Positions 1-64,000 of a DNA stretch of 64,000 bases are shown here, in pieces (position 1 is the first letter of the stretch; each line of letters begins with the position of its first letter). The position numbers and the translations under genes are program-made. Location of the stretch: the NCBI RefSeq assembly GCF_026151205.1, contig NC_087077.1, positions 12,620,983 through 12,684,982 on the forward strand, read 5' to 3'. The stretch is from Bolinopsis microptera. Taxonomy: Eukaryota; Ctenophora; Tentaculata; Lobata; Bolinopsidae. A model generated the notes under the pieces. It made no database searches. It worked only from the letters and a program-made list of their open reading frames with translations, and was not told the DNA's origin.

Positions 1-498
1 CCTGTTTTCATTGGACCGGGAGTGGAGGTAAACATTTTGGGAATACTGAAACTTGTGGGTGTCTGAAACATTCCTGTGTTATCCTGGTTATATTACTATT
101 GGAGCCGATAAATTCAGTATAATGAATGCCTAATGATAAGGCAAAATATTCTGACACCAGAACAAACGAAATTTTAACTGATGGGAAACAGTGTAGTACA
201 AATTTTATAAATGCTTGTTGAGAATGGAAGACACACTGCAACCCAGGAATAAACTACGAGGCTACCATCGCTCAATAATTGGTTTGGTATCGACGTTACA
301 TATTTTTCATTTCTGACCTTAAAGCAACCAATAAACTGACATTTCACAAGTAAAGATTATATCGTTCATTCTATATTATTAAATTGTGTTTATACTAGGA
401 TATAGTGTATAAATCACTCTGTTTGTAAAATTCCAGTACATTGTGCATAGCTTTGGGATACATTCTAAATTTTAAAGTATGTAGGAGACGCAGGAATG
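1..498. other. Left edge, no gene seen
   Basis: AT-rich sequence with no convincing exon on either strand. It would lie in the intron downstream of the minus-strand CEP112-like exon at 911-1305. Confidence 0.4.
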
Positions 499-919
499 TG
501 GTGAGTGTTACTTACAGGGGGCGGTGGGTGTTACTTACAGGGGCGGTGGGTGTTACTTACAGGGGGCAGTGAGTGTTACTTACAGGGGGGCGGTGAGTGT
601 TACTTACAGGGGGGCGGTGAGTGTTACTTACAGGGGGGCGGTGAGTGTTACTTACAGGGGGCGGTGAATGTTACTTGCAGGAGGGCGGTGAGTGTTGCTT
701 ACAGGGGGGGCGGTGATTGTTACTTACAGGGGGCGGTGAGTGTTACTTACATGGGGCGGTGAGTGTTACTTACAGGGGGGTGGGTGTTACTTACAGGGGG
801 CGGTGGGTGTTACTTACATGGGGCGGTGAGTGTAACTTACAAGGGGCGGTGAATGTTACTTACAGGGGGCGGTGAGTGTTACTTACAGGGATGTGGTGGG
901 TGTTACTTACAGGGGGGCG
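499..919. repeat. 23-bp minisatellite carrying splice-donor-like motifs
   Basis: About 18 imperfect units of roughly 22-24 bp. On the plus strand they are built around GTGTTACTTACAGGGGG. On the minus strand each unit reads CCCCTGTAAGTAACAC, and almost every unit contains GTAAGT, a near-consensus 5' splice site. The array begins exactly where the minus-strand exon at 911-1305 needs a donor, so the real donor is the first unit. Confidence 0.9.
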
Positions 920-1504
920 GTGAGTTGGACCTCTCAGTAAGCTGTTCAAGTCCTCGTCTGACTCCTCCTCTGACGTCATGACACTCAGGTCAGGCAATGA
1001 AGCTGTCTTCTTGGGACTGTAAGTCAACTTCCTTTTCCCTGAGTTCCTTCTACTGGAATCCTCTACTGAGGACTGCTTATCTGATGTACTGTCATAGTTG
1101 GATCCCTCGAGGAAGATGGTCATGTAAGTAGGCAAGGGGGCTAAAGGGTCTGATGGAGGGTTTCCTCTGAAGGGCTCGTCGACCACTCCCTTTTCTAGCA
1201 TTGTCTTCATGAGCCGAGCATATAAGTTCCTGGATTTTTTCCACAGAGGGTCTTTAGCATTGGGCTCATTTAACTTCTTGATCCAAGATGCTATTCTCTG
1301 CCTTTCTGAAAATGATTATAATCTATATAATGTGCAAATACATGACCTAAGCAGTATGCACATCGTGTAAAAACTATAATAAAATAGAACCATTAAAATC
1401 CGAATTTAAAAACAACTTACCCTCTCTTACGGGAAGTTTTAGAACTAAAGGTTTTAACTCAGACAGAAGCTCATCGTACAGTGTGTCATATGCTTTTTCC
1501 ATAT
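911..1504 (-). CDS. CEP112-like protein, DUF4485 N-terminal domain (partial, two exons)
   Basis: Two minus-strand exons, 1504-1421 and 1305-911, join in frame. The upstream exon ends in GAGG before GTAAGTTG. The next follows TTTTCAG and makes a Glu codon across the junction. The product contains LKPLVLKLP, then REERQRIASWIKKLNEP, then WKKSRNLYARLMKTMLEKGV and LPTYM. This is the order seen in the DUF4485 domain of CEP112 (CCDC46), a centrosomal coiled-coil protein. A Ser/Asp/Glu-rich tail follows (TSEEESDEDL). The frame is open to a strong donor at 910/909, inside the first minisatellite unit. The start exon was not found; the first visible exon begins in phase with an upstream codon ending in AT. 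The remaining exons lie beyond the left edge. The family call rests on remembered motif order, not an alignment. Confidence 0.72.
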
Positions 1505-1900
1505 CTAGAAAAGTGATAATCAATACAGCAATCAATTAAATTTGGCAGAACAATGACGGTTTTATCGGATTTATCTACTACGTCTACAACCACCTTTTTC
1601 ATAATCTGTTTATCTAGATAAACTGTCACAAAGATGAACTTTGTGACACGATATCGGCACCACCTTTTTTCGCTAGCCAGGCTTTACTCGAAGCCCCTTT
1701 ACTCAACATTCAGATTGAGGAACTATTTAAAAATATAACGCCAATTTCAACCGTCATAGTACCTTAGTTTTATTCATCTAGTAGTATAATATACGCCCCA
1801 ATTCCATTTTGTATTTTCCATACTGATCTCATATAGCTAGAATGAAAGGTAAATATTAAAACAAATTAGCCTTAGCACTTAGCAGCATCCCGGAGGAGTT

Positions 1901-2010
1901 TATAACACAAAACGCTGGCACACTTTTCAAAATTATTTTCAACTTTTCCCAGGCGTTGCGGGAAAAATTGAAATTTAATCCTTGTACGTGCCAGCGTTAT
2001 GTGTGTTATA
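1901..2010. mobile_element. Palindromic MITE-like element
   Basis: A 110-bp imperfect hairpin. TATAACACAAAACGCTGGCA at the left is matched in inverse by TGCCAGCGTTATGTGTGTTATA at the right. Complementary stretches TTTTCAACTTTTCCC and GGGAAAAATTGAAA flank a 9-base loop. It has no coding capacity. No target-site duplication could be fixed. Confidence 0.6.
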
Positions 2011-2176
2011 GTTCTCTCCTTTGTCATTGTGTAGACTGAACTATTTTTCGCTGCAGGTATCACAGCGAACAAACAATAGCAAAATGAATCTGACCAACCT
2101 CATGGGGAAAAGGGAATTGGTTAGAACAATGGATGATAGGGAGTGTAAACTGTAAATTCTTGAAATTATAACACAC

Positions 2177-2235
2177 AATAACACACAATTTTAGAAATGC
2201 ATTGATACGCAATACATTTCTAAAATATTGTGTTA
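2177..2235. repeat. Short inverted repeat
   Basis: ACACAATTTTAGAAATG and its inverse CATTTCTAAAATATTGTGT surround a spacer of about 15 bases. The sequence could form a hairpin or be a MITE remnant. No function is evident. Confidence 0.55.
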
Positions 2236-2500
2236 CTGAAATGTCAGCTGCATATTCTTTCAATATTTGAGGTGGCAATTTATCTGAGATTGTTCTGTGC
2301 ACCCGAACGAAGATTCTCTGGTTTTATTGAATATTCTGATTGTGAGAAATACTCCGAGTAACAGATTCTTCTTGCGTTAGAATTCTACATTTTTTGAACT
2401 TTTTGCATTTAATTCGTTCAGCCAACTTCACCACCAGCTGGTCAGAGCACTAGGTTTTGTTGCTAACTTTTAAAAACCATGTAACATTGTTCCTAACAAT

Positions 2501-3943
2501 ATGGTTTTATCAAAAGAACTTAGCATGAACTTGAAGAACTGCTGTGATGAGAGAACTAAGAACCTTGTTGTGGCCTCGTTCTGTATGTTTCTGTGTGTAT
2601 TTGCTGGTGGGCCATCCGCAGCACTTCAAAACATGGCCCTTGCTGAGAGCACAGACATCGACCTCTCAGTCGGATATTATTCTGGGGTGGTGAAAATGGC
2701 AGCATCTATCGTCACAGCAATCATTTTTCATCCAGTCTACAAACTGATTGGGATCAAGGTCACTGTACTGCTGTCCACTGTTCTGGTGACTGGCAACTAC
2801 TGGGTGATGATATGGATTGTGAATAAGAATATGATATACTTTGGAGCTGGTCTATCTGGAATTGGCTGGGGAGTTTTGTGGATCTTGTGGCCCATGGTTG
2901 TGGTTGACAAATCAGCAGGAGAGAAATCACAGAAGAATATGAGTTACTGGTTTATGGCAATGTCTAGCGGAATGGTGATGGGGGGATTGGCAAACTACTT
3001 TTACTTCCAAGGAGTGACAAAGATATCCTCAAAAAACAGGGTCTTGATCTACACAATATGTGTAGGAGTTACCATGTTTGCTAGTCTTGTAGCTGCTTTT
3101 GGGATCACTGACATAAAGAAAAGCTCAAAACGACATCAACCACTAAAAGATGAAGATATTGAAAACGTCCCCCAGGATGATTTAGATGATTTGGATGAAG
3201 TAACATACTCCACAAAGGAAGGGGAAGCAGAAGTGAAATTTATGATGCCTGGTAAACCATCTGGAGTGAATAAAGTCAAAGATTGGTTCAAAGTCATGAT
3301 TAAGAAAGCTGGATTGAAAGAAGGTCTTGATTGGTTCAAACTCATGATAAAGATTCCTGAATTCTGGCTTCTGGGCATCCCTCTTATTTACTGGGGATTT
3401 GTATGGGGATACTTCATAAAGATACTTCCTACAGCTACAGCATCCATTTCCGATAAAAGAAACCTTATTCCACTCACATCTGTGATAAATGGGGCATCTT
3501 TTCTAGTTGGAACGACAACTTGGAACCTTCTCTCAAAGATCACCAACAACATCTGTTGCATTTTATTTGCTTCAGCGATGCTCTTGGCATCAATCATACT
3601 TTCTATATTGGTGTTCCCGAAAGGTGCAGCCTCAGAGATTTTGGTACTTGGTTCAGCTGAGACCTACATCACACCGGACTCCATTCACGTTGTTGTGATT
3701 TGTGCTTTGATTGGGCTGGCTGACAGTGGAGTGAGCATCATTTACTATACAACAGCTGGACGGATTTACGGAGAAGGAACAACTCTGGGGTTTTCTCTGA
3801 ACAACATTGGCTTCTGTTCATTCTACATCTGTTCTATGTTTGCTCCTTCCTTGTTTGATCTCCATACCTACTGCTACTGTATGATTGCAGCGGTTGTTGC
3901 AATGTGCCTCGTATTTCCCTTAGGACTGAGAAAATACCTTTAG
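2501..3943 (+). CDS. Multi-pass MFS membrane protein, UNC93-like
   Basis: Intronless 480-aa ORF. It opens with a short cytosolic tail, then about eleven to twelve hydrophobic spans. A charged cytosolic loop lies at about residues 205-275. The first spans read FCMFLCVFAGGPSAALQNMA, then YYSGVVKMAAS, then GIKVTVLLST, then a Gly-rich span GAGLSGIGWGVLWI. This order (NLVVASF, ALQN, YYS, GxKxT, GxGWG) resembles the UNC93 branch of the major facilitator superfamily, whose members regulate channels or traffic receptors. The central loop contains a short internal duplication (DWFKVMIK and DWFKLMIK). A gene of this kind without introns, beside genes with 8-15 exons, suggests an old retrocopy or a lineage-specific intronless family. 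The start follows ACAAT and is the first ATG of the frame. A different MFS family remains possible. Confidence 0.65.
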   Translation: MVLSKELSMNLKNCCDERTKNLVVASFCMFLCVFAGGPSAALQNMALAESTDIDLSVGYYSGVVKMAASIVTAIIFHPVYKLIGIKVTVLLSTVLVTGNYWVMIWIVNKNMIYFGAGLSGIGWGVLWILWPMVVVDKSAGEKSQKNMSYWFMAMSSGMVMGGLANYFYFQGVTKISSKNRVLIYTICVGVTMFASLVAAFGITDIKKSSKRHQPLKDEDIENVPQDDLDDLDEVTYSTKEGEAEVKFMMPGKPSGVNKVKDWFKVMIKKAGLKEGLDWFKLMIKIPEFWLLGIPLIYWGFVWGYFIKILPTATASISDKRNLIPLTSVINGASFLVGTTTWNLLSKITNNICCILFASAMLLASIILSILVFPKGAASEILVLGSAETYITPDSIHVVVICALIGLADSGVSIIYYTTAGRIYGEGTTLGFSLNNIGFCSFYICSMFAPSLFDLHTYCYCMIAAVVAMCLVFPLGLRKYL

Positions 3944-4082
3944 AAGTTGATTCACGATGTCAATCCTGCACTGCACACTGCAAGCACAAAGAATATTGTT
4001 AGAGCAAATAATTTAAAATTTAGAGAAAATATGCTTGGCTTTGGTTAGCCATAACTTTTATTACCGCCTTGCTTTTAGATAA

Positions 4083-4179
4083 AATAAAAATAAGGTACCT
4101 CAAAAAAAACTACTTCATACTTACGCTATTCCATATATTATTTATTATTTGCTGTTGGGCTTTTTTATGAAAAAATAAA
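4083..4179 (+). terminator. Candidate poly(A) signals of the MFS gene
   Basis: AATAAA hexamers at 4083-4088 and 4174-4179 lie 140-235 bases after the stop codon of the MFS ORF, in AT-rich sequence. Confidence 0.4.
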
Positions 4180-4357
4180 ACAATGTCTTTTAAGTTTAAG
4201 TGTTAAGTAGTATTTCATATTTCGAGTGATTTCATGGTTTGTTTAAATGCACATTTTAATTTTTAATCAGTTCTAAAAGCTAAAAAGATTTTATCTAGAT
4301 TCATGAAGGTTAAATTTTAAACTGGGGGTTCTTATACGTGATACAATACTTTTAAGG

Positions 4358-4492
4358 ATGAATGGAGGGACTGATAGAAGGAAGAAGAGATCGGATAAAG
4401 TTGACAATCGCTTATACTCCCAGACGATGGGTGGTTCCTCTCCTGCTGCTGCTGCGACTCAACAAGGGGAAGGTTACGTACCGTACCCATGA
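4358..4492 (+). CDS. Short leader ORF of LINE-A (44 aa)
   Basis: An ATG at 4358 opens a 44-codon ORF rich in Lys/Arg, then Ser/Ala/Gln (SPAAAATQQGE). Its TGA overlaps the start codon of the long LINE-A ORF as ATGA (4489-4492). The layout would allow termination-reinitiation. It may also be 5' UTR sequence that happens to be open. I do not recognise a domain. Confidence 0.4.
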   Translation: MNGGTDRRKKRSDKVDNRLYSQTMGGSSPAAAATQQGEGYVPYP

Positions 4493-7012
4493 ATAAATTT
4501 ACCAAAGAGGTATGCCCTGTCTGTACAAAATTCATTTCCATTGGCCAATTCATTGCTGAATGTTGTAGGTGTGACTGTGCTATGCACCATAAATGCTATA
4601 CTAAATCCAGTACAAACAAAATATATGAAGATTTTTACTGCCCTAACTGTGTACACTTAGCAAGTACTCGTTACAATCCGTTTATATATGAAGATACTGA
4701 CTCTGAAAATAATAGTACTGACATTGATGAAACACTTGTAAACATCAACCGATTACTCAATAACTGTAACCCATATAGTGTTAAAGAATTTAATAAAACA
4801 TTTTGCAACCAAATGAACGAGTACTCATCATTATTATTTCAAAATATCGATGGTAATAAATCTAACTTTGATACTCTGGCAATAGAACTACAGAGATATA
4901 TGAAATTTTCGATCATTGCTTTAGCAGAAACAAATGAAGGCCCCGAATTAAGTGACCTTTACCAACTGACTGGATACAATAGTTTCTACCAAAACACTTT
5001 GCAAGATAAAAGAAAAGGCACTGGAGTCGCTCTTTATGTATGTGATACCCTCAGTGCTACAGTAAATGGCAATTTGTCCCATATATCTGAAAACCTAGAA
5101 ACTCTATTTGTTACGATAAGCAGCAAGAATACTCCGGTCACTGTTGGTGTAGTTTATCGCCCTCCAAGTGGTGATGTAAATGTTGCATTATTAGAACTCT
5201 CAGCAATTCTCGATAATTTGCCGAAATGCAGTTACCTGGCAGGTGATTTCAACATTGATCTACATAATAAGGATAATGCGATTGTAAAACGTTATGAGGA
5301 AGTCCTGTTCAGTAGAGGATTTTTTCCCCTAATATCTCTGCCAACTCATGAGAAGCCAGGTTGTAAAGCATCGTGTATTGACAATATTATAACTAACGAT
5401 GTAGAGAGTATAATAGCCTCAGGCACACTTACTGATCGTATATCCCACCACTCACCAGTCTTTCAAATATTTGAAAAGAGTATGGGAACCACTAAGAGTA
5501 GCCTAAAATATAAACAGTATTACGACTACTGTAAGTCTAATGTTACCTCTTTTGTAAAGGACTTAGAACATGAATTAGAGAATAAAGTAATTGAAAACTT
5601 CACGATATTTCATGATGTTTTCAAATGTAGTATCGATAAAACGTGTAAGTTGGCAACCCCTAAGTGTTCCAAAAGAACTACACAAAATAACCCATGGATT
5701 ACACCTGGGCTTATAGCCAAAATCAACCATCAGCACCAGCTCTATGACAATTGGGCTAAAGTTAGAAAGAAAAAATGTAAACTTGGTGAAACTGATTATA
5801 AAGGTGGAACATGTCAATGCTTGAAATGTTGTGAAAAACGTTCTAGATACAAAACTTATAAGGATTATAGAAGGATGGTTAAAAAAGATCGCAAAGATGC
5901 TCAAACTAAGTATTTCATGGGAAAATTTGCAGACACAAACGGTAATAGTAAGAAGACATGGGAACTGATTAATCAAATACGGGGCAAACAGAAACGGCAA
6001 ATAAAACCACTGTTTACTATAAACAATGAGAAGATAACCAATCGTAGAGTAATAGCCAATGAATTTAATAAGTATTTTGTTTCTCTAGCGTCTAATTTAA
6101 ACGGGGCATATAATGAAATTGGAGAACTAACTATTAACAATCTTCCTAGTTTTTATGACTACCTGCCTAGAGCAAACACGTCCAGTATTTTCATGAATGA
6201 CTGTACAGCTGACGAGGTTAGAATGATAATATCTGAACTGAAGAATGGGAAGTCATCCGACATCCCAATACACGTAGTTAAAGAATCGTCTAGAGTGATC
6301 TGTCCTATACTATCTTTATTATACAATGAATGCATGAGGAATGGAGTATTCCCAGATGATTTAAAGACTGGGAGAATCAGTCCGATCTATAAGAAGGATA
6401 ATGAGGAATTGCTGGAAAACTATAGGCCAGTATCAACCTTAGCTGTTTTTGGTAAGATATTTGAAAAAATTATTTACAACAGACTGTATAGCTTCTTTCA
6501 GTCCCAGAAAATGATTTACGAGAACCAGTACGGATTTAGAAAAAATCATTCCACAAGCCATGCCCTCAACTCCTCAGTGAATTACATAGAATCCTGTCTT
6601 AGCAAAAAACTGCATGTGCTTGGAATATTTATTGACCTATCTAAAGCGTTTGACACGATCTCACATGAAAAACTACTTAATAAGCTAGACAACTATGGAA
6701 TACGTGGAAACGCCAATAGACTCATCGCTAGTTATCTCTCTAATAGATATCAATATGTCTCTGTACTGGGCGAAGAGTCTGACAAGCTGCCTGTTCTCTT
6801 TGGAGTTCCACAAGGCTCTTGTCTCGGACCCCTGCTATTTATAATATATGTTAACGACTTATTTAGAACAACTGATCTGGGCAAGTTCATACTATTTGCA
6901 GATGACACAAACATATTTGTAGTAGATGAATGTAGAAAAAAACTGTATGAAAGAGCAAACGAAATTCTCCGTTTGTTACACCAGTACATGAAATGCAACC
7001 TATTACATATAA
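4489..7012 (+). pseudogene. LINE-A polyprotein, first part (zinc finger, endonuclease, RT); split by an insertion
   Basis: CR1/Jockey-like non-LTR retrotransposon ORF. Residues about 7-55 form a PHD-like Cys/His finger (CPVC, then CCRCDCAMHHKC, then CPNC). An apurinic-type endonuclease follows, with LAETNEGPE, GVVYRPPSGD, GDFNIDL and a C-terminal SHHSPVF. The reverse transcriptase has YRPVSTL, FIDLSKAFDTISH, GVPQGSCLGPLLF and the catalytic FADDTN. The frame is broken after codon 841 by a 7.1-kb insertion (7013-14157), which adds a short wrong tail and a stop at 7017. It resumes in the same phase at 14164. Removing the insertion leaves an open frame of 1123 codons including the stop, so the element was intact when it was hit. 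Confidence 0.88.
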
Positions 7013-9692
7013 TATAAACAAAAGCTCTAAGAAACAGATAGTAAACATAGTAAACATTTCTGTCCCCTAATCTTTCTCAAACAAAAGTCATGCAATTTGC
7101 ATACTTCTCCATTTAACTCTATTCTGAGCAATTAACGTTAAATAGTTTAAATCACATAAATTATTTAACGATAATTTTCGGACACTAAGGTCGTGTAGAA
7201 TCAGTGAGAAAAGGTTTGACTGCGGTCTTCCACGCCGCCCTTGAAGCTGTAAGGTGTTGACAGCAAAAACAAGCGACGAATAGGCAGGGCCATCTGTAGG
7301 CCCACGCAGTACATGTCCGAGCATCCTCCACCGACTACAAGCCACTTTAGCTGACAATGGTTCGCTATTGCAGCGTTTATACAAGTTCTTGTTGGAGATG
7401 ATGTGAGGGTATTTGTAATTCAAAATTGATCGCAGATGACGTCTGTGAGCAATAGCTAGTTTTTCCAATACTGATTTAGGGGCAGCCCAGCAAGATGAAT
7501 TGTACATTAAAACGGATACTACCAGAGCCTCATACAACAGAAGCCTCTTGCTCAGAGGGATCTTATGGTTCCAAGCTTTCTTGTATTTGTTAAACGCGGC
7601 ATATCCCAGACATATCCTTCTAGAGGTGTCCTCCTTACTACAAAGCATGGAGCCAAGCGTGATACTCTTTCTCCAGAGCTCGTTCCCTGCAATTGGCTTA
7701 CCCTGATCGTCTTTAGCTCCCTTTTCAGCTAAGTACACATGAGTGAAATCAGTTTTGTCTTCGTTAACGAAGAGATTCCAATCTTTAAGGACTTCTGTTG
7801 CAATAGGCAACAGCTCCCTCAGATTGTCTTCATCTTCATCATTGAAGTCGATATCATCAGCATACTCACTGTCAAGTGGAAGACCAATATCGGTAATAGG
7901 TGGGTTAGGCCTATTCGTTGCAGTTTCAAGCCTGTTACGGAGGTCACGCAAGGCACCCGCTAAGACAAGTGTGAACAAGCATCCAGACAGACAGTCACCT
8001 TGGAATGCACCGAGAAAACTCTGGAATTCAGCAGACAGTGTACCGTTGATGTTGACTTTGAGCTTGGTGTTGGAAAGCAAAAGTCTTACCAAACGGACTT
8101 CGTCATCATCACAGCCACACTCAACAAGAAGATCGAGGATGGTAGATCGTCGTATAGTGTCAAAGGCACTAGACATGTCAATCCCCATGCGATGGTATTC
8201 CCACCTCTTCCTCTGGACAACTGATAACATCACACGCTGGCACCATACAATGTCAGCACATGATCTACCCTGCTTGTAAGCACATTGCCATGGACCAGTG
8301 AAGGCATTGACTTTATTCTCAATTCTCTTCAAGGTTGCCATTGAAAGAATCTTTCTAACAGCATTTGAGAGAGTGAGGGGTCGTAGATTCTTCACTGGAC
8401 CAATGGGCTTATTTGGCTTCTGTAAGGGGGTAATGTTTGCCTGTCCAATGGGGTCAAGGTAGGAATTGGTCTCGAAGCTTCTATTGATAATGTCTGCAAA
8501 ACGTCTGTGTACTGATCCAGTAGAATACTTGAGAAGCTCATTAGGAATCCCATCTGGGCCGTTAGCTCGACCATTTTTGAGACTTCTAGCAGCTGATCCG
8601 ATTTCTTCACTAGTGAATGGCTTAACTAGTGGGCGAGGAGGTCCTACAAAAGGTTCTAAAGGTGCTTCATCACGAGTAAGTTGTTGCTCAAGGTACTTAG
8701 CAACTACGGCAGCTTTACCAGTGTCTGTTGCAATATTGCACCCTTGCTCATCATGAACACCAATACTAGAAGGGGCTTTACTTTTAGGTAAGTTCAGGGT
8801 TCGAACAGCTTCAAACATTTTCTTACTATCTGTTGTTGAACTGATGGTATTACAGATAGCATCAGCAGCAGCTGATCGTATGTTAGAAAGTCTCTGCTTG
8901 ATCTGATTGGTGAGGCAGTTAATAGATGATCTAAGTGAGGTTCTGTCTAAAGACTGGTTATCATTAAGCTGCTGTCTCAACAAGTAACGCTGGCTAGATA
9001 AGTTTTTCACCTCATCATCGTCGCTGCGATTACGTTTCCTGTGTCTGATGACACCAATTGACGATTTTGCAGCATCCTTTATGGACTCAAGTAAGCCATT
9101 CAAGTCTGAATTTGGATCCAGAGCAGAAACAGTGTTACTTAAGTTATCATCTAAGGATTGACGATATTTCACCTGAATGGTGGGGTTCGAGGTGAGTTCA
9201 GAGGTGTTGAACTTTAAGGATGACTTGGAGTGGCGTTTATAGCAAAGACAGATGTCCTTAAAATCTACTCTAGTGACAACAAATCTGTGATCAGAGTATG
9301 TCAAGGTGCCTGCATAAGATCTAGAATCTTGTAGCATTGGCTTCGACCTACTTCGACACAGGATGAAATCGATCTGAGAATAGACCGGGATCGTCTTTTT
9401 ACTATTTCGCCCGGCACTCCAGTCCTTCCTCCAGCCAGTGTAGGTGGTCGTATGTCGGGCAGGATGATAAAAACCAGTGTTGGAGGCAAAGAGGTCAAAT
9501 TCTGATAACAAGTCTAACAAGTTTTCTCCCATATCGTTGCGCAAACCCATACCATGTTTACCCATGAAACGACCAAAACCAAAGTCCTTATCTGAAGCAG
9601 TCATTTTTCCCAACTTTGAATTAAAATCTCCCAAAACAAATATCTCAACATTAGCAGGGACGTTTAGAGCGTCCCTAACTTGGCCGTAAAAA
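7013..9692 (-). mobile_element. LINE-B (RTE-like), 3' portion with RT
   Basis: Minus-strand RTE-like LINE inserted in LINE-A. The coding frame runs from 9692 down to a stop at 7088. It starts in the endonuclease (GDFNSKLGK, then IDFILCRSRS, then TYSDHRFVV). The RT region has GRANGPDGIPNELLK, then MGIDMSSAFDTIRR, then GAFQGDCLSG and YADDIDF. It ends in the RTE-type C-terminus (ISNKNLYKRCNSEPL, RWRMLGHVLRG, GRRGRPQSNLF). No stop interrupts it. The 75 bases after the stop are the 3' UTR. ATATAA at 7007-7012 and 14158-14163 is the target-site duplication. The frame is interrupted at GQV by LINE-C. Confidence 0.85.
9676..9692. repeat. Left target-site duplication of LINE-C
   Basis: TAACTTGGCCGTAAAAA occurs here and, identically, at 13964-13980. 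The 17-bp perfect duplication marks the exact ends of LINE-C (9693-13963) inside LINE-B. Confidence 0.93.
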
Positions 9693-9740
9693 AAAAGTTT
9701 TAATACTTTCAACACTACTATATAACAAATAATTTGAGGT

Positions 9741-10649
9741 ATGACACGCGGAAAGAGTACACGATCCAGAAATGTCAAGAGAAGTCCAGAAAAGATCGGT
9801 GGGACAACAGATAATGGTGAAATTGACGACGAAGAAGATCGCAGCTGTGAATGTAGAAAATATATTGAGGAGGAGTTTTCTTTGGCATGTGCAACTTGCG
9901 AAATGTACTGGCACTACTGCTGTGTTGGGCTTACAGGATTAACGCAGGAAGAAGGTGACCGCTTGACTAACTGGCGCTGCCAAAATTGCTTTATCTCCCC
10001 CCACATCAAGGGCACAAGGAGCCAGTCCACAAATCCAGACAGCGAAGAAACCAAGACCCTGAGAAATGTTATTAGAGAAGAACTTGAGGCCCTAACTCCG
10101 TGTATCAGAGGAATTGTTGAAGATTCTGTGAGTCATACCAGTTCTTCTAATGATTCATCTGAAAAACCAAAAGAAATCACAAAAATAGTGAACCAGGCTT
10201 TCAAATCCTGGGCAGATGTGACTGCAAATAGTCAAAAGAAAGTTATTGAAGAAATGAGCATACAGCAAGCTTCACAAAGTGTTGTCAGTAAAGTTCAGAC
10301 AAAGATGCACACTGATGCATATGAGCGGAATTTAAGGAAGCTCAATCTGTGTGTTTTGAATGTACCAGAGAGCAAGAAAGCTAACTCCAAGCTACGTCAG
10401 GAAGAGGACTCGAATTTCTGCAAGGAGACATTAAAGATTGAAAAAAGTGACTTTATCAGTTGCCATCGTGCAGGTAAAGTGGATTCAGACAAGCCAGACT
10501 CCTGTCGGCCATTGATCATCCAGACAGCTGACCAGGAGTCAGTTAACTATTATTCCAACCATGGCAAGGGCTGGAAAGAGTCATCATACTGGATAAATCT
10601 GGATCTCTGCAGAGCAGACCGAGAGATCCGTTTTTTAGCCAGAGAATAG
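9741..10649 (+). CDS. LINE-C ORF1, PHD-finger protein
   Basis: A 302-aa ORF beginning 48 bases after the element's 5' end. Residues about 32-80 form a PHD-type finger: CECRKYIEEEF, then CATCEMYWHYCCVGL, then WRCQNC. A helical, charged middle region follows. The segment LRKLNLCVLNVPESK, with later ISCHRAGK and RPLIIQT, looks like the RRM-like/CTD part of LINE ORF1 proteins, which chaperone the RNA. The TAG at 10647-10649 is followed in frame by a Lys/Glu/Arg-rich stretch of about 20 codons ending in TAA. The TAG may therefore be a recent nonsense change rather than the ancestral end. Confidence 0.82.
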   Translation: MTRGKSTRSRNVKRSPEKIGGTTDNGEIDDEEDRSCECRKYIEEEFSLACATCEMYWHYCCVGLTGLTQEEGDRLTNWRCQNCFISPHIKGTRSQSTNPDSEETKTLRNVIREELEALTPCIRGIVEDSVSHTSSSNDSSEKPKEITKIVNQAFKSWADVTANSQKKVIEEMSIQQASQSVVSKVQTKMHTDAYERNLRKLNLCVLNVPESKKANSKLRQEEDSNFCKETLKIEKSDFISCHRAGKVDSDKPDSCRPLIIQTADQESVNYYSNHGKGWKESSYWINLDLCRADREIRFLARE

Positions 10650-10741
10650 AGGAAGAAGAGGCGGGAAGAAGCAGAGAAGAAAAAGACAGAGAAGAAGGCG
10701 GAGAAGAAGTAAATAGCAGTAACAAAGAATGTAGTCAACCC

Positions 10742-13700
10742 ATGAATATTTTTTATACTAATGCTAATGGACTATTTAATAAAATTGATGAACTAAAATG
10801 TATTCTATCAGTTTATAAATCTATTCATGTAATCTGCATTACAGAAACTCATTTTAATAGTGATATTTTAGATGCTGAAATTTTTATTGAAGGTTTTAGT
10901 ATGTTTAGAAAAGACAGAGATTTTAAAATCGATAACTCCACTAGCAACATAAGTGTAGGTGGAGGTTCTATTATTTATATTAAAAACAGTTGTAATGCGT
11001 CATTAGTGAGCTCATTTTTAAGAGCACCAGACTCTTTAGCTATTAATGTCAATACCTCCGGTGGATTGATTAGTATTTGCTGTATTTATAGGTCTACTTC
11101 TTTGAATTTAGAACAGAACAATATGTTATTATCTTGCATCAAGAACATATCTAGTGAAAAGAATGTTTTTGAAACCATTATCATAGGAGATTTTAACCTA
11201 CCTAATGTATCATGGGAAACTGGTAGTGTAAATAGTGGTTTTTCTAGTAAGAATCAGGTTTTAATGATTCAACAAAAGTATATTGATTTATTTAATGACA
11301 GTGGTTTGACGTGGTACTTTACTAACGAAACAACCAGAAGACGGCTTGTGAAAGATACTCTCCAGGAGAGTCTTCTTGATCAGGTTTTGTATACAAATGA
11401 TGCTCTTGTCAACGGTTGTAAGATCGTTTCTCCGCTTGGCAAAAGTGATCATGTTGGGATACTTGTCGAACTGGTTGTTTCGCCCAATACTAACAAAAGT
11501 CCCAAACAAAAGATTTTAAAGCCTATTTGGGGTAAGATTTCCTCAGAAGAGTTACTTAACTTTAGTATGAATAATATTGACTGGGATTATAGTTGTAAAA
11601 ATAATGTTCAAGATATGTGGGTTGAACTACATAGTAAATTGGAGTCTGTTGCTGCAGCTGTCCCAGCTGCTTCGGTTTATCTCGACAACAGACCTGTCAA
11701 GTTGCCATGGAGTACAACTGCACTTAAAAGAATGAGGAAGAACAAGGACAGAGCATGGGCTGAATTTGATATTAATCCTTCTTATATTAACTTGAGCTGT
11801 GCAAATAGCAAGCAGCATAATTTTGAGGTGGCAGAGATTAAAGCTAAAGTAAATTATGAAAAGAAGATTACAGCTAATTTAAAACAGAATTGTAAATCTT
11901 TTTACTCATATTTGCGTAATAAACGTCAAGTGAAATCAAGTGTTGTTTCTTTGGATAGAGGAGATGGTACACGCACAGATAGTTCATCTGAGTCAGCTGA
12001 GGTACTTGCTAGTGCCTTTAGTTCTGTGTTTGTGCGTGAACCACCTGGCCCTCTTCCCCAAAATGAGAGTTATAACAAAGAGGTGATTGATGATATGGAA
12101 ATTAGCAGTTCTGATATCAAGAAGCAGCTTTTAAAGCTTAATGTTTTTAAGGGTTCTGGTCCGGATGGCGTTCATCCGAAGTTGTTGAAATCCTTAGCAT
12201 ACGATGAAATGTTTGTTGAAGCTGTTACTAAATTATTTGTTAAATGTTCAGAAACAGGAGTCCTGCCTGACATTTGGAAGACAGCATCTGTTGTAGCATT
12301 ATTCAAAAAGGGTGTTAAATCTGATCCCTTAAATTATAGACCTGTCTCATTAACTTGTATTTTGTGCAAAGTGTATGAAAAGTTGGTGAGGGCACATTTA
12401 TTAACATTTTTAGAAGAACGAATTTCAAAGCATCAGCATGGATTTGTGAAGGGTAAATCTTGTCTATCTAATCTCTTAGAGACATTTGATAATATTCTTG
12501 ATATTTTAGACGAAGGTGCTCCTGTTGATCTTTTGTATTTTGATTTTAGTAAGGCTTTCGATACAGTCCCCCACTTTAGACTTCTATCTAAATTGGAGGG
12601 GTTTGGGGTCAAGGGAAAAGTTTTAGATGTTATAAAAGACTTTCTGACAGACAGAACCATGAGGGTTTGTGTAGAAGGACAATGGTCTGAGGTGAAACAC
12701 GTATTATCTGGTGTTCCCCAGGGGTCAGTATTAGGTCCTTTGTTATTTATTCTTTATATAAACGATTTACCTGACAATGTTAAAAATAAGATTAAATTAT
12801 TTGCAGATGATCTCAAGTTAGTTTGTAATGCAGCTAACCATAAAAGTGTATCTGATGATATTTTAGAACTCGAAATTTGGGAGAGTATTTGGCACTTAAA
12901 CTTCAATCCTGCCAAGTGTAAAGTAGTCCATATTAATCTGAATAATAATCCTAACTCGAATTATATTGTAAATGGAGTAGAACTAGAAGTATCTGCACAG
13001 GAAAAAGATTTGGGGGTTATTACCCATAGCTCCTTGCTTTGGAATGAACAGATAAAAGCATGTATTTCTAAAGCAAATCGTATGATCTGCTGGATTGTAA
13101 GGAACTTAGTTATTAGAGAAAAAGTTGTAATGATAGCTATTTATAAAGCTTTGATAAGACCTCATCTTGAGTATTGTGTCCAATTGTGGAATCCAGTTGC
13201 GGCTCATGGAAGTTGGGGGACTGTTTTGGAGCTGGAGAGCGTCCAGAGGCGGTTTACCCGTCTTATTGATGAGGTGGGTACTCTTCCATACAGCCGTAGA
13301 TTGGATATCCTCAATTTGACAACGCTGGCAGAGCGGCGAATACGTGGGGACCTTATTGAAGCTTTTAAAGTAACTAGTGGTTTGACTGAATATGGATCGG
13401 GTTTGTTCAGAATGAGCAGATCTGGTCTTAATCTAGTTTCAACCAATAGGTGTAGTAAGAGTGTAACTAAAGTCAAGAATCTCCAGTCTTCTTTTCTTCC
13501 GGAGCGAGTCATTCCTTACTGGAACAAACTCCCTTCAGATGTCAAGAACTGCTCGACAGTTTTAAGCTTTAAAGTTAGGTTGGAAGGATTTAAGAAAGAA
13601 ATGATTTCTAAAAACAGTGTAAATGATTTTTATTTTTGGAATGTTTCGAACGAAGTTTTAGGGAAAATTGAAGGACCCAGTTATTTAAGCAATAAGGAGA

Positions 13701-13780
13701 CACATAATGAATATCTTTGGTTTCATCCTTTTGTGGCAAAGAAACGTTTTATAAATCTTTATTCCACTGGGAAGTTTTAA
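10742..13780 (+). CDS. LINE-C ORF2, endonuclease and reverse transcriptase
   Basis: An uninterrupted 1012-aa ORF of a CR1/L2-group LINE. The N-terminal endonuclease begins MNIFYTNANGLFNKIDELK and carries CITETHFNSD, IYRSTS, IIGDFNLPNVSW and LGKSDHVGI. The RT domain has GSGPDGVHPKLLK, NYRPVSLTC, YFDFSKAFDTVPH, GVPQGSVLGPLLFILYIND and catalytic FADDLKL. The C-terminal part has YKALIRPHLEYCVQLWNP and YSRRLDILNL, typical of CR1-like elements. All catalytic motifs are present, so this copy could supply activity if ORF1 works. The 92 bases between ORF1 and ORF2 are mostly the purine-rich ORF1 tail. Confidence 0.92.
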   Translation: MNIFYTNANGLFNKIDELKCILSVYKSIHVICITETHFNSDILDAEIFIEGFSMFRKDRDFKIDNSTSNISVGGGSIIYIKNSCNASLVSSFLRAPDSLAINVNTSGGLISICCIYRSTSLNLEQNNMLLSCIKNISSEKNVFETIIIGDFNLPNVSWETGSVNSGFSSKNQVLMIQQKYIDLFNDSGLTWYFTNETTRRRLVKDTLQESLLDQVLYTNDALVNGCKIVSPLGKSDHVGILVELVVSPNTNKSPKQKILKPIWGKISSEELLNFSMNNIDWDYSCKNNVQDMWVELHSKLESVAAAVPAASVYLDNRPVKLPWSTTALKRMRKNKDRAWAEFDINPSYINLSCANSKQHNFEVAEIKAKVNYEKKITANLKQNCKSFYSYLRNKRQVKSSVVSLDRGDGTRTDSSSESAEVLASAFSSVFVREPPGPLPQNESYNKEVIDDMEISSSDIKKQLLKLNVFKGSGPDGVHPKLLKSLAYDEMFVEAVTKLFVKCSETGVLPDIWKTASVVALFKKGVKSDPLNYRPVSLTCILCKVYEKLVRAHLLTFLEERISKHQHGFVKGKSCLSNLLETFDNILDILDEGAPVDLLYFDFSKAFDTVPHFRLLSKLEGFGVKGKVLDVIKDFLTDRTMRVCVEGQWSEVKHVLSGVPQGSVLGPLLFILYINDLPDNVKNKIKLFADDLKLVCNAANHKSVSDDILELEIWESIWHLNFNPAKCKVVHINLNNNPNSNYIVNGVELEVSAQEKDLGVITHSSLLWNEQIKACISKANRMICWIVRNLVIREKVVMIAIYKALIRPHLEYCVQLWNPVAAHGSWGTVLELESVQRRFTRLIDEVGTLPYSRRLDILNLTTLAERRIRGDLIEAFKVTSGLTEYGSGLFRMSRSGLNLVSTNRCSKSVTKVKNLQSSFLPERVIPYWNKLPSDVKNCSTVLSFKVRLEGFKKEMISKNSVNDFYFWNVSNEVLGKIEGPSYLSNKETHNEYLWFHPFVAKKRFINLYSTGKF

Positions 13781-13963
13781 TTAATTATTTATATATAATG
13801 CATTAGATTTTATTAATTAATAAAATTGAATTTAATAAATTATTAATGTTGATGGAAGAATATATCTATTTGAATTATTTTTCTATTTAGTGCAATGATA
13901 TTTTTTTAGACACTTGTGATGATGTAATGTCATAATATTTACTTACTTACTTACTTACTTACT
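13781..13963 (+). mobile_element. LINE-C 3' UTR and ACTT tail
   Basis: AT-rich 3' UTR ending in about six ACTT units (13940-13963), directly before the right copy of the 17-bp duplication. A short tandem 3' tail rather than poly(A) is characteristic of CR1/L2-type LINEs. Confidence 0.85.
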
Positions 13964-14157
13964 TAACTTGGCCGTAAAAATTAATCAACAGTTGTTGATC
14001 ATTTTCTGCAAGTTTCTTGTGTGGCCCATATACATTGACCACCCTACATTTGATAAATTTTCCAGATTTTGTAGGGAGTTCTAGGTCCAAAAAGCTTACT
14101 CGATCACTGATACTGTTCCAGCATACCACATAGTCAATAAATCGGGGACTGATAACT
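13964..14157 (-). pseudogene. LINE-B, 5'-truncated endonuclease portion
   Basis: The minus-strand translation contains FIDYVVCWNSISDRVSFLDL, then CRVVNVYGPHKK and INFYGQV. This is endonuclease sequence that continues in frame at 9675 on the far side of LINE-C. It begins abruptly in the middle of the domain at 14157, the signature of 5' truncation during target-primed reverse transcription. Confidence 0.82.
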
Positions 14158-15008
14158 ATATAAATATAAAGAAATGCTGCTACATTCACTTCAAGCCGTC
14201 ACGTACAGCTACTGATAATGAGGCAGATAACGAATCAGAATACATACTAACTCTGAATAATACGGTAATAAAGCAAGTTAAAGAGACCAAGTTTTTAGGT
14301 GTTATTATTGACGAAAAGCTAAAATGGGATGTTCAAATAAGAGCCCTCAACTCGAAACTTAGATGTGAGATCGGAAGACTCAGTAGAATACGACATGTTA
14401 TCCCGAAAAAACACCATAAAGAATTGTACCACACGTTATTTGAGTCTCACCTAAGATTTGGAATATCGGTATGGGGTGGGTCGAGTAACAATATGCTTCA
14501 ACCTATCTTCATCACTCAGAAAAAATGTATCAGAATACTATTTGGTGACCTTGAAGCATATCTAGATAAGTTTAGAACATGTGCCAGAACACGTTGTATA
14601 GATGAACAAATCCTAGGAAGGGAATTCTTTGAAAAAGAGCATACAAAGCCGTTGTTTAACAAGAACGGCCTTCTTACCGTCCACAACCTGTACAAATACA
14701 CATGTCTATTAGAACTGTTCAAAATTGTCAGATTAGAATCTCCAATCTCACTCCTATCTTTACTCCACAGATCACCATCACAAAGACGTTCAGACCAGTT
14801 CATCACCCCGAACCCATCCTCCTCTTTCATTTATCAATCAACAAAAATGTGGAACGACTGTCGAAAAATTGACAGTTTGATAAGCTTTACTAAGTCAACA
14901 AACTTAGTTAAAGTAACACTGAAAAGTGAGCTACTCAAGATACAGTCCAGGTACGAAGAATTAGAATGGACAGAATTAAACTTCGATAAGAATGAGCTTG
15001 TGTTTTAA
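14158..15008 (+). pseudogene. LINE-A polyprotein, C-terminal part
   Basis: Resumes the LINE-A frame after the ATATAA duplication. It contains KQVKETKFLGVIIDEKLKW, then ELYHTLFESHLRFGISVWGG, then QKKCIRILFG, the post-RT region of Jockey/CR1-like ORFs. The stop is at 15006-15008. No frameshift or stop is seen in this part. The adjacent 15009-15300 is the probable 3' UTR. Confidence 0.88.
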
Positions 15009-15886
15009 AACAAAGTCCTTTGACTTGGTTATTTTAAAATTGAAGAATCTTTTGGCCACAACTCACTTTGTTCGCATTATAGATTCACATTCACTTTCAC
15101 TTTCACCATCACGCACAGTACAGGGTCATACCTCAATACCAAATTATTATAGGGCACAAGAACAAATTTGTTTACAATTATTAAAATTTGTTGAGCCCAG
15201 CAGCTTTCTTTCCTCTCTTCCCCCGTCGTCTGGAGTGTGTGATTTTTGTCGATGTCCGAGCTCTTATATTTATCATTAGTTTATGGTTAACTTTCTGTGA
15301 TTGGACTCGGTATTTTCGTCCCGGCCGAGTGGGACGATGCTTGCTCGCCAGTTAAGCTTACTGCAGTAAGATTATTGGATCAATTTCATTATATGATAAG
15401 ATTTTATAAACGAACTTGGCACACAAAAGATTATAATGCGGAGGTTGGCTGGCTCTTTTATAATAAATACGACACTCCAATTTACAGAATGCTTGTTATA
15501 GAATAAAACAAATAAATATTATCAGACTATACATGCAGCATGAGTAACTGGTGGATAAGCCCTCGGTAAAAACGGATCCGGAAAAGTCATTGTGGCACTC
15601 GGGTCCTTGGTATTGTCGTCGGTATATTGTCCATTACCTACGTTCTGCTTTCATAGTTTAAACAATAGTGAGTTCTAAACATAAATATAACAGCTTTAAA
15701 CCGACTAAGTATGAATGAATGAAATACCTGACAATCTACACTCCTATAAAAATTAAAAAAGCATGAGTAACTCGTAGTGATGTATGATTTCTAAAAACTT
15801 TAAATTAAATTTGGCGCTCACAGGTCCTCATGATCATGTGATCGCCGCATGAGGTTCTGTAAATGCGCAGGGCACCTTCGAGCTTA
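15009..15886. other. LINE-A 3' UTR, then sequence without recognised features
   Basis: The first 300 bases continue the LINE-A 3' region. A C/T-rich stretch lies at about 15200-15235. Beyond about 15300, small open frames show no domain or splice context. The 3' end of LINE-A was not located. Confidence 0.35.
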
Positions 15887-15991
15887 TTTGTAGCGCGATG
15901 CACTACTGGGTCGCGCGCGCGCATCCAATAATGCTTCTCGCAACCACGTATGCAGATCGGCGAGATGCGAAGGATTGACATCGTGAATCAA
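15887..15991 (+). mobile_element. R1 micro-element, copy 1 (8-bp TSD)
   Basis: A 105-bp GC-rich unit starting TTTGTAGCGCGATGCACTAC and ending GATTGACATCGTGAATCAA. It is bounded by CGAGCTTA at 15879-15886 and 15992-15999. Exact 8-bp duplications suggest mobilisation by a hAT-type transposase. The unit has no coding capacity. Confidence 0.85.
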
Positions 15992-16371
15992 CGAGCTTAT
16001 GCTTATATAATCCACCTTACTGAGGCAGTCAACCAACGCGCGGCTTTATTTTTATGATATGATATGTTTTGATTGTTATTAATAAATACCAAAATTTAAA
16101 TTTGTTTTCCTAACAAATTTGTTTTCCTAAACGTTATTGGTTATTTGAGAAAGCCTTCATGGGTGTATTGTGTCCACGTTTTGAGCCTGCTGCACAAAAG
16201 TGCGCAGCTCGGCCACTTTGCAGTAAATACAAAATAGCCACGAGAGCCTTATTTGATGGGCGGCACGACCCAAAAGTATAAATACCAAATACATTGCAAG
16301 CTACAAGCCTCACCTAGCACATATTAATTTGCTTGTTGTTCATTGTTGGATGATGTTTAATCACTCTACAC

Positions 16372-16478
16372 TTTGTAGCGCGATGCACTACTGGGTCGCG
16401 CGCGCATCAAATAATGCTTCTCGCAACCACATATGTATGCAGATCGGCGAGATGCGAAGGATTGACATCGTGAATCAA
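16372..16478 (+). mobile_element. R1 micro-element, copy 2 (8-bp TSD)
   Basis: Nearly identical to the copy at 15887-15991. It is bounded by CTCTACAC at 16364-16371 and 16479-16486. Different 8-bp targets at the two copies confirm the element's ends. Confidence 0.87.
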
Positions 16479-16486
16479 CTCTACAC

Positions 16487-16845
16487 TCGACTGTCACGTG
16501 ACTTTTTCAACCCTTTCTCTAGCTGGTTCTGAACGACTTTTCGAAACCCTAACCCTCTAATCTGATCCCAACCCTAACCCTAACCCAATCCTTAACAAAA
16601 ACGTATGCTGAAACCCTAACCCTAACGAGAAATTAGACTAACTTCCTTATACGGTCATATCACGTGATCGAGACAGTTTTTCGCCAATATCTCGTCAGGG
16701 GAGCATTTTAACCCTATGTCTGATGTCATGGGGGGTGATTCGGAATCAGCGTCCGAAAATACATCGATTGAAGTTGGTTACAACCGTCGGGGGCCCTTTT
16801 AGAACAATCTCGAAGATCGACTGTAAAGTGATTTAGCACGCTCGT
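16487..16845 (+). repeat. Dispersed repeat with telomere-like CCCTAA blocks, copy 1
   Basis: Starts TCGACTGTCACGTGAC, contains several CCCTAA hexamers (16547-16627), then CACGTGATCGAGACAG, and ends near GCACGCTCGT. The same sequence order is found at 27783-27946 plus 30111-30301, where another element interrupts it. The hexamers are interspersed with other sequence, so this is an interstitial repeat family and not a telomere. Confidence 0.75.
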
Positions 16846-16886
16846 TCATTGTTAATCGACTGATTTTGCCTCACTGCTCACGTTGT

Positions 16887-17080
16887 TGTACCACGTTGGA
16901 ACCCACACGGTCGTTTCACTATGGTCGTTTTAACGGGTGATACTCGTAAAATATCTGTTCGGCGCGCGTCCTGGTAGGTTGTAAACCTACAATGGTCGTT
17001 CTGACGTAATTCCACTATTATCGTCCTGACGATACAGCGGGAGCCGCGCACTCGTGCACGGCGAGTCATACGTATGACAA
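16887..17080 (+). mobile_element. R3 element with an R2 unit inserted
   Basis: Bounded by TCACGTTGT at 16878-16886 and 17081-17089 (9 bp). The outer sequence (ACACGGTCGTTTCACTATGG at the left; GGGAGCCGCGCAC and TCATACGTATGACAA at the right) matches the shorter R3 at 51158-51248. The middle (16931-16992) is an R2 repeat. A 9-11 bp duplication suggests a Mutator-like transposase. Confidence 0.65.
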
Positions 17081-17466
17081 TCACGTTGTAGGCCCACCTC
17101 GCACAAGTTTGCAGCCGTATTGTAGCTTTTTCTACGGTACCTAGATTAAAAGTTAAATGAAATTACAATCGATAAAGTTCACGGTGCGTAAAACAAAACT
17201 GACACGGCCCGACTAGACGCGTTAATATAAGTCAATATACTGCATTATGTTTCGGAAAGAAAGTGGCGAGTGAGTTTGCAGCAGAAATTTTGTAATAATC
17301 ATGAACTTAGAACTATACTAGGCACGCTGCATATAAGATAACATTACAAATTCAAAATTGTAAATAATGTTATAATACATAACCCATAAAACCACTGTAA
17401 TGCAAATAATATTCATGGCGATAGTTCATTAAAATTAAAATTACAATAAGATCAGAATTATAATTA

Positions 17467-17705
17467 TTAACGGGTGATACTCTTGACGGATGTTACTCGT
17501 CTAAATTTCTTCGAAGTAGCGCGCGCCGCTTTCTTCTCGAAATGCCCGACGGCAAGTGCTACGAAGTAGCGCGCGCCGGGCCAGACCATTAACAATGGTC
17601 AAGTGATACTCGTAAAATATCTGTTCCATATATTGGACCGTCGACGAGTCCAACTCGGCGCGCGTCCAACTCGGCGCGCGTCCTGGTAGGTTTTAAACCT
17701 ACAAT
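17467..17705 (+). repeat. GC-rich repeat cluster with R2 unit
   Basis: Two copies of GAAGTAGCGCGCGCCG precede an R2 unit (17601-17704). The unit reads GTGATACTCGTAAAATATC, GGACCGTCGACGAGTCC and AACTCGGCGCGCGTCC (the last duplicated), and ends in the palindrome GTAGGTTTTAAACCTAC. Confidence 0.7.
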
Positions 17706-18069
17706 ATAATTATAGAATTACAATTTTAGAATTACAATTGAAATTACCCAAAAAATAGTATTGTTTACCCGGCACACCAATTTCAATGCGTGGAGCACTT
17801 TTCGAGATTTTCGTATTGAGAGATGCGAGCAATATATATGATAGAGCAATATATATTATAGAGCAATATATATAATAGGCCAGCAAGCTAAGTAACCTTA
17901 CTGTGTACTGGCTGGACCTATCTCCTAAAATAGAAAATAGAGACTTCCGGTTTTTGCAAAATGTTTGCCTCATTGCTCATAAAAATCACGTTTCCCTCAG
18001 GGGGAAATTTGGGACAATGTTTAATGTAGATTAATTAAGTTGTCCCAAAAAAAAAGTCTTTGGCAGAAT

Positions 18070-18097
18070 GGCGCAGTTTATATCTCCGCCAAAAGCA
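18070..18097 (+). repeat. Left terminal inverted repeat of the Foldback-like element
   Basis: 28 bp, perfectly matched in inverse by 25644-25671. A CACGCGCAT motif nearby (18112-18120) has an inverse partner near the right end, at about 25619. Confidence 0.9.
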
Positions 18098-18269
18098 AAT
18101 TTGTAAGCACTCACGCGCATTATATCCAAATGTGATTTTAAATTTTCGCATTGGATCGTTGCACATTGGATGGTTGCTATGCCGCGCCCTGCAGCATCTT
18201 CAATTGAGACCTTCGCCCCGCATTTAAGCTACTCGTCTGATATGATACCTTTATTTTTTAACTGTTAAC

Positions 18270-18504
18270 AGCTTATTTTTTAAACATTTGATCAATTATT
18301 CTGTCTTATTTTGTTCCATTTTAAACTGTACGATTAATTGTGAGTGTGTTTTATATACATTTGAGTTCACAGTTGTGAACTTTATTTTCAGTATTTTATG
18401 TGACAGACATTAGTTTAACTAATATTTGCTTCTCCTAAATCAGCTTATGTTTAACATGTGATCAATTATTCTGTCTTATTTTGTTCCATTTTAAACTGTA
18501 CGAT
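18270..18504 (+). repeat. Direct duplication preceding the left array
   Basis: The block TGATCAATTATTCTGTCTTA followed by TTTTGTTCCATTTTAAACTG occurs at about 18289 and again at about 18459. It lies between the left terminus and the first 79-bp unit. Confidence 0.75.
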
Positions 18505-18517
18505 CAGTTGTGTATGA

Positions 18518-21016
18518 AAATTATAATGATTGTCACGAGATGTTTGATCTAGTTATTAGAGTTGAGCTAATTCTAGTCCTTGTTATGACAGTATTAAAAC
18601 TGTAATAATTGTCACGAGATGTTTGATCTAGTTATTAGAGTTGAGCTATTCCTAGTCCTTGCTATGACAGTATTAAAACTACAATAGTTGTCACGAGATG
18701 TTTGATCTAGTTATTAGAGTTGAGCTATTCCTAGTCCTTGTTATGACAGTATTAAAACTACAATAGTTGTCACGAGATGTTTGATCTAGTTGTTAGAGTT
18801 GAGCTATTCCTAGTCCTTGTATGACAGTATTAAAACTAAAATAATTGTCACGAGATGTTTGATCTAGTTATTAGAGTTGAGATATTCCTAGTCCTTGTTA
18901 TGACAGTATTAAAACTACAATAGTTGTCACGAGATGTTTAATCTAGTTATTAGAGTTGAGCTATTCCTAGTCCTTGATATGACAATATTAAAACTACAAT
19001 AATTGTCACGAGATGTTTGATCTAGTTATTAGAGTTGAGCTATTCCTAGTCCTTGTTATGACAGTATTAAAACTACAATAGTTGTCATGAGATGTTTGAT
19101 CTAGTGGCTAGAGTTGAGCTATTCCTAGTCTGTAGTCCTTGCTATGACAGTATTAAAACTACAATAGTTGTCACGAGATGTTTGATCTAGTGGCTAGAGT
19201 TGAGTTATTCCTAGTCCTTGGTATGACAGTATTAAAACTACAATAGTTGTCACGAGATGTTTGATCTAGTTATTAGAGTTGAGCTATCCCTAGTCCTTGC
19301 TATGACAGTATTAAAACTACAATAGTTGTCACGAGATGTTTGATCTAGTGGCTAGAGTTGAGCTATTCCTAGTCCTTGCTATGACAGTATTAAAACTGTA
19401 ATAATTGTCACGAGATGTTTGATCTAGTTATTAGAGTTGAGCTATTCCTAGTCCTTGTTATGACAGTATTAAAACTACAATAGTTGTCACGAGATGTTTG
19501 ATCTAGTTATTAGAGTTGAACTATTCCTAGTCCTTGATATGACAATATTAAAACTACAATAATTGTCACGAGATGTTTGATCTAGTTATTAGAGTTGAGC
19601 TATTCCTAGTCCTTGCTATGACAGTATTAAAACTACAATAGTTGTCACGAGATGTTTGATCTAGTGGCTAGAGTTGAGCTATTCCTAGTCCTTGCTATGA
19701 CAGTATTAAAACTACAATAGTTGTCACGAGATGTTTGATCTAGTGGCTAGAGTTGAGTTATTCCTAGTCCTTGCTATGACAGTATTAAAACTACAATAGT
19801 TGTCACGAGATGTTTGATCTAGTTATTAGAGATGAGCTATTCCTAGTCCTTGCTATGACAGTATTAAAACTACAATAGTTATCACGAGATGTTTGATCTA
19901 GTGGCTAGAGTTGAGCTATTCCTAGTCCTTGCTATGACAGTATTAAAACTACAATAATTGTCACGAGATGTTTGATCTAGTTATTAGAGTTGAGCTATTC
20001 CTAGTCCTTGTTATGACAGTATTAAAACTACAATAGTTGTCACGAGATGTTTGATCTAGTGGCTAGAGTTGAGCTATTCCTAGTCCTTGCTATGACAGTA
20101 TTAAAACTACAATAATTGTCACGAGATGTTTGATCTAGTTATTAGAGTTGAGCTATTCCTAGTCCTTGTTATGACAGTATTAAAACTACAATAGTTGTCA
20201 CGAGATGTTTGATCTAGTTATTAGAGTTGAGCTATTCCTAGTCCTTGTTATGACAGTATTAAAACTACAATAGTTGTCACGAGATGTTTGATCTAGTTAT
20301 TAGAGTTGGGCTATTCCTAGTCCTTGATATGACAATATTAAAACTACAATAATTGTCACGAGATGTTTGATCTAGTTATTAGAGTTGAGCTATTCCTAGT
20401 CCTTGCTATGGCAGTATTAAAACTACAATAGTTGTCACGAGATGTTTGATCTAGTGGCTAGAGTTGAGCTATTCCTAGTCCTTGCTATGACAGTATTAAA
20501 ACTACAATAGTTGTCACGAGATGTTTGATCTAGTTATTAGAGATGAGCTATTCCTAGTCCTTGCTATGACAGTATTAAAACTACAATAGTTTTAACGAGA
20601 TGTTTGATCTAGTTATTAGAGTTGAGATATTCCTAGTCCTTGTTATGACAGTATTAAAACTACAATAGTTGTCACGAGATGTTTAATCTAGTTATTAGAG
20701 TTGAGCTATTCCTAGTCCTTGATATGACAATATTAAAACTACAATAATTGTCACGAGATGTTTGATCTAGTTATTAGAGTTGAGCTATTCCTAGTCCTTG
20801 TTATGACAGTATTAAAACTACAATAGTTGTCACGAGATGTTTGATCTAGTGGCTAGAGTTGAGCTATTCCTAGTCCTTGCTATGACAGTATTAAAACTAC
20901 AATAGTTGTCACGAGATGTTTGATCTAGTGGCTAGAGTTGAGCTATTCCTAGTCCTTGCTATGACAGTATTAAAACTGTAATAATTGTCACGAAATGTTT
21001 GATCTAGTTATTAGAG
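18518..21016 (+). repeat. 79-bp satellite array, left arm (about 31 units)
   Basis: Tandem units of about 79 bp, each containing GTCACGAGATGTTTGATCTA, then GAGCTATTCCTAGTCC, then ATGACAGTATTAAAACTA. Units vary at a few positions, for instance TTATTAGAG versus GGCTAGAG. One unit near 19131 carries an extra TAGTCTG. Variant units recur in runs, which suggests block duplication. Confidence 0.95.
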
Positions 21017-21053
21017 GAGGACTAGGACTAGGAATATCTCAACTCTAATAACT

Positions 21054-22679
21054 GAAGAAGTTGGCCGTGCTGTTATGAAGCTGAAATCCGGTAGAGCGTG
21101 TGGCCCTGACGGTATACCTAATGAGCTAATGAAAGCTGCTGGATATCCCCTCCACTATGAGTTGGCTAGGATCTACAATCTCTCCTTTGAGACCAACACA
21201 TACATCCCAGCTATTGGAGAAGGTATCCTGACACCCCTTCAGAAGCCAGGAAAACCCCGAGGTCCGGTAAAGTCTATCCGGCCCCTCACATTGCTAAATG
21301 GAACTCGAAAAAGTCCTATCCCTCGTAGCCTTGAACAGAATCAATTACCACGTTGATATGTACACTGGACCTTGGCAGGCGGCATACAAGCAGGGTCGCA
21401 GTTGTGCTGACCTGGTTTAGTCTCAGAGAATGTTGACATCAGTGGTTACCAGGCGCGAGTTTGAGTATAGTAAAATCAACATTGACATGACCGCTGCGTT
21501 TAATACCATCCGCAGACAGACCATCATCAACCTCCTCATTGATGCAGGATGCTCTAGAGACGACATTCGCTTGGTTCAGTACCTCCTCTCAAATACAAAG
21601 CTCAAGGTGACGGTCAACAGAGCTGAGTCTGGTGAATTCGTGATTAATATTGGAGCTTACCAGGGAGACAGTCTGGCAGGTAAAGTGTTTACATTGACCC
21701 TTGCCGGTGCCCTGAATCACATCAGAGCCGTGATCAGTGTCACAATTCCTAGACCAAACCCCCCAGTCTCTGATAGAGGCCTCCCGTTAGAGTCCGCCTA
21801 TGCTGACGATGCTGAGCTTCTGAGTGAAGATGGTCAGAGTCTGGTGAAGATACTAGAGATTGCTAGTGACATACTAAAGGACTGGAGCCTCTTTGTTAAC
21901 GAATCAAAGACGGTGTTTACAAGAGTGTATTTGGCAGAGACAGATGCTTTGGATGCCCATGGCAATAAAATCAGAGGAAATGAAGAGTGGCGAGAGTCAG
22001 TGCTATTAGGATCAAAGCTCTGTTCAGAAAGAGATATTGTCAACAGACGCAACAAAGCCAATGTTGCCTTCTACACCTACAAGAAAGTCTGGTTGAATAG
22101 TTCTGTTCAGATCAGTGAGAGTAGAAAGCTGAAGTTGTACGAAGCTCTTGTCACTTCAGTGTTGTTGTATAACTGTAGCAGCTGGGCTACTCCTGAAACC
22201 GTAATGGCATCTGTCGACGTTCTTCAAAGGAAGCATCTGAGACAGATAATCAACACCTATTGGCCTACGGTTATCAGTAACGAGAACTTATATAAGAGAT
22301 GTAATGTCAGTCCCCTTACTGAAAGGATCAAGAAAGCACGATGGAAGATGCTTGGGCACGTTCTCAGAAGCGGTGATGACACTCCCGCTTTCTTATCTTT
22401 TAGATTTGCATGTTTAGGATGTTTTGATTACAAAGGAAGGAGGGGCAGACCTCGTTCAAATTTATTTGATTTATTAATAAAAGACATTATGACGAAGAAT
22501 ATTATTGTGATTGTAAATAAAAGATTTAGTTTAAGTAATTTCAACGATTTAGTGTACAAAGCTCATGATAGACGCTTATGGAGAAGCTATGGGTGAGTCG
22601 AGACTACTCGGCCACTCGATTTTATGATTTATTTCCTATTATCTTGTGTTTGCTGTATATAGTTGATTAATAATAATAA
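21054..22679 (+). pseudogene. RTE-like LINE fragment inserted beside the palindrome apex
   Basis: A 1626-bp 5'-truncated LINE related to LINE-B. It opens inside the RT at MKLKSGRACGPDGIPNELMK (21075). A frame break or stop near 21350-21420 separates this from the long open part at 21430-22596, which has NIDMTAAFNTIRRQ, then GAYQGDSLAG, then YADDAEL and ISNENLYKRCNVSPL, RWKMLGHVLRS. It ends in an AAT-repeat tail. TAATAACT at 21046-21053 and 22680-22687 is the target-site duplication, so the LINE landed inside a satellite unit of the right arm. LINE-B is clearly related but diverged. Confidence 0.87.
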
Positions 22680-24906
22680 TAATAACTAGATCAAACATCT
22701 CGTGACAATTATTGTAGTTTTAATACTGCCATAGCAAGGACTAGGAATAGCTCAACTCTAATAACTAGATCAAACATCTCGTGAAAATTATTGTAGTTTT
22801 AATATTGTCATATCAAGGACTAGGAATAGCTCAACTCTAATAACTAGATCAAACATCTCGTGACAACTATTGTAGTTTTAATACTGTCATAACAAGGACT
22901 AGGAATAGCTCAACTCTAATAACTAGATCAAACATCTCGTGACAACTATTGTAGTTTTAATACTGTCATAGCAAGGACTAGGAATAGCTCAACTCTAATA
23001 ACTAGATCAAACATCTCGTGAAAATTATTGTAGTTTTAATATTGTCATATCAAGGACTAGGAATAGCTCAACTCTAATAACTAGATCAAACATCTCGTGA
23101 CAACTATTGTAGTTTTAATACTGTCATAACAAGGACTAGGAATAGCTCAACTCTAATAACTAGATCAAACATCTCGTGACAACTATTGTAGTTTTAATAC
23201 TGTCATAACAAGGACTAGGAATAGCTCAACTCTAATAACTAGATCAAACATCTCGTGACAACTATTGTAGTTTTAATACTGTCATAGCAAGGACTAGGAA
23301 TAGCTCAACTCTAGCCACTAGATCAAACATCTCGTGACAACTATTGTAGTTTTAATACTGTCATAACAAGGACTAGGAATAGCTCAACTCTAATAACTAG
23401 ATCAAACATCTCGTGACAATTATTGTAGTTTTAATACTGTCATAGCAAGGACTAGGAATAGCTCAACTCTAGCCACTAGATCAAACATCTCGTGACAACT
23501 ATTGTAGTTTTAATACTGTCATAACAAGGACTAGGAATAGCTCAACTCTAGACACTAGTTCAAACATCTCGTGACAACTATTGTAGTTTTAATACTATCA
23601 TAACAAGGACTAGGAATAGCTTAACTCTAGCCACTAGATCAAACATCTCGTGACAACTATTGTAGTTTTAATACTGTCATAGCAAGGACTAGGAATAGCT
23701 CAACTCTAATAACTAGATCAAACATCTCGTGACAATTATTGTAGTTTTAATATTGTCATATCAAGGACTAGGAATAGTTCAACTCTAGCCACTAGATCAA
23801 ACATCTCGTGACAACTATTGTAGTTTTAATACTGTCATAACAAGGACTAGGAATAGCTCAACTCTAATAACTAGATCAAACATCTCGTGACAATTATTAC
23901 AGTTTTAATACTGTCATAGCAAGGACTAGGAATAGCTCAACTCTAGCCACTAGATCAAACATCTCGTGACAACTATTGTAGTTTTAATACTGTCATAGCA
24001 AGGACTAGGAATAGCTCATCTCTAATAACTAGATCAAACATCTCGTGACAACTATTGTAGTTTTAATACTGTCATACCAAGGACTAGGAATAACTCAACT
24101 CTAGCCACTAGATCAAACATCTCGTGACAACTATTGTAGTTTTAATACTGTCATAGCAAGGACTACAGACTAGGAATAGCTCAACTCTAGCCACTAGATC
24201 AAACATCTCGTGACAACTATTGTAGTTTTAATACTGTCATAACAAGGACTAGGAATAGCTCAACTCTAATAACTAGATCAAACATCTCGTGACAATTATT
24301 GTAGTTTTAATATTGTCATATCAAGGACTAGGAATAGCTCAACTCTAATAACTAGATTAAACATCTCGTGACAACTATTGTAGTTTTAATACTGTCATAA
24401 CAAGGACTAGGAATATCTCAACTCTAATAACTAGATCAAACATCTCGTGACAATTATTGTAGTTTTAATATTGTCACAGCAAGGACTAGGAATAGCTCAA
24501 CTCTAACAACTAGATCAAACATCTCGTGACAACTATTGTAGTTTTAATAATGTCATAACAAGGACTAGGAATAGCTCAACTCTAATAACTATATCAAACA
24601 TCTCGTGACAACTATTGTAGTTTTAATACTGTCATAGCAAGGACTAGGAATAGCTCAACTCTAGCCACTAGATCAAACATCTCGTGACAACTATTGTAGT
24701 TTCAATACTGTCATAGCAAGGACTAGGAATAGCTCAACTCTAATAACTAGATCAAACATCTCGTGACAATTATTGTTGTTTTAATACTGTCATAACAAGG
24801 ACTAGGAATAGCTCAACTCTAGCCACTATATCAAACATCTCGTGACAACTATTGTAGTTTTAATACTGTCATAACAAGGACTATAGGAATAGCTCAACTC
24901 TAATAA
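22680..24906 (-). repeat. 79-bp satellite array, right arm (about 28 units, inverted)
   Basis: The same unit as at 18518-21016 on the opposite strand (TAGATCAAACATCTCGTGAC, TTTTAATACTGTCATA, GGACTAGGAATAGCTC). The arm starts at about 21017 with a partial unit, before the LINE insertion, and resumes at 22680. The extra 7-bp variant (GACTACAGACTAGG, near 24160) mirrors the rare variant in the left arm. Confidence 0.95.
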
Positions 24907-25643
24907 ATTCTATTTGTTGTTATGACAATAATATAACTCAGAATGTTAACAAGTTTTTGAAAAGACTGTAGAAGAAGATATCATGCCTCATTCGTTGGAG
25001 TTCTCAGACCCGTCGACACTCTACTGCACAATTTCTAAGAAGAGGGTTGATTTCCTCAAAATGGGAAACAGGAGAAAGAGCTACAGACCATCAAGGCAGA
25101 ATTAAAAGAATCATTTACCTAATACTTTTTAACAGTCACAGAGTTTTATAATAAAACTTTGTAAGAATTTTGATCGTTCTTTAAAGTTGTGTTTTGTTAA
25201 CATCATATTTTGTATTTCTCGACTCAAAAAAATCATTATTATATAACAAACGAATCTTTTATCATTAAAGCATTTCATGCTTTACTGCCGGTTTACTATA
25301 CGACTGAAGTGCACAATTGTATGGAAAAGTAAATTTATTCTCAATAATACGAGAGGAGGTGTTCTAACCAAATTGTACTAATATCACCCCGTAGGTATAC
25401 CGGTACCGGTACACCGTAGGTACCGGTTTATTCTCTACTAAATATCGCCCATGTATAATATCGTCTCCCATGCTATTAATGTGCCAAGTTCGAATTCGGT
25501 TTCTTGCACTTTACTTATATATAATATTTTGCTTCCTATAAACTGGTATGTTAGGAAGCAAAAGAGGCTGTTTAATGTAACTTCAGGAAGGCGCGACTGT
25601 GAAAATAGTTGAGAAAACTACGCGCATTAATGCTAAAATGTGA
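24907..25643. other. Right inner flank of the Foldback-like element
   Basis: Unique AT-rich sequence inside the right terminus, with a palindromic ACCGGTACCGGT region (about 25400-25412). A short open stretch (about 25000-25145) has no recognised domain. It is not an inverse copy of the left flank. Confidence 0.4.
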
Positions 25644-25681
25644 TGCTTTTGGCGGAGATATAAACTGCGCCTTGGCAGAAT

Positions 25682-26313
25682 ATAAGTTCGTAACTTTAAC
25701 TTTGCAGATTTCTTTCCTCTGATGAGCTGGATTAAGTACCCGTCATTCCGCCGCAGCTTTAATGTTTATGGACAGAAAAGGCCTGAACACTGAAGTCCCC
25801 AGGTAACCGAAACAAAGCTCAAAGTTAATTAACCCTTGTACTCCGTTTCAGAGACTGTAAAATGTCAATGAATAATCAGAAATATAATGAACTAGAAAAC
25901 CTGTGGTCACAGGGAGGAAGTTAATAGTATTTTTTGTTAGTAAGTTTAAATCACGTCAAAAAATATCCTACACAACCGAAGATACAGCCGATTAAAAAGT
26001 TTCTCGCACTAAACACAACGTAATATCACCAAAACCGATAAGAATGCCGTTTTTACAATCTTTGTAACGTGAAACAACTTAATAACCCTCGTTATCATGG
26101 TTACTATGCAAGTTCATATTTTTCGTTTGATTTGCATGCATAATTGCATGCTGGCGGTCGTACATAAATAATTCTTTGAATTATAATAATGAACAATGCA
26201 ATGTAATGGTGTCCTCGATGGCCGACGAGCACAGGTCTGCACTTGAGGCTAAAACCAACAGCTCAGGCTCGCCTTGCAACTACAAACTACGAAATAATTT
26301 TAGGCAGAGTGGT
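25682..26313. other. Spacer, nothing recognised
   Basis: AT-rich sequence between the Foldback-like element and the hAT-like element. No exon or repeat could be supported. Confidence 0.35.
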
Positions 26314-26321
26314 ATGTGCCG

Positions 26322-27657
26322 CAGGCACGTAGCCAGGGGGGGGCTAGGGGGGCGGCAGCCCCCCCCCCGGAAAAAATCGAACCCCAGAAAAAAGATAAGC
26401 CCCCTAGTCCCCATGGTCGCCTGGTAACTGGGCTGTGTTTATGACTGCAGTCAGTCAAAGATTTGAACTGTGGATTAGTAAATATATGTCATTAAATCCA
26501 AGCAAACATTCTAGAAGACTTCTATAATTATCTCATTAAACTATATAAAAAATAAGTATAAAGAATAAGGAAAAGGAACGGGAATGAAGCCAATACCAGA
26601 AGTGAAACCCCACCAAAGAATAATTGATCCTTAGGTAGACCTGGTGAAATAAAGTAACTGAACTGTAAGTTTAAGAAAAGACGGAAGGAATAAAGGAGAG
26701 AGGAAATAATGTAATGTGAACATCATCAGCAGATGACTTGGCACACCGGTTTTGGGGGTTTAATACCTGTACCGGTTTAATGTGCCAAGACCCCCTAGCA
26801 ATCACTCGTCAGTGATCACCTGTTCACGTTAAATGTGATGTCAAGGATGTCGCTGACATCAAGTATACTGTATTTGTACAGAATACTAGGTCGGTCTTTC
26901 AGAAGCTTTCTGAATTTACTCTTCAGGAGTCTGTCATTATAACATCTTGAAAGAAGTGTCCTATAAAGGGTGTTGGTAGAACACAGAAAAGAATCAAGGT
27001 CAGAGATAATGGAAGAGTAACGAAGGACCTGACCGTAAAAAACATTATAACCAACAGAAGAGGAAATATTACTGTTAGGAAAGGTGTACATGACCACAGG
27101 AAAGTTGAAGTCATCAAGTTTGTTGTAAAGCTTGGTGGCGACGTGTCCGGAGTTATTCATCGAGATGTTGATGTCGAGATAGTTTACGGACTTATTGTCG
27201 TCACCACTCCTCTCCATAAGCAGGTCAGGTGGATAAATGGACCTGATTAGGTTAGTCAATAGTGTCAATAGTGTCCCCTAGACCGTAGGAAATGTAAAAA
27301 TCTTAAGACGATGAGGCCTGAGTAAGTCGTAAATTCTGATTGGAGAATGCAGATTACTGTTGTGAAGTTACCAAATTTACGTGAGTACTTGATTCTTTTC
27401 AATCCCAGTTTATTGCTGTCCTACAAATTTCTTTAATGCCAAATGTCGTCTAAAACACCCTGTTTCGCAAAAAATTTCCGGGGGGCTGCGCCCCCCTAGC
27501 CCCCGCCAAGGGGCTCCGCCCCTGGACCCCGCTGGGGGCTGCGCCCCCAGACCCCTGCCACAGCTTGCTCGCTTCGCTCGCTGCGCAGCTTCATTGGACG
27601 CGTCGGCTCGCTTTGCTCGACAGCCCCCCTCAAAGAAAAATCCTGGCTACGTCCCTG
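26322..27657. mobile_element. hAT-type non-autonomous element
   Basis: Ends CAGGCACGTAGCCAGG and CCTGGCTACGTCCCTG are inverse copies with one mismatch. They are flanked by ATGTGCCG at 26314-26321 and 27658-27665. CAGG-type ends plus an 8-bp duplication fit the hAT superfamily. The subterminal regions are poly-G and GC hairpin-rich (about 27480-27600, repeated GGGGCTGCGCCCC-like stems). No transposase is present. A reverse-transcriptase-derived ORF remnant lies inside at 26816-27268. Confidence 0.85.
26816..27268 (-). pseudogene. Reverse-transcriptase-associated ORF fragment inside the hAT element
   Basis: A 150-aa minus-strand open frame with NYLDINISMNNSG, then YNKLDDFNFPVVMYTFPNSN, then VGYNVFYGQVLRYSSI. 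It resembles the region just after the RT core in an invertebrate RT family with motifs of the type LDLxISxxNG and DKRDDFNF, possibly Penelope-like. It lacks the catalytic RT core. It may be captured cargo or an older insertion. The family assignment is tentative. Confidence 0.45.
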
Positions 27658-27782
27658 ATGTGCCGTCTGCACAGTCCACACTACGAGACATTATGAGATC
27701 CAAGACTTCGAGAGTCCCAAGTTAAAGACAGCAAGGCTTCAAAATTGAAAAATCAAAGATGCGGATGATGATTTACGTACAC

Positions 27783-27946
27783 TCGACTGTCATGTGACTT
27801 TTTAAACAGTCCTCTAGGTGGCTCTAAATGACTATTCGAAACCCTAACCCTATAATCCGATCCCAACCCTAACCCCAACCCAATCCCTAACTGAAGCATA
27901 TGCTGAAACCCTAACCCTAACGAGAAATTAGACCAACTTCTTTATT
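27783..27946 (+). repeat. Telomere-like dispersed repeat, copy 2, left half
   Basis: Matches 16487-16650, including the CCCTAA blocks and AACGAGAAATTAGAC. It is interrupted by the element at 27951-30106, then continues at 30111-30301 with GGTCATATCACGTGATCGAG through GGCACGCTCGT. Confidence 0.75.
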
Positions 27947-27950
27947 ATAT

Positions 27951-30106
27951 TGACACGTTCATTTGAGTTTGAGGATATTGGTAAATATAAGTGACCCTAT
28001 TAAAAGGCACAGTGTAGGTGACTTTGTCACACTATGAAATTACACAAACCCTTGATGGTTAAGATAATCGTCTCATCCTCTAGGCTAACTTTGTCACTTA
28101 ACGATATCTTAATCAGGTGATAAGATATCGCTTAAATACGGCCGGCACGAAAATGGTTACATTGTCACAATATAAACATGTGACGGAGTAAATATGGACC
28201 CCTTGCTGCCGTTTTTGACCACATTTTTGAGTGTCCAGTTGATTGGATGGGTACATATGACCATTACCTACATATTTGACGACTTTTTTCGTTAGATGGT
28301 GCACTCAGGTTTACTCTGTCACACATTTAAGAAACATGTGAAGAATGTTTAGGGCACCCTGATAAGCAATGCTGAGTAGTGTACGTTTATTTGATGGCCT
28401 GGAAGTGCTAGGAATTGTTATTATATCATATAGTCGTAAGGAATTAAAACACAGAAGGCACAAACAAGTTTACTTTGTCACATAATCTTGATGATATCTG
28501 AACATGTGTGAAATTAAACAAATAATGATATACCAGCTTAAACCCCTTATATTACATACTATGGATCAAACAACACTGCTTGTACCACGCACCAGTCACA
28601 TATCGGGTGGTAATATGTTAACAGTGTCACAATTAAACTACTGCACCATGGTCAAAAATAGGGTAATTTCGTCACAAAAAAATTATTATAACTCTGTTAG
28701 CTCCTTGCTGGCAAAATAACTAGTTCATTGATGATAAAGTTACATAGTATTCTAATTGAGGTATAGCTCTTCAAAATAGGGGCAAGACATGTTTACTTTG
28801 TCACATCAGTTATTATAAGAGTTAGGTAATCGTCATCAGATTAACAGATCTTTTTCGTAGTTTGGATCGATTAATATAGGCAATAAAGCATCCTATGCCA
28901 ATTTTAATACACTATCTTGATATTGTTGGGGCAGGGAAAGTTAATTTTTTCACATTTTCAGCGTCTTTGACAAATTAATCTAAAATTGTTAAACTTGAGC
29001 TCTGATGTTCTAGACAATATTCTACCAATCGTTTCTGAAAGAATGTTGAATTCTAATAGAGTTATAGATCTTCAAAATAGAGGCAAAACATGTTTACTTT
29101 GTCACATCAGTTAGGTAATCGTCATCAGAATAACAGATCTTTTTCGTAGTTTGGATCGATTAATATAGGCAATAAAGCATCCTATGCCAATTTTAATACA
29201 CTATCTTGATATTGTTGGGGCAGGGAAAGTTAATTTTTTCACATTTTCAGTGTCAAATTAATCTAAAATTGTTAAACTTGAGCTCTGATGTTCTGGACAA
29301 TATTCTACCGATTTTTTTCTGAAAGAATGTTGAATTCTAATAGAGTCATAGAATATATAGATCTTCAAAATAGGGGCAAGACATGTTTACTTTGTCACAT
29401 CAGTTTAAATTATAAGAGTTATTATAAGAGACTATTTCATTCTATAATCATTATTTTTAACCTATTTACGATTTCGTATCATTTTTTGTGACAATGTAAA
29501 CATCAACTGATCTTAACTTGCATCAACTACATTGTCATCATGTAAAGTTTTCCCGCCTTTCAAACCAAAATTTAAAATTTAAAATTCCATATATTGTGAC
29601 AGAATTAACCTCATTTCCCAATAACCAAGTGCCTGTATTAGCTAACTATTCGAAACAACATATTTTAGGGCTATGATTGGTAGATCAACCATCAAATAAT
29701 GAGTTAAAAGGTTTTTGAGGACACCTCACAGTAGAATAGAGACCTATGGTATTCTGAGTGTGACAAAGTTACCCAAATATTGCCTTGTAACCGTTCGATC
29801 CGTGCCCTTTAACCAATGTTGTATCATAATTGTTAGATTGACCTAATCTACTATATTTCAGACCAAGGAATGATATTTAGACAACTGCAGTTAACCAAGT
29901 CACACAAAATGTGACATTTGAACCATTATAATGCCTAACAACAATAGATTTTCTTTCTGAGCAGTGCATATGGGAGTATGGGTTACGTGGCTAATGTTCA
30001 GAACTTCTGAACGTGCTATGTTGATAGATGTCAAAATTAAGCCACTATCGTCGAAAACGCTATCATTTTTGTTTACCAATATCCTCAAACTCAAATGAAC
30101 GTGTCC
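27951..30106. mobile_element. Non-autonomous DNA element with 34-bp TIRs and TTGTCAC motifs
   Basis: A perfect 34-bp inverted repeat (27952-27985 and 30072-30105; outer bases GACACGTTCATTTGAG) bounds a 2.15-kb element without coding capacity. ATAT on both sides may be a 4-bp duplication. The interior carries about a dozen TTGTCACA-like motifs on the plus strand up to about 29400, then the inverse TGTGACAA form to the right end. A roughly 300-bp block is tandemly repeated (starts near 28749, 29050 and a partial at 29334). Confidence 0.72.
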
Positions 30107-30110
30107 ATAT

Positions 30111-30301
30111 GCTATGGTCATATCACGTGATCGAGACAGTTTTTTGCCGATATCTCGCAAGGGGAGCATTTTAACCCTATGTCATGTGGGTTAATTTGGA
30201 AACAGCGTTCGAAAATACATTGAAACAGGTTGATTTCAACTGTCAGGGGCCCTTTTAGAAAAATCTTGAAGATCTACTGTATAGTGATTTGGCACGCTCG
30301 T
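30111..30301 (+). repeat. Telomere-like dispersed repeat, copy 2, right half
   Basis: Corresponds to about 16655-16845 of copy 1 (CACGTGATCGAGACAG, then GGGGAGCATTTTAACCCTAT, then GGGGCCCTTTTAGAA). It shows that the intervening element inserted into a pre-existing repeat. Confidence 0.75.
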
Positions 30302-31054
30302 AAAGACGCCACAACAGATCTCAAAATAGATCGGATGGAATAAAACACATTTCATACATTGACCTTACTTCTACCAGAAAATTTAAAGACGGGTTGCAAT
30401 GAATTAAAGACAGTGAAGCCTTCAAAATGGTAAAAATTAAAGATGCTGAAGTCTTAACACTACGTATCTTTTCGGTACAGTTCAACTGTTCATGTTTTAG
30501 CACTGTTTTTTGCTCTCATCTTGATGGCTGCTGGACATGACAACTAATATCTGAAAAGGGCAATGCTGAGTGGTAGGATTAAGAAATGAGGGCAGTCGCA
30601 TAATGATACATTTTGGCCCCCTTCTGGTGAAGACCCATTGCCATGAGCCTTCTGATGTAGGCGAGGTTGTCTAAGCGCTGATAAAATACATTCCCAAGAG
30701 TTATTTTAGCATATTTGTCAGTGTGAAAAAAAACTTTAGATCATGTCACAATGATACCAATGTTTTCTTGATTCCAAAGTATTCTTTGTATTCACCTACA
30801 GAGGTTACTCAAATTTATGTTTTACTACTATTTAAATGTAGTTACCTTTGTCTAGGGGAAGCACACAATAACAGTTTATTTTGAGGCTATCTGTGATTAT
30901 TATTTTTAAAGCCGGGTTGTACTTATGTTGTTAAAGAAAGATGCTCCAAAAGACTTGTTTTTTTCCAATCTTTACACTCTTAGTCTTTGTATTGAATATT
31001 CAATATTTCACTGAAAACAGTATTATCTTTGTTAGGTGTTGATGAAATGAAAAC

Positions 31055-34000
31055 ATGATCTTAAAGTTCCTCCTATTTACCTGGATTTTGTCATTCTGCA
31101 ATTGTGATGTTATAAACACAGAATCGCAATGTAAGTGTTATAATTTTGTATCAATTACAATGTTACAGTCCATGAAGAGTTGTATAACTTTTCTCTTGAA
31201 AATAGGGTTAGGTTCTTGGTTGTTACAAAGTATTCGCTTAGTTCCAGTAACTTGCTAAATACAATTGTCTCGCTTGACTTGAAATAGTGTATAAACATTA
31301 AACATCACTATTTCAGATTTGTACGACTTCTATAATGGTTTGAGTGGTAATGATTCCTGGAAGGAGAGCTGGAATCTTTATAAAGGTCAGCCTGATTCCC
31401 CCAGATCTGAAGTCTTGTTAGCATTACCAGATGCAGAGATGGACTTCTCTGATTGTGAATCAGGCAGTGAATCAAAATGTCTAACTAAGATGGACCTTAC
31501 TAGTCAGGGGCTAGTTGGTACAATCCCCAGCGGTTTTGAGGCTCTCACGAAGCTCACAACTCTCATACTGAAAGATAATGAAATTGAAGGATTTGCTGTC
31601 GATTTGGACTTTGAAAACAATGCACAATTAGAAGAGATTAACTTATCATTAAACTCCATTAAAGAGTATAGTGGCTCGTTTCCTGCTGGCCTCATATCAC
31701 TCGATATGAGCAACAATTCTTTAAATATGGATATATCAGATGTGCTTAAAAAGATCGAGAATGCTAAAGCAACTATAGAAACATTGAATCTATCTGGTAA
31801 CAAAATAAAAGGTACCATCGGAATTGCTGAAATTGCAATCCTTAACTCCTTGACTGCCTTAAAGTCGATAAACCTATATGATAACGAGATTGAAGGTGAC
31901 TTAGAAGATATTTCTAATGAGGATAAATGGGAAAAGCTGGATCTCAGTTACAACAAGTTCTCGGGCAATTATCCAGAAGTGTTCAGGACTGTGTTTAAGA
32001 AAGAAGGTGGTGATGGAAATGCCAGATGTAACCGATTTGATTGCACCAGGTACCATTTTTGTAACTAGGACACAACATTTTATTCTCTGATGAAAATTGT
32101 ATTCTTTGAGATGTTCTAATGTATGCAGATGTACAAAATGTGTTTGAATTTAGTAAAACAATGTGTTCTTCAATTTACAAATCCCTCTCAGCTTGAAAAA
32201 TCCCTCTTTGGGCGAAACAACTGTTGACGAATATGACATTAAAGAATGTTACTGCGAAGAAAGAGGAAAATATGCAGATCTTTTAGAGGATAGCACAGCT
32301 GTATCATGTAAGAAATTTTGAAATTTCCCGCTTTTTCTTTCACTTTCACTTTCCTTGTCACTGTTACCATCAGTCATTACCTTTAATTTGAATTGTTTGA
32401 AGGTGAGACGTGTGCGGACGGTAAGATGGCTAACAAATGGGTTCGGTTTACGTTCTGGGATGAGAGTGTTACGAGTTACGAGTGTGAAACCCCCACTACG
32501 GGCTGTATGGACTGTATGTTCCCTAGAAACTGTAAAGCGGGAGCTTGCGAAGCAGGTACGTTATTTGTAAAACTTTGTCTTTAGTTTTTCTTTATATTTT
32601 GGTTAGTTGGTCTGTCCTGTTTGTAAGTTTGTATGTTTGTAAGTTTGTCTGTTTGTAAGTTTGTAAGTTTGTAAGTTTGTCTGTTTGTAACTTGGTAACA
32701 GATATTCTCTGTCAGGATCTGAGGGACCAACCTGTGAAACTTGTGCGGAAGATTATAGAATGATTGGAGGGAAATGTGAGAAATGTCTAACTTCCAAGGT
32801 AATATTCACAATTAATTTTACAGCTGTTAACAAGACGTCATCATATGTTCTGGACTCGTACACAATCTTATCGTTTTGGATTTATCAACGAGGAACATTG
32901 CAAATAAATAATAAATACTTTCCTCGTAGCATGAAACAAAAGGTCATATATTTTGTAGAATTAAGAACAATCGGTACTAATAATATAACATCTGTAACAA
33001 TATTGTAAAATGTTACTCTCTCCCTCTCTACTTGTTATTTTAGGTCCCTATCGCCGCCCTAGTGTTAATAGTGGTCCTGGTTGTGATACTGGGATACGGA
33101 GTATTCCTCTCAGGGCTCAATATTCTCGCAGCTACTATGATTAAACAACTCTTCTCCTACTTACAGGTAACGATTAATAATAGCTAATATTATAATCTAC
33201 TCAATACATGATTTGATGTTTAAATTTTAGTTCTATCTTTTCCGGATACAATAAAACTGCGAATTCTGAACCAGTTAAAGTAAACGTTGCTTCTAAATTA
33301 CGTATGATATAAAACAGTCGCAAGATGTCATGCAATTAAGCTACTTCAATTATAATCGTGTGTAGTTTCTGCTGATCCGGAGATCAGGAGTAAAAATAAT
33401 GAGATTTTTACAAAATAATAACCAAATTCCTAAAAACTGTTTCCTAATTTTATTGTCTAAGTTCTTCTCCGCGCACAAGAGTTCATTTTCTTCAAGTTCC
33501 TCTTAGCTCGGATCAGTGTTCACATTTACAATTAGCTCTTCCTGTGCCCGTTACAATAGCACATGTAAGATTTGCTTGCGAAGTCGCTCAATGTTCCTTG
33601 TTAACAACATGTAAATTTTAACTCAGTAAGTTTGAACTGCTGGCAAGCACGCAGTGGGAATCATTTCCAGTAGATTCAAGTTTTAAAAAGCGATAGTAGC
33701 TGGTCCGGGTGACGCAACTAAATTTAGCTATGTTCTGGCCAAACAAGTCTAAACCAGCGATTTTACAATTTATAATTAAATTTTATAATTAATCAGGTGA
33801 ATTGAGGTTTACACACAATATTTCAGATCTATTTTTTAACAATGGATATAAAAGCAAACTGGCCGAGGTTTTGGGGAGAGCTGGGCGATGTCTACAAACT
33901 TTCAATGATGAACAGTCATGCTTTTGATCTGGGTTAGTTGCTGTGGTTACCTGTGGTATGTGTAACATTACCTAGTGTGTGGAATGTGTAGAGACTAGAG

Positions 34001-37000
34001 AGTTCAGTGCTAGATTTTAGCTGGGGTTCAATGTTTACATTTTGATTACAAACAGACAGGCTGGAAAGGAAATATCGATATCGAAATATTCAGTACCTGA
34101 GATAGTCACGATTAATGATATAATTATAATTACAGAATGTCTGACGGGTCTAACTACACTAGAGTTGTACTACATCCACTGGGCTTCAGCTGTTGTCTGG
34201 CCCATCATCATGACCATTGTGGTGCTGAGTGTGGACAAGTCTTATGTGAGTCTTATGATCTTCATATATAATCCTCATTTCTTATCTTATCTGCTATAAT
34301 TCTTTAGATCCTCTTCTCTAGCATGTCTTCTTATGATACTATTAAATTCTTAATAATGTGTCTCATGTGTATTTGTTTTTGATTTTCTTTATTCATTCAG
34401 CTCTTTATTTGTTATCATATTATCATCTTCTCTCTCATCACACTTTCATGAAAAGAAGCTTTACAAAAGACAATATTCACTCATCTGCAGGACAAGAAAG
34501 CATGTTAAATTCCTAAACAGAAAACTTTCTTTAGTAGGAACGATCAATCTTAATGACAGACAAGTGCATACTGCATAGACAGCAATTACTACTGGTCCAA
34601 TCACAACGACTATTTCTAGCTAGCATGTGATGCTGATACTGTACTTATTTAATCCAAGTTAAATTTAGGATGCTTAGCTATAGTTCCAGCTTAAGAAAAA
34701 GGTTAATTTAAAGAAATTTAACGCTGTCCTGGCTAAATTCAGTATAAAGTAGAAAGTGGAGGCATTGCTTCACGACTTATCGGAAGTAAAAGATGGTGCC
34801 AGCCCTAACTTGAGACATAGCATGCATGTTGAAATTATTCAATAAGAAAGTGTACATAATTTAATGAACTGCTAGGGGACTGATTGCGGTTGCTATGGTG
34901 GCCAGGGTAACGTAAAAACTTGAGAAGTCACCACTAAACCTTAGAACTACCAATAACTTTTTACAGAATGAAGTTTAGACAAATGGATTAAAAGTTATAT
35001 CCAAAAAGAACATCCTCGCCAGACTTTTGAAACACCCTGTATAAACTACGTACTGAGTAGCAAATTATAGAGATAAAAACTATTTAAATCATATTGCCTG
35101 AGCTCTCCTAAACAGAATCAGCGTAGAAAAGAGTTCTAGAATCTTCTGTTCCTACATTACATAGTTTAAGCCTCACGTAGAGCTTGTAACTAGCAATGTG
35201 ATAACTCTGACATGTGCCTACTACTGATAATGAGGTTTCATGGAACTAACTACATTTACGTGTAACATGATATTAACTGTAACTTGCTGCTTCTAATTCT
35301 CAGTGCGCTGACCAGCATGATTGTTACAATTAAGTGTTTAACAACTAATAATTTATATATCTGGTAACTTATTAAAAGTACAAATTATGATACAAAAAAC
35401 TTCTAATATCTTACTCTTACTAATTTGAATCGTTCAATACAACAAAATTAAACCTTCACGATTAAACTGTGCACTAAATTCCGTCACCTGTATTTTCAGA
35501 AGCGAAAGTTGCACGTTCTGCATGTGAAGGTTCACATTCTATCACAACTCTATCACTTTCGAGTTTTGTTTTTGTTATTACAAACTGTTTTAAATTCGGT
35601 TTGGTGATTCACTGAGAGATTTCGGATGTTGAGTATTTGTTTTGATCCGTGTTTAATTTGTTTTAAGTTTGAGAATTGTAGCGTTAGTTTTTGAACTGAT
35701 AAAGAGATTCCAGTTTAGGCTTTTAGGAATTTAAAATGTTCCCCCTGAATATCTGTGTATTTGGTGCAGAGTGAGCGTATAAAAGCGTTGCAGCAGTCCG
35801 GAGACGAACACATCAGTAACAATGAGTCGAACTATCTCAAGGACAAACAGGTTTGTAATTAGTTATAAGTGTTTAAAAATTACATCCGTTTTAACCTTTC
35901 AATATAATAAGATTGATTGTTCACGTAAAATTGTATCTATAAACATGATATTTCAAGGGAAAAACTCCTCATTATAATAAATATTATTCAAAACCCCTTT
36001 TATTAAGCCACTCCCTTTTTACTAATAATTTTAGAATCACCGTCACCAATATTTGTTTATTTAAGCAAATACTCCTGAATAGACAGTTTAATAGTCTCCT
36101 GCCACGCTGTAAAACACTTAAACTCAGGGTTAAGATTAGACCCATTCTTGGCGCCAGGTATAACCACAAACTCCAGCAGTCTCCCCACCCTTCGCAACCT
36201 GTTAGCCAACCTACTCGTCTCTGTGATAAACATGTCAAACTCCACCTCATTTATAATGGTAGGAGGGAACTTAGCGAGGAGTTCGTCACTAACTTTACCA
36301 GGAAACAGTACAGGGTCCTCCCACTGAGACTCCAAATCAGTGGCGCGCAGACGCCAGATCTTCCGCATGGAGAGGGAATCTCGGCGTTCCTCACGTGTCA
36401 TGCAGCTGGGTGGGGAGAAACAGTAGTCATCTATCAGGGACATACCAGGCATAGCTAGCTTGACGAGGTGTGTTTGGTCCCGCTGTGCGAGTAGCACCAT
36501 GGTTCCTAGACATATGTACCCGCCTCCACACTCTCCCGCTATTGCTATCTTTTCTGTAGTGGGGACATCTTATTTTACTTAAAGTTGTTATTGAGATATC
36601 ATACTTAAAGTTTGTTTTTATGGAAGTAGTAAGCTCATTCGTACATTACAAAAATGAAAAGTGTTTTTTATTTGAAAAAGTTGAACAAGTAACCTGGATC
36701 AATGTTGAGGTCTGCCGCGTTATTGTACACAAACTTCAAACACTCGTAGAAATCCAGTACATTGTTAGGAGACTTTGTTTCCGGAGCAAGTCTGTAATCC
36801 ACATTAAACACCACCACCCCACAGTTAACAGCTATATAGTCCAACCAAGGTTTAGCAAGTGGCGCAGTGGACGCTACACCTCCCCCGCCGTGCGCGTATA
36901 TGTACGCAGCGTTGCGAGTGTTGTGCGCGAGGGAAGTAGGAGTGTAGACATGTACTGGTACATTGTAGTCAGTACAATGTGTCGTGGGTACTGATAGCAG

Positions 37001-39889
37001 TGTCTCTACAGTGTGTTTACTGCATTGTTGCAGTGTAGGATGTGCTCCAATCTGTGTTATGAAGGGGTCTATCATCCCGCGTATCATCACTGTGAACTCT
37101 TTGTCGCTCGCTTCGCTCTCACATTTACTCAGCTCCTCCATTTTGTGTAACATGAGTTTGGCTACTCCGGTCAGTTTAGCTACTTCTTGTTCGAGAGACG
37201 ACTCAAATTGTGCCACATCACTGTCAATACTTCCTTGTAAAGGGTAGTTGAACAAACCTTTAGACTCAACTCTCATCTTGAATCACGTGACTGAAATGCA
37301 GCTCTTTGATTGGTTCAAGGCTTAGTCTCTGTTGTGGGGAAAAAGCTAACTTATGCAAATTGAACTGATCAAACGAACGTGAAGTGTGTAACTCAAAAAT
37401 AGAATTATTATCTTGGTTTTAATGTAATAAATCGATTAATATCCTCGATATCTGATTGGTCTATGAATTACTTATCTTATAGATATTAGATGATGAATGT
37501 ACTTTATTAGAGTAATTAATAATATACAATATGAATTATAGATTATACTTTACTGTTTACACTATTTATTTTTCCCAGACTGGAATGAGGCGTCTGTTTG
37601 TAATGTTCATCCTGATTGCGTTTGTGCCCATGACTGCTCTGAGTCTGCGCATGTACGCTTGTGAGAGTTGGGCACCGCAGACTGTCACTGTTAAATGGAA
37701 TGATGACCAGCCGATTGTTGATAACCAGTGGTTCTATGATAACACAGTTAGCTGCAATGACCCTTCACTGCAGGTTATTTACTGATTTAGCGTTATTTTA
37801 TTTACTCTGAATATATTCTAGTAACTATGGTAACTAACTGTTTTATTTGAGGATCAAGAACTATGCCACCTTAATCTATTCCTTAGATTTTAAACAGAAA
37901 ATCCATAGAAAGTGTTTTCGTCCAATTATCCAATTATTTTCAGGGTGTTGCTTTCCTAGCCACGATGTTGTTGGTTCTAGAGTTTGGAGTGATAGTATTT
38001 CTCTTCCTAATTCTCTTTAGAATCTGGAGACTGTTTGATACTAAGGATAAAAATAGCGCGGAGCTCTTCGGGTAAACAAAACATTCCTTATTATGTAATG
38101 TGTACATTCCTTATTATGTAATGTGTCTTGTAACTCAATTATCATATCAATCGATCTCTGAAAGCTTTAGGTTACAACTTTTCTGAACACACAATGTAGA
38201 GTAAAACCTCTCTGTACCCGGTGTACCGTGCCTCTCTATACCGTGTATCTCTTCCTTTCCCCCAAACTTTAGTTGATAAGCTTGTATTGGGCAAGAAATG
38301 CACATTATCATTGCTCATATCGCATTTGGTTGTCATTTGAGAACATAAAGCTGTATTCCATCACAATATGCCCGGTATAGAGAGGTTTCGCTGTAATTAG
38401 ACTTTGAGTAGATGCATTCAACCTAGTTGAATTTCAACTAGCTCGCATTCAACAAGTTTACTACTAGTTTTCCTTACTTTAGATAGATATAAGCTGAACA
38501 CACAAGCTTAAATTTAATAATATAATGATAATCCCAGTGCACTACACGAATCTTTCACTGACCGAGGACTGTTCTGCGAACCAATCCTACTGCTACGAAA
38601 GTTTATCCTGATAATGACAACACAGTTGACTTATCTTCCCCCGTTATATGTGGCGGGAGGGAACAGCATTCTTACATTCCTCTGGTTGCTTCTAATCGTC
38701 ATTAGACAACCTTACATGTAAGTGTTATCATGGTTATTGAGATTAGTTACACTGCCCATGTCACTATTACAAAATACAATGCATCTAATTCTCGCTATGT
38801 CACCCTCGCTGTTGCTACAATTTTGGTCCACATTCTGCTATTGTGTGCAGTATATTTTACATGTGGTTGCCAGGGGCTACACTAAGGCCTATAATTAAGG
38901 GTCAGTCATTAGTTAAGATAACACTCGATCGTACATTAAATTGAGGTATCCTGTCAGTAACACGCGACTTATATAATCATGTAAGTTACCGCGCAGATGC
39001 CGCGCATGTTTACGCGCGCGTTTTAAAGCACATGTCATGTAACTCATTTGATCGAAGTTCTTTGTTGTCTGCCCACCATTTGTAATTTGACAAATTTGTG
39101 AACCAATTTAGATTGCAGGGATTGTAAAAATACTCTATCTTTCAGAAAATCAGAAACAGCTATCTCTCTACTGAATAACTGGTGTAATGTGTTTGAAATA
39201 GGAGCTACTTTCTTGCTATTCCTCACTCAACTATACGCTGTTATCAACTCTATCGACTCTACACTTGTTTACCCCGTTAGTTCTCTACGTATTGATTGTT
39301 GTTACACACTATTGGCATTTAACATAACTATCTTACTTAACGTAAGTCTAGAGGCAAAGAGCGTTTTAATTTAAATAACAGTGATTTATGAGGGATAATT
39401 CAATAAACCAGTCAAGTTTATTGAATTTGTGAACTGTAAATTTAAAAAACATTTGTTACTTCAGGACCAAGATGGGTTAGTAATAGCTCTCCTAGTTCTA
39501 CACACGATACTCGTTGTCCTCTGGCTGTCCATGTTCATTGTGGTTCTTATCAAAGTCGCTAAAAGTGGGATTAAGGTTAGTTAAAATTAGTAACTTAAGG
39601 TTCATTTAATTGACTAGTTCAGTCTTAACATATTGATCTCTTTAAAACTTGTAAGCTCAATAAGCGTGTTTACAATATGCGACAATGACAATATAGTATT
39701 TTTGTTCAGGACAGAAGGAGTAGAAGATCACTGCGGTCCATTCACAGACAGCAATCTGCACGGGTCACCATGAACCCTGGAGCTAAAGTAACGCCCGTCA
39801 ATACCATGGTGCTACCAATGGTGGAAGTACCGGGGGAGAATGACAGTGCCAGTAACCTTGTTACTAACGTCGAGGAGACGGACATGTGA
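31055..39889 (+). CDS. LRR, Cys-rich, 7-8 TM receptor-like protein (15 exons)
   Basis: Exons: 31055-31130, 31317-32049, 32192-32307, 32403-32555, 32716-32798, 33044-33166, 33827-33932, 34136-34245, 35770-35850, 37579-37773, 37944-38071, 38538-38717, 39146-39341, 39465-39575, 39720-10 (i.e. 39710)-39889. All have GT/AG ends and compatible phases; total 2571 nt, 856 aa. Residues 1-17 are a signal peptide. Residues about 30-265 hold a capping segment (YDFYNGLSGNDSWKESWNLY) and about six leucine-rich repeats. Residues about 300-387 are Cys-rich with CxxC pairs (CETCADGK, GCMDCMF, CETCAEDYR, CEKC), like the ephrin-receptor/GCC2-GCC3 type. Spans follow at about 389-411, 478-497, 532-549, 595-620, 677-690, 710-728 and 765-793, with a weaker one near 746-760. 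The cytosolic tail is basic, then acidic. The layout suggests a plasma-membrane receptor or TRP-like protein; no ligand can be named. Confidence 0.82.
36057..37276 (-). CDS. Alpha/beta-hydrolase fold-3 (HSL/AADAC-like) protein, probable pseudoenzyme
   Basis: Two exons, 37276-36694 and 36553-36057, join in phase through GATCCAG and the acceptor CTACAG, giving 359 aa. Residues 129-133 are the oxyanion-hole motif HGGGG and residues 160-166 are DYRLAPE, both typical of the hormone-sensitive-lipase group. The nucleophile elbow reads GECGGG at 201-206, so Cys203 stands where GDSAGG or GESGGG has Ser. The acid motif EFDMF (Asp301) is kept. The His motif reads IPGAKNGS, with Asn331 where His is expected. 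There is no signal peptide. The gene lies wholly inside intron 9 of the LRR receptor gene, on the opposite strand. The frame is clean over both exons, so it is not a decaying pseudogene. Loss of activity is inferred. Confidence 0.8.
38199..38393. mobile_element. Tc1/mariner-type MITE in intron 11 of the LRR gene
   Basis: 195 bp between TA dinucleotides. The left end GAGTAAAACCTCTCTGTACC and the inverse of the right end CAGCGAAACCTCTCTATACC form the inverted repeats. There is no ORF. Confidence 0.7.
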
Positions 39890-39969
39890 ACAGGACATGT
39901 TATCTAACAGTGATTTGAGCTGAGAAAAAGTGTCGTGATTTTAGACTGGCCTGACCGCCTGGTATGTCA

Positions 39970-39975
39970 AATAAA
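39970..39975 (+). terminator. Poly(A) signal of the LRR receptor gene
   Basis: AATAAA 80 bases after the stop codon. A second AATAAA follows within about 25 bases. Confidence 0.55.
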
Positions 39976-40602
39976 GACTGATAATCTAGAAAATAAAGAC
40001 TAGTCTAACACCTGTAGGTCGAATTAAGACGCGAACAAAGTGTGAGAACCGTGTATTCTCACTGGACAGTTCTTATAGCCTGGACAGAGTATATGTCCAG
40101 ATCAAACAACTGATTATTATCTGATATTACGTAAACCAACCGTTGGGGAGGCGATTTGGAAACGCTTGTAATTCTACACAATTGCTAAATTGGCCGTAGA
40201 TGTGGTGGGGGTCTAAATCTAGCTTACATGTTAACGATCCTTTAGTACGCTTTCAGCCAAATATGAGATAAATTAAGTTTGCTATCAGCGGCATGAATTT
40301 TACTGTGTCACAAACATCTTATTTTCCCCATTATTATCATTTTAATCGACAATCAGTTGTCACTCTTTTATACCAAACGTTTCTCTTTAATTTTGCTTCA
40401 TGATGCTATATTTTATGCTTTTGTTTCAGTTGAACTACAAGTTTTTACACAATATTTAATGTATTAAAAATGTTGCTGAGTTTCTGTTGTACGATGTAAT
40501 CAGTAATGAAAGTATTTTCTTCAATCTTGAGTTTGATTTTGTCATGTTAACTTTTCTAATATAATATAAGGGTATAAAACTATGACTTTTTGGACGCCGA
40601 TT

Positions 40603-40745
40603 GGGGGGGATGCAACGTCAATTAATGTCAGTATTCCATAAAAACCCCAAACTGACATTGACATTGATTGACATTAATTGACATTAATTGACATTAATTG
40701 ACATTAATTGACATTAATTGACGTTGCATCCCCCCCCCCCCCCCC
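40603..40745. mobile_element. Palindromic element with decamer core
   Basis: Flanked by CGCCGATT at 40595-40602 and 40746-40753. The ends are a G-run then GATGCAACGTCAATTAATGT, mirrored at the right. The interior holds tandem ATTGACATTA decamers (about six in a row). It is non-coding. Confidence 0.75.
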
Positions 40746-41168
40746 CGCCGATTTCGTATCACCCCAAAATAAAATCCATTAAACGGTACTTTTCAATCTA
40801 CCTTTTAATTGACCAGTGCAGACACTCTTTAATCGTGAATAGATTTTAGCAGGAAATTTCATAAACAATAAAATCTCGAACATTTTATACATCAATGCAA
40901 ATGAAAATTTAATTATATTCCAATAATAACTGTACACAAAAACATATTTATACAAATATCACGTGGATGCTACTAACTTGAACTTGCTGCAAATGACATC
41001 GCAGCCCTGAAATCAAATAATTATCATAAAGTGAAATCAAATAATTATCATAGGTGAAGGTGCAAAATAAGACCAGTTCATTAATTCCCTTTTTTATGTT
41101 GATGACTAATTTAAAGTAAATTAGAACTAAGTCAATAAAGAAATACAAAATTTCAATTAAGATCCGCA

Positions 41169-44100
41169 CTACGACCGTACATCATTTTTCCAGACAACCA
41201 CAAGAATGGTCGAAGAGAGCAGAATAACACTTCCTATCACTTGTATTGTTGTCGGTACCTGTAATGGGTTTCTGAGTAATTAATTAGATAATTATACGGA
41301 TGCAACTGAGAGCGCAGCCCGAAAACCAAACATGGGTATACCATGATCAGTTGTGTTGTTGTTTTATCAAGCACAGTAACGACAATCAGATTATTACGAT
41401 CCTCAAATTTAGGCTTTCTTAACAATTTTATCGACACATTATTTTTTGTAAAATTGGCACCATGTTCATTTTTGCATCCAATATCCGGCAACAGTAGTTC
41501 ACAATAAATTGTATGAATCTTAGCTTATCAAACTCATTTGATAACCAATAAACTGACCTGATGGAACATGAATATCTGGAAGATGAAAGCAATGAGAACG
41601 TCAATATTCCTGATAAGACTGCACTTGGTAGTGTTAGCTAACATGCCTCCTTTGTTGATACCGTACTGTGCTATGAATCCCAACAGTCCTGCCAGGACCA
41701 GTGCCAGGTTGTCACTCTGCAGGTGGACGACAGTTTATAGTTATACTTCCACAAACTCACACTTGAGTGGAACACGTGATAGAATTTTATTTCCACGATT
41801 TTATATTGTTGATAATGTTATTCAGCGATGATTTCAATACATGCAATGAAGTTCGTCAAGAAAATGTTAACTAATATCTGATATCATGTCAGAAGTTTAT
41901 TTGGGGAGGGGGGAGTTCACGACAATCCAGTTCTGACAAATAGCCTTACATGAGAGGGTTGTTGTAGAACACTGTCCACGCTGTGTCCGCTGATGAGAAG
42001 GAAGAACCCGGTCACTATGATGGAGAGAGAAGCTGTTGCGAACCCGGCTAAAGAGTAGTAGAACAATACCACGTGGTATTGGATACCCTGGTGAAATGTC
42101 CAACGATTAGCATGATTAAGCTTACAAATTTCTATTTTAAACTAACTTGGTGTTTTATCTGCTGAGAATTATTCTAAGAACAATTTTTGACAATTTTTAT
42201 TAGTAACTGATCGAAAATATCATTACATCGGCCATATTTAGCTACTCTGCTGCGTTTGAGAATACTTATTAGCTAACTGTGTCGTAGTCGTACCTGACGA
42301 AATAGAAAGTTCCATACCTGATTATTACACCGTTTGATAAAGATGTACGCTAGAGATTTAAAGACTGGCTGTAGCAGTGCCACTGAAACTGCCAGTAGGT
42401 CTAGAGAAGCATGTTTCATCAACCTGCAGTGGGGTGATTTGTTAGCGTTGGGCGGTAAGTTAACGTGTTTGAAGATACCATAGAGTTGGAGGGATGGGCG
42501 GTTGCCAGTAAAATTAAATAATTGTCTTAAATAGTTGGTGTGTGAAGACAGTACAATTACGTTGTGGGTGGATCTGGTTGGCTGATTTGGTTTTAAACAC
42601 GCTGCAATTGAGACATCCTAAAAGCTATAATTACTTAATGAGCTCGGAAGAGTTGTCAATGTTAATTGGCTTTATAGGAAATCTGTAAAAATAATCCCTC
42701 AGTAATGACTGAATTCTTTGTGCTCGTGTCTTGTTGACAGTGATTTCAGCCGTTTACTATTTTCCAAAATTTTGTGATTTTGTAATAGTCTGGCCCAATT
42801 ATCTCCAATTATCTAAATACCTTTCATTTAAAATCCACAATTATTCATGAACCACTCCCAGTATTCATCTCATTACCAATGATCGTGCAGTGTTCTAATG
42901 ATTAAAATCAGGCTGAACAGCACCGTTTACAATATTGCATAACGCAGTTTATATGGAGACCTCCCAAAATATTTCCTTGTGTTTAAACTAAAGATAAAGA
43001 AGGATCTCACCTCCTGGGGTCGACAACCATGATAACTCCAGCTATACAGAGGATTATACACACAAAGTGGACAGGCATGAACTTGTCTTTCAGCATCAGT
43101 TTGGAACCTATTGCTGTGAAGATGGGGGCTATGGAGATTATGACGGTCACTTCTCCAACTGAAAGAATTTATATTTTAGAGGTTATTTTAGAGGTTGCCT
43201 TGTGTTTGGATAAAGACACACCAGCTATTATTTCTTGGGTTGGTAAGCTTCAACTGTGGTCTTGCTTTTGTTTATGGTTTAAAATCATATTTAGGGTATA
43301 GCTAGGTCAATGTTTACTTCAAGAAATATTTCCTGATATAAGGTAAGGGGTCGTTTACATATTATTATTACGTAATTGGCCGAAGGGGGATCGGAGGGGG
43401 GTAATCAAATGATTACGTTAGTGTAAATTTGACACAATAGCTATGTTTAAAACTGATTACGGAGCGGGGAGCTGAGGGGGGTTGATAATTGGCCAAAAAG
43501 TGATTACGTACTATATTAATTATAAACGGTCCCTAAGAAAATTTTAAATTCGCCCAGAATTAGAAAATATTTGGTGCAATACGTGTGGTTCTGATAACCC
43601 AATGCCCCAAACATCATCTCAGCCTTATACAAGTATTTCTTACCTGGAAGACGCTGTATAGCGTACGTAGAGCAGAGAAAACTGAGAATCCCAAACACAC
43701 ATCTGAAGATAATCTCCCATCTCGCGGCTATTTTAGTAAAGAGAGGTTCTCCTTTAGAAATACACAGGATACTGGACACAGTTAGGATTATCAGAAACCG
43801 TCCCCATATCACCTATCAGAGAGCGACTGTTAGTCAAATTTTTGAGAAAATGTTTTTGTCCAAACCACGTGATTAGATATATTATCATTTAAAAGAAATT
43901 TCATTCTTCAAAATCGTGGAATATAAATACAATGTATTTTTGTTCCACGATTTTAAATAAATGCTTAATACACATTATACTAATACTAGGGTAAAGCACA
44001 TAATTTTGTCATTTTTTGGCAATTTTCCGACTGCCTGATATAAACCATGGGTTTTAACCTCGTCTGAAATTCCGATTTAGATGAAACCTCCACCATGTTA

Positions 44101-45820
44101 TAGTAGACAGTCTAGGCAAGTTCTAACACAAAAATGATCGAAATTGCTGGGGTTGAAGATGTTAAAAAAATTATTTTGAAAAAATGACAAAATTAGGTGG
44201 CTTTACTTAATTTTGTCACCCCGAACCTAATTTTGTCACTTGAAGATTGTGCAAAAAGTAACCGTTTCTCGGTATTTTAGACTACCTGGATGCATCATTC
44301 GAGCGCTTTTTTACCAACATTGACCTCAAAAATCCCAAAGATATGATGTTTTCATAGTTTTGTAGCTTGATGAAAAGATGACACTTTTTGTGTATCTAAT
44401 CTTAGAAAATAGCCCCAAATGCCCCTGAAACCACTGGCATCTTGAAAAACGATTGGTTCTAGGCCTAGGTTGAAATTTTCATGTCTGTAGATAGATCACT
44501 TGCTTAGTAATTTCATCAAATATTTTTTTAGTCATTTTAGATTGAAAAAATCAGATTATCCACCTAATATTTCTCGGCGAAAATATGCTATTATAAGTGT
44601 TATGCTATTATTTAAGTGCCTTATACATATCCTATGGGCAAAAAAACTTCAGAATAGTTGTATAAGGCCATTTTCAACACAATCTGTGATTTACAAGAAA
44701 TTTGAGAAAGGTCGATTTTTTTTGACAAAATTAGGTACTTCTGGCAAAATCGAACCTAATTTTGTCACCCTCTGTAACTTGAACAATAATTGCGCTAGAG
44801 ACTTGAAAATTTGTACGTATACTTCTGATGTAGAAGATATTTGAAATATGCAATGGCATGAAGCTAGCTCAATTACTTTTGAAATAGCAATAAATCAAAA
44901 TTTTGAAAATTCCTTAAGAAAACCTTAAGGATCTTATTTATTTTTCGGGTTAACAGTTTCGCCTTCATTTTTGACACAGATGCAAAAGAGCTAGAAACTT
45001 AAACTTTGTACGAGCAGTTTCAGCAAAGTCTAAGCTTTCTTTTTATACACAATCCTTTTCTTTCAAGCTGAAATTCCGAGCCGAGGCAGTTTTTCAGAGC
45101 AAAATGACAAAATTAGGTACCCTGACAAAATTATGTGCCTTACCCTATGAACAATTTATCGTATTCTAATTAAACTGATACTTAATTAATTAAGTTTAAG
45201 ATAAAGGACTAAATTCCCTTTTCTTTAAAAAAAAACCCACAGAAAATTGATTTCCGGTCATCCAGTGTTTTTAGGGATTTTGAAGGCAATACATCATTAC
45301 CTCATTAAACAACAATATATATTAAAAATAAATACAAACCTGTGCGGTTGGAAGATGTCCCACGTATTTGATAGCAGCCGACTGACACCCGTACGTAACA
45401 CCCGACATCCCCACTAGTAGCAACCCGAAGGTAGGGGACACCTGCAAAACATGGGAGATAAAACTTTTAGTTTATGGTGTAATAATGTTTCTACTAAATC
45501 TACAGTAAAATAAATTTAAAAAATACCAAAAAATTACAAACGCAGAAGGAATCGTTGACATGATGTTGTTGTTACCAATACATTGGCCAGATTTTGGCCA
45601 TTCCAATCATATAAGTTACTCTTAACTCTACGATCCCAAAACAACAACAACAAAAACAAACCTTGAAGAAACTCCACCATTTGGGGAACTTGTACCTCCA
45701 CTCCCCGTTTAAGAGAGAAGAGAACTCAAGAGGAGCCGGCTCCTGATCCAGTATCAGATCTGTTGTTTCATCATACTCCTTTTTGGAGGGCCGGAGTCCT
45801 AAGTCTGGCTCATGGTCCAT
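41169..45820 (-). CDS. SLC35G-type drug/metabolite transporter (8 exons, complete)
   Basis: Exons (minus): 45820-45662, 45441-45340, 43812-43644, 43158-43011, 42423-42318, 42087-41950, 41716-41558, 41258-41169. All junctions are GT/AG with matching phase; total 1071 nt, 356 aa. An acidic cytosolic N-terminus (EYDETTDLILDQEPAP) precedes about ten membrane spans. Telling stretches are GMSGVTYGCQSAAIKYVGHL (span 1), RWEIIFRCVFGILSFLCSTY, LPVGEVTVIISIAPIFTAIG with LKD, and CIAGVIMVVDPR, the end of the first EamA repeat. The second repeat includes LLQPVFKSLAYIFIKR and ends HQVPTTIQVIGSVILLSSTI. This matches the SLC35G branch of the DMT superfamily. The substrate is unknown. A 5' UTR intron is possible (CCAG at 12 bases before the ATG). 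Its 3' end faces that of the LRR gene. Introns 2 and 3 hold transposons. Confidence 0.88.
43347..43533. mobile_element. PIF/Harbinger-type MITE in SLC35G intron 3
   Basis: 187 bp flanked by TAA at 43344-43346 and 43534-43536. The ends GGGGTCGTTTACATATT and the inverse of TAATTATAAACGGTCCC are imperfect TIRs. A 3-bp TAA duplication and GGG-CGTTTA ends fit Harbinger-type elements. Confidence 0.75.
43989..45145. mobile_element. TA-flanked element with AATTTTGTCA motifs in SLC35G intron 2
   Basis: 1157 bp between TA at 43987-43988 and 45146-45147. TIRs of 23 bp differ at one base (GGGTAAAGCACATAATTTTG versus GGGTAAGGCACATAATTTTG). Inside, AATTTTGTCA and its inverse TGACAAAATT occur about eight times near the ends and in the middle, often as CCTAATTTTGTCAC. 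No protein is recognised in the 114-codon open stretch at 44500-44844. Confidence 0.75.
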
Positions 45821-50321
<4,501 letters not shown>

Positions 50322-50471
50322 AATTAACTGAATTCTAAAATACAAATTATATATTTTAATCAATATTAATGATTAATGCTAATCACAAAATAAACGAAGC
50401 TATTAAGTCGTATTCATAAAATTGGTATTTCGATCATGATTACCAGAACCATGAATATCAGAACCGTCGAC

Positions 50472-50604
50472 TTGTAGTGCGATGCGTTACTGTGCCGCGC
50501 CGCGCAATCAATGAGGCTTCTCACAGCGACATAAATATAGATCAGCGAAATGCGCTACTGTGCCGCGCCGCGCCGAGCTGCCATGAATTGACATCGTCAA
50601 TTAA
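50472..50604 (+). mobile_element. R1-related micro-element, copy 3
   Basis: A 133-bp variant starting TTGTAGTGCGATGCGTTACT and ending GACATCGTCAATTAA. It is bounded by CCGTCGAC at 50464-50471 and 50605-50612. Its target is a motif that also occurs inside R2, so the copy probably landed in an R2 unit. An internal partial duplication (GCGCTACTGTGCCGCGCCGC) makes it longer than copies 1 and 2. Confidence 0.75.
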
Positions 50605-50899
50605 CCGTCGACGAGTCCAACTCGGCGCGCGTCCTGGTAGGTTATAAACCTACAAGAACGTACATCAACCAAAATTGAATGGAGAATCGTTTCAGAGATC
50701 ACTTTCGAGGCACCTCGACAAAATAAAAAGTTCCCGATACCGTCAGAGTGTTCAGAACACTCCATTCTATCATATTATATCAAAACCTAAAAGAAGTCTT
50801 AGGGCTTTTGTAGGTTTACAACCTACCAGGACGCGCGCCGAGTTGGACTCGTCGACGGTCCAATATATGGAACAGATATTTTACGAGTATCACCCGTTA
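50605..50899. repeat. Inverted pair of R2 units
   Basis: R2 forward at 50605-50655 (GAGTCCAACTCGGCGCGCGT, then GTAGGTTATAAACCTAC). R2 inverse at 50809-50899 (TTGTAGGTTTACAACCTACC, then GAGTTGGACTCGTCGACGG, then ACGAGTATCACCCGTTA). About 150 bases lie between them. Partial R2 pieces follow at about 50952-50970 and 51116-51147. Confidence 0.7.
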
Positions 50900-51157
50900 A
50901 TAGGGCTTGAGCAGAAAAGTGTAATATTTGCCCGTAATTTGAAGATTTATTACCTACCAGGACGCACGCGAAATCAGAAATCCTCCAACAATAATGTGTG
51001 CAATTTGGGGAATGTGCTTTCGGTGGAAATATATAACCTGCGCCTTTAAATATTCAATGCATGTATTTAATTGATATCAGATACGAAATTATTAGCTATT
51101 TTGTTGTATTTTAATAACCTACCAAAACGCGCGTTGAGTTTGACTCGTTTGTTATTG

Positions 51158-51248
51158 TATCACATGGTGACCCCCACGGTCGCTTCACTATAGTGATACA
51201 GGGGGAGCCGCGCACTTCGTGCGCGGCGGGTCATACAACTTATGACAA
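51158..51248 (+). mobile_element. R3 element, short copy
   Basis: 91 bp bounded by GTTTGTTATTG at 51147-51157 and 51249-51259. It contains CACGGTCGCTTCACTATAGT, the GC hairpin CCGCGCACTTCGTGCGCGG and CATACAACTTATGACAA. It matches the outer parts of 16887-17080. Confidence 0.7.
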
Positions 51249-51261
51249 GTTTGTTATTGGT

Positions 51262-51487
51262 TATAGCGCGATGCACTATTGAAGACTTCGCCGCTTCGAC
51301 GCGCCGCGCAAACTAGCATTCTTGCTTCGTCGTCGATCGTTGCTCTGCTTCGCAGAGCAACGATCTCGACGGATTGACATCGTCAATCAAGATGCACTAC
51401 TGGGCCACGCCGCGCACCAAATAGATCGGCGGATGCACCACTGTAATGGGCCTTGCCGACCTGTGAAGGATTGACATCGTGAATAGA
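51262..51487 (+). repeat. R1-related GC-rich tandem pieces
   Basis: Two degenerate R1 bodies, beginning TAGCGCGATGCACTATTG and GATGCACTACTGGGCCACGC, each ending near GGATTGACATCGT. The first contains an extended hairpin (ATCGTTGCTCTGCTTCGCAG). Confidence 0.6.
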
Positions 51488-52224
51488 ACTCGTTTGTCGC
51501 TGATAGTTTTGGAACAAATGGTTTACTAATACCACCCATTATAATTATTTTGGAAATTTTTTAAAATAATATTTTAACTTTTTAAAACTGTAACAGAGTC
51601 TTAATTCTTTTATGGCTTCTAAAAACTGGAATCAGACTTTTGACCAAGGTTTGTGTAGGTTAATATCCTGCGAGAGGCTTCAGCCATTAGATTCAGCTGC
51701 AGCTTATATTAATGTAGTATAGTATATTATAGTATTATGTTTACAGTAGACTCGAGCGAGACTGCAATATAGAATGAGTATCTTAAACAGACTTTTGCTC
51801 TTTCGGAAGTGTCCCTCCTCAATTAACCCTCAATCATGATTTGTTGATCAATCAGCTGAGTCAACCGAGAATATGTTACACTAATTTGAAACTTCACTTA
51901 GATCGCGCGTACTAGTATTACAACTGTTTTGTTCTTGCATGGGTGATAATATTTCACTATTTTTGTGTTGTTTTTGTAGTTTTATCCTTTGCCTTTTAAT
52001 ATCTGAGATACTGTTTTTTAATTCTTTGTTTACATTATCTAGTTGGGATGGCGCGTTTTTATTTAGATAACTAATTGTGGGCCAAATGAGCTGTTCCCTA
52101 TTTATTTGTTTTAATTTCTGTAAGAATTTCGGTTTAACTTAGGGAAAGCATAGAGGAAATCAGCATAGAACTCACTTTCCTAAAGACATATTATCCCTAA
52201 TTTGGTATATCCCAAAAGCAGATT

Positions 52225-52640
52225 AGCATAGTGGTGATCTTATCGAAGCTTTCAAAGTTATTAGCGGTTTAGCCGATTATGGATCGGGTTTGTTCGGAAT
52301 GAGCAGATCCGGTCTTAATCTGGTATCAAACATTAGATGCGCATGCATTAAGAAAATCATACTGGATATCTTAGGTTTAATCCCCATGTTGCTAAGAAAC
52401 GTTTTATTAACTTATATAGTACTGGAAAGTATAATTAGGTAGATTTTTACTTGGTCTTTGAATCTAGAATTTTAGTTAAATTTTAAATTTTTGTAGAAAC
52501 AGTTATTATGATGTGTGATGATGTTTGTGTCATTATTATTTCATTTGATTCGATTTATAGTGACAGGACCCTAAGATGAAATTTAAAGATGAAATGAAAA
52601 GTAAAGTAAATGAGATGATTTGATTTGATTTGACAAGTTG
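52225..52640 (+). pseudogene. LINE-C-family 3' fragment with internal deletion
   Basis: GGTGATCTTATCGAAGCTTT through CCGGTCTTAATCTGGTATCA parallels 13348-13440 of LINE-C ORF2. After a deletion the sequence continues with TTGCTAAGAAACGTTTTATT, like 13735-13760. It ends in a short GATTT tandem tail (about 52616-52632). Severely truncated. Confidence 0.7.
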
Positions 52641-53586
52641 AAATTAGTACAATAAGTTAAGTTTACAAAGTGACCTCACATCAAAGGGAGAATATAACAT
52701 ATTAGTTAATATAACCCTGATATATAAAGGTGCAGTGTGTATAATAATAAAGTTGTCTTGAGCGTTGGCCTGACGTTGAGAGAAAAATAATAGTCAGCAG
52801 TTTTAAACTATTTTCACAACTACAATTAAATACATTTATTGAGGTGATACTTGCTTTTGGATGGCTTTAAAAAGCCGAAACTAGTCAAGGTCATTGCTTC
52901 TTGCTTCCATGACTACTTTCAATTGTAACAATAAAGAATATATGACTTGAATATATAATAATGCAGTGGATATCTAAACCACTGTATGTCAATGTTAAGT
53001 GTGTACAACTTAACAACTAAGAGGGGGTCAAAGATTGTTTGATCCACACTAAAGGGATGCTAAGTAAATTTATTCCCCTGTAGCTGTCATGTTTCATCAA
53101 TCCCAGGAGTGAGCCAGCAACTTTGTAATGCCAATGACCATGGTCAATTCAGCAGAATGCAATGATCGAGGAACCAAGACAATAAAAGATCTTGAAAGTT
53201 TTAAGGGTATCCTTCAGTACTAATACGTTAGAGTTGTATGTGAACCATATCGGATTTTGATTGAATGTCAACTTAATATAAGGATTACTACTGCTACATA
53301 GGATCCAGGAATCAGAATCTAAGCTTTTCCTTTAAAATTCAATGGCTAAAATTTAGACCACTTTGAGGTCCACCATTGTGCAATATTGCCAACACAATAG
53401 AATTGGAGGATCACTCTGGTTGCACATACAAACTGTATTACTTTTTATAATATATATCATTTAAAAATGATATCATAACTAGGGTTATTACTTATTACTG
53501 ATTGATTTATATCTTACAAGACTAACAAGTGATATGAGATTGATCTTTAAAATTCAATTTAGATGTGAAGTAAAGTCACATCAGAG

Positions 53587-56500
53587 ATGAGCAGTGAAAT
53601 ACGCATCAGAAGTGCTCTTCGAGTGAGGATCGGTACGTAATGTATATATTTCTCTATCGAATAATTTAACTTCAAGAATAAATTTGTTAATACTCATGCT
53701 TTGAAGATTTATAGAAATCTCGAAAATGGGTTCACCCGCAAACATATCATGCTTTCCAGTTTATCATATTGTTAAAAGATTATTTTATTTTAATCAGTAT
53801 GATACTGTTCAAATTGATTAATCTTAATTAATAAATCTCAGGTGAAGCAAAGAGCCTGCCCTCGAAATCCTGCAGAATATTGCCAGGATGTCCAAACACT
53901 TACTGTGTCATAAATCTTGACAAAGAGGAGCTTTTTGAAACTGAAATTGTCTATGGTACACCCTGGTTAGTGTAACGTATTGTGCAAATCATCTCACATT
54001 TTGACAACTGTTTGACTGAATTTTTAGTTAATTGTTCCTCTGAGTGAACTTTTTTTCAAATGGTAAAGACTAAAGAGCTTTTGTTGATACAACATGTTTA
54101 CAAACTAGAAATTCAGTTACAGCAGATGTGATATTTAAACTGAGTACAAAAATAGGTTACTCAAAAGATTGATACAACATTAACTAAAGTAATGACCTGA
54201 TGAAGGGTGTTTGTGGTGAAATATTGTTTGTGTTCACATTGAAAATATACGAGAAAATGGTTTGCTGAATATTTTCTGATACTGATAGAAACATTGCTCG
54301 TAGGCCAATTTGCTGGTTGAGGGTCACTACTTATAATGCGTAATTATATTGCACAATTGATTTCCACCTTTTCAATCTAAATTCTGATACAGTCTTCATG
54401 TAAACCTTGAACTATAAAACTCGGCAAGCATAACCTATTAAAGTGATGGTTATGATTTAAAAATTCACTTCCGCTAAATGGCTTAATTAACCACGTACAT
54501 GAAGGAGTAGAGTATGCCAATCAACATCCAGGCACTTTTAAAACTTGAAACTCGTCAGAAATCGAATTACGCCCTCTCAAACATTCAGCTGATACGTCAC
54601 CGCAAGGTCCCATACCGCGGGGCAGCATTAGAGCAGGCTGTAATCCTTGCAACAAGTTGTTGTTCCTACTTCCTACACAATTGATTTTTAACGTTTCTTG
54701 ACCCGTTTTTGGTTTGCCCTGCAATTTTTCTAAATTAAAAACAGTTGCTAATTATTATGTTGATCACTCTTCTTTTATAGCTAAAAGTTTTGTCGATAAT
54801 GGTGCCTTTCTGACATTATGCCATCATCCTGCGTTGTTGGAGGTTGTAGTCACAAGGTGGGAGACTCCTCACAAAGACCTGGGAGGGAATTTCAAATCCT
54901 ACATGCCGTACCAAAAAACGGGAAGATGAGGAGGACTGAGGAGTGAGGAGGAGGATGAGGACTGAGGAGGAGGATGACTGAGGAGGATGGCTGAGGAGGA
55001 TGACTGAGAAAGAGGAAGGGGAGGAGTAAAACTGAGGAGGACTGAAGAGAAGGAGGAGGAGGACTGAGGAGGACTGAAGAGGGGGACTGAGGAGGACTGA
55101 GGAGGAGGAGGAGGACTGAGGAGGATGGCTGAGGAGGATGACTGAGAGGGAGGAAGAGGAGGAGTTAAACTGAGGAGAAGGAGGAGGAGGACTGAGGAGG
55201 AGGACTGAATAGGGGGACTGAGGAGGAGGAGGGGAGGCGGAGGGACACTGAGGAGGATGACTGATGACTGAAGAGCAATGATGAGGAGGGGAAGGCGGTG
55301 GACTGAGGAGGAGGAAGAGGAGGACTGAGGAGGAGGACTGAGGAGGACGGGGAGGAGGAGGAGGAGTAAAACTGAGGAGGACTGAGGAGAAGGAGGAGGA
55401 CTGAGGAGGATGACTGAGGAGGAGGACTGGGGAGGAGGAGAAGGAGGACTAAGAAGGAGGAGGACTGAGGAGGATGAAGCGGAGGAGGAGGAGTGAATAG
55501 GAGGAGGAGGAGGAGGAGGGGGACTGAGGAGGAGGAGGACTAAGGAAAAAGATGAGGAGGATTGAGGACTGAGGAAGAGGAGGAGGACTGAGGAGGATGA
55601 CTGATGACTGAAGAGCAATGATGAGGAGGGGAAGGCGGTGGACTGAGGAGGAGGACGAGGAGGACTGAGGAGGAGGACTGAGGAGGACGGGGAGGAGGAG
55701 GAGGAGTAAAACTGAGGAGGACTGAGGAGAAGGAGGAGGACTGAGGAGGATGACTGAGGAGGAGGACTGGGGAGGAGGAGAAGGAGGAGGACTGAGGAGG
55801 ATGAAGCGGAGGAGGAGGAGTGAATAGGAGGAGGAGGAGGAGGAGGGGGACTGAGGAGGAGGAGGACTAAGGAAAAAGATGAGGAGGATTGAGGACTGAG
55901 GAAGAGGAGGAGGACTGAGGAGGATGACTGATAGGGAGGAGGAGGAGGAAGAGGAAGAGTAAAACTAAGGAGGACTGAGGAGAAGGACGAGGAGGACTGA
56001 GGAGGATGACTGATGAGAAATTATGAGGAGGGGAAGGAGGTGGATGAGGAGGATGAAGAGGACTAAGAAGGAGGAGGTGGAGAAGGAAGACTGGTGGAGA
56101 GGATTGATGAGGAGGAGGAGGAGGTCTGATGAGGAGGAGGTCTGATGAGGAGGAGGAGGACTGAGGAGGAGGAGGACTGAGGAGGAGGAGGACCGAGGAG
56201 TAGGAAGAGGACTGAGGAGGGGAGGAAAAAGAGGACTGAGGAGGATCAGGATGACCCAGAAGGAGGACCCAGGAGGAGGAGGAGGACCCAGGAGGAGGAC
56301 CCAGGAGGAGGAAGAGTAGGAGGAAGACTGAGGAGGATGACTGAGGAGGAGGGGGAGGACTGAGGAGGAGGAGGACTAAGGAGGAAGATGAAGAGGAGGA
56401 CTGAGAAGGAGGGGGAGGAGGAGGAGGACTAAGGAGGGCTGAGGAGGATGACTGAGGAGGAGGATTGAGAGGGAGGAGGAGGAGCAGGAAGACTGAGGAG

Positions 56501-59500
56501 GAGGAGGAGGAGAAGGACTGAAGAGGAGAAGGATGAGGAGGACCCAGGAGGAGGACCCAGGAGGAGGAGGAGGAGGAGGAGGAGGAGGAGGAGGAGGAGG
56601 AGGAGGAGGAGGAGGAGGAGGAGGAGGAGGAGGAGGAGGAGGAGGAGGAGGTGGAGGAGGAGGAAGCATCTAAATGTTATTTCAATTTTGTTATTTTTTG
56701 TCCGTTTTTGTCCGTTTTTGTCCGCTCTATTTTTTGTCCGTTTTGAAAATATAGGGTACCGAACGGACAAAAAACATGAGCTCCCCCCCATAACAATAGT
56801 TAACTCATGCATATCAACCATTATAATGCGGAAATATGCGTGATTAACTCTCATTTTATGGGGCTAAACACTAATAAAACAATGGACCGACCCGCACTCG
56901 AGCCTCTGTAGAACCTTGTCGTGACGTAACAGAGTGATACTCTAAATGGAATTACAAGGATCAGGGAGTAAATCTGGGAGTGTAACTTTGCGTACGTGTT
57001 TAAAATGATGTTGTCTACCTATCAAGCATGAATTTAAGTAAAATAATTGCTAAAACCAAATCATAACCATCACTTTAACACTTTGGACACGATTTACCAA
57101 ACCAATGATCAGATTATTCTTCAGTCATCTCTTCATAACTCAAGTTAAAACTTCCTACAATTACATATTCTTACTCAGTGAAATCACCTTCATTTTCGAC
57201 TCTGTCAGTTAACTAATATGAATCAGATTATTCTTCAGTCAACTCTTCGTAAATCAAGCTAAAACTTTCTACAATTACTTACTCAGTGAAAACTCTTTCA
57301 ATTTCGAATCTATGTCAACTTTACTGTAAAACCATTCATTTTCGTGAGGAGTTTATTTTCACGATTTTTTTAGGGCACAAAAATTCGCAGAAATTTGCGC
57401 TCAAAATGAAACTGAATGCAAAAATTAATGCCGTGAAGATTATTCATGTTAAGAAAATCGCGAAAATATCTGGTTTTACAGTAACTATTATTAGACGCAC
57501 TATAAAGTTGTTGTACTGATCTTAATATCTTCTCTAAAAAGACTGACTTTGTCTATAAATGACAAATAATACTTTCAGTCCGTTTTTCTGTGAGCAGTTC
57601 GAGTTTGAGATTCCGAGAGCGTTCTGGACGATAGGATTTCACCTCATCACAACAGACACAACTTTCTCCATTACCAATGTCTCCACAATTGGCAAGGTAT
57701 AATTTCAACTATCAAGCTTATAAACTTACACTTGTATTATATGATATATTTTTTCTTCCTGCTTGATCATTATGAGGATAACATCACCCAATCAAGTTAA
57801 AAGCTATGCACTAACTATTATGCAATTTGAGCCATCATATTGAGTCTGACCATGGGAAGGGTCCTCAGGTCTGAACATTAAGTAATGTAGTAACTTAGCG
57901 GGCGGCATGACATCACTGTGTGTACATTACATCACTCCATTACTTACTGGGCTCATCAAAAACAGACTATCATATCGTTCATATCATTAAAAAGTAAATG
58001 ATATTGCTCATATTATAGATTAGTACCTTGAAAATACAGTTAGGGTACTGACAGGAGATGATGTTTTATCCATCAAACACTGGTTTCCGTTTTACTCATG
58101 TTGGTCGACTGTCAATGCTATGATCAACATATTATTGGCCATGATAAGATCAGTAGATAAGGAAATATCGAGGTGATCGACTTTGTGTTCATCTCATCCA
58201 TTTTCATGCAAGTGGTCAAAATATGGTAGTTATTGCAACACTCCCCCCTAAATTGGGAATGTATATTAGGATTAGTGAACAATATTGGTCCGTACATGAC
58301 ACACCCTCAAATGTCACATAACATATTTTTGAGAGAGGCAGCTCATTAAGAACGTGTTCTATGAAGGAGCCCAACTGTCAAAATCTTCCAACCAGGAAAA
58401 GTGAGTTACATTTGAAATCTACAAAACACTTGATATGTGATCGTTGTGTGCATTTCTAGGGGTTTTATTGGTACTGAAAATGTAAGTGTAAGGCTTTATT
58501 GCTGTAAAAGTTCAGTAAAAATGCAGGAGCGCAGCATTATACGGGCTTTGAATGAATACAAGTAGAACAGCTTGTTGTAATAGAGTTTCTGTCACGCCTC
58601 TTTAGAGGGTTTAGAGATTGTGTCAGGGTGCTTTACACATGTGTAGAAATATAAGCGACACGTGGTTATGTTATAACAGTACTGTGTATATTATGTAGGG
58701 TTATACTAGCAAGTATATCTATACAAGATGGCAGGGCTGATATAACATGATATTATTATTATTATGTCAGTACAGCTGTGGACTGAGATGTCAACAGCTT
58801 TATAATAGTGTAGTATTGTGTGTAGTACTCCGTTACAATACTTGACATTATAGTGCGCGAATAGTGTGTGATACTCCGTTACAATACTTGACATTACAGT
58901 GCGCGAATTGTGTGTGATGCTCCGTTACAATACTTGACATGACAGTGCGCGAATTGTGTGATACTCTGTTACAATACTTGACATTACAGTGCGCGAATTG
59001 TGTGTGATACTCCGTTACAATACTTAACATTACAGTGCGCGAATTGTGTGTGATACTCCGTTACAATACTTGACATTATAGTGCGCGAATTGTGTGTGAT
59101 ACTCCGTTACAATACTCGAAATTACAATGCGCGAATTGTGTGTGATACTCTGTTACAATACTTTACATTACAGTGCGCAAATTGTGTGTGATACTCTGTT
59201 ACAATACTTGACATTACAGTGCGCGAATTGTGTGTGATACTCCGTTACAATACTTGACATTACAGTGCGCGAATTGTGTGTGATACTCCGTTACAATACT
59301 CGAAATTACAATGCGCGAATTGTGTGTGATACTCTGTTACAATACTTTACATTACAGTGCGCAAATTGTGTGTGATACTCTGTTACAATACTTGACATTA
59401 CAGTGCGCGAATTGTGTGTGATACTCTGTTACAATACTTAACATTACATTGCGCGAATTGTGTGTGATACTCCGTTACAATACTCGAAATTACAATGCGC

Positions 59501-62322
59501 GAATTGTGTGTGATACTCTGTTACAATACTTTACATTACAGTGCGCAAATTGTGTGTGATACTCTGTTACAATACTTGACATTACAGTGCGCGAATTGTG
59601 TGTGATACTCTGTTACAATACTTAACATTACATTGCGCGAATTGTGTGTGATACTCCGTTACAATACTTGACATTAAAGTGCGCACATACTAGGGTAATA
59701 CCCCGATTTACCGCGGAGTTTTGGAGAAAAGAAAAAGCTGCGGTAAATCGGTATTTGCGATAAATCGGGGCTCGGTAAATCGGGGTTTTACTGTATAATG
59801 TGTTGTGATAAAATACTTAAAACAGTGCACACTATATAATAGTGTTGGTGCTACAATATTTAAATAACAATGCACAAATAGTTTCTTATCATGTTTTAAG
59901 GAGGCGCAGGAAAATAAAGTCTAGTGCTCTGCCTGCCCTAGACTTGTTCATGTGCCCAGGCTTCACGACACAGTTGGGATGGTTAATGATAGTGGCATTG
60001 TTTAATATAAATAGTGTAATATGTTATCAAAGGTATTGTTGAAGGAGAGATATATTATTTGTGAAAGTATTCGCTTCTGAGTTGGCTAATACATAATATA
60101 TTCAAGATTCCGTTATATCATGCGAAACTTTTAATGCATCCAATAACTCAGACCACATACACCAAAAATCCTGATTTTAGGATTTTAGCGAGCAACTTGC
60201 TGATCAGCTGACTGTAGTAACCAGTTACCAGTAACCAGTATCTAGTAGCCTGTAACTAGTAACCTGTAACCAGTTTCAAGTTACCAGTAGCCAGTAACCT
60301 ATAACTAGTAACCTGTAACCAGTTACCAGTTACCAGTAACCTCTACCAGTTACCAGTTACCAGTAACCTGTAACTAGTAACCTGTAACCTGTAACCAGTT
60401 ACCAGTAACTTCTACCAGTTACCAGTTACCAGCTCACTGGTAGAGAAGGAGAGCGGAGAGAGAGAGGGAGAGATGATTCAAATCACGTACACTGGGATAC
60501 ACAGAAGCTGTCACCACACTGCTCCTGTGTTATCTCACACTACCACCTCTAATAACATCCTCATTTAAACGTGCACTCAGCTACACACAGCTACTAAATC
60601 ATCTCTAATTTCTAGCTACAGTTTTGACATTTTCTTACATACAGCTTTACCAAGAAGGGTTATAACTTATTAAAAGAAGGATATGTGCTACACCGCTAAA
60701 AATCCCAGGCTTCAGCTCCAACCGAAAATGTCACTCCCTGCCTTGGCCAAATTTGACCATTGTTGATCACTGAGTATTATTCAGTAGTTAATAATAGATA
60801 CACAGAATAAAGCAGCTGCAATAGATTAGAATGGACTTAGTTTAGAGTAGATAAGAATCTGCTTCTACTGGTATAAATATTGTGTTGAATTGTTTGTGTG
60901 AGTTGGTAAAATGGTTATCAGTTATAAATTAAGATACATGGATAATATGATAAGTGATAAGAAACGAGAATACCAGGTTTCAAGTTTCAAGTTTTGGAAA
61001 ACTTGTTGTTCTATTTCAACTCTGCCGGCTGGTTGATAATACGGTAATAATGTCTAATAAAAGTAAATAATTTAAATATTCTCTAACACAGAGCAAACGT
61101 TACTATAACCAACATTTTAATCATAACCTAACAGAATATATTATAATTGACTAATGAGGCATGACGATAAATACTATTTGTTAACATGGCTAGATACTTA
61201 AAAATCAAAATAACCACCAGGATCCGTTTAGCTGTGTATAATAATGTATCCTGGTTACAAATCTAAAGATACCTCGCATTACATCACCAACACAGGGTTT
61301 AACAGGATATCTGCAGACAGCAACCCTGTTTAAACAGCAAGATTATTTCTGTTCCTTAAACTCCGCCCTCATGTAATAATACGTGCCGATCACACTAATA
61401 ATTTACTGATCGAAATTGTATCACCAGTACCTCTGATGGCCTGATCAGGCCCAATATATTCCCAGTAAATGTAAGGATCAGGGGTGTCATATTATCACAC
61501 AACCAGTCGCACGTGATAGACCGAGGTGACAATGAGATCAGTAGAATGTAGCCCTGATTTCACTCCCAAATCCACTGTTGAGTAGTACCCTCCACCTAGA
61601 CATTCCTTCCTTGATGGTAGTTCTGTCAAATAATGGGAAAAGTGTACCATATTTCTCACATACACTCCTCCTATCGCTAAATCTTTGAATTAAAAACTAA
61701 ATTACTGTTTTTAAGGGTGGCCGTGGGGTAGTTTGAAGTCAGATCACAGCGTTATTAATAGCAGAACCTGTGTAACATAATCATATTTAAAGCTACTGGA
61801 AATACAATTAAACTTATTCACAATAGTTTAGGGTTGATAATCTAGCTTTTAAATTGTGACTTAATAATCTTTCACAGGTCACTAACAATTTGCCATCTTC
61901 CTCCGTAAATCCAAATAATCAAACCTGTTAAAAACCTTCCTCCTTTTTGTACATGCTCTTCATTTTAGAAGCTGTGTTCCCCCTCTTCCATTATAACATG
62001 AGCTAATTTCAATGCCCTCTGCCGGTAAAAGTTCGTTGTTCATTCGAACGGCGCGGTGGTGTATCGTAATATATTGTAAAACTAGAGTAAACTCAGGCTC
62101 TATGAGGTCTCCAATTTAAAGGTCATTCATGTCCCAGTTTTACCATTTACATTTACTAATACGTAACACAATATTACATAGTAAAAGATTATAATTACAA
62201 TCATGTATATTTATTGATTAATTACTCTGCAGGTGACGTTTACCAAGGACCAGCTAAGTAAGATACCCAACAAAGACCAGTGGTACGGACTAAAGAGTGT
62301 CAAATGTGACTCGGAGGCTCAG
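53587..62322 (+). CDS. GAP1/RASA-type Ras GTPase-activating protein, first C2 domain (partial)
   Basis: Four exons, 53587-53632, 53842-53965, 57579-57696 and 62233-62322, join with correct GT/AG and phase (378 nt, 126 codons). The start ATG follows TCAGAG. The product opens SALRVRIGEAKSLPSKSC, then CPNTYCVINLDKEELFETEI, then CPFFCEQFEFEIPRAF, then STIGK, VTFTKDQLSKIPNKDQWYGL and DSEAQ. This is the beta-strand order of the first C2 domain of GAP1-family proteins (RASA2, RASA3, RASA4, RASAL1), which bind membranes and switch off Ras or Rap. The second C2, RasGAP, PH and Btk-type zinc parts should lie to the right of the window; no further exon was accepted before 64000. Introns 2 and 3 (3.6 and 4.5 kb) are swollen by repeats. 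Which paralogue cannot be decided. Confidence 0.85.
54925..56670 (+). repeat. 1.7-kb purine-rich GGA/GACTGA array
   Basis: Variants of GAGGAGGACTGAGGA, with a pure GGA run at about 56552-56660. A higher-order duplication of about 330 bp is visible: 55261-55595 is repeated from 55601, including GAAGAGCAATGATGAGG and TAAGGAAAAAGATGAGG. The strand is almost devoid of C except in ACTGA and ACCC units. It lies in intron 2 of the RASA-type gene. Confidence 0.95.
56671..56785 (-). mobile_element. Unique end of the GGA-array element, copy 1
   Basis: AAGCATCTAAATGTTATTTC, repeated TTTTTGTCCG units, then TATAGGGTACCGAACGGAC. The inverse of this block occurs at 63652-63775, again joined to a GGA/TCC array. 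The array and this end therefore travel together as one repeat family. Confidence 0.75.
57324..57481. mobile_element. Tc1/mariner-type MITE in RASA intron 2
   Basis: 158 bp between TA at 57322-57323 and 57482-57483. The ends CTGTAAAACCATTCATTTTC and the inverse of GAAAATATCTGGTTTTACAG form the TIRs. There is an internal palindrome around AATTCGCAGAAATTTGCG. Confidence 0.72.
58828..59690. repeat. 46-bp satellite in RASA intron 3 with a tetrameric higher order
   Basis: About 19 units of GTGTGTGATACTCCGTTACA followed by ATACTTGACATTACAGTGCG and CGAATT. From about 59101 the variant order (CTCGAAATTACAATG, CTTTACATTACAGTGCGCAA, CTTGACATT, then a fourth) recurs roughly every 184 bp. Confidence 0.92.
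59693..59793. mobile_element. TA-flanked MITE next to the satellite
   Basis: 101 bp. GGGTAATACCCCGATTTACC at the left is the near-inverse of CGGTAAATCGGGGTTTTACT at the right, with TA on both sides. The interior is a diverged hairpin with further AAATCGG repeats. Confidence 0.65.
60218..60432 (+). repeat. Degenerate CCAGTTACCAGTAACC tandem repeat
   Basis: Interleaved CCAGTTACCAGT, AACCTGTAACTAGT and related pieces over about 215 bases, followed by a GA-rich stretch (about 60440-60475). In RASA intron 3. The rest of the intron to 62232 shows nothing recognised. Confidence 0.8.
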
Positions 62323-63459
62323 GTAATACTCTTGTTACTTTAGTTTCCATGTAACTGGTTACTGTATTAGTAACTGTAGTAACTATATTGTTCACTGTGG
62401 GGCGTGGGTATTGTCCAGGGATTTAATTTTTCGTGCACTAGAAGACTTCTTCACTATATTCTAAGTAACCATCTGTTTTAACAGTCCGGCAATTCACTAA
62501 TGTTCAGTGTGGTTGAAACGGAGTGGTAACTCGATTACCAACTCTGATTTTATTTTAGTGTGTTGGTAGTACTACTGGTAGCATCACTTGCACTGGTAGT
62601 GACATCGCCTCCCTAGTTACACTACAGAATACACACACTACTATTTGATAAGGTCCCCCATTATATTGATAGGTCCCACATTTTGATTATATATTAAAGT
62701 CACTACAGTGTGCATGTGCAGAGAGATTATAATAATCCTGCGTATATTTTGGAATGTTATCAATCAAATATTGCCATTTCCAAAGATAACAAATATTCAT
62801 GTCGTGGGAAATACCCATGTTTTAAATCATGAACAACTACAATGTTTTAAAGAATTTTTGAATTAAAACGATTATTCTGTGCACGTTTACAACACCACAC
62901 CAAGACGTCTTGTAATAGCTTTACCAGGCTGTTTAAAAGTTAGCACAGCTGTAAACAAACGTGTTGTTTGTCTCACTAAAACAGAGCTGCTAATCATCCC
63001 CTCGTTATCCTCAGAATAAACACGGTATTATTGTGTCTGTACTGTTATTATAATATACTCATTTTCTCTGTTCACATGCAGTACAAAGGTACATCATCAA
63101 GTTTAGTACACTGATTAGATATTTACAGAGTAGACCTGTGTCATTCTGTGTCGAGAGTGTACTGTGTACGTGTTGGACTGTTGAAATCAAACAAGTAGCT
63201 ATTTGTCTGATCAACTAATTGATTAATATACGATATATATCAACTTATCAATATATTGTGTATCTGATAGTGCATAAAATGATACCTATTAAGGTGTTTT
63301 TTCCCCTAACTTTACGGAGAGTAGTTTTACCGTACAGACTGTAACATACAAACAACAGAAGGTTGGGGTGTAATTTGAGAGCATAGGATTCTTAGGTCAG
63401 GAATATTCCTTACATTATACACGTGAAGAGTAAATACCGCATCTGTTTATTTGTTGATT

Positions 63460-63613
63460 GGGGGGGGGGTGTCACGTCCGTCTATGTCCGCTTGTCTCAT
63501 AGAATCCAAAAAGGACAGGACATAGGCGGACATAGACGGACATAGGCGGACATAGGCGGACATAGGCGGACATAGACGGACATTGGCGGACATAGGCGGA
63601 CATTAATGGACAC
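63460..63613. repeat. Decamer repeat GGACATAGGC with a poly-G head
   Basis: A run of ten G, then GTGTCACGTCCGTCTATGTC, then about ten tandem GCGGACATAG-type decamers, ending in ATTAATGGACACC. GGTGTC and GACACC at the two ends are inverse. The design resembles the element at 40603-40745. Confidence 0.75.
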
Positions 63614-63651
63614 CTAAATTGCTAAATAAAATGTTCAATTTTTGCTGTTAT

Positions 63652-64000
63652 AGGCGGATCATGTTTTTTGTCCGTTCGGTACCCTATATTTTCAAAACGG
63701 ACAAAAAATAGAGCGGACAAAAACGGACAAAAATGGACAAAAACGGACAAAAATGGAAATAACATTTAGATGCTTCCTCCTCCTACTCTTCCTCCTCCTC
63801 CCCCTGGGTCTTCCTGATCTTCCTCAGTCCTCTTCCTCCTCCCCTCCTCAGTCCTCCTCCTACTCCTCCTCCTCGTCCTCAGTCCTCCTCATCAGTCCTC
63901 AACAGTCCTCCTCCTCCCCAGTCCTCTTCCTCCTCCTGAGTCCTCCTCCTGGGTCCTCCTCCTGGGTCTTCCTCCTCCTCTTCATCCTCCTCCTCTTCCT
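63652..64000 (+). mobile_element. GGA-array element, copy 2 (inverted, runs off window)
   Basis: Inverse of 56671-56785 (GTCCGTTCGGTACCCTATAT, then AAAACGGACAAAAA units, then GAAATAACATTTAGATGCTT). It is followed by a CCT-rich pyrimidine array, the inverse of the GGA array, to the window edge. Confidence 0.75.

Follow-up and report, generated by a model that had tools for sequence, protein, structure and literature searches.

How does a transposon come to carry two long satellite arrays that face each other? The question is raised by a 64,000-nucleotide stretch of Bolinopsis microptera DNA (the window), in which positions 18060-25681 comprise a 7,602-bp element and its flanking 10-bp target duplication (Table 1). 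We examined the layout of this element, the family to which it belongs, and the turn at which its arrays meet.

Layout of the element

The duplicated target sequence TTGGCAGAAT has exactly two matches on the + strand of the window (18060-18069 and 25672-25681) and none on the - strand. Just inside it, the element ends form a perfect inverted match over 28 bp (terminal inverted repeat, TIR). With up to three mismatches allowed, the 28-mer was found at two places in the window, both at the element ends, and two were found in 0 of 100 shuffles. TRF detected a period of 79 at 18512-21016 (31.6 copies) and again, inverted, at 22680-24906 (28.1 copies); the longest inverted pair, 18822-20618 with 22680-24476, measured 1,797 nt at 97%. 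Exact matching, the inverted match and TRF thus confirmed the duplication, the perfect TIR and the opposed 79-bp arrays named in the original prediction, which was made from the letters of the window; the LINE insertion that it named was confirmed as well.

The LINE lies between the arms, just past the turn, where it interrupts the right array at its innermost unit. RVT_1 was matched in the second of its two frames (E 2.5e-11; reverse-transcriptase frame 21421-22596), and the domain search matched no family in the first. Its protein has 170 relatives at E 0.001, 120 of them among the matches listed.

Table 1. Features of the element and its flanking duplication, in window positions
Feature	Positions	Strand	Basis
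Left target site duplication TTGGCAGAAT, 10 bp	18060..18069		exact match to 25672-25681
Left TIR, 28 bp	18070..18097	+	perfect inverted match; genome sites of its first 27 bases
Left subterminal flank, differs from right flank; a ~73-bp stretch present twice	18098..18511	+	blast of edges against copies
Left array, 79-bp unit, 32 unit anchors	18512..21016	+	TRF; unit anchors
Mirrored stretch, left half, 99.3% to right half	18840..19675	+	6 mismatches/836
86-bp variant unit, left arm	19084..19169	+	position converted from element offset 1014
Turning point, + units meet - units, ~7-base filler	21010..21030		sequence; filler by eye
TAATAACT left copy, probable LINE target duplication, partly ambiguous with LINE TAA tail	21046..21053		sequence by eye
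LINE fragment, apparently 5'-truncated, within innermost right-array unit	21054..22679	+	RVT_1; protein relatives
Right array, inverted 79-bp unit, 28 unit anchors	22680..24906	-	TRF; unit anchors
Mirrored stretch, right half	23623..24458	-	alignment to left half
86-bp variant unit, right arm	24129..24214	-	position converted from offset 1457, counted from right end
Right subterminal flank; outermost 107 bp including TIR identical in transposase-bearing copy	24907..25643	-	comparison with copies
Right TIR, 28 bp	25644..25671	-	perfect inverted match
Right target site duplication, 10 bp	25672..25681		exact match to left copy

The whole had been described as a near-perfect palindrome. This is true of 836 bp of strongly mirrored arms, but the arms are not mirrored throughout, and the flanks inside the TIR (414 bp on the left, 737 bp on the right) are different sequences, so the palindrome does not span the whole element. 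Its arms are not inverted copies out to the termini; the match between the ends is limited to 28 bp, so that 'foldback' names a shape here and not a family. Long inverted tandem-repeat arms with variable repeat number do recur, 13 of 20 examined copies being two-armed.

Family termini and the transposase-bearing copy

A genome search with the first 27 bases of the TIR (up to three mismatches) returned 169 sites (81 + 88; 100 of the 169 listed), compared with 0 for the reversed control. Twenty copies with two listed ends, or with one end and a matching flank, were examined, and target duplications were found in 18 of them (9 bp in nine, 10 bp in nine; 17 without and one with a mismatch; A+T about 80%). 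Because the copies were chosen by pairing, this share describes paired copies and not all 169 sites. Fifteen further TIR loci, taken with 1.5 kb on each side, contained two short pairs with matching duplications, of which one was perfect and the other had a mismatch. Locus L074, a 21st element without its left end and without the 79-mer, was excluded from the counts. The paired termini that the original prediction had proposed to look for do recur, and we conclude that the TIR family is mobile, with recurring 9-10-bp duplications. Target site duplications of MULEs span about 8-11 bp, a range that includes the 9 or 10 bp seen here. In the accessible parts of the published accounts, 8-9 bp are given for Muta1 and 9 bp for Tm1 (PMC3169594).

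Eleven of the 13 two-armed copies have the TIR at either end and 9-10 bp duplications that match. The longest arms have 50-53 units, array lengths being dependent on the assembly. In L060 the left array is joined to the right flank, L059 is without a left unit anchor, and in L050, which is not a plain deletion, the place of the left array is taken by about 1.2 kb of other sequence. L065 and L066 are without 79-mer units; L066 is a 449-bp MITE with a 97% match to the right-hand 417 bp of a 14.1-kb copy that bears transposase exons.

This 14,090-bp copy (C8:7881748-7895837) has the same TIR and a perfect 10-bp duplication, and its terminal 107 bp are identical to the right end of the window element, of which it shares just these 107 bp. 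A SWIM domain was above the cut-off (E 7.8e-9), and the MULE domain PF10551 (E 7e-6) scored 26.8 bits, slightly below the Pfam cut-off of 27.6; in the transposase exons as joined by eye it scored 24.8 bits, further below. All 24 protein relatives have PF10551 among their precomputed domains. The motifs DATYK and CDFH were invariant in eight aligned relatives, and TTNGVE or a close form was present in all six that reach that far. The transposase occurs in one copy at 100%. At least six relatives of its 73-residue exon were found at 31-50%, with no TIR site nearby among the 100 of 169 sites listed. The joined exons gave no FLYWCH match at E 0.01 (a first exon may have been missed) and thus do not show the N-terminal FLYWCH zinc finger of the Phantom subclass. 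Exons of a MULE-type DDE transposase, with the domain below the Pfam cut-off, are therefore present between the same termini, where the original prediction had proposed to look for them. Together with the paired ends and the 9-10-bp duplications, they support the description of the element as foldback and MULE-like.

About 1.6 units of the 79-mer (86-91% over 108-128 bp) are contained in the 14,090-bp copy, at one place only. Genome-wide, 577 of 603 unit matches lie in loci extracted for the TIR family, and the satellite is therefore nearly private to it; both observations support the proposed link between satellite and transposase. Similarity of the unit to the element termini was not above shuffles, and a role of the units as extra terminal binding sites was rejected on these grounds.

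Turns, arms and the origin of the palindrome

The arms had been suggested to have arisen by inversion. Eleven direct turns represented nine distinct joins, and a turn is shared within two pairs of copies that lie at different loci. Eleven of the 13 two-armed copies had nine or more units in each arm; in these, the mean identity of units adjoining the turn (best of five registers) was 0.945, versus 0.939 for all left-right pairs. The largest excess was 0.025, in L047, the turn of which is a perfect palindrome. L047 and L048 have flanks that are 99% alike and different turns. One old inversion as the source of the present turn is thus not supported, because the units adjoining it are hardly more alike than others and turns vary among copies. 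The sister copies L053 and L054, by comparison, have the same turn and flanks that are 99.9-100% alike (one mismatch in about 1,030 bp), with arms of 31+13 versus 50+9 units; the turn was kept, whereas the arms, altered in their middle, differ by 19 units on one side and by 4 on the other.

Join overlaps averaged 2.75 bases at eight joins (for example 4 bases in L062, read by eye, and 1 base in L049, where the automated check agreed with the reading by eye). A consensus-unit, exact-match control predicted 0.75 bases, and 1 of 20,000 simulations was as high as observed. When the control was built from real units and matched as loosely as the data, no microhomology excess was found for the eight joins (P 0.23), without the palindromic L047 join (P 0.43), for the six automated joins (P 0.22), or with the window join as 0 (P 0.29). 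The excess, gone under this matched control, was withdrawn, and the joins therefore point to no single repair pathway.

As predicted, the arms of the window element share a unit with seven extra bases: the 86-bp unit occurs once per arm and, counted inwards, takes eighth place on the left and ninth on the right. Copies L048, L050, L057 and L060 also have 86-bp units, with other 7-base insertions; that of the window element was seen in the window element only. The 836-bp mirrored stretch includes the 86-bp unit. Over the 943 bp that follow, identity is 94.8%, close to the level between random unit pairs (93.6%); the comparison upstream of the stretch, thrown out of register by a 78-bp unit, was left out. 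The mirrored units line up when counted from the outer ends; relative to the turn (about 21016) they are offset by about five units. A full mirror about this position, which the original prediction had proposed to check, was rejected, the strong mirror being 836 bp only. When rare variants were weighted over whole registers, the in-register score of the window arms was reached by 0 of 500 permutations, and with plain identity by 6 of 1,000. L048 was less clear (3 of 500 in the weighted test, as one of 11 tests), and no mirrored register was detected by that test in the other nine of the 11 copies. Letting short registers compete gave an excess in none of the 11. The longest exact stretch between arms was 281 bp in the window copy; it does not single out this copy, because stretches of up to 437 bp occur between copies. 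Maintenance of the arms by conversion, also suggested originally, is thus supported for the window copy and less clearly for L048, and was not detected in the nine others. Outermost units are common to copies on each side, not across sides.

The window element is probably a non-autonomous Mutator-like (MULE) foldback member in which internal deletions join older opposed arrays anew. Unequal exchange or slippage may have multiplied the 79-bp unit within the element, and an early non-autonomous ancestor would already have had two opposed arrays, each with its own outer units. Transposase would be supplied in trans by the 14.1-kb type or by a lost sister. After excision or breakage, repair would sometimes stop early and join two ends without special homology: breakpoints that both lie within arrays would produce a head-to-head palindrome, whereas a short MITE or a copy with a single arm would result if one or both lay outside them. 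A later exchange of sequence between the arms of the window copy may have left the 836-bp mirrored stretch, and the LINE landed beside the turn. We propose only tentatively that the foldback palindrome is no inherited design but a recurrent scar: in a MULE family that breeds its own satellite, interrupted repair would fuse the opposed arrays in a different phase in one lineage after another. If so, every turn would record a single repair event as a heritable barcode, and turns could serve for dating and tracing transposition in an early-branching animal.

Alternatively, the turn could keep moving by template switching as the long palindrome is replicated, with no need for excision, consistent with the ~7-base filler at the window turn and with the different turns of L047 and L048. 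We consider this unlikely, as the joins are without microhomology excess, L060, L065 and L066 resemble ordinary internal deletions into flanks, and L053 and L054 kept their turn while the arm middles changed.

Less probable still is that fold-back copying at a hairpin, or a partial inversion, made the right arm a mirror of the left about the turn. Turn-adjacent units that are not mirror copies (in the 11 copies compared, of 13 two-armed ones), the lack of a mirrored register in nine of 11 copies, and outermost units that differ across sides while common to copies within a side all speak against it, and fold-back copying is already unlikely as the cause of present turns. It would nevertheless fit the perfect palindrome at the L047 turn, the in-register mirror with its common 86-bp unit in the window copy, and the 79-mer at one place only in the transposase copy. 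This last observation implies that an inverted duplication or a transfer took place at some stage.

Capture of a pre-existing genomic 79-bp satellite by the element, with which the dissimilarity between unit and termini would agree, is very improbable given that nearly all unit matches lie inside family loci and that the transposase copy holds fewer than two units. That the assembler joined unrelated one-way arrays or made a false palindrome is the least credible explanation: the published B. microptera assembly, assumed to be the one analysed (which counts 232 sequences, against 346 scaffolds in the published table), was made from PacBio data with wtdbg2 and polishing, but 13 two-armed copies, 11 of them with both TIRs and matching duplications, and two copy pairs sharing a turn at different loci argue against it.

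Internal deletion between older opposed arrays, the reading that we prefer, can be followed further in this assembly, which holds a transposase-bearing relative, nine distinct turns, two turn-sharing pairs, one-armed forms and MITEs. Formation of foldback palindromes and the rate of satellite turnover in a mobile element are therefore testable here.

Comparison with known foldback elements

In the open-licence literature, we found no paper on Bolinopsis with transposable elements and tandem repeats, and the accessible part of that on ctenophore Mutator-like transposable elements did not include this family. FB of Drosophila melanogaster is a foldback element with arms of short tandem repeats that either meet directly or enclose a loop, and TU of sea urchin and FARE of Arabidopsis have the foldback form; all three are likened to the present family by form, not by sequence. 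FARE is associated with a MULE transposase, according to the accessible part of the Tm1 report (PMC3169594). Galileo of Drosophila has long repetitive TIRs, changing repeat numbers and a proposed exchange between copies (PMC3573991). Its transposase places it in the P superfamily, so that it shares shape alone with our family.

Tetris, a foldback transposon of Drosophila virilis whose authors suggested placement in the Mutator superfamily, is closer. The available text (PMC4079207) describes a foldback form with TIRs containing internal tandem repeats of ~220 bp, 8-10 bp target duplications, a variable middle and a short deletion relative, DAIBAM. This likeness rests on the published description rather than on sequence, and membership is not claimed. 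Satellite arrays of the Tetris repeat exist outside the transposon as well, whereas the Bolinopsis repeat is nearly confined to its family, with arms of up to 50-53 units. In that text the authors found no transposase copy of Tetris, in contrast to the transposase-bearing relative with ~1.6 units found here.

Tm1, a Mutator/Foldback element of root-knot nematodes, has composite TIRs with variable tandem-repeat numbers, 9-bp duplications, a transposase-bearing class and MITE-like forms, as far as the accessible text goes (PMC3169594). Its repeat is ~14 bp and its transposase is of the Phantom type with a FLYWCH finger; the Bolinopsis family has a 79-bp repeat and a SWIM finger after the catalytic part, with no FLYWCH match. 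On the best reading, the window family is of the same kind as Tetris and Tm1, and a well-preserved new member of it.

Structure of the element and extent of its family

The element in the window (18070-25671, 7,602 bp) is bounded by two perfect copies of TTGGCAGAAT, and the 28-bp terminal inverted repeats (TIRs) at its ends show no mismatches; when the window was scanned allowing up to three mismatches, the 28-mer was present only at these two ends. The predicted direct duplication and perfect TIR are thus confirmed. Of the predicted near-perfect palindrome, inversion holds for the 28-bp ends and the arrays but not for the flanks. The order inside the element is left flank, left array, LINE fragment, inverted array and right flank, and the two flanks are unlike sequences, so that inversion is limited to the ends and the arrays. 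The LINE fragment contains a reverse-transcriptase domain (E 2.5e-11) and, judged by eye, is flanked by two TAATAACT copies ~37 bp beyond the turn (the point near 21016 where plus units meet minus units), on the right-array side, which indicates that the turn predates the LINE.

Positions of arrays and other features (window coordinates unless a locus is named)
Feature	Position	Remarks
Left array, 79-bp unit	18512-21016	between left flank and LINE fragment
Right array, 79-bp unit inverted	22680-24906	between LINE fragment and right flank
Open frame, 153 aa	26816-27277	minus strand, right of element
Minisatellite	500-925	23 bp, 18.3 copies
Hexamer TGTCCC	49808-50321	85.7 perfect copies
Purine-rich tandem tract	54928-56664	long, GAG/GAGGAGGACTGAG-like
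Minisatellite	58815-59684	46 bp, 19 copies
Pyrimidine tract	63775-64000	at window end, resembling the purine tract
Arrays between 79-mer arms, L058 (G000:C4:12802850-12810050)	locus positions 3652-3923 and 4860-5328	repeat periods 13 bp (20.9 copies), 11 bp (42.6 copies)
57-bp satellite, L052 (G000:C5:11756100-11765250)	locus positions 1671-2885	15.3-copy and 5.5-copy arrays in opposed orientation, head to head
Interruption of minus array, L062 (G000:C5:5750900-5760800)	locus positions 6377-7636	~1.2 kb other sequence after one unit, ending in a 52-C run where the array continues

Elsewhere in the window, the 153-aa frame looks by eye like part of a retroelement polymerase, and the two minisatellites are possibly carried by other elements.

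The genome searched was a 264.65-Mb assembly of 232 sequences, in which the window's contig measures 20,932,313 bp. The published B. microptera genome is given as 265 Mb, 13 chromosomes and 346 scaffolds, assembled from PacBio data with wtdbg2. The sequence counts suggest that the version used here may differ from the published one; contig C14 is just 198,114 bp long, in agreement with 13 large contigs.

As the original prediction anticipated, the terminus recurs with 9-10 bp duplications. Bases 1-27 of the TIR (up to three mismatches) matched 81 forward and 88 reverse sites genome-wide, compared with none for the reversed control. We examined 20 copies, the window copy and 19 fetched loci (designated L047, L048 and so on), which were selected because their ends could be paired. 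Target duplications were present in 18 of them, 9 bp long in nine and 10 bp in nine, 17 being perfect and one having a single mismatch. The right end of L049 has given way to a TA repeat; L055 retains both termini but shows no target duplication.

A 21-base core of the 79-bp unit (up to one mismatch) gave 603 genome matches (control: 0), 577 of which fall in the fetched loci; of the remaining 26, at least 12 belong to two more family elements on contig C4. Judged from these matches, the satellite appears nearly private to the family.

A transposase-bearing copy

L063+L064, a single 14,090-bp copy on contig C8, has the TIR of the window element and a perfect 10-bp duplication, and over its terminal 107 bp it is the same as the right end of the window element. 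On its minus strand, open frames resembling exons contain a SWIM finger exceeding the cut-off (E 7.8e-9) and a MULE domain 0.8 bits short of it (E 7e-6); exons joined by eye gave a MULE score of 24.8 bits. The joined-exon protein has 24 relatives at 24-34% identity (best E 1.2e-20), and precomputed domains include PF10551 in all 24 and PF15299 in 21. An alignment with eight relatives shows DATYK and CDFH unchanged throughout; TTNGVE or near variants occur in all six that extend that far. A genome search with one exon gave a single copy at 100% and at least six more at 31-50%. Exons for a MULE-type transposase, its MULE domain slightly below the cut-off, are therefore present between such termini.

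The same copy contains 129 bp of 79-mer sequence (~1.6 units, 86-91% identity), oriented as the left arm and adjoining sequence related to the left flank. These units, together with the concentration of core matches in family loci, bear out the proposed link between satellite and transposase. Beyond the 79-mer follow ~11.5 copies (at ~8329-14241 of L063+L064) of a ~513-bp unit at 99% identity, which includes a piece related to the window element's left flank. L066, a 449-bp copy, matches the right end of L063+L064 over 414 of its 449 bases at 97% and by this likeness is an internal deletion of the 14.1-kb copy type.

Turns, joins and arm history

Arrays of the 79-mer occur in 16 of the 20 examined copies: 13 are two-directional, two have the right array only (L050, L059) and one the left only (L060). 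By eye, L060 has its left array joined to the right flank, the minus array of L059 is preceded by ~20 bases that belong to a plus unit, and in L050 a different sequence of ~1.2 kb occupies the place of the left array. The interruption in L062 is either an insertion or an assembly fault. L052 is a family member without the 79-mer, and a piece of its 57-bp repeat stands, by eye, between the arms of L051.

Among the 13 two-armed copies, other sequence separates the arms of L051 and L058, and 11 have a direct turn, the window's having been split later by the LINE. These 11 turns represent nine distinct joins, L053/L054 and L057/L061 each having one in common. The window's join has ~7 bases of filler; overlaps at the other eight are 8, 1, 1, 1, 2, 3, 2 and 4 bases (L049 and L062 scored by eye, the L049 value confirmed by a check). 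Their mean of 2.75 exceeded the 0.75 of consensus-unit joins under exact matching (1 of 20,000 simulations as high). Against random joins of real units under an identical scoring rule there was no excess (P 0.23), and we therefore claim no microhomology.

The original prediction held that the arms arose by inversion or are kept alike by conversion. When units of the window copy are numbered from the outer ends, unit i on the left pairs with unit i+1 on the right; rare variants score 69.1 in this register against a permutation value of 42.2 (sd 5.1), and none of 500 permutations was as high (plain identity: 6 of 1,000). Eleven two-armed copies (the window and ten others) have nine or more units in each arm. 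Among the ten others, L048 also showed a mirrored register (3 of 500), none was detected in the other nine, and a cruder test gave an excess in none of the 11. Conversion is thus upheld for the window copy and less clearly for L048, one of 11 copies so tested. Strong mirroring in the window copy extends over 836 bp, in which there are 6 mismatches, compared with 49 in the adjoining 943 bp; the stretch contains an 86-bp unit whose 7-base insertion is absent from the other copies examined. Over the 11 copies, units beside the turn are on average barely more alike across arms than any left-right pair. This argues against inversion: the present turn probably has another source than one arm copied back, and the mirrored stretch seems to reflect a later exchange between arms.

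Outermost left units have rare variants in common between copies (score 5.8 versus 0.7; 66 pairs, 12 copies), outermost right units more weakly (1.8 versus 0.7; 78 pairs, 13 copies), and there is no match between the outermost units of opposite sides (0.65). Sharing within but not across sides suggests that the common ancestor of these copies probably had both arms, each with its own edges. L053 and L054 differ at 1 of 760 right-flank and 0 of 270 left-flank bases and have the turn and adjoining units in common, yet carry 31+13 and 50+9 units. L047 and L048 have flanks 99.1% and 99.6% alike and different turns. If the assembly is right, arrays and turns in these pairs would change much faster than flanks.

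Proposed origin and comparison with known elements

We consider it fairly probable that this is a MULE-moved family in which a unit was amplified and palindromes formed by deletion joining; the MULE family is the most likely part, each inferred step being less so. Copies of the 14.1-kb kind would supply the transposase that moves the elements, and the 79-bp unit would have been amplified within the family. Deletions between opposed arrays, joined in interrupted repair, would yield palindromes; the same process would also give one-armed copies and MITEs (short non-autonomous deletion forms). The join sequences indicate no particular repair pathway.

The FLYWCH feature of Phantom had no match in the joined exons of L063+L064, whose first exon is possibly missing. 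By their published descriptions, Tetris and Tm1 are closest in shape and duplications; Galileo, of similar shape, is a P-superfamily element. We class the elements as a foldback-shaped MULE family and assign them to none of these named families, the comparison with Tetris, Tm1 and Galileo being one of descriptions rather than of sequences.
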